From Antitrichia curtipendula (lineage: Eukaryota > Streptophyta > Bryopsida > Hypnales > Leucodontaceae), in NCBI GenBank assembly GCA_951230915.1, contig OX579637.1, positions 12,214,001 to 12,278,000 of the forward strand: a stretch of 64,000 bases of DNA, written 5' to 3'. A program made the position numbers and the translations under genes. Each line of letters starts with the position of its first letter. The first letter of the stretch is position 1. Under the pieces are notes generated by a model. It was given only the letters and a program-made list of their open reading frames with translations. It was not told the DNA's origin and did not search any database. Shown here piece by piece: positions 1-64,000 of the stretch.

Positions 1-3000
1 TTTGTAGAAGGTCATTTGTCATGTAGGCTTCACTTAAGGCCATCCACACGTAGTGTTCAAAGCAAGCTGGAGGAAGTTCATGCTGGTGTACAACATCATC
101 AAAGGAGACCGCATAAATTTCTTTCCTTTGAACTAATCACTTTCAAGTCACACATGCTAGTCGTTGAGGAGGAGAAAAGACAATTGCACTCCTCTAGAAG
201 TTGTAGAGCTACTGCGGCTTTTGACTACCTTTTTCCTTGATGGTGACACTATTCCTTCAAATCAAGGCCTGGAAAACAAAATTTAAGGAACAAACTCTAC
301 TTAACATTGACATCGTCCTATGAAAGTACATAAACCACTATTGCCTTTCATTTCTTCCTTCACACAAGTACGTCAGCCAATAATGCTTATGAACTATAGT
401 TACAAATGTAGCTTTATCATCTACGGTGCTTCATAACATGAAGCACACATGAATGCATGCGTCATATTGGGATTTTTGGACTATATTGGCTTTATGATTG
501 CATGTTCAGTACAGTGTGACTAAATCAATGCTTATGTTCATGTACCTAAGCATTGGCTCATCATAAACTCTATGTAAATTTATAGAGGACATCCTCAAAA
601 TTTGAGAATAAATATACGTCTTCTTTTATTGACCTTGCAACTGCTTCTTGGTGGTTGACTTTTCAAATTGTCCCTTGTTGTCTTGTATTTGCCATTTGAG
701 GCAATTCATGTAGTCTTTGCATTTTTCGTTTCCACAAAGTGCAGAGCTCTTATTTTGCTATCATATTATAAACCTGTGCAAACATTCTGATTAGGTTTTT
801 TGGGTTTAAAGAAACAATTGATAAGCTACTAACAATGTAGCTTGAAACAGCATCACTTAATGGCCTTCCAAAGATTTCCACCATGACAGACGGTGTTCAT
901 GTGTTTCCACATTATTTCCAAGTTCTTGCGGCAGTTGCTAAAAAAAGCCGACACATAAGGGATCAATAAAGAAAGTCTTACACGAACAAACCAGATTTCA
1001 CAACTGCAGATGCTACCTACTTCGCGATCCTTTGTAGCAGTCATGCTAAAAGCCACTGAAATTGAAGTCTTCAACTCTTCATCTGTATTTGGTGTTAGTT
1101 ACTTTTACATTGACCACAAAATGGATATATTCTACACTGATGCTGACCATTTACACAACTTCCATGAGACCAAAGGCATTCCCCCCCAAAACACACTTTG
1201 CCTTCTCTCCTAAGTCCTTGGACAGTATTCATCAATACATACATTGAATGGTAATGAGATCAAGTGCCAAAAGGGTTTTTGTTGTCTCTCAACAAAGAAA
1301 CTATCTGAAAATGAAGATTTAGAATTCTTACATTTGCACTACTTATCGACAGTATACACTCACTCTATTAGTTCTCCTGTTGTATAACATTTCAATGCAA
1401 GATTAGTTAGTCGTAATGCACAGTGCGAATCTGGATTTGGAAGAAGGATTTTCATCTAAACAAACCTCCCTGTCACTCAGAATGACTGCATCAACCATAT
1501 GGACCTCTACATAATAAAGTTTAAGGCAAAATCAACAAATGAATTTTTCAAAAAGCTACATCACCGACCACCTAATATACTAAAACATCCTACTAATGCC
1601 AACTACATATTGAAACTCTTGCATTCACAAAAGCAAAAAAATTGATGACACTGCAGACTTGAAATTGAAAAAATCCACATTACAAAATGCTTTGTATGCA
1701 AATCACGTTGACGTTCATGAAATGATGTCCCCATAGTAAGGGCTTCTACCTGATTTAAGAATAACAAACTCACATAGCGTGCAAAGATAACTGTAACTCG
1801 GTATGACAATTGCTACGATGAAATTGTCATTTCTTCACTTGCTAGCATTGAGAGCTGGATTGATTTCTCTCTTTAGGTACTCGCTTGTGGTTATTGATAG
1901 CTTTGCCAACTAGAATTGAACACATTGGGTGACAGTCTAAGTGCCTTAGCAATCTGTAGGCAAGCCGCCTCAATTGAAGAATTAAGTCTGCCTCCGCACA
2001 AGATAGAATATGTTTTTGAAACACACTCATCATTTGCATCATTTTGAAAAGGAGACACTAAAATAAATAAATATATATTGATTCAATAACATCAATTGCA
2101 CGGTCGCTGTGACACATTCAAACTAGGGCTTAAGGAAGACGTTTGCATTGTTCTTGAAGAGACTATTGGAACATGAAGATCAATATTTTTCATGTGACTT
2201 CATCACCTCCTCATATCTGCAAATTTTGTAAAGTCTTCTAACTTGCCGCCGACGGGAAAGTGATGGCAATCTATACCCCAGTTTCATCCTCATGGTGGAA
2301 ATCATCAGTGAAGACGACACTTGAGTTCAATTGTATCTACATACATAATTGAACTCACATACAACTGCCACTAGGCCATACTACAAAATGAGAGTACTAA
2401 ACAAATGCACATATCTAATTCAATAACGACCCACTAACCTATCAGTAGGAGTTATGAAATTACAACAACTTCTATTCACATTCACTCAGCTTCGTTGCTT
2501 TCAAGCATACTACATGCCGCCACAACCAACTTTTACGTCAAAGACTGATCGAGCCATTTCCTGAAGTGACCATATACATATAAGCACATCACTACCATCA
2601 CTACCATTCAGTGTGAAACACCATTGACAATCACTTGGGGTGCTCCTATTTTTCTAAATACCATCATGAATAAATCAAAGTGAGTACGTACGACACCACT
2701 TCAATTCACAAAAATAACAATAAAAGAAAATCACATACCTTCTGTACCAAATGTCCTTTCATTCTTAACATTGTGATCCTTGTTGAGAAACACTGTTGAC
2801 ATACTACTCAAACTACTATTGATTTGTGTTTAACATACTACATTATAAATCTACATTAAGAAATTTCCACATTAACACTTCAAAAAATCTTACTTCCATT
2901 CGTCTCTTTGGAGGTTGAAACATTGCTTTTGGTTGCGGGTATGCTCACAACTCATCTTTCATATTCACAAGACTGAATTATTCATTAAAAAAATGAACCT

Positions 3001-5725
3001 GTACTAGTTTACACATAAATTGATCACATTGACACCATGTTTTTCTCACCTAAAATATTAAGGTCTCACACTCATCTTAGAATTTTGATTGCAATTTGGT
3101 GCACATACTTTAATAGTCAACCACTTGCAAGGATCTCCAAGTAGCACTAGAGTATGACGACCTCTACCAAAAGCTAGAAATTATTCACATAAACAAATGT
3201 AAGAAAGACCATGCACCAAGCACAATTTTTGTCCCACGCTGCACGTATTTAGAACATTCACGCTAGAACCATTGCATGCCCTACCGTGCATATTGGCGAC
3301 TTGAATTCACTCTTACCTAGAGAAATGAAGTTGCTTCAAATTCCTCTACAGTCTTATTCTCTGCACCTTCAACTTCAGAAGGAAGAAAAGCACTGTCATC
3401 TGACTAACTCCAACATCTCCTGTGATTCCACGGTTTTAGGATTTAACTGCTTGCAAGAATGCCAAATGCCCTCTAAATGGAAATCTGAAGTTACATTTGT
3501 GACATTAAAACCAGGTCTGCCACATAATGGACTTCACAACCTACCTATAGTACTTGCAGTACAACAGTTTCCACCAACAATGACAACAAGGGCAAGTACA
3601 GGAACGATCTCCAGTTTGGACACAATGGGAAGGCAAGGACATCTCCTTCACTACCTTCTCTTTGTCCTTAGAATTTGTAGTAGCTGCGCTGACAATGTAG
3701 TTCTCCACTATGTGATGCATAAACGAGAGAAAAACCTATACAAAGGGACAAGTTCATTACACTTTTTTCAAACAACAGAATTCAAGCTTCATGAACAAAA
3801 TAAATTTTCCCACCAACATCACCACTCCACCCTCTCGAAATCAACAAAAAAACAAACATCAAACATGATAAATGATTTGTTCAAGCGATTTGCTCTTTAT
3901 GATACCTATCTGTGAATGCAATGCAGCAAACGCATATGTGAACAACAAAAATGAAAGCAAAAATGTGCTCCTCTTAGTAGAATTGAACCACCATCGTCCA
4001 CTTTGTAAAATGAACGTAACATCTCTCTCTCCAAGCATGCTATCTTTGAACCAAAGCGCAATATCATCTCAATCTCTTCATTCAAAATCGCAGTGGGAGC
4101 ATTCCTAATCAGATTCTAAGAATGCGTGTCTCTGCCCAATTTGAACAAGTACACTAGCATGGCAGTATACATTGATAAACCTTGACAACATTTGCTAGGG
4201 CATGAAATGATGTCCATGGAACAAAAGACATCAAGGCATTCATTTCTCTCTTGTCATAGAGAATTTTGGAATTCATTAATATATATAGTGGCCATTCTAT
4301 GAGCAATATATGTAAACAACCCTGAATCCTAAAATCCTAAACCACAACATATTGAAATGCTTCATAGGTTTCCAAACAATTAAGTATCAAACTAGCTGAT
4401 TGCATCTTCTTTTGTGTATACACCAACGTTGGCAGTGGCATCTTTTGCCTTCACATCAAGTTCAACTGTCAAATACTGCGACAAAACATGTAGCTGCTTT
4501 GGTGTTCTGCAGCCTCCATCTGGAGCCATCTACTGGCTTGTAACATATTAGAAACTCACTAGTATACATGCAAATTCAATTCAATTTAGCCTGCAATGTT
4601 CATTTCATTCATGACAAGGTTTTGCAAAGATCTAGTGGTACATCTTGTAAAGTCTTCTGCTAAAGAAAACAAATTCCTGACTCAAATGCATCCCAAAAAA
4701 ATCCCATACTCGGAATTCATTTTTGCTAAGAACCACAAACAACAAGCGCCAGTAAGTTACCTTCAGCCAGCGCAGTGTTGCCAAAGTGGTCAAATTATTG
4801 TGAGGTCAGTCTTGAATTTGAAGTTTAACACTGATGCAAACTGACAACAGCAAAATTGATTTTTATACTCTACAAATACATAAACAAACGCCATACAGAA
4901 GCAACAGTTTGAAATTTGGTTTGCAAGATAAATAGGCAGTAGGAAAAATACATTTTGTACAACGGGCGACTTAAATTCACAATACAATGGGTGTCTAGTC
5001 CCAATATGGCATCCGTAAGTATTATTGTGAAATAGTTTCTCAGCCCTACCCAGTACTACGTTGTACACATTGACCATTATATAAAAGGAACTCTTTACTA
5101 ACACACATGCAAAAAATCTCTGCTAAATCCAACACTGAAGGTTGTTGTCCACATTATTCTTTTAAAAAGAGATCAGTTTCCATAATGGTACTGAATGATT
5201 ATTTTCACAAAAACATAGGTATTTCAAGGTACCATACATCTACCCTATAACACTTGCATAACCACACAAAACATTTATATATGTAAAAACCCCCAGCAGT
5301 GTACTCTGTTTGTTGTGACTTAACAATTGAACAAACTTTTACACACATAAACTACAAACAACTATTACACATGTAATACTTTACAAACCTCCACGGTGAA
5401 TGGAAGTATACAACTACGAGAGCAGTTGAAGGGAATACTGTAATTTAGCTTTAGTGAGAAACAAATTGAGACCTCCTACTCGAATGACCCTTCTCAAACA
5501 TGAGGGGGATCTTCCTTTGCTATAGCCACTGTATTGTTGTTCATTCAACCTTGATTACATTGAGCTTCCATGTGCCTTCCCAAAACCTTCTGCTACATTT
5601 TGGCATGGCCTACACTTGTTGCCGTTGATATCCCAGCTCAGTATCCCATCTGAGCCAACAAATGCCAACATTCTTGAACCAGTGAACCACGACCTCTTTC
5701 AAGTAAGATGAAGATGAGAATCATT
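1..5725 (-). pseudogene. Unrecognised multi-exon gene, exons only, runs off left edge
   Basis: I do not recognise the product. Several short stretches on the minus strand read like exons. One at about 125-1 is fully open and includes EIYAVSFDDVVHQ and CFEHYVWMALSEAY. Another at 3735-3545 has an AG acceptor and GTAGGT donor and carries a cysteine-rich CTCPCCHCWWKLLYC. It joins in phase, across a roughly 60-base intron, to 3487-3296 (RFPFRGHLAFLQAV). Others lie near 2020-1850, 3170-3110 (FGRGRHTLVLLGDPCKW), 4125-3960 (EEIEMILRFGSKIACLE), 4518-4381 (QYLTVELDVKAKDATANV) and 5720-5440 (MLAFVGSDGILSWDING). The cysteine-rich segment suggests metal binding. A few in-frame TAA and TAG codons suggest decay. 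It may continue upstream into the Arg/Ser-rich segment at 6.3-7.9 kb. That these exons form one gene is inference, and the long gaps between them look like introns with no other content I can see. Confidence 0.4.
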
Positions 5726-6289
5726 CATTTTGTAGACAAAATACGTTAATATGCTTTCTCTATCAGTTACAAAATTAATTGTGATGTGCTTCCTTCTCTT
5801 ACCGCCCCTCCATCATAGTTGTCTTGTCTTCATACAATAGCTTCTAACCGCAATTGAGCCTGAGATGAAGAGCCTTTTGAGTTATCACCTCTAAGAGTTT
5901 GAAGTTGAACTTCCAATTGGGTGATTTGTTCCTATCTAGATGTTAACTGCAATGTAATAGCTGCTCCTTTTTGTATCTCCCTTGCACTTTCTAGTAGAAA
6001 ACAATTTTTTTCTTTTTTCTGCATTTCAGCCCTTGCCTTAGTGATCTTTAGAAATTACTACTACAACATTCTATATTCTTGGGTTACCAAACACATTGAC
6101 AAAGAGAATGTTAAAGAAGACACACAAGTAGTATTTGAAAACCAAAGTCAAAGGAAAAAACTTGTACAACATTCACTTTGTTGTTGTACCCGCCCTCACT
6201 ACTGTTTTCTTCGTCAACAACTTCCTTCAATCGCTTACGCATTCTCTGATCCTTGTTATCACATTCTTTACTTTTACAATTGAAATTCA

Positions 6290-7865
6290 AGTGGACCTCT
6301 GAGAATTTTTTTACCATATTCTTTTTGTCGTTCCATTTCCTCAGCCAATTCTTTAGGGTTTGGCTACCTACTATATGCTTCCGCCAGTCTCTCACACAAT
6401 GCTTCCTCTCCTATAGCACCGGTCCTTCCCAGTGTTCGGTGGCATGCATTTGCATAACGTCCAAGTTTAGTTCTGTCTTCATGCTGCTGACTTTGAGCAA
6501 GTTTCTTGAGTCTTATCCAAACTTTATTGTCTACAGTTATTGGTCGCTCCACACCCTTTTTGACCAATGCTATTAGTTCTCTTCTTGGTTACTGCCTTAC
6601 CCAACAACCTTCTCAGATGGTCTTGATTGAGATCTCCAGAATACTTGAAGTGGTCTAGGCGGTCCTTCAGTATGCACATGTCATCATAAAATTGCTTTCT
6701 AATGTGCATGCATGAAGGATCTAGCCAGCCGGCTAATTTATTAACTTCTGCCATCCATGTTGGTCTTCCCGGTCCATAAAGTATTTCGTCGCCGTTCAAC
6801 GTCAAGTAGAACGGTTTCTTCCCTCTTTTTTTTTATTCAGACCTTTTTTTTTTGCGGCTTGCAACCTTCTACCATCTACTTCTTCTATCCGCTGATGCAG
6901 ATGATATGGCCAAGTCGTTGGTTTTCATTGTTTCCTCTCCCTTTTCCATTCTGAAGACCCTCTCTTGTGATGGCAAATCTAGAAGAATAGAAGAAGACCT
7001 TGATTTCTCAAGAGTTCCACTCCTTCTCCGACGTATACGTCTAAGGTCTGGTGAGTATGACCTCCTCTGCTTGTACTTGCTATCATTAACTAGTAAATCC
7101 CAACTGCGACAATGCACTCGTTTGTCAATATTCTCCCTCCCATGACCTCTACCATCTGTTGTTTAGAAAAATTTGTAATATTGTAAGTAGATAAGAATAT
7201 ATAACATATTTGAACATTATTTTTTTGTCTATTTCAAACAAATAATACAAGCACAGTTGCATACTCCTTGTGCTAAGGTTTCACAGAAAAGTTCCACTTC
7301 GTACACACTTCTTTTTTTCATTCAATGTATACAATATAGGACCTATGTAGGTCTCCTACAAATAGTGCTAGTGATATAGTAATACATGTAGCTGCTGTTT
7401 GACAGACAATTCTCTAAGGAAATTTAATCATGTCTATCCATAGATAGGTCAACAAAGGCAATGCCTTTCATGAGATTATATGGCTTTGATTTGAAACTCT
7501 GACATCGTCACACCATGCCAATAGAATTCATTGACTACTAATATTTTGAATGACATAGTTCAACAGTAGGAGAGCGTGGGAATGGTGACCTCACAAACTC
7601 TTGTTTCGGAATTGATGACTGTTGCTTTCTTTGTCATACTTTGTAGACCTCCTGGACTCCTCTCTTCTTTTGTCATGCATGGAACTCCTTGAAGCACTCC
7701 GTGTTGGACTTCTTGATCCTACTCTTAGAATTTCTTTGGATAGATTCTCCTTAGACCTCCTCTGCATTGAGTTAGGAGACTGTACAAGCCATAGGCAACG
7801 TCCTTTTGCAGAGAAAATTTGTGGGCTTTTCTCTCTCTTTCTAGAAACCTACAAGAGAAATTGGA
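6290..7865 (-). pseudogene. Arg/Ser-rich protein pseudogene, two segments
   Basis: Minus-strand exon-like segment 7865-7590 follows an AG acceptor (CTTGTAG) and contains SRSPTRSASRSSMHDKRR. Segment 7130-6570 continues with RRSYSPDLRRIRRRRSG and, in the same frame after one TAG and one TAA, GPGRPTWMAEVNKLAGW. A one-base frame change near 6575 then leads to KVWIRLKKLAQSQQHEDRT and GRYANACHRTLGR. Alternating Arg/Ser stretches resemble RS domains of splicing-related nuclear proteins, but no RNA-recognition motif is visible. The downstream helical part is not recognised. The two stops are C-to-T relatives of CAG and CAA. It could be the 5' part of the gene whose exons lie at 1-5.7 kb, since it has the same strand and order. 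Function is unassigned. Confidence 0.4.
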
Positions 7866-7964
7866 ATGACAAGTTAGCGGAGAATAGCATAGAAATTAAC
7901 GTGGAACCTAACAAAATGGAGATAGGTTTTTAAAATTATTTCATTGTAAACTTAGCAAACTTTA

Positions 7965-8759
7965 GAGGTTGTTTTGGCATAGTAGAAGAACTTTTTTGAA
8001 AAGATATTGAACTAAAAAAAGCTAGTAGTTCAAAAAAGCTTTCATCTCCAAAATTCCATTCGAAATTTGGAGATTTTCCTCAAAAGTTTTGGACAAAGTT
8101 TAGAGAGAGGTTAGGAAATCATCACTTTTGACATTATTGACATTTTTTAACATCCTCTCTGAATTTTGTTCATAGCTTTTGATTGAAGGATCAAAACTTC
8201 AAACAGATTATTGGAGATGAAAGTTTTCTAGAATTTACAACTTCTCTTAGTTTAAAATTTTTTCCAAAAAATTCTTTTACTACACCAAAACAGCTTCAAA
8301 AGTCTTCTGAATTTACCGAAAAATCAATTTCCAATACTTCTCTAAAATTTGTTCATAACTTTTGATTGGAGATTTGAAATCTCAAAAAAATTGTTGGAGA
8401 TGAACTTTGGTTTAATTCCACAACTTTTTTTAGTTGAAATCTCTTTGAAAAATGTTCATTTATTATGTGCAAATGACCTCCAAAGCCTGCTGACTTTATG
8501 CAACACCGAAATGTGCACTTAATTTTTTTTTTAAATACATTGTAAAATGAAGATGTCAAGAGATTCTAAAAACTTCCAAAAGATTCTAGAAGATTCAATA
8601 AGTATTCAACAAAAATCTATTGATTTTGTCACTGATTGTCCAAATCAAGAAAAAAAAATGTTGCCATTAACAAAAAAACGTGAAATCGGACATTGCAGTA
8701 CCCAAATCAACATAAATATGTTGATTTTTTGTTAATTTGGACGTCATTTTCTACTAGTG
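7965..8759. mobile_element. Truncated CACTA-type element, right end only
   Basis: The right terminus reads TTTTCTACTAGTG at 8747-8759. It is preceded by TTGTTAATTTGGACGTCAT, the same terminus and subterminal motif as the complete element at 43020-44561. The interior (7965-8500) is a diverged foldback of the same type: segments beginning TTTGGCATAGTAG and ending with the reverse complement. I cannot find the left terminus (CACTAGTAG), and the part of the host gene that should lie beyond it is missing. A deletion or rearrangement has therefore removed the left side. There is no transposase, so the element was non-autonomous. Confidence 0.7.
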
Positions 8760-8762
8760 ATA

Positions 8763-9730
8763 CAAGTGGAAGAGGAAGGGCCCAATTGGGATTGCCTTCA
8801 TGTTTCGTAAAGAGATGACCATTTTCTCGACTAGGTCCTTCACTATTCCTGCCTAGAATATTTTCCTCTCCCCACTCAACGCTCCGAAGATCATATTAGC
8901 CCAAGTTACTGTGATCCGGTTTGGACGTTCCGGGTACAATATTGGGACTACAAACTCCAGCATCCTCCTTTCTCTCCCTATCTTGCTATTGGCTAGTGCA
9001 TAGCTGTCCTTAGCATGGGGAGGATTAGAAAATTTACCTTCCGCAAACTTGTCTGTACGCGAAGCCATCCCTTCTCCCGGACACAAAAATTCATATACCT
9101 TCTTCCACGTCTCAATTATCCACTTTCTAGGTAGAGTGCGATTGATCTTTGCCCACTCATTTGACTGCTTGCCCAACAACTCTTGAATCATCTCTTCGCT
9201 CTTCAAACTCCAGAGGTGACTAAGAAACCCCGCTACTCCAATTTGGCTCAGATCCTCCTCCAACTGTTTCCTCTCTCTCTCATCCTTCGGAATGGCTGGA
9301 TAGATGTTCTTGATCTTCAGGGCGCCAGACCCACTGCCTTCCACCTTCACCATCTCTCCCTCAAAGATATGTTTCCCTCCACAAACCTCGCACAATCCCT
9401 CAGGAACTGCAAAGCAATAGGATCCTTCCTCTCTGCCGGATCTAGAAACTATGAACTTGCTTTCCTCTTACACCTTCACACTTCCTAACAACTCTAAGCG
9501 CTCAAAGGGTGCTGCAAACATTAGAACGAGAAAGTAGAGTGGATGTCTCGACTCCTGGATCATCTTCTCTAGCTTGATTCCTAGCCGTTTAGATTTCCTA
9601 TTTTTGCCGTCATCCTGGGAGGATCTGACCGTTGAATGGTCATCCCTAATTTCCGATAGAGCCGTTGGATCCAAGAAATGCTCTACTGGCTTCCGGTAGG
9701 TCCCACAACCTCTTCCGTTACGTGTCTGAA
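8763..9730 (-). pseudogene. Family A gene, truncated by the CACTA fragment
   Basis: The open minus-strand frame from about 9730 continues through one TAA near 9468 to a TAG near 8857 and reaches the CACTA end at 8759. It includes LCEVCGGKHIFEGEM, PKDERERKQLEEDL, IETWKKVYEF, RTDKFAEGKFSNP and IFGALSGERK. These match, segment by segment, the gene at 40863-44758 (for example GKxSNx, ExWxxVYxF, FGALSGxRK). The two are therefore paralogs of one repeated family that I do not recognise. The TAG after GERKIF replaces a Trp seen in the paralog (TGG to TAG). The 3' half of the gene is absent beyond the element. A predicted helical, charged protein; function unknown. Confidence 0.55.
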
Positions 9731-9734
9731 CACG

Positions 9735-9996
9735 ACCCTAGCATTTTGAGATATTCTCAAGTACAGATCCGGATCCTCTTACAGTTCCGGTTCTCGGTAA
9801 AAACAGGAAATCTTAACTTCCTGTTAACCTAATTATCTCTCTATCACTACACCTATTGAATGTTAATCTTGATAAGATTCTTAGTTTACACCTCTATGAA
9901 CCAAAAAAAATGTACCAATACTAACTCGTTCCTCCAACTTTCTAGGTAATTAGGCTAATCTTCACATTTTGGTCTACAACAATTTGGAGCGTCGAC
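9735..9996. other. Intergenic, likely 5' flank of family A gene
   Basis: There is no coding feature here. The stretch resembles 45120-45300, the corresponding flank of the second family A copy: both contain a TCCGGTTCT segment and, further out, TTCTAGGTAA. The shared flank suggests that both genes belong to a repeated unit. Confidence 0.3.
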
Positions 9997-11765
9997 ATGA
10001 TACTGTACTTGCTCAAAGGCGGTTTAATTGAGAAATTGGAGTACGAAATTATAATGCTCAAGGAAAAAAATCTCAAAGATAGATTATATATTTATCTTGA
10101 AATCGACGGAGTCGTGTGTGTAGAAGGGGTTGAGGAAGACAATTGAAGGGAAGTAAGATCCAAAACTGCTATGGATAATCCTCCTCCCATATTCCAAGGC
10201 GCATCCATGCAAACGGAAGGTTGCGAGGTCAAAGAGGTGAAGCGTGAATTAGAGGAGGTAACCCAACAAAACGTCTATTTGGAGTCAAAGTATCAAAAAA
10301 TGATGCGAGTAGTGGAGCTGGATAAATGCTTGCCAAAGAGCAGTTTTGACACTCGTTCATTGACATGAGTTCAAAAACTACAAGACAAACCAACTGTAGT
10401 AACCCCTCCAACGAAGGGGCTTCTCAAATTAACAATGAAGCCGAAGGAGCAATGTGATACCGTGCACTCCGACCTCGTAGCTATTAGAAGGGTGTTTGAA
10501 GTACATTATAGGGGATATATTAAAGTCACATATTGGAGGGACATGGATGCAATGTTCGAGCGGTTGAATGATACTAAGAATGGTGCATTGTAGTCCAACA
10601 ATTGGACCTTGGAACCAGAAGAAGATTAGGCCCCTTACAACACGCATTGAGCACACATCAAAGAGACGGACAAGATAGTAGTGCATGGTGAAAGTTCTAA
10701 TACAAAATTATTGGAGGATAAATGAAGCCTTTGTCTAGTTCATTTTGACCCCGATGGTGCCTTAACCATGGGCCAATGTTGCCACACTTTCCATATCACA
10801 TGCATGATGAAAGCATCCTTTGTTTGTTTAAATTGTCTTGAGTGTTATTCTCCTTTGAGCCTTAGGTTTTACAAAATGGTTGGGCACAAGAAGAGTGTGC
10901 CTCTTAGCCACAAATATAATCGATGGACCCTTCCACTTGACCAAAAGCCATTTCAATTCAAAAATTATGTTCATTGGCGGGCCACCTCTACTTTGGAATT
11001 CAAAAAAACTCATGCATGAACTTTATGAGAACTACAAATTCAAATTAGATGACTTTGTGTGGATGAGGCGCAATAGAGAGGTGGAGTTGCAGGCCAAAGG
11101 TATTGAAGACCTAGAGGCTCGAGAATTGTTTTTTCGTAGCATGGGGGGCATTGGAGCATCTCACATCAAAAGTTCTTTTGATTTCTTGAAAAAGAAGTGC
11201 GGAAAGGAACAAATGGCGTCTGGATAGAAGTGCAACCATTCCAAGAGTTCAATGAGCAGTACGGGGCATACAATCACACTTTAATAGGGAAGTTCCTCTT
11301 TTTGTCAAAATTGAAAGAAGCTGCAAAAATTTGTGCTACTTTGAATGTAGATGGGCAATCAAACACAAAACATGCACTTGTGGAGGTGGCAAGTGCATTT
11401 GATAAGAGGATCACTGACATTATAACGACTTGGAGGGCATTTTTATAGGGCATAGGTCAAGCATTTTGGTTGGTCCTCAGAAATGATGACAAAACGGTCA
11501 ATGCTATGATTGAAAAAATTTATTCGGCTTTGAGAGCGTTGAAGGTAGAAAAAGTAGATTTGTCTTCTACGAGGAAGAATAAACGGAAGATTGAAGACGA
11601 GGATGACTACTCTCCAGAAACTCAATGTCGTGGACATGGATGTCCGATTAGAGGGAGGCACAGGCTCCGGGTCGGGTGGTCCTGAAACTCGCAAAGCAAG
11701 TCAAAGACTTAAGAAACAAGAGGGTGCTTCTCATATTTCCGCGGAAGGTAGCAGTGATACAATAT
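9997..11765 (+). pseudogene. Unrecognised protein with RING-like half finger and coiled coil
   Basis: From ATG 9997 one frame runs to about 10870, broken by TGA at 10144-10146 and four or five later stops (TGA or TAG). All are C-to-T relatives of CGA or CAG. It contains a charged coiled-coil-like stretch (VKEVKRELEEVTQQNVYLES). Near 10780 it has CCHTFHITCMMKASFVCLNC, which resembles the second half of a RING-type zinc site (C-x-H-x-F-x3-C-x8-C-x2-C). After a frameshift it continues at 10880-11224 (NREVELQAKGIEDLEARELF) and again at 11197-11448 and 11470-11685 (KNKRKIEDEDDY). The first half of a RING is not evident, so the ligase reading is weak. Decayed; function unknown. Confidence 0.45.
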
Positions 11766-12099
11766 AGTGTTTGTATTAGAGGGTGACTAGTGAATAGTGT
11801 TTTGTACCTATTTGGATCTCATGAGGATTCAATATTAGTAATGCACAACACTCATGATATGTCATGAGTTGCTTTTAATTAATATATAAATATTTATGCA
11901 ATACAAATATGTTTGGATTTGCTTTTCCATCATGGTAAATTTTGCCTTATTTTTTTGTCAATTATTTTTCTTTTGCATACCTATTGTACAAGATCATACC
12001 TATTGTACATTTGTACAAAATCATTTTATGTTATTGTTATGCTATTTTCTATAACCCCGTGCCTATGAATCATCCCTTTTCATTTGCACCAATATTTCC
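11766..12099. other. AT-rich spacer
   Basis: No gene or clear repeat seen. It lies between the preceding pseudogene and the left GTCCG cluster of the hAT element. Confidence 0.4.
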
Positions 12100-12245
12100 T
12101 TCTTCCCATCCAGTTGTCCATCATTCCATCCGTATTATCCACCTGTCTGGCTTTTTGTCGTCCCGTCCACCCGTTTGCATTTCTGTCCGCTGTTTGCCCG
12201 TCCGCTGTTCCGTTGGCCCAGCTACTCGTCCGTTGTACGCCCAAC
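12100..12245. repeat. GTCCG-rich cluster, probable left subterminal region of hAT
   Basis: At least six CGTCC, TGTCCG or CCGTCCG motifs lie within about 140 bases in otherwise AT-rich DNA, 5' of a hAT transposase. A similar cluster in the same orientation lies beyond its 3' end at 15955-16010. hAT elements such as Ac carry many short subterminal transposase-binding motifs, so this is a plausible equivalent. I could not define the terminal inverted repeat or the 8-bp target duplication. Confidence 0.4.
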
Positions 12246-12542
12246 TGTTATGGGAGGAATTTGTGTTTTTCCTTCCACATGCAACGGTTATTGAAAGATG
12301 AAGACTATAAGAGTCCTAAAATTGACATTTACAAGTACTCCTAAGAAACTGAACGCTAAGATTTCCAAGAGCTAGGAGCTACAATTTTTTATGTCCCTTG
12401 CTTGGTAATTCAAAGTTCAGTGGATAGGGGGCTTTGTTTTTCAAGGCTTTGTACACACACATTATATTTCATTTTTGAACAATTTTATCCAACTATTACA
12501 TTTGTGTTTTGATTCCAATATAAAGAGCCTAAAACACTCACC

Positions 12543-15500
12543 ATGAACAAGGATTGGTCTTGTTGGTATGGAATCCCGTTAAATGGAAAAGTACAATGCA
12601 AGGCTTGCAACTTGATATTTGCCAAGAAGGCCGTCAGTATGTTTAGCCATTTGGGATATGCAAGCACATCGGGTAGTCGGGACAAAGGAATCAACCTTTG
12701 TATCCAAATGACATCTGAAGTTCGAGGTCTATTTATTCGTTGCAATGGAATGATTCCACAAAGAGGTATTCCACACAATGTAGATGGCAATGACACACCT
12801 ATAGCTATGGTTGTTTGCGCTATATCAATTGCAAAAAACACTGTACATTCTACCAAAGAAGACTCATGCACGACACCAGAGGAATATGTTATTGGCTCTT
12901 TCCAAGCAAACCAAAGTACACAAGCATTAGGTGAATGTGGAACTCAGCGGACATCAAGAACTAGGCTTCAAAAACAAAGCAGGCTAATGCAGAGACATAT
13001 CTTTGCTTGGGCAAACAATTTATGCTATAGGTCATAGTATGATGGTGGGGTATAGGGTTGGTGAAACTCCACTGTTTTCTTCACTGCTTCTTTGAATGCT
13101 GGATAGAAGCAAGCTTTACCAGTGAAGACCTGGAGGTCAATCTCAGTAAGCGGACATAAACTAGTATTAGGAAGTTTGAAGCTACATTGTCTATTGATGG
13201 GTGGACCTTGGTTTTGAATGGGCCATTGATAAATGCCATGCTTGTATCATCCATGAGTGAGCAATTTCTAGGATCGGTGGATATAATTGGGAAAACTAAG
13301 GATGCTCTGTATTTGGCTTCTATATTAGAGAGTTTTATAGAACAAGTGGACCCTGCAAATGTAGTGCAGGTGAGTATAGATAATGCGGTTGTAAATCCAG
13401 TAGCATAGAATTTGGTATCTCCTACCTATCCCTACATTTTTTTTCAAGGTTGCGTGGTGCATGCCTTAAATTTGTTGCTAAAAGATTGGGCAAACGAACA
13501 ATGAGTTGACGACATTGTGAAAGATTCCCAAAAATAGTCAAATTCTACAAAAAGAGGCACATGCCGCTTGCGATACTTCATAAATATTCAACACAGTACA
13601 ATTTGTTGTTGGCGGTGGAAACAAGATTTGCTTCTAATTACAACATCGTTGTACGTACGCTCAAGGTAAAAATACAATTGTAACAAACTGTGACGGACTC
13701 GTAGTAGGAGGAATACGCAAGGAAGCACTCGAGAAAATCAAAAACTCGTTTAGAATCCGAACAGATGAAGAAGACAATTCTAAGTAGTCATTTTTTATGT
13801 TGTTGTTAAAATTTTGAAGATGTGATAGCTCCAATTGTCAATGCTCTTCGTGATTTGGATGTGAGAACACCATGCGTGGGCAAGGTGTTACATATTATGA
13901 GGAAATTAGAGAAGCACGTCCTCGATTTAAATAAAAAGCCTTTTTGTTTGGTCTTAGACAAAGCCATCCCGTTGGTGAAGTCGTTCTACAAACGACGTGA
14001 TATGGTAAATACCGATTTACATTATGCAGGAATACTTTTGAATCCCTACCTTTTGGAAGATATAGAATTACCCGACGACACCGATGCCATGGCTGCATGC
14101 AAGTGCGTTCTAATCCAAATATATACACCTTTAGAGTACGCCTTTAGAGTAGGTTGTGAAGGAATTTGTAGCCTTCTTCTATAGGGAACCTCCATTCCAC
14201 AACATATTGGATCCGGGTGAACAACAATTGTCAACGCATGCTTGGTGGGATTTTGAGGGCGCGTGCGGAAAGCTCATTGCTCCAATTGCCAAGAGGATTT
14301 TGGCCCAACCGGTATCATTGTCTTCATGTAAACAAAATTGGAATAGCTACTTTTTTATTCACAACAAATATTGGAACAAGTTGAAGCCACAAAAAACACA
14401 GGATTTGGTATATGTGTATACCAATTCCAAAGTCCTCATTGCATCAAAGCAAAACAACAAGAAGAAGTGGTATGATGAGAACCTCGAGTCGGAGGATTTG
14501 GCCTTATCTTCATCGGAAGATGATGGTGGTGAATCTGGCAAAGAAGTTGATCCCCTCATGAACGATGAAGATGACCACGGCATCCACAATTTCGATGATG
14601 AACCGCTTTGAAGCTCACCTCGTTACGATGGAGACATTAGAGACGATTGTGAAGACACTTACAACTTCCCGTTGAATGAGGACAATTGCGAAAATGCTGA
14701 AGGTGGACCTTCCATAGCTAAATACTTAGATGGAACCGGATTGTTGCATAGTAAAAAATTCTAGCAGATAGGAAAGATACTCATGCAAAGGTAGTGGAGG
14801 AAAATGAGGCAATGTTTATAGATGATGAAACTTTCCAAACGGATGAAGTAATTTCAATTCTCGAGTATCCATCCATGACAACGGTAGGAGCGGAAGAAAA
14901 TGATCAATACAGTGACATGAGAGAGTGTAGAGTGAGTCCCACACAAATGTGGGCAATCAAAGTGTTGAATTAACAAGGGCATTGGCAAGTGAAAATATTG
15001 GACTTTTAGGCATTCAAAATGTCTAAGCACTTCAAATAGAGGGAAGCCAAGATCTACATGTATTGGAGTCTATGTGCCTAATGCCAAATCGTAATGCCAA
15101 AGGCATGAAGCAGCTCATGCAAGATCTCCAATTATCACCACGTAGCAGTCCTCGACATGCACTATATACAAGTGGTAGCACAAATTTCAATGGTCCTGGA
15201 GACTCACGGTTTAAAGAACTACATTTGAGCAATTTGAATAAATTGTTTACTGGTGCCAATCCAAATCCATCCGTTTCATCAGGCAACAATGATGTGGAAA
15301 CATTGGAGTCTATGTTTTGACAGCTTTTTGGCCATCCAATGCGTTCTCCGCTCAAATTGTTAAACCCTACATCGAAAGCTTTATCCGCAGAGAGGACAAA
15401 CATTCTAGGTGGTTTGCAAGGAAGACCAATGAAATCAAGCGCATTGAAACAAGTACAAAAAGGAGGGAAGATTGTACAATCTTCATCAGATAGTATGCAA

Positions 15501-15600
15501 AATTAATTCAGCGACAATGATTCCGGATGGGATACAACAGGTTATAGTAGCAGGGTTGAAGTGAAAGGAGATAGTGATTACCAGCCTTAGTCTATAAAGA
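12543..15600 (+). mobile_element. hAT-superfamily transposase pseudogene
   Basis: Segments in shifting frames carry the hAT order. First comes a BED-type zinc finger region at about 12591-12650 (VQCKACNLIF then MFSHLGY). Next is a DUF659-like catalytic region at 13176-13408 (SIDGWTLVLNGPLINAM, VSIDNAV). A middle part follows at 13822-14184 (YYAGILLNPYLL-like). The C-terminal dimerisation region is at 14210-14440 (AWWDFEGACGKL, SCKQNWNSYFFIHNK, LVYVYTN). An acidic tail (SSEDDGGESGKE) and a Ser/Asn-rich tail extend to about 15590. Frames change between 13037 and 13187, before 13822 and before 14156, so the gene is dead. Established family knowledge: hAT enzymes cut and paste DNA with 8-bp target duplications. 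Family assignment is firm; element ends are not. Confidence 0.8.
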
Positions 15601-15954
15601 TTGAAAAGATGTAGCCTTGAATGTTTAGTTGCTTGTGATAAACACATTATGTTATAGCAATTGATTGTTTGAACTTTGCATTGTAATACAAATTTCCTCC
15701 TTGATGTTGGGCATACCATCAAAATTTTGTTTTTCCAAATTCCTATTATCTCAAAAGTAGTTGGATGAATTTGTGAATGAAATCAAACTATACACATGTG
15801 ATATGTGCTAATATACTATTTCTATCCAATATCTTAGGAAATGTTGAAATCTGAAACTCCAACAATCTACTGTAATATTTTATGACAACTTTGACATTAC
15901 TTAAAAAATGAAATAGAAGAGCCTCTCTAAAATCCTATCTAATCTAAATTACCT

Positions 15955-16010
15955 ATCCGCCTTTTTGTCCGTATGCTCGTCCGCATGTCCACCCGTCGCT
16001 CTGTTCGTCT
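15955..16010. repeat. GTCCG cluster, probable right flank of hAT
   Basis: The sequence contains ATCCGCC, TGTCCG, CGTCCG and CCACCCGTC within about 55 bases, echoing 12165-12220 in the same orientation. Read with the left cluster it brackets the transposase pseudogene. Confidence 0.35.
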
Positions 16011-16139
16011 TTGTATGTTGGCCTACCCACCTAGTGGCTGCCATTCAACAGACGATGACCACTGTGTTCGTGGCATCAGTTATGGGCATTGCGTCCAAAT
16101 GTCCAAACGTTCGGTTTTTGGACGTGATTTGCTTCCGGA

Positions 16140-16310
16140 CGATCAAATTTGTCAACCCTACCCCCAAGGGATTGCCCGGAGTAGAGAGGGCACTCCAAAG
16201 TCTGCCCCAGGGTACAAAGGGTGCCCCCAAAGGGACTGCCCCAAGGCATACAAGTGGCCCCAATGGCTACCCCAGGGTAGAGAGGGTGGCTAGTAGTCTG
16301 CTTGAAGCAC
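16140..16310. repeat. Short GC-rich tandem repeat
   Basis: Degenerate units of roughly 33-36 bases repeat CCCCAAGGG, TGCCCC and GTAGAGAGGG motifs through the stretch. No protein is convincing here, although frames stay open because of composition. Confidence 0.5.
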
Positions 16311-17387
16311 ATGGGTTTAGGGTTTTCTACTCCGAGTCAAAGAAGGCGGCCCACAGTATGGCTTGGAGCTATCCTAGGCACTGAGAAGTGTGCCTTGGGA
16401 CGGAGTGGCCAACCTTTAGCAAGCCCTGAGATGGAGAGTAAATAGAAGAAGTTGGACTTAAGACGGATGGGAGTAGGAGCAACATGAAAGGATAGTCAAA
16501 CTCATGAAGGCGTTAATAATACGACAATATTGAAATTCAATTATTGTACAAAGTAATAACTGTGTCAATGACAACGCATTCATCGAGTTGACAGAGAATC
16601 CATTTCATCAAGGGATTCAGTGTCCACTAAAGTATGGACCTTTTCCAAGAACACATCTAAGCAGATACTTTGTCTTTAGTATTTGAACTACTTCGTAGTC
16701 TACCAAATCGACCTATGACATACTGCCCACGGAGGTAGACCGTTAGTATCCTCATCTTTGCCGGCTTCTTCCCAATCCAGGAAGACATGATAACCAGTAC
16801 GACATGGATGTACATGTAATCACATTTCCTTTTATTCTTATGAGTTCACCCACTTCTTGTCAGTTTGCATGCACTTTCTTCACATCAGTAATGTAATTGC
16901 CCACTAACACTGTTGATCTAAGGAATTCTGTGCCTGTTTAATCTAAAGACTGACAAGAACTGTTAAGGCAACTCTTTAGCTAGGAAGACAAAGCCTCTGC
17001 ACATAGTGATTTATTGGATACAGAATGCCGTACTTTAACGGGGTTGGTAGACAATTATACAACATAGCTGAGAATAATGCATGCCAATTGACACAGAGAG
17101 GGTGTTCGGATTTCACAATGCAAGGAGCATTGCACAAGAACCTTGACAGACTAATCTTCTAATAATGAGGCTCGGATATCATTAGAGCTTCACCTCCTAC
17201 ACTACTATGCACAACTAAAGAGTGGCAGCTCAGGTAAATGAAGATAGATAAAGGTCACCCCCGGTACAAACACGTGATGGCGCCCGCTGTTGGACAAGGG
17301 CTTCTGCACATTTGCTTTGCAGACAACTACGGGATGAATAAAGCATTGTGCCTTGTCAAATAGGGCACTGTAGGACATACTACTTGT
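16311..17387. other. Intergenic, nothing recognised
   Basis: No coding segment with believable composition, no transposon terminus and no RNA gene seen on either strand. Confidence 0.4.
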
Positions 17388-17705
17388 TAGCCCCGCAATT
17401 CTAGGCACTACAGCCCACCATGGCGGGGTCCACGGGCACACACAGGGCAACTCTGTCTACTAGCCCCGCGGGGTAGGCCCTACAACCCATAGTGGCTGCT
17501 AGATGGTCTGGCAAGTAGGGCAACCCAGTCTGCTAGCCTCACGGTGCAAGCATTGCAGCCCACAATGGCCAGCAAGCAAGTAAGGCAAGGCAGCCCTTCC
17601 TGTTAGTCACATAGAGCAAGCAGTGCAGCCTACCATGGCCAAAAAACGGGTTGGCAGAGCAGACCACCTTGCCATTTAAATAGGGCAGCCAACTTGTTAG
17701 CCTAT
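17388..17705. repeat. Tandem repeat of about 73-bp units
   Basis: Units begin at about 17388, 17460, 17531 and 17603 with (C/T)TAGCC or TTAGTC, and carry a shared TGCAGCC(C/T)AC(A/C)ATGGC core. A truncated fifth copy starts near 17696. The units are diverged (about 70-80% alike by eye) and GC-richer than their surroundings. Confidence 0.6.
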
Positions 17706-17874
17706 AATTGTGAGAAGATAATGTACGCAGATATGGTTTAATCGTCGCACTTCATATGAGCAGCATAAACTAAATAGATGTTAGTAGGGAACACAATGAT
17801 AATATAATAAACAAAATGCTACAATCAAAAGCATTCAATAGACTCTTATAAATTTGATTGGTAGCTAAAGTGCG

Positions 17875-20800
17875 GACATGGAACTATCCTCACTATCAGA
17901 AGTTTGACCGTGTGATTCTAATGCCTGATCATCTATAAAATGTAGAACCCAAGGATTCACGAATCGGGCCCTTGAAGTTGACCGTGGTTGTTCTGCAATA
18001 AAATCCTGGGATAAAGCCTTTGTATACGGAGGGAGAACAAAGGATTTTGGTGGGCTCGGGAAAAAAAGTGGATGAGCAAAAAAAGATATAGTCTTCGCGG
18101 AACTCTCTTCTTGGCCTTGCCTACAAAAATCAGTAAACAACATGTTAGAAGACCAAAAGTCAGGACAAAGAAATATATCTAAATCATGGAGCTTACAAGC
18201 CGACTTACTTACTAAACTGGAGTGTCTTATGCACATTTTGGATGACAACTTCCTGTCATCCCTATTTCCAAGGTCAAGCTCAAAGATTTCCAGCTTCACC
18301 TCAAGGACCGCAACTTTTCGGAGTTCCGGAGCAATAAGGGCATCAAAGATGTCCTTATCTTCCTCAAAAGCCAGGATATGACGTCGCTTAGAACAGCAAG
18401 CTTGGATGGTGGAACCTATGGAACAAGAAATTGACAATCAAGTATACATTCCCAAGGTAAATGTAGAATGCGGTTTAGAATATCAGTGTAAATGTTAGAA
18501 TCAAACCTGTGGCCGCCGTACAGTCAACAATGACGTCCCCTGCTATAGTCGTGGCCTCAACAGGCATCTGCATGAACTCACAACCCTTTTTCCGATGACC
18601 ACGCCAAGACACGTCACTGTTCATTGTCACATCCTCTTTAAGAACCAAATTCCAAAGGATGTCGTCCATAGCAAGGTTCACTCCCACCTTGTCCTGGGAC
18701 GAAACAAATTGAAAGGGGAAGTCTGACCTTGTCTTCGGCCCAAACTTTCTTACAAGTAGCAAGATGGAAAACCGTTGACTCTGCATTAACAATGATGTCA
18801 ATATCCCAGACACGAATGCAAAATTCATTCATATGCTTTCAAGTGAATTTAACAAAAAATTACCATTTTCTTTGGGTCGGCGACTGATGTCAAGTACAAA
18901 TGATTAATGCCAAAATATGTCTCCAATATGCAAAAACCATATTCTTGGCAGCATCCAAGAATGTAGCTTTGGTGTGTAGGAGACAACACGGGATAAATAA
19001 AGAAAAGGGCACCATTGTTATGGAAGTATTGATGCGTAAAATCAAAGACAGAAACCAAATAGTCGGACTTGAAGTCGTTCTACTTTGGGATAGGAGCAGG
19101 TACTGATGAGATAGTAGGAACGTGGGATCCCTCAGGCACATCAACAAACATGAAGTTCACAATTGCCTTTGTTCCACTGACTCCGTCAAAGAAGCGGTCC
19201 TTGTCAATAGAATGCTGCATTAAACGTAGAATTGAAGACTAAATTAGAGCATTACATTTATCATGAATTGTGAAGATCCTCTAAATATTTTAATAGCAAT
19301 GGATGTATCATGTGAGTGTAATGTTTTATATCAAAATTGATCCCAGTCTAGTTGAACAATTCAAGAATTTGCAATAAGGTGGTGAAGGAATTACCATGAC
19401 TAAGAAGGCCTCAACGTCCTGGAAGGCCTTCGATTCCATCTTAAGACCTCCCAGTGCCATGTTCAATATGCACTTGTCAATGTAAAGCATGGGATTCACA
19501 TTCTTAGCTGTTGGCGTCATTCCCTGTACCATGCGCTCCTAAGTAAGAACACTATATTCATTAAAATGAGAGTTTTCCAATGAAATGAGATTCTTTTTTC
19601 CACAATATGAGAATAGCAAGAGGCAATTGTATCATAAACAAAGAGGAATGACTTGTTTGTAACAATAAGAAAAGCAATGCAATGTCATGCAAAATAGGTT
19701 TTCTATTGAAATATTTTGATATATCATGCAGTAATTGCAATATGCAACACAATGAGTGACAAATACTCATTAAATAATGATGTATTGGACTAATACATTG
19801 CAGATTGGACATTTGAAGAAGCATTGCCTACCGTTACACTCCTAGAAGCAAAATATCTCATCTCCATAGTCTGTGTTACACACTGCAAATAAATTGCTTT
19901 AGAAGACGACGCCATGGTGACAGAACAATGAAGTGGATGCTAAGCTTCTGACCTAGATCTAAGTACAAAAATGATAGAAACAACTACCCCACAGTCTGAT
20001 TCAGCACTCTTCCTAATGGCACTTGAGACATAGCTGTTTTCTAGTGCTCCCTACAGGAGTGCTTATAGTGGAACCTAGGTTAGTTTGTCTCCATAATTTC
20101 CTTGTCCACATTCATGTCAAAGCTTGACATCCACTTCCTTCTTCCATTACAATGGCTTCCTCTTCCAAAGCTTCTATTTGCAGGACTAGCACAGACTATG
20201 AAGATTCAATACTTTGTCTATCCGGTTTGTAATATTTGAACAGGTTTGCATTGTTCTCAATCTAAATATGAGCCTTTGCGACATAATACTTCAGAACATG
20301 AAATGTATTCTTTGCTCCCTGATATGCTAGAATGGTGTCTATAATCCAAAATTAGGAGGTCCTTAATACATCCCCTTCATAAACATTTTCAAATGATAGT
20401 GAACCTCTCTTTTCGTTGTTATATCTCTCTCCTCCGTTTTTAAAAATTTTGCATCCCCGAAAGGTATACTAAAAATGTATGTAGCTGCCGTGAGCGTGAT
20501 TCATTCCAGTATTGAGTTTTTCAAAGTAACTGCACAATGCTATTTTGTACGTATAGATTTGGAACCTACAATATGAACAGATACTACATGTGTGATTTAC
20601 TCTTCAACATCTCCAAGGCCTTTCGAATTTCAGGTCATCGACTGTAACCATTATCACACTTCTTGTAATCTTGTAATGCTTGTCTCCTCTGCAGTTGTAT
20701 AAACTTTTGGTCCCATACATCCACAATTGGCAGTTTGCATCGACTTGGGGGTAATCCATCATGCATCTTTGTCTTCCACACACCGAAAGATCTCAGACGT

Positions 20801-20940
20801 TGTGTTGGCAGGGGTGGTGGATGAGAATGGCCAAGAAGTATTTTACTGCGCACTTCTTCGAACACCACTGCCTCTATGACAGGCAAGGTTGTTTTTCTCA
20901 CCACCAAAGTCATAGAGCTTTCTTTCTGGCACTCTGTCGG
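17875..20940 (-). pseudogene. DNA N4/N6-methylase-like gene (beta-class motif order), decayed
   Basis: Five exons join in phase with GT-AG introns: 19882-19832, 19538-19395, 19214-18864, 18780-18507 and 18415-18213. A last exon near 18120-17875 ends with an acidic Ser tail (SDSEDSSMSAL). Upstream coding runs lie at 20913-20600 (GHSHPPPLPTQRLRSFGVW) and 20345-20140 (YQGAKNTFHVLKYYVAKAH). Exon 19214-18864 holds VNFMFVDVPEGS at the place of the catalytic DPPY-type motif, then GALFFIYPVLSPTHQSYILG, like the strand that follows it in methylases. The next junction builds a motif I-like VIVDCTAATGSTIQAC followed by HILAFEEDKDIF. Catalytic motif before the SAM-binding motif is the beta-class order. 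DVPE is not a normal catalytic tetrad, and a TAG sits at 19082-19080, so the gene is probably inactive. It lies just downstream of the ParB-like gene on the same strand. Confidence 0.6.
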
Positions 20941-21350
20941 AGGCAGATGGCGACATTTGTGACCCCCCCACTAGAGTGGGCCGTAGAGGAGAAGGGGAGC
21001 ATGATTTGGACAAATGCAGAGTTCCACTTGGCGAACTGTCCACCACACCGTCCTCCACAGGATTTTAGTGAGAAGTCCATCGTGGAATTTGCTGTTGCAG
21101 CGGAACACAAGAAGTTCCTCGTGCTCAAGATTGCGTTTTGGATGTACTCCAAGAAGGAATCAACCGATGCTGCGCAAGTTAGACTTCTATTTCAAATTGG
21201 AGATGGCGATTTGCATACGACCTGAAACGGAAAGCCAAATGCAAAACTCATGTCAAAAGAAGCACAGTTAGAAGAACATGTCTAGAGCTCTCTGCAAAAA
21301 AAAGAGCCATTATTTTGGGATGCGTAAAGTTTAGATGAATTAGATTGAAG

Positions 21351-24300
21351 GGGTCAATTTGACCGATAGAAACCTGCAAGCATTCGAGTCAACCAAGAAA
21401 CATTATAGAAGAGGTCGACTCAACCTAGAATGTCTTAGAAAAGGTTGACCCGACCTACAATACGCATACAAGCCGTGAACTGAACATAAAGGACCCACAA
21501 ATGAGGTCGATCCGACCTAAACCTCACAAACTAAGAATGTGAAGTAATAAACACGAGCAAACTTATGATGAAGAAGCATTTCCGTTTTATTCATATGAAC
21601 AATATATTACAAAAAACTGAAGAGCAAAAAATTCATAAACTATGCACAGTTCAGGTCGACACAAGCTAAATTGCATTGCCAATGATGAAGTCCAATCCCT
21701 AGCGTGGATCTAGTATAGCTAATCTGGATTGATAAAAAAGAAAACTCGTTGGCCTATCTCAAATTCAACAACAGTCGAGCTGCTTCCATCAGTCGGTTAT
21801 ACTCTCGACGACTTCGTTCCTTGCAGAGCATCCGCCGTCCCATCTTCCCTGAGCTATTCTCCCTGAACAACTTCAATCCTTCATCTCAAGCAGCGTGAAG
21901 GCGCCTAAACCAGGGAAGGAGGATGTCCAAGAGAAACGTGTCCTTCAGACCATTTCCCCTCTTCGACCAAGTGTTAGGGAGAATGACATTCTCCGTCTTG
22001 TTCATAATGTGCTTACAAGGGTTGTCATCCACTATGATGGTATTCTCTGACGTGAAATTCCCTCGTGAGCCATTGAACAAAGTACTCAAGTTTTTAAGGA
22101 ACAGGTCCTTGTTTGTATTGGGCTCTTTGAAAGTTGTGATCTTTCCAGAACCATCCCTGCACTTCAATGTTGTGCAGGACTCTTGCCCGAGTACAAGATA
22201 GGGCATTTCTATACCATCGAAAAGATGTTTACAAACACCTTCAGTGTTGAACATTTTCATGGAGCTCCACACTAAGATGACGGCAATCTTTGCTAACTCA
22301 CTCAAGAACTGCGAGCAATTGGGCCTGACATAAACTTCTTTCTTTCCCACGATAGCGAAAACTGTGGCAAAGTGTCTGCGTGAGGATTCGCCTACGTGAC
22401 TGTACCATCCTTTGGTTTTTATTTCTTCAGACACACATAAAATCCCATTCAGGTGCAGAACAATGTTGAGCCACCTCACGGCCACCTTGGACCTCAATGG
22501 ATGTTTGACCTCATCCGACATCCCTCCACGAGAACAAGGAGAATTCAATTCCTGTTTCCAAACGGATAAATGTGCAGCCAGTTACTACCCTGAATTGACA
22601 CATTTTCGAACTCGCGCGAAATGATATAGTAAATACTAAAGACATGGCAACAAAGACAGTGCATGTATGACATACCTTCTTCTCGCGATCGGATTTAGTT
22701 GCAGCTCGAACGTCTTCCTGCACCTCGACGACGGGTTCTGCAACTTTGACTACCATGACATTGGCGTCCAAAAATGATAAGTCATCATCCACGACGTCTT
22801 CTTGTACAATAGAAGCAATCTCACGCTCTAAAATCACAGAATCTGCTTGCGTTGTAGGCACAAATTCTTCCACGGGAACGTCATCAGAAGACACAGGGAG
22901 TTGATTGTGCGACGACTAATGTTTAGGTGCAGAAGGAACAACATCAACATTAACAATGCCTACAATTCATGAATTCACAAAAAAATAATCCATAAGAATC
23001 CGATATATTAAATTTTCCAATGGTAGGCACTAGAATACATAATTTTGAAAATTTTGAAAATTTTGAACTCTGTGGTTCTGTCTATTGTAAGTTCACATTC
23101 AGAAAAATGTTTTTGCTTCATGAATATGCACAACTGAGTCCAATCTACCATTCAAATTAGCTCGAGTCGACCTGAACTATACAAACGACATCAAGTAATC
23201 AACCTGCAAGGGCATCAGCACACGGCGTCTCCACCATGCCAACTTTTGGCACATCAATGTCAGTCGCCACCTGCGAAGCACTAGCAATCGCAACGTTGAT
23301 CTCTGGAGGTGGCGGGGGGATGTTCGGCACTTGGTCTCTAGGAGGAAGAGGCTGAGGCGCGACCACAGAAGGAGCAACTGTTGGCACGCCAACAACTAGA
23401 AGAGAGACGGCGCTAGCAGACAGAGGAGGAGGCATGACAGAATTAGGAGCAGGAGGAACATTCAATGCAGACCGAATCGACTTTGCCAAACTCAACTCCC
23501 TTATATTCAATGAACCCGAGGCCTGACCCAGCAGCAACAACTAAGGAGCAACTTGGGCTAACAAAACTGCCGCGAGTGGCAGAGCACCTCTGTTGCTATT
23601 CACAATAGCGTCGTAGGTGTTGTCAATCTTCGTCGAAAGTGCCAATATACAATTCATCATGTGACCCTGTGCTAGGCGTGCATCTTCATGTTCGTTGCCC
23701 GATCCTGTAACCTCTCCATTCTGAGCTCGTTGATCTCTGCGCTCATGGCAGTCAACTCGTCATCGTGTCTCCTCCTCTTTCCCGTTACCCTCCGAGTTGT
23801 GGAGCACGGCGGCGTGCTGGACGACTGCATCGGAATGGGATGCAACTCCTCTAGTTGCCCAAACAATGCAAAGGACCCCCTAATACTGTGAGAGAGCTGC
23901 ATGGGGGTCAGCTGTACGTCCTATAGATCATCAAGGCCATGGTCGAATTCCTCTTCATCTTCATCCGAAGACAAATCTACAGGATCCCCGTGAGATGGAC
24001 CAACTTGAAAAGATGGTTTGCCTTGGAAAAATTGAGACATTGGCAAATCCTATGCCCACTTTCTTTTCTTCTTTGATGTCGCGGGTGTCGCAGGACCTCC
24101 AGCCTTCCAACGGTACACTTCTTCATCCACAAAGTACTCCTTCAGAAGGAAATCACTCTTGTCTAGTGATTTCCCAAGTTTGGCAATAGCTGTTCAGGGA
24201 TCGGACTCGTCGAAGGTACCAACAACAGAAACATCTAGATCCATCATCTGTAGCACAATCAAGACACAGTCAACTACACAGACAAACATGTTGATTGACA

Positions 24301-27300
24301 TTCAGGTCAAGTCAGTCTAAAACATGACGATGGAATAATGAACATCTACATGCAATGCCTACTCAATTAGGCCAGACCGACCCTATCCATGATTATACAT
24401 TGCATTACAAAATCTGGGAACGATATTTGTTGACTTAGGTTGAGTTGACCTATTCATCCGTGTATGATCAACACATTCCACAAGAGATGTTGAATAAAGA
24501 GAATCCACGTTTAGGTCAATTCGACCTGAAAAAGAACTCACCATCGCGGCACATGTAAACTTCGAACGCGCAAATACTGACATTACGCTTCTAGCACCAA
24601 TGGCAAATCTTCTGAGGATATTCAGGTAGAACTCCATTTAGAGCTCTATGTTGTGAATCCGGTACTTCAACTCATTATAAGCTCGAGGCTTCTTGAAGAC
24701 CTCTATGTCAGGGGCTCGATATGTAGGCTTTGGAGTCATGATGACAGCATTGTCCGGGTTTTGCAAGATCGTGAGATAGACCTTCTTAGTTGCCTTGCTG
24801 TTGCTAGCGGAATAGTCTCCCATCCGCTCAACCTTTGCGGGCCAGTAGTCCACGAAGTCCATCTTAAAATCCTTGAGGACTTTGTTTGTTTGCACGTAGT
24901 GTAGAGTTTGGTTCTGCTCCACTAAATCGGTGCAGATAAAGAGCCACGCCGGGATCTCTTCCAATCAAGGTTGCTTGGACTCTTGGAAGGACTTCATAGC
25001 CGAGAAGAAGTACGGCATCAGTGGCATGCAGTTGCCCCTGTTGAGAACCACTAGAGCATATCGGAAGTTGAGGATTCCAAATTTGATTTCCGAAGCCGTC
25101 CTCTCGGTCCATGCTCTAGACGGCCATGGTGAATTCTTGTCAGCTGCAATATTATATGGCCTGTATTGTGCAACCACAATGTGCTTGACAAAACTTGAGC
25201 GGCGCTCAAGGAAGACTCGGAAGAACTCGGCAGCGTAGGGCGATATTTCTGCAACCTTCTTGTTCTTGGCCTTGGACTGCTTCGCCTCCTTGAAATAGTC
25301 CTCTCCTTGTTGCTCGAGAAGGACATTCATTGTCGCGCTAGTGATGCAATGACTCTTCTTGAACTCTCTCCATTTATCCACATTCACTTTGTTGAATGCG
25401 TTGATGAGGCCCAAGTTCGGGTCGAGATGGTTGAGCTCCTTCTTCACCAGATACTTCCTCTTGCGCTGCTCCACCCACTCCTTGTGAGTGTAGCAACTCT
25501 CAAGCACTGAAGCCACCTGCTTCATTGTCACCTTTGGATGCTTCAGTGTTCGCTTCTCCCCTTCACTTGTTCGTGTTTGCTTCAGGATGTGCATCGCGAG
25601 CTTCTTCATGTCGTTGTAGGAGAGGTTCCCCATCCACTTGAAGAATTCGTGGGTCAAGTTTTCAGACTCTGACTTCCACCCAGTCTTCTTGTTAAATGGT
25701 TGGAGGGTCTTTGGATCAATGAGCTCACCGTGAGCATTATTTGATATCACTTTGCTCCACAAATTGAAGACTTCATCAGGTGCGGTAATGATCTTCAACT
25801 CATTTGTTATCTTGAGCTTCTCCTCGGCGTCCTTACCTCGTGAGGCTTTTTGAGACTTCACAACGTCGAGCATTGCAAAGCAAGCATTCATTGCCTTCAC
25901 GAACTCCTGCAAAATCCATCCAGAGGGGGAGCCATAAACATACGTTTAGGTCGACCCGACCTAACCACATAACTCATAGACTTTGCAGAATTGCGTAACA
26001 CAATCTTGTTTAGGTTGACTCAACCTGAATCGAACAAGCAGATTCAAGCTTGACACATAAAATGGACATCACAATATCCACACAATATTTGGAGTATTCA
26101 CTTAATAAATTTATACCTTGAATTTAACCAGGTTGTTCATGTCCTCGGCTTTACGCCTTGTATTCAACATCGTACCCGCCGGGGAGGGATCCTTCGGGTT
26201 CCTTGGCCTTCCCATTTTCTCCCAAACACTTTGTGCGCCGAGGATGTTAGTTGACCACGAAGGCTTCATGGCAACAAAATGGTTTACCTTGTTGTAGTAC
26301 GCGGATATGGACCTCAATTTCTTGTTGTCATTCAACCAGGCAACGTAGCAATCCCACTCCCTAAAGTGTTTGAGAATGGACTCATCCAATCTCATTTGCA
26401 CCATCATCTTGCTGGCCGTCACACTGTGCTGGCCGTTAATCAGGTAGAATTGCCCTCCTTTGATTTCGTTCCATGACTCAGGTTTGGGTTTCTCAGGTTG
26501 GTTCACGGGCATGACGCATAGAGCCTGCTTGGTGGACTTGTCGGGCATTTGCACAAAGAATTGCATGACGTCCGAAGCGAGACGATCCTCATGGCTTCAG
26601 ATGTTCATATCCGCTTGTGATGAGATGAGTTGCTCAATCGGGATTGACTTCTTCTCGTCGATCGCAAACATGTAGGCATCAGTGCAAGTGGCCCAGTAGT
26701 TTTTGTAGGCCTCCGCAGATAATTTGTAGTCGTGATCACGTTGAAAGTCGTGAGCCTCTGGAATGTTAGTAACCGCCAAAGCAAAACTAGTCTCTCCCAG
26801 CACTGCTTCCTCAGGCTTTTGAGTCTTTGATATCCTCCCGGCACTCGAAGCAAGGTAATCTCTTGCCGGTGGTGGAGGTGGTGTCCTTGACTGTTGATTT
26901 CTCCTAGCACCATGGCTGTTCTGCATACCTGGAGTTCCCATGGAAGCTTGTCCTTCGCCTCCCTGAGCCGGCATCTCCTGAGACACTGTTTGCACGACCA
27001 TGTCCCTCTTTGTGGACTCAAGCTTTGCCTTCAGAACCTCGAAGGTCACGAATAGTGACCTCAGACAATTGCACAGCGTCTTGCCAATGATTGTGCTTCC
27101 GGCTAGAGTTTGGAAGAAGTTGTTGTCAATCTTCTTCTCCAACTCAAGAATTTTGGTCTTGTACTCGGTGGGTTCGAGTGCCTCTAGGAACGGTGTGATG
27201 TTGAATGGAATTTTTGAGGAGTCCAAGACGATAGTGAAATGGCACTGTTCTTCTTCCTTCTTTCCTGTTTGTGCTGTCACACAGTGTATTTTGATGATGC

Positions 27301-28295
27301 TCCCTTTGTCGTGGGCGATCTCTTTGATTTTCTCGTCGAAGAAGACGGAATAGTATGTGTTGTTGTCTTTGTACTTGTATAAGAAGCATATCAAGTTTTT
27401 GAATGGTATCATCTTGAGGCTCCAGTTGTCCATCTTCTCAGGGTTTAAGAACTCCCAATACTCTCCATCGTTGTCGATGTCGTCTCCATCCTCCTCATCT
27501 TGAGCGACATTGCATCTCTTGAAGAGCAACTCAACTCTTGGTATTTGTTCTTCCATCCTGTCAACGCGGACGAACATATCGGTGTTTTAGTGGTTTAGCT
27601 TGAGTCGAGCTAAATCGGACAGAGCTGAAGTTGAGCTTGCCATCAGTTGTTCGGACTCAACATGGGGAACTTCATTCAAGTCGAGTCGATCTAAATGTCA
27701 CCTACAGATTATGGTCTGTCCCTATGTGTGTGATCTTGTTATCTTGTGGAATTAGCTTGATTCGATTTAATCGATATTGGCAGGTATTCTTACCGCTCGT
27801 CTTTCTTGTCTCAATGGAGTGGTTCAGTTTTCTACATTCTCTGACTAGATTACAGTCACTCTTTAGGTCAGATCAACCTAATTCGATGGGAGCACTTGGT
27901 TATGGCTTTCCTTTTTTTTCTTGTCTGAATTTGTGCTTTTCTACGCCATTCGGTTGAATGTGGGTTACCGTTTAGGTCGGGTCGATCTGACTAAATGGGT
28001 TTCATTGTCATGGCTTTTGTTCTGGTATTTCTCTTAAAGGAGTTTAGTGTTTCTTCTATGCTCTCTGCCTGTGTTTGGTTTACCATTTAGGTCGACTCGA
28101 CCTGAATGGGATACTGCCCTCGGTGCTCCATCATGGACATAGTTGTTTCATCTGCATTTTGGTGTTCTTGAGGTCGAGTTCTATCATTTAGCTCGACTCG
28201 ACCTAAGTGGATCTTTCAAGCTTGAATCTTGTATACAGTGAAAAGGGGTGTAGTCAACCTAAACTGGCATCGGCCTAAAGTGATCCCGACCTAAA
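21351..28295. repeat. About 20 dispersed copies of a 15-bp palindrome (AGGTCGANTCGACCT type)
   Basis: Clear or partial copies start near 21351, 21382, 21412, 21442, 21504, 21653, 23159, 24302, 24369, 24437, 24513, 25948, 26012, 27597, 27678, 27754, 27865, 27974, 28089, 28190, 28250 and 28275. The best is AGGTCGACTCGACCT at 28089. Typical variants are AGGTTGACTCAACCT (26012), AGGTCAATTCGACCT (24513) and AGGTCGACCCGACCT (25948). Most are preceded by TTT and followed by GAA or AAA, which extends the symmetry. All fall in introns, the 5' region or the 3' flank of the ParB-like gene. I found none in its exons and none elsewhere in the window. They read as protein-binding sites or transposon subterminal motifs rather than chance. 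Confidence 0.8.
21754..27557 (-). pseudogene. ParB-like domain / helical / proline-rich / FCP1-like HAD fusion gene, decayed
   Basis: ATG at 27557 opens MEEQIPRVELL, just after an AG acceptor. In one frame across a TGA (26599-26597) the protein reaches IPIEQLISSQADMN and then LINGQHSVTASK (26440-26408), matching the ParB/DGQHR-type [D/N]GQHxxxAxK motif. A phase-0 intron follows, then a long helical exon from about 25904. It is broken by TGA 24967-24965 and TAA 24640-24638 and ends near 24540. Then come an acidic and basic exon from 24250 with stops at 24196, 24052 and 23923, a coiled coil, and a proline-rich exon to 23199. Finally there is a HAD domain (22548-21754): VLHLNGIL, VYVRPNCSQFLSEL, ILVWSS and IIVDDNPCKH, as in NLI/FCP1-type phosphatases, with LLPWFRRL near the end. 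The nucleophile Asp is His (codon 22455-22453). Original reading may extend past TGA 21888-21886 to TAG at 21756-21754. That it is one gene rests on splice sites and strand. Confidence 0.55.
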
Positions 28296-28323
28296 ACTAC
28301 AAACCAAGTGAATTCAGGCTCAC

Positions 28324-28424
28324 CTTCGATGTCTTGGCAGGTTTCCGGATTTGGATGTAACTGAAGAATCTCCTCCTGGTTTTGTGAAATCGTAAAAATT
28401 TCTGAGCGCTGAGGGGTTGGACTC
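28324..28424 (-). other. Putative 5' non-coding exon of the ParB-like gene
   Basis: Minus strand shows an acceptor-like run (TTTTTTTTGGAG) and a good donor (GAAG followed by GTGAGCC at 28323). Joined to the AG before the ATG at 27557 it leaves the open frame starting at the next Met. The intron between them would hold nine or so of the palindromic sites. This is a prediction only. Confidence 0.3.
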
Positions 28425-28979
28425 CAAAAAAAACAAAAGTTCCATGCATTAACCAGAAGCAAAGTACATAATTAGTTAAACAAATTACAGCCTTCAGAAA
28501 ACTGGACGAAACATTCAAAGTCAGCGTTGTCGCGTGCTGATGAATACCAGTTGTGTTGAAAATCCTAATTCCAGACTAGCATTGGTTTAAAATCACAGTT
28601 GAATAGCATAAAATGTATTTATGCTCATGTCTACAATGACAAACATACTAGCAGGTTACAGAAAACAGAAACCTTGAAATTCAGGCCTAAACGCAGCCTG
28701 CAATGTTTGCCCACATTAGAATCCTAAACCACACTGCAATGTACTTCCAGAAAGTACTACACAAAAGTATGAAACTCAAATGCACTGCCCATACGAGCCA
28801 CACAAAGCAATTTTCAACCAAAATCCTAAAACCCTAGAGAGTGCAGAGGCATTGAGAAGAGCTTATGAAAATAAACAGTGCAATCAACACTATTTAGATC
28901 ACCTGAAGAAACATTGTAAGAAAAAATGTTGAACGCTTTAACATGGACAACATGGACAAGTAGAGATTAGAAAAGAACC
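28425..28979. other. Intergenic, nothing recognised
   Basis: AT-rich sequence with no convincing coding or repeat structure. It presumably includes the upstream region of the ParB-like gene. Confidence 0.35.
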
Positions 28980-29515
28980 GATGCAGACAATGTGCAGACA
29001 AGGTGTGCAGACAAAGTGCAGCAACGAAGCGCACAGGTAACACTAAACCCGAACTGAAAAACGAGAGTCCTCGCTCTCCACCCTCTACGCACTCACTGCT
29101 CCTCCACGAGGTGTACAGACAAGGTGCAGAATTGTACCAAGCAGCGCAGCGGCGATGCGCACAAGGGAACCCTAAACCCAAACTGAAAACGAGAGTGCTC
29201 ATTCTCCACCCTCCTTGCACTCATTACTCCTCCACCCTCCACGCAAACTGGAATATGAGAGTGTACAACCCAAAGTGACATACATTTAGATGTTCTTCAT
29301 TTGCGTAAAAAGAAATAAGAAAAAAAAAATTCACAACTTGCGTACCAGATCTAGGAGGGGTGCTGTGTCTAGCTTTCAGTAGAACGCAACAAGACACGAT
29401 CCTTTTGATTTCTCGAAGCTGTGTGGACAAATTTCGCGATTTGTCGGCGCGGTAAGTGCTCCGCCGAACTCTAAAACGCACTGACTCCACCCTCCACGCA
29501 CTCACTGCTCCTCTG
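28980..29515. repeat. Imperfect direct repeats with CTCCACCCTC(C/T)ACGCACTCACTGCTCC
   Basis: A segment containing AAACCCGAACTGAAAAACGA plus a CTCCACCCT run at 29044-29108 recurs at 29171-29240. Its last part recurs again at 29483-29515. Spacing of the first two is about 127 bases. The open frames through it are a by-product of the repeated composition. Confidence 0.5.
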
Positions 29516-29791
29516 CATCACCCAATGTGGCAAACAAGAAGAACGAGATTGTAAACTGCTACAAATCGCGCTACAATTCACGAACCAATGGGCCGCATCA
29601 GTCACTCACTCTTCTTCACTCCACTCAATCTTGTACACACCTTCTTTTGTGAAACACTCACTTTCCCTCTAGAAGGGAACAAACTCAACGACGAACAATA
29701 CAACGAGATGCAGAAGGGAACAAACATGCACAATGACGGTACAACGACGACAAACAACACAACATGAACAACACGCTGTGAGGGGAACCAG

Positions 29792-30172
29792 ATGGCTGTG
29801 CGGTCCACCACAGGGAGAGAAAAGACTCCCCAAACCGACACCGAGCCTTCTAGAGCTGATCGCCGTCAACCAGCATCAAGCCTGTATTTCAACCCGGACC
29901 TAGTTCCGGAGCTGATTGCCCCCCCCCCCTCCTTTCGGCCGAACCTAGTTCCAAACCTCTCATCCCTACCGACCCTGAAACGAACGTATTTTGAGCCTTT
30001 CAACTTTGTCGAGCCTCATATGAACCTAGTTGTCGAAGCAAATCCTACACCCCCCTATGCCAAGCCTAGTTCCGAGCACATAGAACTTTTGTCGCACCGT
30101 TTTCAAAGTTGTCCAAACCACTCTTTAACCTGCATTGCAAATGGAACTTCAAAGCTAAAGTCTAATTCTTGA
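29792..30172 (+). CDS. Possible small open reading frame, unsupported
   Basis: A 126-codon frame opens with ATG and reads a proline-rich protein (AVRSTTGREKTPQTD). The DNA carries degenerate CCTAGTTCCG(A)-type repeats and a poly-C run near 29920. Repeats and composition may alone explain the openness. No family recognised. Confidence 0.15.
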   Translation: MAVRSTTGREKTPQTDTEPSRADRRQPASSLYFNPDLVPELIAPPPSFRPNLVPNLSSLPTLKRTYFEPFNFVEPHMNLVVEANPTPPYAKPSSEHIELLSHRFQSCPNHSLTCIANGTSKLKSNS

Positions 30173-31870
30173 AAATCACAAAATACAGGTGTTAAACTGA
30201 CCAAAAAAATAGCACAGAGTAATTTAATCCATAAACAACTTACGTTGCAAACATTTTCCAGCCGATGAATAATATGAAACCTCTATGTACAGGACAGTAG
30301 GGCAACTATTGTTGCTAATAAATTTTCTATGAAAAGGGACAGTCTTTTAACGGATCAAGTAACATTCCTACGGATTCTCTATTTTACCATTCAAAGGGCT
30401 TCTTATAATATAGAATGTAAATGGTTGTTTTCATCTTCAATATTAAACATTCAAATCTTGTAGAATTTAAGTTGAATATACAAAATTTGGATCTAAAAAA
30501 AGCAAAACTTCACTTTCACTAAATCTTTTCAAGTCCAAATTTGATGCTTTTACATGATAATTTATTTAAATTAATTGATGATGGACTATTTTTAATTTGA
30601 GTTTACAATACTATACTACAAATTCACTTCTAGCATTCACTTTTGTATTCTTTTAAGCCAACAATTCACACTTTAATTAGTATAATAGATGATTTTGACC
30701 TTAAACCAATTTGTCCTTTAGTTGAAGAATTACTTGATTTTGTACTTCTTTAACATGCATACAAAATGAGCCATTCATATGAGAATTTTTAATTCTCATT
30801 AAAAATTGAAAACATTTACCCTTCTTGCAAATCTTCACCTATAAATGATGAACTATAGCCTATGATGAACTACAATAAACTTCACTCTAGTTGTATTAAT
30901 CTATAATTTACACTTTAAAACAAATGGATGGCTACTCTCTGTAATGACTACTACATTATACTTAAATAGAAAATAAAAAACAGGCTTACGATAATCCTGA
31001 CCACATGCATTTCTTACAATTCAGTATATTAGAAAGTCAATATTTATAATACACATAGATATTTCCTTAAGTTATACAATCCACACTATTTATAATTGTA
31101 TTTTATGAACTAAACCTTCCTTATTTGGATTATAATATGAAAACACTCCTAGTATGTTAAAAGATCGTTATCCTTTAGGAAATTATGTCTATATATTGGT
31201 GATTGATTTTGAATACAATGAACAGTAATTGCATTTTGTATTTAAAAAATCTTGCAATGGAAAAAAAATAAAATATTATTTTTTACAATTTTTGTACTCA
31301 CCCAAAAAAATGCAAAAGGTAGAAAGAAATATACATAGAAGTTGGAAATAGTTCCCACATTTTGAATCCATGGCCTATTCAAATAAATGCTATTTTCTTA
31401 CACCTACAAAGTGAATTAAAAAAATTAACAACTTTCTTGCAATAATTTACAAATTCCAACTATTAATGTCCATAGTCATGAAAAAAATATAGAATAGGTG
31501 GAAAATAATATACTAACACAAAAGTTGAAAGTAGTTACTATATTTAGAATCCCTAGCCATTCTATTTGAAAGCTTTTCTTTTACATTTAATTAGTGAATT
31601 CAAATATAAATAGACCCATCATAATAATTTACAAATTCCAGGTTTTAATCCTAGAAGTTGTCTAGAATTATAGAAAAGTTGGATACAAACTATTTTCCTA
31701 TAGTAGGTGGTTTTGTGGATTGATTGAATGATGCAATTAATATATAATTGGAATGATTTACAATAATTTTGTACTCAAATCCTACAAACAAATAAAAACG
31801 AGCCCAAATTCTTTCAAGTTCAATGTGTAAATTCAATGAATGCCCCTATTTGGCTAATATGAATAAGTAC

Positions 31871-32146
31871 TATGAAAGCTCAAAACAATGTAGTTTAAAA
31901 CAATGAAATAAAGGTTTTGTAGTAGTCATCTTTAAACTACTCAACTATTATAATTGAAATGTGAAGTCAATAGAAACTTCAAAAAACACATACGAATATT
32001 AAGTTCATATGGTTTGGAAAAAATAAGGCGCACAGAGTTTTGAACAAATATTTTGTTAATGTTCAAAAACTGTGGTCATTTAGAAACCATTTGAAGTATA
32101 TGAAAGCTCAAAACAATGTAGTTTAAAGATGACTACTACAAAACCT
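31871..32146. repeat. Direct plus inverted repeat pair
   Basis: TATGAAAGCTCAAAACAATG recurs directly at 31871 and about 32098. A 29-bp segment at 31912-31940 (starting AGGTTTTGTAGTAGTCATC) is found in inverted orientation at 32118-32146. The arrangement looks like the remains of a foldback element, with about 180 bases between the arms. Confidence 0.55.
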
Positions 32147-32226
32147 ACCATCATGCTATATTAGTTTACAAATGATGAAACATGTGCGAACACATGCATA
32201 ATTTTTTAATTTTGAGAATTTAATTT

Positions 32227-32695
32227 CTTGAGGGTATTTGCAACGTCTACAACTTTGTTGAAGTTGCTTTCAAAATGGAATTCTATGACATTTGGTGTAG
32301 GGAGCTATTAAAGTACAAGTCCACTTTTATTCCAAATTCTTTTAATGCACGTGAAGGTGGATTGAAATTACGCACAACTTAAATATTTTTGAGCATTCAA
32401 ATACTTGAGGGTATTTGCAACTTCTACAACTTTGTTGAAGTCACTTTCAAAATGGAATTCTATGACATTTGGTGTAGGGAGCCATTAAAATACAGGCCCA
32501 ATTTTATTCCAAATTCTTTAATGCACGTGAAGGTGGATTGAAATTACACACAAATTAAATATTTTTGAGCATTCAAATACTTGAGGGTATTTGCAACTTC
32601 TACAACTTTGTTGAAGTCGCTTTCAAAATGGAATTCTATGACATTTGGTGTAGGGAGCCATTAAAGTACATGCCCAATTTTATTCCAAATTAATC
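32227..32695. repeat. Three tandem copies of a 176-177-bp unit
   Basis: CTTGAGGGTATTTGCAAC starts at 32227, 32404 and 32580. The units are about 95% alike, and the third is cut off after TTTTATTCCAAATT near 32690. The high identity contrasts with the decayed surroundings, so the amplification is recent. Confidence 0.85.
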
Positions 32696-32999
32696 ATGTA
32701 ACAGCCTCCTCAGAGAAACAATCATAATGACTCCAGAATAATACCATATTCCAGATAAGTGATTAAAAAGTTCAAGTGAACTTCTTTCCAAAAGTACAAT
32801 CATGCAACTTCTTTCCAAATTTTTTTGACAAATATTATATTCAAATAGTTTTAAAAGTGACAAAGAATGACAAATTATATAAATCCAGAATGACTAACTA
32901 TATTAATAATTTTATATACCCAACACTTCAAAAAAGTCTTATACCGTGACATTTTGGGTTTTCGTTCTGACTATATTTTTGTGATGATTGATTGATTGT

Positions 33000-33570
33000 G
33001 GGGTATTGTTCTTGGAGTTTGTGGATTACTTAGTATGAGGGTTTCATTGTTTTTATAATTGTTGAATTGACTTTTGCAGTGCGAAGAAGTAATATTGGAA
33101 CAAAATGGCTACAGTCAGACCCTAAATGAGGGATGTATTTCCATCATGTGATTGTGTATATTTTTCTTCCAACTACTTAGCCTTATTTTGACGAGTGTAG
33201 AGACTAATACTTAGATGTTGAGGTGAAATAGTACGTCAAAGGGGTCCAATAATGCTCATTTCTTGAGTGTAAGAGAATAGCGTTGAAATGAAATGGCCAT
33301 GGACTCTAGTAAGTGTGCACTTGCCATGGAAGTAATTCCAACTTACATGCATTTTTTTCCCACACTTTTTGAGTTTTTCTAATAAGTAGTTGATTGTATT
33401 CATTGTTCTTGGATTTCGTGATTTACTGCGAGGTGTTTATTACTTTTATAATTTTTGAAACGACTTTTAAATTGCAAAGAAATAGCATTGGAATGAAATG
33501 GCCATGGACTCTAAACGAGGGATGTATTTCCAACTTGTGTGTATATTTTTTCCACCGGATTATAGAATAT
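33000..33570. repeat. Diverged direct repeat, offset about 390 bases
   Basis: The block at 33009-33170 (GTTCTTGGAGTTTGTGGATTAC through GAGGGATGTATTTCC) has a diverged copy at 33398-33555. A partial related segment (GAAATGAAATGGCCATGGAC) also occurs at 33275. It is non-coding. Confidence 0.5.
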
Positions 33571-34029
33571 GCTACTTTAATGTATGTGAAGAAGTTGTTG
33601 CTTCTTGCTTTAAATGTGAAAAATTTCTCCACAAGCATGCTATTTTATGACCTTGGGCCTACTTAACAAAATGAAAGCTATGTATTGTAGTTCCAACTCC
33701 ATCTTGAACTTTGAAAAAATCCCTAATATTGGATGTTTTATTATGATGTTTGAACTTAGGATGAATTTCAATGTGTACTTTTTCTAATTATAGAATGACA
33801 CGGAAATTGAGTTTACACCATAATGTTTCTCATCTTAATATACACATAGTGAAATTTTCAATATTTTTGAAAAAACTTCGTACAGGTGTGGGTTTTTTAA
33901 CATTTTCTTCAAAAATTCTCAAGAAAATCAATTTCCACAGAAGAATGGTATTTTTCTACCTAAAGTATAGTAGATATGTAAATTGAGTGACAAAAAATGA
34001 AGCTCGAAATCAATGTTCATGGGTCCATC

Positions 34030-34400
34030 ATCAGGGTTGACAGGACGTCCAGACGAATTTTGACATCCCTGGACGGGCCGTGTGACCGTCTAGTGGACGG
34101 TCGGATGGCCCGTCCGCGCGGAAGGCCCAACAGTCGAACAGGGCGTCAGGGAGCTCGCGGATGGCCCGACGGTCGGACAGGGCGTCGGGGAGCTCGCAGA
34201 CAGTCCCGCGGACGAGATCTTGCGGACGGGCCCTCGGGCGGACTGGGCGTCGGGCTCGCGGACGCGATCGTGCAAACGAGATTGCGCGGACGGATCGCGC
34301 GGACGGGATGTCCGCGCGATCCCGTCCGCACGATCTGCCTGTCCAATTTTAAGCCGTCCGATTCGCACGTACACGTCCGCATTGCCTGGTCCGCCTTCGG
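34030..34400. repeat. CpG-rich cluster of GGACGG/CCGTCC motifs, left
   Basis: More than fifteen GGACG, CGGACGG or CGTCC motifs lie in about 370 bases of GC-rich DNA inside an AT-rich region, with local palindromes such as CGCGCGGACGG near 34300. A sister cluster lies at 38820-39150 on the far side of two convergent genes. It could be a subterminal region of a transposon or a CpG-rich promoter. Confidence 0.55.
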
Positions 34401-34404
34401 ACGC

Positions 34405-34413
34405 CATAAATAG
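34405..34413 (+). promoter_or_regulatory. TATA-like box
   Basis: CATAAATAG sits at the edge of the CpG-rich cluster, about 275 bases before the ATG at 34688. The spacing allows a leader. It is a sequence match only. Confidence 0.3.
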
Positions 34414-34687
34414 CGCGGCGGACAGCTCATTCCTCACAATTGTTTCCCTTGCGGAGTGGGTGATCCAGTGCCTCTCAATGGCTCTGCGCGCCCTTTTTGT
34501 TTTGGTGCGTGATCGATTGTGCTCGGATACTAAATTGCACCAAATTCTTTTGGTGATTACTTGGTTTTGAAGGCCTTGTTAACAACTTCACCCCGTTTCA
34601 TTGGCAAGTGTCAAACATTTTGTTCAGTTGTTCTAAAGATTCATGTGAACTTCGTCATCAAATCATTTCATTTTAATCAAGGTTATC

Positions 34688-35785
34688 ATGCCTCGCAATA
34701 GTAGTTCAAGGTCCAGTAACAAAGGCAAATCCCAGGGCATGAACTGGGGAGATTGGGCAAATCCAATGTGTGTAGCTGAACCTGGATGGGAAGAAGAGCC
34801 CGAGAAGGTTTGGGATTGCACAATGTGCAAAAAGTACGTCAAAATGACGCACCTCTCCAAAATGTGGTCACAAGAAAGAACAGACAAGCAAGTTCGACGT
34901 TGGGAAAGACAAATTTCTACGTGCGAGAGCGAACACTTTGTGCACCAATACGAGGAAGTAACGCGGTGGGCTGAGCTGCCTAACTCCAAACCAAATGTCA
35001 TGAATTATTCCAACATGGCCATGGTTTGGGCAGAGATTGTACCCCACAAAGATGTAGACTGGCGCACAATTTACGGGAAAAATGTTGACAATATGAAGCT
35101 CACTGACGTTGTTATTTATACAAGTTGGACTCAACCGAGCGACTGTATGCGAATGTGGTCCAATCGAGGGTAGTTTGGATTTCCACCGATTGTATTGCCG
35201 GATGTTGAGGATGAATGGTCGGACGATGATGATGTAGACGACAATCCAGCACCCGTAACATTTACAGTGGGACATGAGCGTCAAGAAGCTCGGGAAGACA
35301 TCGAGTTCAATCAACAAATGCAAGAAGCTATGCGTAGAAGCATGGAAGATTGGGGTCAACAACACGGGCATGACAGGTCCTACCAACATGATCGTACTGC
35401 ATCTGGTTCACAAGATGGTCAAAGGGTCTTACACTACGCTAACGACCCCCGAGGTACTTATTACAATCCAGAAAAAAGCCATGGAACCACACATGATTTT
35501 GGATCTAGCCAAGGAGGCTCCCAATACTATTCCGGATCTACTACGGGTGGTTCATATGAGCGTCACACAGGCTCTCGTCATGTCGAACCAAGGCAAGGAA
35601 GGTCTCAACACCGTGATGTAGTTCCTCCTCCAACTTTTGGAGGTCCTTACTATGGAAATCCCAATCAAGGAGCTACGCCAAGCGACTATGGATGCACTTG
35701 GGGCGGAGGACCATATCTTGGCACTTATGGATCCGGTTCCACACCACCAAAACGTAGAGATGACATCCATTCAGATTCCGAGTAA
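34688..35785 (+). pseudogene. Zinc-finger / UIM-like / Gly-Tyr-Ser-rich protein, one in-frame stop
   Basis: ATG at 34688 starts a Ser-rich basic segment (PRNSSSRSSNKGKSQG), then a Trp-rich domain with a CxxC pair (VWDCTMCKKYV) and WAELPNSKPNVMNYSNM. A single TAG at 35171-35173 interrupts the frame, which stays open on both sides to 35785. After the stop come an acidic patch (DEWSDDDDVDDN) and a stretch matching the ubiquitin-interacting motif pattern, MQEAMRRSMED (about 35318-35350), with Ala and Ser in the expected places. A low-complexity tail follows, rich in Gly, Ser, Tyr and Gln (GSSQGGSQYYSGSTTGGS). The stop is one C-to-T change from CAG. The N-terminal domain is not recognised. The gene converges with the kinase-like gene, and both are flanked by CpG-rich clusters. 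Confidence 0.55.
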
Positions 35786-37115
35786 AGTAGGTAGAGCTAT
35801 TTTAGTTGTTGTCTCACAATCGAGTGGGCCTTGGAATCTTTTGCCATTGGATTATGGAGTGTGGCAATCATAGTACAAAAATATCAGCATCTCGGCAAAT
35901 AGCATTTACGTACTAAAATACTTTGATGTAAATATATTGTATTAAAATGTATTTGGAGGTTGGTACTTGGTATCATCATAGCTGCATCGTTCAAGTATCA
36001 ACTGTATTGCTTTTCAATATAAAAAATATTTGCGTACGATGAAATTCTATTATCATTATCCCCTAAATGTTTTTGACTATGTTTTCACCAAAAACGCTCC
36101 AAAACTGCCATTTCTAATACTAGTGTCAAATTTTAGAAAAAAAACATTCTTGGACACATGTAACCATAGGATCTTGTAGTAAACTTGTTTAAGAAGATGT
36201 GGAAAAAATTTCAGAATTTTCCACCATGTGGATTGCAAGATAATAGTATTTGAATTGACAAAAATCCTTTTTTTGTCCCTACGAAAAAACGGGCAGCTGC
36301 CCTTCACAAGGTCACATTTGTATGAAAAAATGGGCAAAATGGTGGTTACTCTTTGGATTTATTCTTGAAGGCAAGTTGGCTACATGCTTGAAAATTTTCA
36401 GATCATTTGGAATTGTACAACATACAGGGAAAGAATAGTAAGTAGGAAGAGGTAGAGAATGATTCAAAACACTAAATTGTGAAGAATTTATTTATGGAAT
36501 TGAAAAATGCCAATCCAACGGTTGTAATCTTATAATAAATAATATACACCCAATGTTTTTATTTTTTTTCAAAAATATTGAAAATTGGGTTAAATAAAAG
36601 ACTTCAAAGTTTATTTTAGAGTTGAAATCCATAACTACCCTTAAACTAAGAATCCTCATAACTTTTGACTCATAGATCTAAATGGAATGATTCAAAGCTT
36701 CCCACGTACATATAAATCTAAAGAACCAATCGCTATGTTGCCAAAAATACCACTTTGGTCTTTTAGGGATTATATGTGTTCAACATTGATTATACAATTT
36801 TGAACCCAACCATACCAAGCTAACATCCATCAACAATAATTGTTGCATTGCACTTCTCATCCAAGGATTTCAAGCAAAACATATGATGAATGCATAAATA
36901 GATAGTAGACATTGGACATTGGAAGTTTCAAACACACAAACATTTCAAAATTTTATATCAATTATAAGGGTGCACATATATTGGCATACATTGATGGTGC
37001 ATATATATACTAGATAGTTTGCAAACAATCATGCAAATTTATGTACTCACCTCTACATTTACCTAATTCTTCTATAGTTCTATCACGTCTATGTCGTTCA
37101 CTAACACCATAGACA
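35786..37115. other. Spacer between convergent genes
   Basis: AT-rich sequence containing the two 3' ends. No further coding segment or transposon terminus is recognised. Confidence 0.45.
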
Positions 37116-38672
37116 CTAATATGAGTGGCGGAAGTGTTCATCTGGAATAGGCCAGTTGTAATTATTGGTAAATCGATGGATGATTTCGGACAAGCTACCG
37201 CGAGAATCAATCACCGAATCACAAAGGTGCTCCAAGTAAAGGTGAAAAATCTTTGCCAAATCCTCATGGTTAAATCTTGTATGTCCTTCATTTTCCCGAT
37301 GTAAGCTCACATAGTCCGCCGACATGCAACCATTGTTGATGGCTCGAGCTATTCGACCAACCGCGTATTCCTCCAATTTACGTGATAAAATCGGTATCGT
37401 TGACACATCCGCATCTCTTCTATGCAAGTATGCAATAGAAGGGTCCACCCACCACCTCTTTTTCAAGGTCTCAGTCCGCTCACTCTTAGAGGTGAACGTG
37501 TACAAGGACTTCATTGGTTCATTACGTAAAGTAGTCGGGCCCCAATCGCAAACTCCAATATAAACACGTGACTCATCATCGGGAAAGTGACATATTACGT
37601 TGTCCAGTGAAAGATCATTGTGCAAATGTCTAGCGTTGTGCACTGCATTCATGAGGTGCACCAGTGCCCATGCAAGCTCTCTGCGCTTTTTCCTCCAATG
37701 ACCAAGAAAAAAAGCTTTGATCACCTCTTCCGGGGTCAGTTGAGAATAAGCCAACCAAATGCCAATGTTATCGAGATATTCCTTATCCATTTTTAACATT
37801 TGCCTCAATGTTCCGCCATTCCACCAATACGAGTACCCTTTGTTTTGCATTGCATGAACAACAGAAAACCGGATAACTTCATCATGTGGAATTCTCACTA
37901 CCATTGGCTCGTTTTGGTGTTCCAACCTTGCGAGCTGAGGTCGTAAGCGTTGTTGATGAGATACCTTTGCTGCGAACTCCCAAAATGTGGGTATCTCATG
38001 ACATCCTTCAATTTGGACCCTCTGAATTGTTGCGTATCCACCCCTCAAGATTTGATCATCTTGTGGATTCACCCTTGCTGTTTTTGGAAGCGCTAAGAGA
38101 TGTCGTTGCCCACGTTGCAACTCCACAAGTCCCTCATCACTATTCCACCAACCCATTAAACCTCGCCTATTTTGATTCTTTGCAAAAGGGGCACACTGGC
38201 AAACAAACAAGTCTACCCTCAAATTGACCTGTTCAAAAGTGCCATCACCTATGCGGTGTTGCTTCCCGTACTTCTCTAAGATCACCTTTGCATTCCACAA
38301 TGCATCATGGACCTTGTTCCTCAAAAATTGTTGAAAGCCCTTCCTCTCCATTTCATGAATCCAGTAGGGTACGTTTAAAGCATCCATGAACTTCTGTGCC
38401 ATATCTCCCTTGAATTTATCTGGGCACTCGTCTTCATACCTTGCATATTTGGTATACAACAACGTAGTGGTTTCCGACTCATAAAATTTGACAATGCACT
38501 CAATGAGAAATGCTTTGCAAGCGAGAGAGGGAGCGTCCATACTCGCCTCACTGTCCGGCTTCACTCGTTTGTCCTTCGCAGCCTTCTTTGGTCTCGGTAT
38601 CGTGATGAAATCACGTTTAGAAGTGCACTTGCAATTTCTAATCCACAAGGCATTATACGATTTGCCAGATGA
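37116..38672 (-). CDS. Protein-kinase-like protein, C-terminal kinase fold
   Basis: A 510-codon frame is uninterrupted, the longest intact one in the window. Counting from the TTG at 38648, the C-terminal half shows kinase landmarks in order. These are a Gly-rich loop (LRGGYATIQRV, about 201-211) and an ATP-binding Lys in FAAKV (K228). Then come a GGTLRQML helix and a catalytic loop HNDLSLDNV with D345 and N350. DWG replaces DFG (368-370), followed by RWWVDPS and EEYAVGRIARAI. Key residues are kept, so activity is possible. The N-terminal 200 residues (CKCTSKRDF, AFLIECIVKFYES) are not recognised. A TGA at 38675-38673 precedes the frame after a likely AG acceptor, and the first in-frame ATG is at 38540. 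The true start is therefore unsure. It is convergent with the UIM-like gene. Confidence 0.6.
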   Translation of the reverse strand, partial: SSGKSYNALWIRNCKCTSKRDFITIPRPKKAAKDKRVKPDSEASMDAPSLACKAFLIECIVKFYESETTTLLYTKYARYEDECPDKFKGDMAQKFMDALNVPYWIHEMERKGFQQFLRNKVHDALWNAKVILEKYGKQHRIGDGTFEQVNLRVDLFVCQCAPFAKNQNRRGLMGWWNSDEGLVELQRGQRHLLALPKTARVNPQDDQILRGGYATIQRVQIEGCHEIPTFWEFAAKVSHQQRLRPQLARLEHQNEPMVVRIPHDEVIRFSVVHAMQNKGYSYWWNGGTLRQMLKMDKEYLDNIGIWLAYSQLTPEEVIKAFFLGHWRKKRRELAWALVHLMNAVHNARHLHNDLSLDNVICHFPDDESRVYIGVCDWGPTTLRNEPMKSLYTFTSKSERTETLKKRWWVDPSIAYLHRRDADVSTIPILSRKLEEYAVGRIARAINNGCMSADYVSLHRENEGHTRFNHEDLAKIFHLYLEHLCDSVIDSRGSLSEIIHRFTNNYNWPIPDEHFRHSY

Positions 38673-38819
38673 TCACACACGAAATCTAAAAAAAAAAAGC
38701 AACAAGTATCCCCTAGAAATCACACTCTTATCTTCCCTTAGAAAGGAGCCAATGGAGGATAAACCACCAAGCTCTCCGCTCTCTCTTGCATGACACAAGG
38801 GGGAAGATAAAAGTGAAGA

Positions 38820-39150
38820 GCAGACGGGCGTCCGATTCTTTTATCCAAGGCGGACGCCTCGACCGTCCGCCTGATCGGGCGGATCTGACGAGGTGGACGG
38901 ATCATCGTCCGCCTCGTCAGAACCGTGCGATCAAGTGGACGCCACCCGTCCTACTCATCGGACGGCCCCGGTGAATTGGATGGCCGCCGTCCGCTCTGGA
39001 CCGTCCGACCCTAAAATCGAAGGTGGACGCTTTGACCATCCGCCTGATCGGACGGACCAGACGACATGGACGGACAATCGTCCGCCTCGTAAGGACCGTT
39101 CGATCAGGCAGACGGCCGCTGTCCGCCTTGGGCAATCCGCCTGATCGGAC
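38820..39150. repeat. CpG-rich cluster of CGTCCGCC / GGACGG motifs, right
   Basis: The motif CGTCCGCCTGATCGGACGG and variants recur at least five times, with some twenty CGTCC or GGACG hits in total. It lies directly upstream of the kinase-like gene and mirrors the left cluster at 34030-34400. At 39189-39232 a short hairpin (CGAGGTCGT ... ACGACCTCG) closes the GC-rich block. Confidence 0.6.
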
Positions 39151-39374
39151 AGCCCTTCTCAAGTGGAGATCAAACTGAGAGATTTTTCGAGGTCGTCCCA
39201 CCAGGCGGATGGCTGCATCATCTGACTCCTAAAACGACCTCGACCAGCAAATAATGACAAAGATGGGAAAGACAAAATCTCATCGAGATTCACTTTCTTA
39301 CTTAAAGAACTTGAATCATTAAATAGAACTCCAGCGGTTTTTCAATGCAATGATCTTCAATCTTATACACTAAA

Positions 39375-39430
39375 TCCTACATCTTTAACCCTATACCCTA
39401 AACCCTATACCCTAAAGCCTAAATCCTAAA
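39375..39430. repeat. Degenerate telomere-like CCCTAAA tract
   Basis: Consecutive CCCTATA, CCCTAAA, CCCTATA, CCCTAAA and CCTAAAT units appear between AACCCTATACC and CTAAATTG. The CCCTAAA heptamer is the usual plant telomere unit. It is too short and mixed to be a telomere, so it is an interstitial tract. Confidence 0.6.
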
Positions 39431-39573
39431 TTGTATACTCTAAAGTCACAAATGTAAGAAATCATAACTAATTTAAAATATGAAAACAAATGCAAATTAA
39501 GTTCTTCAAGAAATATATGGACCATCTTCAATTAAGGACTTAGCTTGAGGATTCTTGATTGGGTTTAGATGAT

Positions 39574-39776
39574 CACTACAAGAAAATGGGGTGTTTTAAG
39601 TAGTGTCCTAGACATCACGTCTTTTAAGTAACGTCTTTTAAATAAGATTTTAAATAAAATTTTACTAAAAAGACAGTCTTTTTAGTAAAATTTTACTTAA
39701 AATCTTACTTAAAAAACGTTACTTAAAAGACGAGATGTCTAGGACACTACTTAAAACACCCCATTCTCTTGTAGTG
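39574..39776. mobile_element. 203-bp palindromic CACTA-type MITE
   Basis: It starts CACTACAAGAAAATGGGG and ends CTCTTGTAGTG, and is flanked by 3-bp target duplications GAT (39571-39573 and 39777-39779). The whole element is a near-perfect inverted repeat folding about position 39676. Terminus sequence and 3-bp duplication are diagnostic of CACTA/En-Spm elements. It has no coding capacity. Confidence 0.92.
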
Positions 39777-40862
39777 GATTCTTGAATTCATAGCATGCAC
39801 AAGTTCGCAAATAAAGCTGTGAAGTCAATTTTTAATTTCTTATGTGAATATATTTTGTTAAACAAATTCAACAATAGACTTTTTATGTAACTTTATCAAC
39901 ACCATTGTCCCACATTAGTTGAATGAATTTATACCTCAAAGAATTCACCAATGTGCAATTGTGCATGGAATTTAAAAATTAAATGTTTACTTCTCTAGCT
40001 TTTCTAAATTGGGATGTTTGGTCATTCAACCCTTTTAGGAATATTCACGTATTGCTGCTTGCTTTTGAGAGTGGTAGGTCTACCACACCTTCCATAACTT
40101 ATAGTGGCTGAAGACCCACTATCCTAATCTCTAAACTCCTAAACTAACACGGATTTGGTATGATCCTTCACAACAACCTAGATGGCAATCCAGTTTGCCG
40201 GTCACAAAAAAATCCCCCGTACGATACTCTCAAATTCTACAACAATCGTGATGCCAATCCTAATCCGTACAAAGCTAAGGCGGTTACAAGTACACATGTC
40301 CGTTCCAACATCAACTAGAGTCCTTCCGTTTATCGCTAAGATGGCAAGACCTCACAGGAGATCGGACACTCAACCGAATTTCTCACCCAGGAGTTCTAGC
40401 GCGCCTAAGGAATCCCTCTCTATCCGCCTAGCCTAACAACATCTTTCTCACCCGGAATCTAAAATTCTAAAAGTACTGAGGCACTGAAGTTCACTCCCAA
40501 CTCTCTCCTATTCGCTCACATGCACTTAGAACCAAGAAATAAGACACCAAGGGGAAAAATTTCCAACCAATCCATTTACGCCTCCCTAACTCCCTCTCAT
40601 ACAACTCTGTCACACTTGGAAGAAACATACAACAAGAGAGCAAATAGAAAACACAAAAAAATGCAAAGGGAAGACTCCCAGTCCCCAGCACAGGAACTGA
40701 TATACAAGTGTAAAATCTTCCAAAAATACAAAAAGGCCAAAGTGCCTGTGAAAGTCAACCTTTTTTCGGATCCTACCTTTTGGTCCGTCCTAACACTACC
40801 GGATTGGATTACAAGTTCGGATCCGTTCCCATCCTATCCTACCTTTACAAAACTATCCTACT
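39777..40862. other. Intergenic
   Basis: AT-rich, with a mildly GC-richer stretch at 40180-40440 and a purine-rich stretch near 40640. No credible coding segment or repeat is seen. It includes the 3' flank of the family A gene that ends at 40863. Confidence 0.4.
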
Positions 40863-43296
40863 TATAAGGCAACTCCACGCCCCAACGAAGGACTCATAGG
40901 TTCCGCTTCCAATTGATCAAAGACATCCTCCAAGTTCTTGTTCCACTCCTCGGCTGTAGGATTTGGCAGATTGGATCTAGGAGAGGAATCCAGGTTGATC
41001 GGCCCGATCTAAGAAGGTTGACTTTTCTTTGACTGAGGAGTCTGATCCTTTCCTTCCCTTGTTTCTGTCCCATCCGAAAATGACTCCGGCATGGAGATGT
41101 CTGATAGGTGGGGGTGAATGCAAGAAAGACCGTCCACTTTGCGTAGCGTTTTCCACAATACTGCTGATTTTTTTGGGAGTACTGTATAATTAGAAAAACA
41201 ATTTTAAAAAAATCTGAAAAATATGTTCAATGTATACACCTTTAAGAAGAAGTTACCCTAGGAAGGAAAAGCATAGAAAAATTCTCTAAATAGGAGAACT
41301 GAAAAAGTGCAAAATCTCATGAAAATAGGTACTTTCACATTTTAATTTATAAAAAATAGGAAAAACAATTTTTAAGGAAACTAAAAATTGGCCATTTGGG
41401 AGGACTTTATAGGAAAGACATTTCACCAAAAAAATGATCTTGAAACAATTTTGAATGTTCAGAACTGCACGCGCAAAAGAGCCCTGTTTGCACGTATGTG
41501 GAGGGCATAAAATAAAATATTTTTAAATTTCCTTTGGTAGATACATGACTTCCTACTATGGAAATAGACCATAGAAATTTCAGATCTAGATCATTAAGTT
41601 TGGATACTCCCCAATACTAAAACCCCTAAACTGCAAAGTGTGACAAATTAGCCAAATTGAAATTTAAATATAAAATGATTTTTAAATATTTTTGAAAAAT
41701 AAGGGATCTAAACAAGATCAGGTTAGCCATCTTCAAAAAAAATTTCAAGTTAATTGGATTCATTCTTCAAAAGTTATAGCCAATAACAAGTCCAATACGT
41801 CAAGTGTGACAGAAAATAATACTAGTCTTTCTTGCATTTACCCGTGGATCCTTATAGATCCGGTCAACTTCTGTACACACTCTTCCATCCGTTTGGTTGC
41901 CTCTCGCACCTTGACCATCGATGTCTTCATCTGCTCGGAGAAGTCAGTCAAGATCCGAACTATCCGGGAACCGAATAATTTCTTATCCTCTAGGACCTTT
42001 TCATCAAATAGCTTTGCTTTGACAACGGCGGTTCCGGTGTCAGCGAAAGTGCTCTTCATTGCTTCCGCCACCTTCTGTGTCTCATCCGCCATCTCTCGTG
42101 TGGCGGCCATGTCCTCCTTGGAGGTGAAAACTTCCGCCTTCAACATGTTGACTTCTTCTTGAAGTCGCCAGATCTCTGCTTCCTGCTTCTGGATCTTCGC
42201 CGGATTGGTGATGCAGTTCATCACCTTTCCCAATAACTTGCTGTCCGGGGAGGCGTGCACCATCTTTTCGATCCTGGACAGGGTTCTTCTCTTGGCCTCC
42301 CAATCTTCTCATATGTCGCAAAGGATGGAGATCAGCTGCTCAAACGGATCCGTCTTTGCGGAGGTTGGCGTCTCCACTTCCGGTCCCTTGTCCAAAGTAG
42401 ACTTGTCCCCGTGTTGCGATCCTCTCCCGTGAAGAGATCTTGTCTTCTGCCGCTTGTTTGGCCTCTTGGTCTCTTCTTCTTCTTCTTCTTCTTTGGTCTC
42501 AGATCCAGTTCCTTCCTTGACCTCGTCTTCCAATTCCGACTCTCCGTACTTCAGGAGAGTTTCCTGAGTCTTCCACTTCTTCTCCTCTAAATCCAACAGG
42601 AGTTGGTGATGTTTGTAAAGGTGTAAGAAGTCGGCCTACTCCTTCCGATCCTTGTAGCGAGCTGGGACACCAGATCGAACATGATCCGGGCCCAGTCCGC
42701 TTTCCGATCTCCGCTCAAGGCACCAAAAATTGTGTTGCCAAGGGTTATCGTCACCCTCGTCGGCTTCTCTGGATGCAGGATGGGGATGAGAAACTGGAGT
42801 AGTTTCCGGTGCCGATTGTCTACACAATCCTCCATTGCGTATCTATCCTTCGGGTTTACTGCTCCCCAGAACTTACCCCGGATGTACTTGTCTTTCCAAT
42901 TGGCCATACCATGATCCCCTAATTGGAACTTGTACACCGCTATCCATATCTCTTCCATCCAATCGGCCGGAACACCTCGGAGAGTGTTGTCAAACTGGTT
43001 TGACAACTTCCCTTGGATTCACTAGTAGAAAATCTGCGTCCAAATCAACAAAAAATAGACAAGAAAGTGTTGATTTTGTTAGTTCATTTTCTGTTGATTT
43101 GGACGTGTTGACTTGGACACTATGAAACAAGAAAGTGTTGATTTTTTTGTTACAGTTTTTGTTAATTTGGTCAATAATTTTTAATTTTTTTAATTTTTTT
43201 AAATTAAAAAATTAATTTTTTTTAAATGCCACATGGCAAAGCCGCGTTGCATCACGTGGCAACCCGCCATGTGGCACAACGTGGAGGTTAGGCGTC

Positions 43297-43365
43297 CATC
43301 ACCGTGGAGGTTCGAACCTTGGACCTCACGGTTGGGGTCCAAGACTCTAACCATTGAGCCAACCC
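43297..43365 (-). other. tRNA-like segment with A and B box (SINE-like or tRNA pseudogene)
   Basis: On the minus strand the segment has an A-box-like TGGCTCAATGG (43361-43351) and a perfect B-box core GGTTCGAACC (43318-43309), 32 bases apart. A TTGGACC/GGTCCAA stem lies where the anticodon arm would be. The T-stem pairing is poor, so it is unlikely to be a working tRNA. It is GC-richer than the rest of the element. It may be the head of a SINE or a captured tRNA with a pol III promoter. Confidence 0.5.
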
Positions 43366-43428
43366 AAATTCTACATGTTATAATGAATATTAGAATTACA
43401 TTTATATTGTTTTCCATTTTTTTTGTAA

Positions 43429-44235
43429 GAACAGAAGACTTTGGTGACCTTTTTGGCATAGTAAAACACTTTTTCTGAAAAAACTTTGAAATAAAAAAAG
43501 TTAGATAATCAAGCTGAATTTCACCTCCAAAAATCCGTTTGACAATTGAAGTCTCCAATAAAAAGTTATGAACAAAATTCAGAGCGGGTGTTTAAAAATG
43601 TTAACGAAAAATTTCATTTCAACCCCGCTCTGAATTTTGTCCATAACTTTTGATTGGAGACTTTAAATGTTAAACGGATTTTTGGAGGTGAAATTTAGCT
43701 TGATTGTCTAACTTTTCTTAGTTCAAAGTTTCTTGAAAAAACATATTTTACTATGCCAAAACGGTCACCAAAGCCTGCTGTTCTTACAAAAAAAAAAAAC
43801 AAAAAAAAAAAACAATATAAATGTAATTCAAACTCTACAATAGACATGTAGTTCTTGAATTAATAATTTTGTGTGTTTTGTAAGAACAGCAGACTTTGGT
43901 GACCACTTGGGCATAGTAAAATATGTTTTTTCAAAAAACTTTGAACTATGGAAAGTTATATAATTAAGCTAATTTTCACCTCCAAAAATCCATTTGACAT
44001 TTGAAGTCTCCAATTAAAAGTTGTAAATAAAATTCAGAGCGGGGTTGAAATGGACCTTTTTGTTGACATTTTTAAACACCCGCTCTGAATTTTGTCTATA
44101 ACTTTTGATTGGAGACTTCAAATGTCAAACGGATTTTTGGAGGTGAAATTTAGCTTTATTTTCTAACCTTTCTTAGTTCAAAGTTTTTTCAAAAAAAGTG
44201 TTTTACTATGCCAAAAAGGTCACCAAAGTCTGCTG
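43429..44235. repeat. Two tandem long palindromes inside the CACTA element
   Basis: Segment 43429-43791 is a foldback. Its left arm (AAGAACAGAAGACTTTGGTG... to ...AAATTCAGAGCGG) is inverted in its right arm (CCCGCTCTGAATTTTGTCC... to ...CCTGCTGTTCTT). Segment 43879-44235 is a second, homologous foldback in the same orientation. Each arm is about 150-170 bases and roughly 85-90% matched. Transcripts would form long hairpins. Confidence 0.85.
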
Positions 44236-45040
44236 AGTTCAAAAAACACAGAATTGTGAGTAAAAAAGTGTTAAATTGTTGATTGTTTTGTTGATTTGGA
44301 CGTTGACCTACCAAAAGTAACAAAAAAATTTAACCAATTTGTTACCTTGTGCCAATTCAATAAAAAATTGTGAAAATGAAAAAAAAAGTGTTTATAGTTT
44401 TGTTGATTTGGACATTGTACTACCAAAATTAACAAAAAAATTTAACCATTTTGTTACCTTGTACCAAATCAACAAAAAATTGTGAAAATGGTCGATACAG
44501 TGCCCACATTAACAAAAAATTGATGATTTTTTGTTGATTTGGACATCATTTTCTACTAGTGATTTCTCTCACCATCCGCTCATCTTTAAACCCCCAAGGT
44601 TTGTCTAAAAGCCCATGGCATCCCATCCTGGTGAGATCCGTCTTGAGCAGCTCCATGTCTTCTTCCGTGGAGGGAAGGACCGGAATGACCTTCCGGAGAT
44701 TAATCGGAACTGTGGCCGATGTGGACGCCCCCGCTTTATGCTTTCTAAGCTGCGGCATGGACACAAACTAGACCTGGACAAATCCTTTCCGATTCTACCT
44801 CACCCACTCCTAGTTGCAAGTCCCATTCTCACTTTCTCTCTTTGATCTCAACCAGAAAACCCACAGAAGCTGGTGCGCACACGAAAATCTACCTTGCAGC
44901 ACACTTCTAACACGCATCCGTCTTCCTTGCACTCACACTCTTGCAGAAACCCAAGACGACGAGCTGAAAATGAGGAGCGCAAAGAAAACACACTCGCCAA
45001 ATAGAGTTTGGAAAAGGGGCGCAACTGGAATGGTCCAGGC

Positions 45041-45050
45041 CTTATATAGG
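45041..45050 (-). promoter_or_regulatory. TATA box of family A gene
   Basis: Minus strand CCTATATAAG lies about 285 bases before the ATG at 44758, in a GC-moderate leader-like region. A canonical plant TATA match. Confidence 0.45.
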
Positions 45051-45289
45051 ACCTGGATCCAGACTGGTCATGATGACTTTTTTCGGTCTGGTCCCACCAT
45101 TCCGATCAAATCCTAATCCGATCCTCGAGCACTCCGGATACGGTTCCGTTACCATTCCGGTTCTTGAGTATTAGAGCATGGATTGGATCAGATCCAACTA
45201 TTCCATTACTTTAATGTCCTTGTTTATTTTTAATCTTCTCTTGTTTCTAAACTAAATCCGTATACTAATTATTAGTTTCCGTTCCATCT

Positions 45290-47265
45290 TCTAGGTAAAC
45301 TAAAGAAAACCAAAAATTCTGGTTGCAACACCTTCAGCTTCACCAACTGTCTCCATAGCGGCTTTAGTAGCACCCGCGACAGTGACATGGGCTTCATCAG
45401 ACACGACTTCAACCATGAGGGGCTCTGAAGCAACGGTGACGTCCTAAGCCACGGCTTCAACCACCTTCGGCATTGGAGCAATGGTGACGTCCTCAGCCAC
45501 GGCTTTAACCATGGGCTATGGAGCAACAACTTCATTAGCAATGGCTTCAACCATGGGGGGCTATGGAGCAACAGCTTCATCAGCAATGGCTTCAACCACA
45601 GGGAGCTATGGAGCAACAGCTTCATCAACAAGGGCTTCAACCACGGGGAGCTATGGAGCAACAATGACGTCCTCAGCAACGGATTCAACCATAGGGGGTT
45701 GTGGAGCAACGGCTTCATCAGCCATGGCTTCATCAGCAATGGCTTCAACCACGGGGGGCTGCGGAGCAATGGTGACGACCTCAGCCACGGCTTTATCAGC
45801 CGTGTCAAGGGTATTTTCTTCAGCCGCGTCAAGGGTATTTTCTTCAGCCACATCAACGGTGACAGTGGATTTGTCACCAATGTTGACTGTGGCTTGTTCA
45901 CTCACAACTTCATGAGCATTAGATTCTCTAGCACCCGTACATGGAACACTCGCTAGTACGCAGTCAGTTGCCCTGGCCATAGTTGCCCTAGTACATTCCT
46001 CACAGCCAATACAGAAGGATTTAGAACAGCCCTGCACCAACATATGATCCTTTCCCTCTCTAGCAGTGGCCGATGTGAATGGGAGTGCCTTTGCTTCTGT
46101 CCTACATTCCAACACAGCATTCGATAAACTCAATACGCTATATACTGCAAGATGTATACAAATACAAAAGCAACAAAAAATCGACTAGAAGATTCGAAAA
46201 CAATACCGAGGTACTACTGATGCTGCCTTAGCCAATTGCAACATCCTAGACTTAATACTCGGTTCGCCGATGGGAGCCCCACATACGCCAGAATTTCCTC
46301 TCCCTCCTTTTCCATCCAAGGAACCAAGCTCTGCACCAGAATACAATCTACAACTAAATGAAGAAGGTTTTGTCCCAAATTCGGGGCTTAAACATACAAA
46401 CAAGGTACATATCATAACAAAAAAGGTACAACTTCTCATTTGGTGCAGTGTTAGTGTCTGTGTCTGCTTTCCTTGTGACATACACCATGGGTAACGATTG
46501 CATGTGAAAAACGCAGGATGCACGTCCTAGGTAAGCATGCTCCTCCTGCAACGCACAAACCTGCATGCGCAGCTTTACAACTCGGTGGCTCTCCAAGTTG
46601 AGTGTCCCCTCCAAGGTAGCCATTTTCTCCTTCAACTCCTTCAATTTACTATGTTCGCTACCTAATAAATCATTGGCTATTTCCAACTTGTCACTTAGCA
46701 CCACTTCCCCCATTCCATCTGGGTTGGTTGCACAAAACTCCTTCTCATAATCTTTTTGTCTCAGCTTCATGATCTTCAGTAACCTCCTTTGATAATTCAT
46801 GGCTTTGACATGCTTTTCTTTGACTTTAATGGCATTCTGCTCAGCCTCCAATCTAGCCTTGAGCTCTAGATTCTCCACTGCCAACAAGCGGCCCAAATAA
46901 TCCAACCTGAAGTTGCACTCGTTTTCTTCTTGAGCTTCCTCTTCCCTCGCAAATCTCTGACTGCAACTCTTGTTTGTCCACATGAATTTTTTGCCATTGC
47001 CGGGTGACCACTCCGGTGTCCGGCACCTTTGCCTTTTGCAACCGGATGGCGTCCTTCGCGACCCTTTTCCATTGGGTCTTGTTTGTGGCTTCTCCATAGG
47101 CAACCCAATTCACCGGTATGTTTTGTTCTTCCAAAACAATCCCTCTAGCCATCTTGTGAGGAAGCAAATTGCGAGGAACTTCTTGTTGATACAGAGCTTG
47201 TAGGAGCTCTTTGATCCTCTTTCTAATCCTTGTTGACTTGACATCCCTCCAATTTATAGAAAGAA
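45290..47265 (-). pseudogene. Coiled-coil protein with repetitive Val/Glu/Ala/Pro tail
   Basis: The minus frame from about 47265 reads KRIKELLQALYQQEVPRN, then KMARGIVLEEQNIPVNWVAY and ATNKTQWKRVAKDAIRLQ. A frame change near 46985 leads into a long coiled coil (LAVENLELKARLEAEQNA, LRQKDYEKEF, EHSKLKELKEKMATLEGTLN) to about 46500. A further exon from 46133 reads CIGCEECTRA and then tandem VVEAIADEAVAPQPP-type repeats to about 45290. Several repeats have TAG where others have CAG, which is C-to-T decay. The segment around ARGIVLEE is shared with the gene at 56243-57108. Whether 46133-45290 belongs to the same gene as the coiled coil is inferred from strand and proximity. Not recognised. Confidence 0.5.
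45400..45880. repeat. Coding minisatellite within the preceding gene
   Basis: Units of roughly 45-60 bases repeat GCTTCATCAGCAATGGCTTC and CTATGGAGCAAC(A/G) about eight times. On the minus strand they encode alternating VVEA(I/V)A(D/E)EAVAP units. Confidence 0.7.
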
Positions 47266-48539
47266 GTGGGAACTAACCGCACACATTCTGATACACAATC
47301 ATGAAATGGAAATTAAGTTTATGCTATGATGGATTCTAATTTCATTATCCTTGTGATATAAGGTAAACCTGCCTATGACAGGCAGAATGACTGATTTGTT
47401 GTATTGCCATTAGCAAAAATAATCAAATTTTTTCCATACAAAGACACATGTGAGAAATGAAGAACGCAACCAAAATTTTATTTTTTGGATAAAATATGAC
47501 TTTTTTTTTAATTTTTGAAGTGTACTGTCTAGTAAGCCCAAAAGAGTTTGTAGACTACCCCAAATCAGTAGGAAATTGTTCCCATGATGGTCATCTTCCC
47601 ACCTAAAACAGTCATAACATTTTCTAAGATGGCTACAAGACTTTCTAACATGGACATGACATGAAGAAATAAAAAAACTGCTTTTTACTAAAAATAAAAA
47701 TAATATTTTCAAAAAAATAAAAATAAAAATTTTAAAGGGCCGTCCAAGACGTTCGGCAGGCCGTCCCAGACCACGAACAGGCCGTCGAGAGGATGGGCGG
47801 CCCGTTGCGTACAAATTTGTACGCAAAATACAACTTGGAAGTGGAGTTTGGTCACTAACTTCTTCCACACCTTGAATTGTAATTCATGCATTAGATTAGA
47901 CCACCAGGAAACTGTCAATGAAATCATTGGCTTGGACATGTAAACCCTACGTTCAAGGCATTCGTTGTAAGCAGTGAATCGCCCACCAACACTATCATCA
48001 GCAATTCGTGCAGTGCAACCCTAAACCCTAGACAGTTCTTCGAAAGCAAAGAATCACGTACTCAAGACAATGCCTAAACACAAAGCAACAGTTAAGACGC
48101 AACTCACCTCTTCTTCTCACACCCCGTCCATTCGCCAGACAATGGTTTGCCCTGGTTCGCCCTCCCTTGTAAATTGTCCTGGTTTGCCCTTCCACTACAA
48201 ATCACCCTGGTTCGCCCTAGTTCACCATTCCCTTCCAGATCGACGCAACAAATCCACCTCTTAGCTCATTGAACCATTTGCAATTTGCAAACAAAGGGCG
48301 CGAAACACAAACCAACGAGAACATCCAACGAGAATACCCAACGAGAACACCATTGGAAAGTAAGCGGAGAGGGCACACAGCAAGAAAGAAAGCTTCCACT
48401 CGAAGCGGTCAACCATGGAACCTCAACCAAGTACCACCAGTCACGACGTGACTGCTTGGGTACCACAGGCCACGATATGACCGCTTGCCCTCCGACGAAT
48501 CATGACTAACAATAAATGCAATTCCGTGTTGTAAATATT
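47266..48539. other. Intergenic with one GTCCG-type cluster
   Basis: No credible gene. It holds the short GC-rich cluster at 47738-47806, a diverged pair GTTCGCCCT/GGTTTGCCC at 48155-48215, an ACGAGAA(C/T)A mini-repeat at 48318-48352, and a pair of CACGA(C/T)(G/A)TGAC segments near 48430-48480. Confidence 0.4.
47738..47806. repeat. Isolated GGCCGTCC cluster
   Basis: GGGCCGTCC, AGGCCGTCCC, AGGCCGTCG and GGCGGCCCG occur within 70 bases, in AT-rich sequence. It is similar in motif to the clusters at 34.0, 38.8, 12.1 and 16.0 kb. Confidence 0.4.
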
Positions 48540-51500
48540 GTGCATTCTAAACAAGCGTTATGTTAACAAAATGGTAGATGTGAAGCTCAAAAAATTTAAA
48601 CTCTTGGTTTTCAATAGGTTCTACACTATAACAAAAAAATGCATACTCTTAAGTTTATAGATTAAAAAAATATTTGTTGGCCCTCAACGACATTAATGGG
48701 TGTTGTTTTTATTAAAGATTTAATATTGCACGTTTTTAATGGAAGAAGAAATGGGTGATCAATTAAAAAGGATTTTCATAAGTTTCTGTGAAAGAAAAAA
48801 CCACGCTAATAAACCAAAAAATATGGGTAATCAAAAAAATGGCCACAGAAAAAAAATAGATAATGAAAAAAATATTGGGAAATCAAAAAATGGGCATTCT
48901 AGTTCATAGAGTTTTACAAAAAAATGTTGGTTGGCCCTAAATTATATTAATGGTTGTTCTTCTCTTTATTAAAGATTTAATGTCGCACGTTTTTATAGGG
49001 AGAAGAAGTGGGTGATGGAATAAGTTGGATTTTCATATATTTCTGTGAAAAAAATACCCAATGCTAGTAAACCAAAAGAATTTGGTGATAAAAAAAATGG
49101 CCACCGAAGAAAATAGATAATAAAGAAATATTTGTGTAGTCAAAAACTGGGCATTCTAACTCATAGAGTTCTACAAAGAAATGTTGGTTGGCCCTCAACC
49201 ACATTAATGGGTGTTGTTCTTTTGATTAAAGATTTAATGTCGCACTCTTATAATGGGAGAAGAAATGGGTGATGGAATCAATTGGATTTTCATATATTTA
49301 TGTGAAAGAAATACCCAACAATAGTAAACCAAAAAATTTAGGTAATCAAAAAAATGGTTACCAAAAAAAAAAATTAAAAAAAAAATTAGGGTAGTTAAAA
49401 ACTCATTATTCTAACTTATAGAGATTTACAAAGAAATGTTGGTTGGCCCTCAACAACATTAATGGGTGTTGTTCTATTAATTAAATAATTAATGCCGCAC
49501 GTTTTTATTGGGAGAAGATGTGGGTTATGGAATAAATTGGGTTTTCATATACTTCTATGAAAGAAATACCCAACGCTAGTAAATCAAAAAATATGGGTAA
49601 TAAAAAAAATGGCCTCTGAAAAAACATAGATAATAAAAAAAAATTAGATAATCAGATAGTGGTTAATCTAACACATAGAGTTTTACAAAGAAATGTTGGT
49701 TGGCCCTCAACCACATTAATGGGTGTTGTTCTCTTTATTAAATATTTAGTGTCATACGTTTTCATTGGGAGAAGAAGTAGGTTATGGAACACATTGGGTT
49801 TTCATATATTTCTGTGAAAGAAATACCCAACGCTAGTAAACCAAAAGATTTGGGTAATCAAAGAAATGGACCTTCAAAGGAAATAGATGATAAAAAAAAT
49901 TGGGTAGTCAAAAAATGGGCATTCTAACTCATAGAGTTTTACAAAGAAATGTTGGTTGGCCCTAAACCCCATTAATGGGTGTTGTTCTTTCTTGTAAAGA
50001 TTTATTATTGCACGTTTTTATTGGGAGAAGAAATGGGTGATGGAATAAATTGGGTTTTCATATATTTCTATATAGGAAATATCCAACGCTAATAAACCAA
50101 AAAAAAGGGTAATCAAAAGAATGGCCACCAAAAAAAAATTGATAATAAAAAATTCTTTGGTAGTCAAAAACAGGGCATTTTAAGTCATAGAGTTTTCCAA
50201 AGAAATGTTAGTTGGCCCTAAACCACATTAATGGGTGTTGTTCTTCTTGTAAAGACTAAACATTGCACGTTTTTAATGGGCAAAGAAGTGGGTGATGGAA
50301 GAAATTGGGTTTTCATATACTTCTGTGAAAGAAATACCCAACGCTAGTAAACCAAAAGAGTTGGATAATTAAAAAAATGGTTACTAAAAAAAAAAATAAT
50401 AAAAAAAAATTAGGGTAGTTAAAAACTAGGCATTCTAACTCATAGAGTTTTACAAAGAAATAGTGGTTGGTCCTCAACCACATTAATGGGTGTGGTTTGT
50501 TTAATTAAAGATTTAATGTCGCACGTTTTTATTGGGAGAAGAAGTGGGTGATGGAATAAATTGGATTTTCATATATTTCTGTGAAAGAAATACCCAATGC
50601 TAGTAAACGAAAAGAATTGGGTAATCAAAGAAATGGCCACTAAAAGAATATAGATAATAAAAAATAATTGTGTAGTCCAATCTAGGGCATTCTAACTCCT
50701 AGAGTTTTACAAAAAAATGTTGGTTGGCCCTCAATCCCGTTAATGGATGTTGCTCTTTTTAGTAAAGATTTGATATTGCACGTTTTTTTATGGGAGAGGA
50801 AATGGATGATTGGACAAACTGGGTTTTCATTTATCTCTTTGAAAGAAATATCCAAAGTTAGTAAACCAAAAGAAATAAGTAACCAAGAAAATGGCCCCTG
50901 AAGAAAAATAGATAATAAAAAAAACTTGGGTAGTCAAAAACTGGGCATTTTAATTCTTAGAGTTTTCCAAAGAAATGTTGGTTGGCCCTAAACCACATTA
51001 ATGGGTGTTTTCTTTTTTGTAAAGATTTAATATCGTACATTTTTAATGGAGAAGAAGTGGGTGATGGAAGAAATTTTGTTTTTATATATTTCTGTGAAAG
51101 AAAAACTCAACGCTAGTAAACCAAAAGAATTGGGTAATTAAAAAAATGCTTAATGAAAAAAAAAGATAATAAAATGAATTGGATAGTTAAAAATTGGGCA
51201 TTCTTACTCAAAGAGTTTTATAAAGAAATAGTGGTTGGATCTCAACCAAATTAATGGGTGTTGTTCTTTTTATTAAAGATTTAATGTTGCACATTTTTAT
51301 TGGGAGAAGATGTAGGTGATGGAATAAATTTGGTTTTCATATATTTTTGTGAAAGAAATACCCAATGCTAGTAAATGAAAAGAATTGGGTAATCAAAGAA
51401 GTGGCCACTGAAAGAATATAGATAATAAAAAGAAATTGGGTAGTCAAAAATTGGGCATTCTAACTTATAGAGTTTTACAAAGATATGTTGGTTGGGCCTC

Positions 51501-54500
51501 AATCACATTAATAGAAGTTGTTCGTTTTATTAAAGATTTAATGTCGTACTTTCTTATTGGGAGAAGGAATGGGTGATGGAATAAATTGGGTTTTCATATA
51601 TTCTTGTGAAAGAAATACCCAATGCTAGTAGACCAAAAGAATTGGGAAATCAAAAGAATGGCCACCGAAATAAAATTGATAATAAAAAGAAATTGGGTAG
51701 TCAAAAACTGGGAATTCTAATTAATAGAATTTTACAAAGAAATGTTGGTTGGCCCTCAACCACATTAATGGGTGTTGTTATTTTCATTAAAGATTTTACG
51801 TCATTTGTTTTTAATGGGAGAAGAGATTGGTGATAGAAGAAATTGGGTTTTCATATATTTCTTTGAAAGAAATACCCAAAGTTACTAAACCAAAAGAATT
51901 GGGTAATCAAAAAAATGGCCACCGAGAAAAAATAGATAATAAAAAAGAATTGGGTAGTCAAAAACTGGGGATTTTAAGGCATAGAGTTTTATAAAGAAAT
52001 GTTGGTTGGCCCTCAACCACATTAATGGTTGTTGTTCTTTTCATTGAAGATTTTATGTCACTTGTTTTTAATAGGATAAGAGATGGATGATGGAATAAAT
52101 TGGGTTTTCATTTATTTCTTTGAAAGAAAAAACCATAGTAACTAAAAAATCTGGATAATCAAAAATATGGTTAAAAAATAAAAAAAAATTGTGTAGTCAA
52201 AAACTGGGCATTCTATTTCATAGAATTTTACAAAGAAATGTTGATTGGCCGTCAACGACATTAATGGATATTACTTTTTTTAGTAAAGAGTTAATATCGC
52301 ACATTTTCAATGAGAGACAAAATGGCTGATGGAGTAACTTGGATTTTTATTTATTTATGTGAACAAAATACCCAACGCTACTAAACCAGAAAAATAGGGT
52401 AATCAAATGAATGGCCACCGAAAAAAAATTGGTAATAAAAAAGAACTGGATAGTCAAAACTGGGCATTCTATTTCATAGGGTTTTACAAAGAAATGTTGG
52501 TTGGCCCTCAACCACACTATTGGGTGTTGTTCTTTTTAGTAAAGTTTTAATATTGCATGTTTTTAGTGGGAGAAAAAATGGGTGATGCAAGAAATTGGGC
52601 TTTCATATATTTATGTGAAAAAAACAACCAATGTTAGTAAATCAAAAGATAATAAAAAAATTGGTTACGGCAAAAAAATAGGTTACGGCAAAAAAATAAA
52701 TAACAAAAAGAAACTGTGTAGTCAAGAACTACGCATTCTAACTCCTAGAGTTTTACAAAGAAATGTTGATTGGCCTTCAACCACACTATTGGGTGTTGTT
52801 CTTTTTGGTAAAGTTCTAATATTGTACGTTTTTAATGGGAGAAAAAATGGGTGATGCAAGAAATTGGGTTTTCTTATATTTAAGTGAAAAAAATATCCAA
52901 CGCTAGTAAACCAAAAGATAATAAAAAAAATGGTTACGGCAAAAAAATAAATAACCAAAAAAATTGTGTAGTCAAAAACCGGGCATTCTAACTCCTAGAG
53001 TTTTACAAAGAAATGTTGGTTGGCCCTCAACCACAGTATTGGGTGTTGTTCTTTTCAGTAAAGTTTTAATATTGCACGTTCTTAGTGGGAGAAAAAATGG
53101 GTGATGCAAGAAAATGGTTTTTCATATATTTATGTGAAAAAAATACACAATGCTAGTAAACCAAAAGGTAATCAAAAAAATCGTTACGGCAGAAAAATAA
53201 ATGACAAAAAGAAATTGTGTAGGCAAAAACCGGGCACTCTAACTCCTAGAGTTTTACAAAGAAATGTTTGTTGGCCCTCAACCACACTGGTCGGTGTTGT
53301 TCTTTTTCGTAAAGTTTTATTATTGCACGTTTTTAATAGGAGAAAAAATGGGTGATGCAAGAAATTGGGTTTTCATATATTTATGTGAAAAAATTACCCA
53401 ATGCTAGTAAACCAAAAGATAATCAAAAAAATGGTTACCTGAAAAAAATAAATAACAAAATGAAATTGTATAGTCAAAAACTAGACATTCTAACTCCTAG
53501 AGTATACCAAGGAAATGTTGGTTGGCCCTCAACCTTACTATTGGGTGTTGTTCTTTTTCAAAAAGTTTTAATATTGCACGTTTTTAATGGGAAAAAAATG
53601 GGTGATGCAAGAAATTGGGTTTTCATATATTTATGTGAAAAAAATACCCAATGCTAGTAAACCAAAAGGTAATCAAAAAAATGGTTACGGCAAAAAAAAG
53701 AAATAACAAAAAGAAATTGCGTAGTCAAGAACTAGGCATTCTAATTCCTAGAGTTTTACAAAGAAATGTTGGTTGGCCCTCAAGTTTACTACTGGGTGTT
53801 GTTCTTTTTCGTAAAGTTTTAATATTGCATGTTTTTAGTGGAAGAAAAAATGGGTGATGCAAGAAATTGGGTTTCCAAATATTTTTGTGAAAAAAATACC
53901 GAATGCTTGTAAACCAAAAGGTAATCAAAAAACTGGTTACGGCAAAAAAAATAAATAACAAAAAGAAATTGCGTAGTCAAGAACTAGGCATTCTAATTCC
54001 TAGAGTTTTACAAAGAAATGTTGGTTGGCCCTCAACCACAGTATTGGGTGTTGTTCTTTTTAGTAAAGTTTTAATATTGCACGTTCTTAGTAAGAGAAAA
54101 AATGGGTGATGCAAGAAATTGGGTTTTCATATATTTATGTGAGAAAAATACCCAATGCTAGTAAACCAAAAGGTAATCAATGAATTGGTTACGGCAAAAA
54201 AATAAATAACAAAATAAAATTGTATAGTCAAAAACTAGACATTCTAACTCCTAGAGTTTTACGAAGAAATGTTGGTTGGCCCTCAACAACACTATTCGTG
54301 TTGATCTTTTTCGTAAAGTTTTAATATTGCACGTTTTTAGTAAGGGAAAAAATGGGTGATGCAAGAAATTGGGTTTTCTTATATTTATGTGAAAAAAATA
54401 CCCAATGCTAGTAAACCAAAAGGTAATCAAAAATTTGGTTACGGCAAAAAAATAAACAACAAAAAGAAATTGTGTAGTCAAAAACTAGGCATTCTAACTC

Positions 54501-55918
54501 CTAGAGTTTTACAAAGAAATGTTGGTTGGCCCTCAACCACACTATTGGGTTTGTTCTTTTTCGTAAAGTTTTAAAATTGCACAATTTTAATGGGAGAAAA
54601 AATGGGTGATGCAAGAAATTGGATTTTCATATGTTTATGTGAAGAAATACCCAATGCTAATAAACCAAAAGGTAATCCAAAAAATGGTTACGGCAAAAAA
54701 ATAAATAATAAAAAGAAATTGTCTAGTCAAAAACCGGGCATTCTAACTCCTAGAGTTTTACAAAGAAATGTTGGTTGGCCCTTAACCACACTATTGGGTG
54801 TTGTTCTTTTTTGTAAAGTTTTAATATTGCATGTTTTTAGTGGGAGAAGAAATGGGTGATGGAAGAAATTGGGTTTTCATATATTTCTTTGAAAGAAATA
54901 CCCAAATTTACTAAACCAAAAAATTGGGTAATCAAAAAAATGGTTACTGAAAAAAAAAAAATTGAAAATAATTGGGTAGTGAGAATATAGGCATTCTAAC
55001 TCATAGAGTTTTACAAAGAAATGTTGGTTGGTCCTCAACCACATTAATGGGTGTTGTTCTTTTTAGTAAAGATTTAATATCCCACGTTTTTAATGAGAGA
55101 AGAAATGGGTGATGCAAGAAATTGGGTTTTCATATATTTATGTGAAAGAAATATCCAACGCTAGTAAACCAAAAAGTAATCATTGAAATGGCCATCGAAA
55201 AAAAATAGATAATAAAGAAGAATATTATAGTAAAAAACTGGGCATTCTAACTCACAGTGTTTTACAAAGAAATGTTGGTTGGCCCTCATCCACATTAATG
55301 GGTGGTTTTCTTTTTATTAAATATTTAATGTCACACGTTTTTATTGGGAGAAGAAGTGGGTGATTGAACAAATTGGGTTTTCGTATATTTCTATGAAAGA
55401 AATACCAACGCTAGTAAACCAAAAGATTTGGGTAATAAAAAAAATGGCCCCTAAAAAGAAATGGATAATAAAAAAAAATTGGATAGTCAAAGATTGGTTA
55501 TTCTAACTCATAGAGTTTTACAAAGAAATAGTGGTTTGCCTTCAATCACATTAATGGGTGTTGTTCTTTTTAGTAAAGTTTTAATGTCTCACGTTTTTAA
55601 TGGAAGAGGAATTGGGTGGTGGAATAAATTGGATTTTCATATATTTTTGTGAATGAAATACCCAACGCTAGTAAACCAAAAAATTTGGTAATAAAGAAAA
55701 TGGCCACCGAAAGAAAATAGATAATAAAAAAAAATTGGGTGATTAGAAAATGGGCATTCTAGTTCGTAGAGTTTTACAAAGAAATGTTGGTTGGCCCTCA
55801 ACAACATTGATGGGTGTTGTTCGTTTTAGTAAAGATTTAATGTCGCATGTTTTTAATGGGAGACAAAATGGGTGATGGAAGAAATTGAGTTTTCATATAT
55901 TTCTATGAAAGAAATACT
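48540..55918. repeat. Satellite array, about 29 units of about 250-258 bp
   Basis: A block with GAGTTTTACAAAGAAATG, TTGGTTGGCCCTCAACCAC and ATTAATGGGTGTTGTTC recurs near 48908, 49167, 49678, 49938, 50191, 50451, 50701 and onward to about 55770. Each unit also has a GTGAAAGAAATACCCAA(C/T)GC segment and an A-rich segment. The array begins in diverged form near 48540 and stops abruptly at AAGAAATACTTA near 55918. Units differ by about 10-20% and carry small indels in A-runs. Two subtypes are present. AT-rich, long-unit tandem DNA of this kind is typical of plant satellites; its genome-wide abundance cannot be judged here. Confidence 0.93.
52560..54870 (+). repeat. Homogenised sub-array with tiling 80-codon open frames
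   Basis: From about 52560 units carry ACTATTGGGTGTTGTTC and GGTTACGGCAAAAAAATAA instead of the flanking type. Nearly every unit has a plus-strand frame of 68-101 codons with the same text, including VLQRNVGWPSTTLLGVVLF. Stop and start overlap as ATGGGTGATGC. Units at 53101, 53352, 53651, 53903, 54356 and 54590 are closest. The frames are most simply a by-product of recent amplification of one open unit. No ribosome-context or codon-use evidence supports translation. Confidence 0.7.
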
Positions 55919-56242
55919 TATGTCTTATCTCTAAATTGTTTGGTGATTAATAATAATTGAAAAACGCCACTTTATTTTTTATTATAAAATATTGAATCAT
56001 CAAAATCCTCAATTAAAATTTATATTTTTGTGAAATGAAAGACAAGGCAACATTAAAATATAAATAGTAGTCTTTTTTTATCTTCGTAACGAAATAATCA
56101 TGTAAGAGGGATTGTTTTTATTCTCATTATGGGAATATTCAACATAAAAAACAATAAGTTCAAAGTCTTCATTGTTTTTTATGGTTGAATATTTCCTTTA
56201 TGAAAAGAAAAATAACCCTTGTTACAATTGCTCCTTCGCCTT
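55919..56242. other. AT-rich spacer
   Basis: Nothing recognised between the satellite edge and the 3' end of the next pseudogene. Confidence 0.4.
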
Positions 56243-57108
56243 TCAAACACTGATGAAGTCTTGGGTTACAACATGCAGCTGTAATCCTACCAAATTCAGT
56301 AGCTGCGTGAAATCGGCGACGTCCTTCTTAGTACATTCGGTACCATCTTGTACATTTCGTGCTTCTTGCACATTCTGTACTCCAATGTACAGCTTCTCTT
56401 CGAATTGCCACAGGATCTTCCGAAGTTTGGCAGTGGAGTCATGCAGAAGGTCGTCAATGCCTTCTACCTTATAAATCTCCTTGTCGTTGGAGCCAGTGAT
56501 TTTTCCAATGGTCGCCAAACAAAACTCAACCTTCTTCAACCATTTGCTCCATTGATTTCAATTGGAAGTCCCTACAAACTTCACCCAACTAACTAGCTTC
56601 TTCTTGCGCTTCTCCATAACAATACTCCTAGCAAACTGCTTGGCAATTACTTTGGACTTTGGCAAGTCTTTTAAATACACGAGAGGGAAAATTTTGATGA
56701 TTCTTACAAGGACTTTTGCATCCTTGCATTCGGAATACGCATACTCGGCCCTCCTTTTTCTCCCCTTCGTTGACCCAAAAACTTCTACGAGGTCTGTCTC
56801 TGCAAGGTTAAATGGAATTTTGAGTTTGTGCGGATTTTTACTTGTTTTTGGCAAACCGTAGGTTGTCTCAAAGTCTTGTATGCTTACAACAGTGGAGGAG
56901 GATGCCTCTTCAAAGAAGCCAACTTGTCAAGTTCCTTATCCAAGGCACTTTTCTCTGGCTTCACTTGTTCAGATCGTGGTGAGGTTGGCGACGCCGGAAC
57001 TAGGTAATCGTCAATGAAATCTTTGTCCTTGACTTGAAAGAGGCTGTCAGGCTTGTTATCCCTGGAGAAACCGTGGCTGCGTACACACCACTCTTCATTG
57101 GACGCCAT
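56243..57108 (-). pseudogene. Unrecognised protein sharing a module with the 47-kb gene
   Basis: ATG 57108 starts ASNEEWCVRSHGFSRDN, an acidic/Ser-rich N-terminus (PASPTSPRSEQVKPEK). A one-base frame change near 56925 leads to SSTVVSIQDFETTYGLP. Next come KLKIPFNLAETDLVEVFG and KSKVIAKQFARSIVMEKRKK, followed by SWVKFVGTSN, a TGA (one C-to-T from CGA) and NQWSKWLKKVEF. The part LKDLPxxxxxxxFARSIVMExxxxxxVSWV lines up with QQEVPRNxxxxKMARGIVLE and VNWVAY at 47.2 kb. The C-terminal portion (ILWQFEEKLYIGVQNVQEA) is helical. No known family assigned. It ends at TGA 56243-56245. Confidence 0.5.
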
Positions 57109-57224
57109 TGTACCCTAAACCGCAAATAAATAAAAACTTCCGTAAGAAAATACAATATATACTAAAGTATTACATAATAAACTTTAACTTGTGAAGTGCA
57201 TAAGTGGTTGTACAAATGAACTTA

Positions 57225-57320
57225 TGGTCTCATTGTAAGTACTTGTGCAATGTTGTACAAGCACTTGCATGTTGTTGTAAGCACTTGCGCAATGTTGTAA
57301 GAACTTCTGTACAGAAAAAT
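57225..57320. repeat. Short tandem repeat ACTTG(T/C)GCAATGTTGTA
   Basis: Three to four units of about 20-27 bases (AAGCACTTGCGCAATGTTGT and variants) lie just upstream of the preceding gene's start. They could be a promoter minisatellite. Confidence 0.5.
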
Positions 57321-57536
57321 AAGTGCCTATCTGAAAACGTACCGAGTGTATCTGCACAGGTACTGAATGTACTCGAAATCGTTTGCTTGTACAGTGATTG
57401 TACAACTAAATGTGAACTTATACAGTGGTTGTTTATCGCGGAAGAACTAAAAAACAATGCAAAAGAAATATTGAAGGAGCACGCTCTCTAACGCAAAGTT
57501 TAAAATTGTTGTAAGAAAACAAGTGAGAAAACAACG

Positions 57537-57773
57537 TTGGCAAATACTTGTACTTGCGCCGTTCTAGCTTGCACAGTTCCAACGCCACCGAGATCCAACA
57601 CCTACTCTGTCAACAAAGACATCAAAGTTGATCAACATTTTTTTTTGAATGTGGAGGAGGAGGGAATGTCGTTGCAAAAGCTCCCCGAAGTGTCGGAATT
57701 TGCAGGTGATGCCCGATTTAAAAAAGGCGTGGCGGACACTTATTGGTCCATTATGTACATACTGTACAACTAG
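57537..57773 (+). pseudogene. Possible coding fragment
   Basis: A 78-codon frame starts at a non-ATG codon. It includes IKVDQHFFLNVEEEGMSL and KGVADTYWSIMY, whose composition resembles protein rather than random translation. No start context, splice partner or family recognised. Confidence 0.2.
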
Positions 57774-59742
57774 GTACGATAAGCAGACCGTGAAGGCTTC
57801 TACAAGCTTCAGGCTAGAAAATGGAGCACAAATCTTTGATAGAGAAATTCTAAGCCAATATGAAATTTATATAAAAATTTAATGATGGCCCATATGAATC
57901 ACAATGTATTCTCTTAGGTTTTAAAAAAAAAAATTCAAAAAAAAAAATTTAAGGTCAAAATTTTGCACTTGTACTAAAATCATACATTTTCTAGGTTATT
58001 TTCTTATATAGATTCTAAAGCACTAATTAAGTGCCTAGTCAAATTACCTAAATATTAGAGCATTGCATTCTTCTCTTTGAATTGTAAAAAAGAAACTTTC
58101 AACTAAGCAAAAAAGAGTACAACATGCTAAAGCTGAATCTAAGACAGTACAAACCTTTAATGTTTGTACTCCTTACATTAAATTAATAGATGAAAATCAC
58201 TTTTTATAATGCAATTATCAATATATGCAAGATATAAGACTCCAATCTATTTTTTTTTTTAAGTAAAAAAAATTATAAGAAAATTGACTCCAAACTTTCA
58301 TCATGTGCAGAAATTCTACCGTGACAACGATTTTGGACAACCATAGTGTGCTTTTACCCGTAGCCACGATGCAGCATCTGAATTCTCAACTCTTGTCTTG
58401 TTTAGGCGCGACCTCAGCTTGGGTCCTTAGAGCTCCATCTCCACTTGCCAAGAAACCCACCCAAAAAGAAGCTTTAGGACGTTCATTGAAACCACCGCAA
58501 GCATTGGCTAAGTGCAAACGATAGATCAAAGGGAAGACCAACAACACGCTTGATTGATGGCAAAGGTTCTTTCGGCGGAAGTTAACAGAATCCACATGTG
58601 GAGTTTGGTCAGCTTGAATGCAGAGTACAAGGGAAGGAAATAGTCCCCGACCTGTTCCATATATAGTCAAGCGCTCTCCGCTAAAGGACGGTTCACTGCA
58701 GGTGAAACTCAAGGTACGGGCCCTGGAAACACGAAAATACCCTGGGAACACGGTCAAGCCCTAGTATATGGTCAACTTTGGATAATCGGTCTTGCCTTGG
58801 GTTCACGGTGAGGCATTGGGGCCCTCTAAATTATTCTTTATATTCCCACCCAACTGCTCAATTATAATTTTTTTTAAATCCGTTCAAATTGTCGTTTTTG
58901 ATCTATTTTAGTCATACTACTATAGCATGCATCCAAAGAGCTAAGATTCACCAAATCCTAAATAGCAAGCAATATATTTGCTTTATCCATAAATTGTGAA
59001 TTGTCCCTGATTTTATGTTGCTTACTAGAGTTTCTAGATTCCATGCCTATTTTGCTATTCAAAAAATTTCAAAAGTCAAACGCCTGTTTCACATTTGTTT
59101 TATGTTCAAGCATGTCTTAAAGATTTGTCTGAGTCGGAATATGTTCATTAACATAAGCCATTCAATGATGATGTTGGGACTTGTAACTATCTTCATGACT
59201 TGATTTTTTGCAATTTAATATTCTTTCTAAAAGATGCTTATGTGTATTAGTTATAGAATGCAGTCAGAAAGTTGGACTCTACTTGAATCTCATGATTTAG
59301 ACTTTGTTTTGTGGAATCTCTTCTTAGTTTGGATGTTCTGACTGTACACAATGTATTCTAAATCATTTTAATTTATAAAACCGTTTTTTAATAATATCAA
59401 TTTCACTAAATAAGTCCTTAAGAAACTTATACTCCTAAACCGTTATTTGTTATTGATTATTTTCTTTAGTGACTGTTGGAATGTGATCTGAATTTTTTTA
59501 TTCACCTAACCTGTTTGCCTTAAACCACTTTATGGTATCAAGCAATAAATCTAGCAACAATGAAATGAAATTAGTAGGTGGGTCTTTTTATCAGTTTTGG
59601 CGTCCTATACTAGGGACGGATTCAATATTGCTGTTCTCTGAAGGTCCGCTGCTTTGCAAATGTTCACAGTTTCTTTTTTTGGTTAGTAATATTTGGATCA
59701 TTTGATTGAAGTGTGTAATTATACTTCCCTTGTGCATTTGCA
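57774..59742. other. AT-rich intergenic region
   Basis: There is no convincing gene. A GC-richer patch at 58330-58760 has an open minus frame (YGTGRGLFPSLVLCIQADQ), but no start, splice sites or family. The rest is AT-rich with A- and T-runs. Confidence 0.4.
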
Positions 59743-62700
59743 ATGAGTGAGAGCGGTTTACTCAATTCAATGGCACTTGTACGGTCACTAGGACAGGCAA
59801 TTCAAATTTCTTTTCCAATCAGAGACATGGGAGTTGCGGTCGTCAATGCATTGCGTTTGAGTATTTGTTTTTGTATTTCTGATAGTTCAATGCACATTGA
59901 CAAGGAAGTTTTTGATAGTACTAGCAGAGAATTGTCTCATACACTAGTTTAGGAGCTTATTTAAGACAGCATCCCTACAACTTGGCATTTGAAGCCAAGA
60001 TTTTATGTAGTGTACGGGTTACCCTTGTCTATTCCGGGATCATCTAATGGTGAGGGCCCTGTGAAATTATCATCAACTAGTCTGTATTAGACGCCGCTTA
60101 CATCACGAGTGAAAATTGAGCCTGGAGTTGATGTTATTTTAATTGACAGTGACGATTCAAACGACTCGTCACCACCCTACAAGGTTCGGAAACAAATGCC
60201 ATCGCCATACCATAAAGTCCCAACCCCATCTTTTGTACCTGATGTAGTGTTGGTGAATACTTCTATAAATGGTTATGGGATATCCATTATTCCTTGCCTT
60301 CAAAAGTTGTGCCATACAAAAGGGTCACGGAATCAATTGAAGAAGATAGATTATGATTCCATTTCAATACATCAAGCTGAATTTGTCCCTCCTATATTTA
60401 ACAGTGATATCATTTTTGAGTTACCACCGTTGGGCGAGTCCTGTCAACAATACCAAGCAAAGCTTCTAAATAGGATGGAGAAACGCTACGATGGTCACAT
60501 TTGGTCCAACTTGCATACAACTAACATCAAAAATGGAGACGGTCTGACCTTTCAATTATCATCTTGTGTCGGGCACCTTAGGTGTAGAAATGGCAAATGC
60601 AAATACCTTTCCCGTAAGCATCGTGTGGCACTCCTAAACGAAACGGAATGGGATGGATTTTCTCTTGTTCCTTTTCAGGTTGGTCCTATCCCTCCTCTTG
60701 GTTCAACCATTTCATGCAAAATATGTTGTGAGGCCCCCATATGTGTTGCTAGTTGCTCTGCTAAGATATATTGCATAGTTGGAATGCTAAGGACCCGGCG
60801 AGCGTGTGTTCACCTAGAATTCCATGATCATCCCGTGAGAGACGGAGACTGCCGTGCTTTGAAAGAGAGAATTTGGAATCTCATTTTGGATCAAGTAGAG
60901 AGAAATCCTTCTGGAACAAACTCTTCTATTATTCTAGAGGCAAGCAAGGAATTCTTAGGAGGGATGCTTTTGCGACCAGAGGGAACACCACTAGGGAATT
61001 TCAGAATGGATGAACTCGTGCATATTATAGAGAAATGCAAATTCATGAGTTCTCCTAGCATTCGAAACAAAGTCACCACCTTCAAGTATTTTAGGAGGTT
61101 TGGAGTAATGGATAGCATTCTAAAGCTATGCGACTGCAACAGTTGAGCTTATGTTCAAGAAAACATGTTTCCTAGTCAAGGCTCAGATTTAGACAAGGTC
61201 TTCATCTTCAAAATGTCTGAGGTCAGACTAAGAAGTGGCTTTGATCTGGTGGAACGAATGCAACCGGACGAAGACCTTCATGACTCATGGATCATGTTTG
61301 ATCATGTTAAACAAGTGAAAGAATGGAGTGTCATGTTTACTATCCCATTTACTGCAAGGTCATTACAATTGCTGTCTGCGACATGCAGTCAGAGGATTGC
61401 ACAGCGCAAACATCATTTTGGACCAATTTGAATGCAATTATGGCAAGGCATGGAATTCCTTTGCCTTATTTCAAAGGGTTCATGGCGGACTGTGCACAAG
61501 CGAATTGGAATGCAATGAGAGTTATCTACGGGGGTGGTAATCCCGCATAGCCTATGGTCAATCGAGAGCATACTTGTTTATTACATTGGACGCAACCTAT
61601 GGAGAAGCATACAAAAGCAGACATTCGTTCAAACCTTCAAGATCAGCATCAAAAATTGTGTAGACAATATAAGGATTCACCTACGTTAGAAGTGGCGGAC
61701 ATTCAATTCAATGCCATTTGAACTTGGTGGCATTTTTTGGGGGGAGAAATCGGTGATGGGATTCATCGCCTACAGCTATGGCTTGCTTTTTGGCACTTTT
61801 GTTACTGATAGTGGGGAAGCTTCATGCAGATTGTAAGATTCTTGATTTACTTCCTTGCTTCTTTGAGATATTTTTGATGTGCTTATAAAAGACTAAAAGT
61901 CTCTTATATTGATCTTGGTTTTGGCATTGAATCACATCATGAAAAAGACGTTGTCTTCTTTGACGTCTATAAGCATATTGTAGGCGTCGATGACTTGCTT
62001 TATAGATGTTAGCATTTGTTGAATTTTTTTTTAATCTTAGTTATCTTCTTCTGCCCATAGGATTTACCTGCCCATGAGTTGGCAGAGATGCCATACTACA
62101 ATCTGGCAGAGACAGTTCATAACAAATGGCTGCAACAATTAGGAAAGAGAGAAAATGATCTATACATTGCAACGGTTGATGATTATGTAAGAGCATTTAT
62201 GCAAATGGTTCATTATTACCAATTTTTGAAGGGTGAGAATCTAGGAACTGGTCCAGGAAAGGCAGATTTGCAGCTTTGGGTAGCGCAATGTTACGCACAG
62301 CGCACTGAGGATCCCAAAAAGCTAAACAATGCAATGCAAACTATCTTGGGTGCTAGTGAGTACTAGAAAAGGGATCCTCACTTTAAAGGGGCCGAGGTTT
62401 TTGGATCCCAAGCTTGGATGCCAAACTTGCCATTAGGGTCTCTGCAGGAGTCACACCTCCCAGACAAAGTAAATTTCTCCAGACCTAAGATGGGAACAAG
62501 AAGAACACGGGCAAGTGCATCAATTACTCCTCTTGATACAATTTTTGAAGAAGCCTCACCACAGAATACAAGGACAGACTTGGATATTAATTGGGGCCCC
62601 GTAACTGCGCCATCCACTTCACAGTCCTTCCAAGTAGTGAGCATCCAGGAGACTTCATGCGATCAGTCAAAGTGGCATATTGCTAGACTACCAAAGACTT

Positions 62701-63532
62701 CGTCAAAGGCGTGCTTTGCCTTGCAGGCTATAACGAGGAAGAGATGTGTTGTAAAGATTGTGCAAAGCAACAAAGGAACCGCTACTCCAACTTACACAAG
62801 CAACATGGATTGATATCAAAAGAAAGGAATTAAGAGAACACAATTTTTCTTCTGCAACAACGACATTGAGTGTTGCATGAAAGGTACGAAGAAGAAGTGG
62901 ATTATGTCTAAGCCCAATGTGCCTTGCATTTGGCCAATCTTGAAGGGAACAAATCTTACGCCTGAGAAAATACTACAATTTTAGAATGCTGGCTTCTGTC
63001 TACTTGAACGTCTTGAAATCTCCCCCCGCAAGCTTTTTGGTGAGTACACTTTACCGCCCAATTTATCAAATATCATTGTTCCAAATTTTCTAGCGCAGCA
63101 TCCAAGTACTAGGTCTGGAAGAAAAATTTGTTGGAACCCAGTTGCAGTGTTGCACCTATCACGAAACAAGCGAATAATTGAGATTCTGCCCTTACCTTGC
63201 CAGCTATTATTCGAGAAATAATGTTGATTCTACGTCCGGGGTTTGGATGCATTGTTACAATCGACTCCGATATTGAGCCTAACATTCAGCAATACGTATT
63301 GAGTGTAGGTTTATATCCACAATGCTCATGTCCTTATTTCAAGGAAACGTCCACAAAGGCATTGGAGAAGAGAAGACAATGGGCCAATTGCAAGCATTTG
63401 TATTTCTTATTTGTTGTCATTTATCGCTTTGATGCAGAAGTAGATGCTTTCATTCATGCTCCGAGCTTCAGTTTTAATGAGATCAAACACATTCTAGAGA
63501 GCGGCATCTTGCGTTGCACTAGCACTATGTAG
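59743..63532 (+). mobile_element. MULE-like transposase pseudogene with C-terminal SWIM zinc finger
   Basis: ATG 59743 opens MSESGLLNSMALVRSLG. The same frame, crossing TAG 59950-59952, a TAA and another TAG, enters VKIEPGVDVILIDSDDSND and a Cys-rich stretch (LRCRNGKCKYLSRKH, CKICCEAP). After TGA 61144-61146 and a frameshift near 61320 come AVCDMQSED (Asp at 61380) and GFMADCAQANWNA (Asp at 61488). These are spaced as in the DDE core of Mutator-like transposases, with CLLHWTQ and WLAFWHF further on. An intron 61839-62060 (GTAAGA...CCATAG) is followed by ELAEMPYYNLAETVH, RRTRASAS and KWHIARLPKTSSKACF. The C-terminus has a SWIM finger CSCPYFKE...CKHLYF (63323-63400). Over ten stops make it dead. 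Family placement rests on motif order and my memory of SWIM-bearing MULEs. Confidence 0.65.
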
Positions 63533-64000
63533 GTGGTAGTTCATAAAAGGATGATTGCTATTAGTGAAGCAATGCAACCAAAGTTCCTCTTTGTACTTGA
63601 ATTGGATTCTAGTAAGTGTAGTGAGACTAAAAGGGCCACTATCCCATTGACATATGAATTGGTTGGGACCGTGTTGTGAGTACTACTGTCACTATACACC
63701 TTACTTCATGGACCTTGGGATGATTTTGTTGACGTCAAGGTATTCATGACACCTACATGAATTTAATGTTTGAAAGTGTAGGACAAAATACATTGTTGGT
63801 ATTGCATGGATCTCCTACAACAAATTGTGGACATGTCTCTTTTCCAAAACGCTTACAATTCTTTGACAAATTCAAATATTTTGGCTCAAACCAATTAAAC
63901 CCCAGCAAAAAAATATGCATATAAAGACTCCTGTAGGGCCCCTATTGAAAACGTAAACCGTCATTAGAGGTCCCTACGTATGGATTCTCCCACCCCCCAA
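63533..64000. other. 3' flank of the transposase, window edge
   Basis: No further gene. Near the edge, GTAGGGCCCCTATTGA (63933) and TCATTAGAGGTCCCTAC (63961) form an imperfect 16-17-bp inverted repeat with a 12-base loop. Confidence 0.45.

Follow-up and report, generated by a model that had tools for sequence, protein, structure and literature searches.

Dispersed palindromes of a moss DNA transposon as candidate recognition sites of its own accessory protein

The VANDAL transposons of Arabidopsis are a known case of sequence-specific anti-silencing that works through dispersed, co-evolving motifs. The VANC motifs lie in introns and in intergenic and terminal non-coding regions, and they differ between related VANDALs (PMC5735166). 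In the parts of PMC5735166 and PMC10398659 considered here, VANC is described with DUF1985 and DUF287 domains and with a motif of nine bases (YAGTATTAY) whose copies all run in one direction, and its binding and the demethylation were shown in Arabidopsis. The moss element analysed here resembles the VANDALs in an accessory gene beside the transposase, in dense short motifs in introns, upstream regions and terminal non-coding regions, in the concentration of the motif in the non-coding parts of the element, and in related families with different motifs (here A/B, D and F, nearly exclusive in the copies scanned, with an exception in intron 3). It differs from the VANC system in its 19-21-base palindrome, its ParB/methyltransferase/NIF protein and its DUF7869 transposase, and it is known here from sequence and a structure model. 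Palindrome placement and subfamily variation are the anatomy of Arabidopsis VANDAL/VANC, realised with an unrelated protein and another transposase.

The Lanisha elements were reportedly found in moss by Maumus and colleagues in 2020. In the sections of PMC12730594 considered here, they are EnSpm-like cut-and-paste DNA transposons with a C(2)C + H(3-4)H transposase and mostly CA..TG ends; the present element is likewise a cut-and-paste DNA transposon, whereas, set against this description, its transposase matches DUF7869 and its ends are AACGTT (one complete copy). In the same sections, the fungal TET/JBP dioxygenase transposons are also DNA transposons with a gene related to DNA modification, for which a methylcytosine-removing enzyme is described and a motif array is not mentioned. 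TnpA of Spm/CACTA, according to a portion of PMC10398659, is an element-encoded protein linked to demethylation and in that respect comparable, whereas the one complete copy of the moss element has no CACTA ends and its sites are not subterminal. With the ParB-methylase fusions of phages and bacteria, as portrayed in portions of PMC12704722 and PMC5512222, the accessory protein shares a ParB-CTPase fold joined to an N6/N4 methyltransferase, but it is NIF-fused, intron-split, carried by a eukaryotic transposon and altered in its catalytic motifs. The two best viral models (one ParB/Sulfiredoxin, one nameless) were aligned over 628 and 735 columns, with high rmsd values of 21 and 27, respectively.

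The element to which the palindromes belong is a moss DNA transposon in multiple copies; it has terminal inverted repeats and encodes a DUF7869 transposase. Somewhat better than even odds (a probability of roughly 0.55) are given to the reading that the palindromes are dispersed recognition sites of this transposon, read by its own accessory protein for anti-silencing.

The transposon and its accessory gene

The one copy that was retrieved from end to end (a B copy) measured about 17 kb, and in this complete copy 26-bp inverted ends, with AACGTT at the termini, and CTAT flanks were found. Its transposase matched Pfam PF25273 (DUF7869, E 1.3e-39). In the window (the whole 64-kb stretch of DNA that was analysed), a subfamily A part of the transposon was delimited at 19548-34031 (minus strand) by blastn against five other A copies, and its terminus by the shared end CTCTCATTTTAATGAATATAGTGTT. 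This right terminal inverted repeat (19548-19572, minus strand) was common to A and, slightly changed, B copies, and one complete B copy has its inverted partner at the left end. The window copy thus has its right terminus at 19548 and is missing its left (transposase) half; the similarity to A copies stops at 34031, with other sequence from there on. The copy is damaged, with in-frame stops in exons 1 and 2, and a 176-bp tandem repeat, part of the element, lies upstream of the accessory gene (32210-32691).

The accessory gene was mapped as five exons on the minus strand. Exon 1 (26117-27556), based on splice sites, open frames, homologs and fold, encodes an N-terminal domain and the ParB-CTPase fold (INGQHS motif) and contains an in-frame stop; exon 2 (24542-25906), with in-frame stops, encodes a helical region and the N6/N4 methyltransferase fold with altered motifs. 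The region after the methyltransferase-like part is encoded by exon 3 (23204-24247; splice signals, the 3' border being a candidate), followed by exon 4 (22676-22959; borders by splice signal) and exon 5 (21754-22589; the 5' border being a candidate), which carries the NIF (FCP1/SCP-like phosphatase) domain (PF03031, E 2.5e-14) and the stop codon. The product has roughly 1500 residues, in the order ParB-CTPase fold, N6/N4 DNA-methyltransferase fold with altered catalytic motifs, coiled coil and NIF (FCP1-like) domain. Its named homologs come from mosses only, Physcomitrium among them.

Folds were assigned from a structure model of a Physcomitrium homolog (mean pLDDT 62.4), an earlier model from 17 sequences being unusable (pLDDT 36.7). 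In this predicted model both a ParB-CTPase fold and a methyltransferase fold are present, with KorB, a bacterial ParB-family repressor, among the fold matches. Sequence searches of Pfam, PHROGs, NCBIfam and PDB returned no ParB match and no significant methyltransferase match (best PRMT7, E 0.15), and therefore both folds rest on the model.

The NGQHS motif was present in 59 of the 95 homologs fetched, though the search pattern itself demanded it. The helical region after the ParB part was modelled at low confidence, and the accessory protein showed no recognisable HTH or other domain for reading DNA. None of the 28 sequences selected with a loose pattern, which may include exon-1 fragments, contained a catalytic motif IV of the DPPY/W type ([DNS]PP[YWFH]). 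Where motif IV would be expected, 14 of 15 located proteins had D[F/L]R and one (P0017) had DFW, a shape that the pattern itself asked for; among genome copies, D[F/L]R was found in 4 of 6, and N replaced D in 2 of 6, the window included. No viral relatives turned up when viral contigs were scanned once with the exon-2 protein P0019, and the seven families found by a Pfam scan of 17 homologs include NIF but not DUF1985 or DUF287, the domains of VANC. In literature titles and abstract openings (most subscription papers and Repbase lying outside this scope), neither the protein nor the motif was described.

Placement and versions of the palindromes

With up to 3 mismatches, AGGTCGACTCGACCT had 26 strand-wise matches in the 64-kb window, equal to 14 places (mean 0.40 and maximum 4 in 100 shuffles), all of which lie within 21412-28204, as the preliminary description had seen when it found no sites elsewhere in the window; to arrive at its count of about twenty, degenerate copies (such as 24302, 27752 and 27863, seen with a looser skeleton) must be included. 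The palindrome is 19-21 bases long with a one-base centre, and the TTT/AAA shoulders noticed earlier are real, since they are contained in the consensus TTYAGGTCGANTCGACCTRAA of 201 sites from A and B copies.

The 5' cluster (27597-28204) comprises seven sites (27597, 27678, 27754, 27865, 27974, 28089 and 28190; spacing 76-115 bases), five at up to 3 mismatches and two looser, and the 3' cluster past the stop codon (21412-21667) comprises four (21412, 21442, 21504 and 21653), with weak ones besides in each; nine and six, respectively, had been counted before. Two sites are in intron 1 (25946-26028; 25948 and 26012), intron 2 (24302-24529) contains 24513 and 24437 together with the degenerate 24304 and 24367, and one is in intron 3 (23157-23175; 23159).

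None of the 14 places falls inside the exons as mapped, and the claim that the sites avoid exons stands to that extent; a looser scan, with 8.8 chance matches expected, placed one 2-mismatch site (23469) in exon 3. Avoidance was also found across 11 copies (window included), where 8 of 190 sites overlapped aligned coding sequence versus 68.2 expected if uniform, a comparison whose p-value is not independent as the copies are related. Seven of these eight are, by position, the intron-2 site adjoining the splice donor, with the alignment running on, and the remaining one is an exonic match with 3 mismatches. Coding overlap was taken from ungapped alignment; gapped tblastn gave a misleading 27 of 190 because matches ran across introns.

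Confinement of the sites to the ParB-like gene, as first described, is true of the window copy, because this copy is without its other half, but 8 of 10 other copies have a second cluster on the transposase side. It comprised 5-6 more sites in all five B copies and in three of the five other A copies; within the stretch fetched, the other two A copies had none there. In the complete copy the nearest palindromes are 3.6 and 1.3 kb from the ends.

The palindromes are built on a common skeleton but differ between subfamilies (half-sites TTAGGTCGA, TTAGGGCGG and TTAGCGCGA), and the version is mostly uniform over the scattered positions of one element. The half-site consensus of subfamily A was TTAGGTCGA at all six location classes, and that of subfamily D was TTAGGGCGG at all four, the transposase side included. 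The 11 A/B copies had 13-20 A/B-type sites each, no F-type site and one D-type site in all; the D locus had nine D-type, one weak A/B-type and no F-type sites. Locations were compared within copies, because common descent alone would correlate protein and motif distances. The same location in different subfamilies was 5.5-7.2 mismatches apart (A vs B 3.8), and different locations in one copy were 1.9-3.6 apart, a within-element similarity that is partly built in, as the A, B and F sites and those of the D transposase side had been gathered by means of the consensus of their own group; the remaining D sites came from a de novo search. One F site between exon 2 and the NIF exon was counted as intron 3. 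Two exceptions were seen, namely the transposase-side consensus of subfamily B, which is TTAGGTCGA versus TCAGGTCGA elsewhere in B, and the intron-3 site, which keeps a GAGCTRA half alike in A, B and one F copy. Among intron-1 sites of 10 diverse copies, nine fitted the skeleton at 0-1 mismatch (0 of 100 shuffles of each), and the tenth fitted poorly (3 mismatches, equalled by 16 of 100 shuffles).

Candidate readers of the palindromes

The accessory ParB/methyltransferase/NIF protein probably reads the palindromes, and anti-silencing is the likeliest purpose of such reading. The protein's targets would be the palindromes in introns and in the 3' region together with the two clusters at the 5' ends of the accessory and transposase genes, and, once bound there, the protein would hold the non-coding DNA of its own family open in the face of host silencing, in a VANC-like manner. 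Reader and sites would change together, and each subfamily would therefore serve mainly itself. Such linkage cannot tell which protein is the reader, because the transposase of the same element would co-diverge too; we infer that the sites are bound by the accessory protein and not by the transposase, and that host silencing is counteracted instead of transcription simply being controlled. A more specific and less probable version is put forward tentatively, in which the element would have captured a phage-type ParB-methylase whose methyltransferase decayed to a pure DNA reader and which became fused to a CTD-phosphatase-like NIF domain; the protein would serve self-recognition, with nucleotide-gated clamps that load at the subfamily palindromes, spread over the element and keep silencing off, perhaps via NIF acting on RNA polymerase II. 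In that version, VANC-like sequence-specific anti-silencing would have been invented independently for a second time, with a series of co-evolved reader-site pairs in one genome.

The motifs of TnpA in Spm/CACTA are short, repeated and subterminal. Similarly, the DUF7869 transposase (or a second transposase subunit) might bind the palindromes for synapsis, excision or self-regulation; it belongs to the same element, sites are found at its 5' side too, and TnpA is tied to demethylation in a portion of PMC10398659. This is doubtful, as the sites in the one complete copy lie too far inside to be subterminal, and the accessory gene has further sites in introns 1-3 and past its stop codon. Subterminal transposase sites were rejected on position. 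The clusters just upstream of both genes, and KorB as a repressor among the fold matches, would suit ordinary autoregulatory operators through which the accessory protein represses or activates both element genes with silencing unaffected, an unlikely arrangement for which the sites in introns 1-3 and after the stop codon would be superfluous.

The nucleotide-binding arginine motif of ParB is GxRR. The accessory protein seems to have NGQHS in its place, no ParA was noticed in the material examined, the sites lie in a dispersed, high-copy transposon, and it carries extra methyltransferase and NIF parts; the parS-like partition or spreading locus of the preliminary description, with CTP-gated ParB clamps loading at the palindromes and sliding over the element, is accordingly very improbable and was rejected as the main reading. 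Taken together, the interpretation given in that description is supported in part. Least probable is an action of the sites in RNA, for example as intronic splicing signals near 5' splice sites; several intron sites are close behind the splice donor, but the same motif is also present past the stop codon and on the 5' side of both genes, and palindromes with a one-base centre would, by reasoning, suit a DNA-bound dimer over a hairpin.

If reading by the accessory protein for anti-silencing is true, it would be a convergent case with an unrelated bacterial-type protein, which would show the strategy to be general. With several subfamilies present in a single moss genome, nature would supply a set of matched proteins and sites from which the rules of recognition could be deduced. 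Physcomitrium is easy to transform and has homologs, and the idea is therefore directly testable. A ParB-CTPase fold would also be placed in a eukaryotic mobile element; in the main text of a 2025 survey of this fold (PMC12704722), 'plant', 'transpos' and 'moss' are absent.

Genome-wide distribution of the versions

At up to 2 mismatches, the palindrome had 1825 forward matches genome-wide versus 158 for the reversed control; further counts were 1723 versus 39 for the skeleton TYAGNNCGNNNCGNNCTRA, 582 versus 0 for the F version, and 34 versus 0 for the D version (up to 2 mismatches). The D element holds 12 of these 34, including all seven with one mismatch, and the other 22 are mostly F-like or A-like forms. 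Most of the listed sites lie near copies of the family: among the exact sites listed, 72 of 100 A/B sites and 43 of 50 F sites were within 10 kb of a listed family copy, zones that make up 0.8% of the sequence compared, and 28 and 7, respectively, were not near one. Among these listed sites and with copies classed by identity, the nearest copy was A or B for 69 of the 72 A/B sites, and F or other non-A/B for 41 of the 43 F sites.

Palindromes and accessory gene of the window copy

When the whole window was scanned with the 15-mer AGGTCGACTCGACCT at up to 3 mismatches, 14 places were found, all within 21412-28204, against a mean of 0.40 in shuffled sequences. The preliminary description had counted about twenty sites, a number approached once degenerate copies fitting a looser skeleton are added; its statement that no palindromes occur elsewhere in the window held at the same threshold. 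The palindromes lie upstream of the accessory (ParB-like) gene (27597-28204), downstream of its stop codon (21412-21667) and in its introns 1, 2 and 3, and none was seen in the short intron 4. The splice sites were set from sequence signals together with homology, which gave exon 1 at 27556-26117, exon 2 at 25906-24542, exon 3 from 24247 to a candidate border, exon 4 at 22959-22676 and exon 5 from a candidate border to the stop at 21756. Exons 1 and 2 are interrupted by in-frame stops, and the window copy is a damaged one. In its NIF domain (21886-22581), VLHLNG is found versus DLNG in 10 of the 10 homologs found. Neighbouring 5' sites (27597-28204) are separated by 76-115 bases and two of them sit within 52-base repeats (71% alike), which suggests growth of the array by tandem duplication, as described for the targets of VANC, the sequence-specific anti-silencing protein of Arabidopsis VANDAL transposons.

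The mobile element carrying the sites

At least 123 relatives of exon 2 (47-100% identity) and at least 150 relatives of the NIF exon were scored in the 400.2-Mb genome, in which the window lies on contig C5. Judged by comparison of ten fetched copies with the window, the carrier of the sites is a mobile element. Both ends (left, AACGTTATATTCATTATTTTGAGAGG; right, the inverse of AACGTTATATTCATTAAAATGAGAGG) were seen about 16.9 kb apart and flanked by CTAT on either side in a copy on contig C4, the single copy from which the element length and the 4-bp duplication are known. The left half of this copy contains a 932-residue open frame with a match to Pfam DUF7869 (E 1.3e-39), which is oriented away from the ParB-like gene, has named relatives in Physcomitrium and Ceratodon and was read as a putative transposase. 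Similarity of the window copy to the others stops at 34031, short of the transposase half, and the sites were for this reason first described around one gene only. That description applies to the window but not to most of the other fetched copies, since every one of the five B copies and three of the five A copies besides the window had 5-6 additional sites on the transposase side (A, B, D and F being subfamilies of the element, with the window copy in A); the remaining two A copies showed no such sites within the stretch fetched.

A tandem repeat of nucleosome length (176-178 bp; 32210-32691) is part of the element; in copy A_C5_30 (first 5 kb of locus L027) its expanded array covers about 5 kb. 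Past the break at 34031, long open frames were found at 34090-35785, 37116-38672 and 60091-61146; one frame there gave a weak kinase match below the cut-off, and an open frame adjoining a B copy resembles, by eye, a frame past the break. C5 (37.2 Mb) makes up 9.3% of the genome but holds 81 of the 123 listed exon-2 copies. UG/VG locus tags, taken here to denote sex chromosomes, are found on several of the Ceratodon homologs, and C5 may therefore be a sex chromosome of Antitrichia curtipendula.

Subfamily versions and their change in step

In a D copy (locus L043), the exon 2 of which is 49% identical to that of the window, the A/B-type 15-mer was absent, and a search for any palindrome showed the corresponding positions (5' flank and introns 1 and 2) to be occupied by TTTAGGGCGGACCGCCCTAAA and close variants of it. 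At up to 2 mismatches the D version was found at 34 places in the genome (control, 0); 12 of these, including all 7 with one mismatch, were at the D element, where they flank or interrupt the accessory gene or fall in 829.5-830.4 kb of contig C218, taken for its transposase side, and the remaining 22 were mostly F-like or A-like forms. Further versions were present in 401-base stretches around intron 1, obtained for ten of 20 additional, diverse copies first selected; nine of the ten matched the skeleton TYAGNNCGNNNCGNNCTRA at 0-1 mismatch and one at 3. The F version TTAGCGCGNNNCGCGCTAA and the skeleton occurred 582 and 1723 times in the genome (controls, 0 and 39, respectively). The three versions excluded one another almost completely over the 12 copies scanned (11 A/B copies and the D locus). 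Among the matches listed, identical solitary skeleton sites recurred as TTAGGGCGAATCGACCTAA or its complement (C1:8486372, 14120887, 15332748 and 20157473) and as TCAGCGCGAACCGCGCTGA or its complement (C1:8434956, 23492494 and 24465392), perhaps in short non-autonomous relatives.

Among the listed sites, 72 of 100 exact A/B sites and 43 of 50 exact F sites had a listed copy of the ParB-like gene no more than 10 kb away (0.8% expected for each); the other 28 and 7 lay farther from any listed copy. Some of the latter probably belong to transposase sides, for example C2:53050692, just past an A copy that was fetched.

In a hand-chosen set of 123 sites from 8 likewise hand-chosen copies (A 3, B 2, D 1, F 2), sites at the same location in different subfamilies differed by 5.5-7.2 mismatches (A versus B excepted, at 3.8), and sites at different locations of one copy by 1.9-3.6. 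This main pattern is not easily obtained from plain intron inheritance; the scattered sites must have been altered in step, through selection for one reader or copying between sites. Uniformity is not full: B copies have TTAGGTCGA on the transposase side and TCAGGTCGA in the other main classes, and GAGCTRA persists as one half of the intron-3 site in A and B as well as in one F copy. At this site (23157-23175) the half-site TTAGCTCGA is seemingly constant across A, B and F while other sites differ, two F copies (C1:24484695 and C1:3983700) have TTAGCTCGAGTCGAGCTAA, and another reader is perhaps involved.

Candidate reader and known systems

The best fit is a reader that is encoded by the element and prefers the palindromes of its own subfamily. 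For this role the accessory protein is a better candidate than the transposase, because the introns and 3' end of its own gene hold the putative recognition sites and because VANC21 plays the matching role in VANDAL21; reading by the transposase is less likely. The accessory protein would read the palindromes of its own subfamily and thereby bring about anti-silencing of the element, the function proposed by analogy; plain autoregulation by this protein, without an effect on silencing, is a less likely explanation too.

VANC21 binding sites are described in introns and in intergenic and terminal non-coding DNA, with differences between families (PMC5735166), and DNA methylation lost through VANC21 is described as restored by RdDM (PMC10398659). 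The moss element appears to work alike in anatomy, but it is not a VANC/VANDAL member by protein, nor by transposase as far as Pfam tells. Fusions of a ParB fold with an N6/N4 methyltransferase are reported, more often in phages (PMC12704722), PMC5512222 cites a ParB-methylase from Bacillus that has nicking activity, and PMC12730594 describes fungal transposons carrying TET/JBP and Lanisha as an EnSpm-like lineage. Among the papers listed in literature searches, none dealt, by title or opening of the abstract, with the palindrome described here or with a transposon-borne ParB/MTase/NIF protein.

CpG transitions accounted for 12 of the 31 substitutions from consensus in the window copy and for 1-10 of 23-32 in ten other A/B copies, which weakly supports the proposed anti-silencing, such a share being as would be expected of a methylated dead copy.
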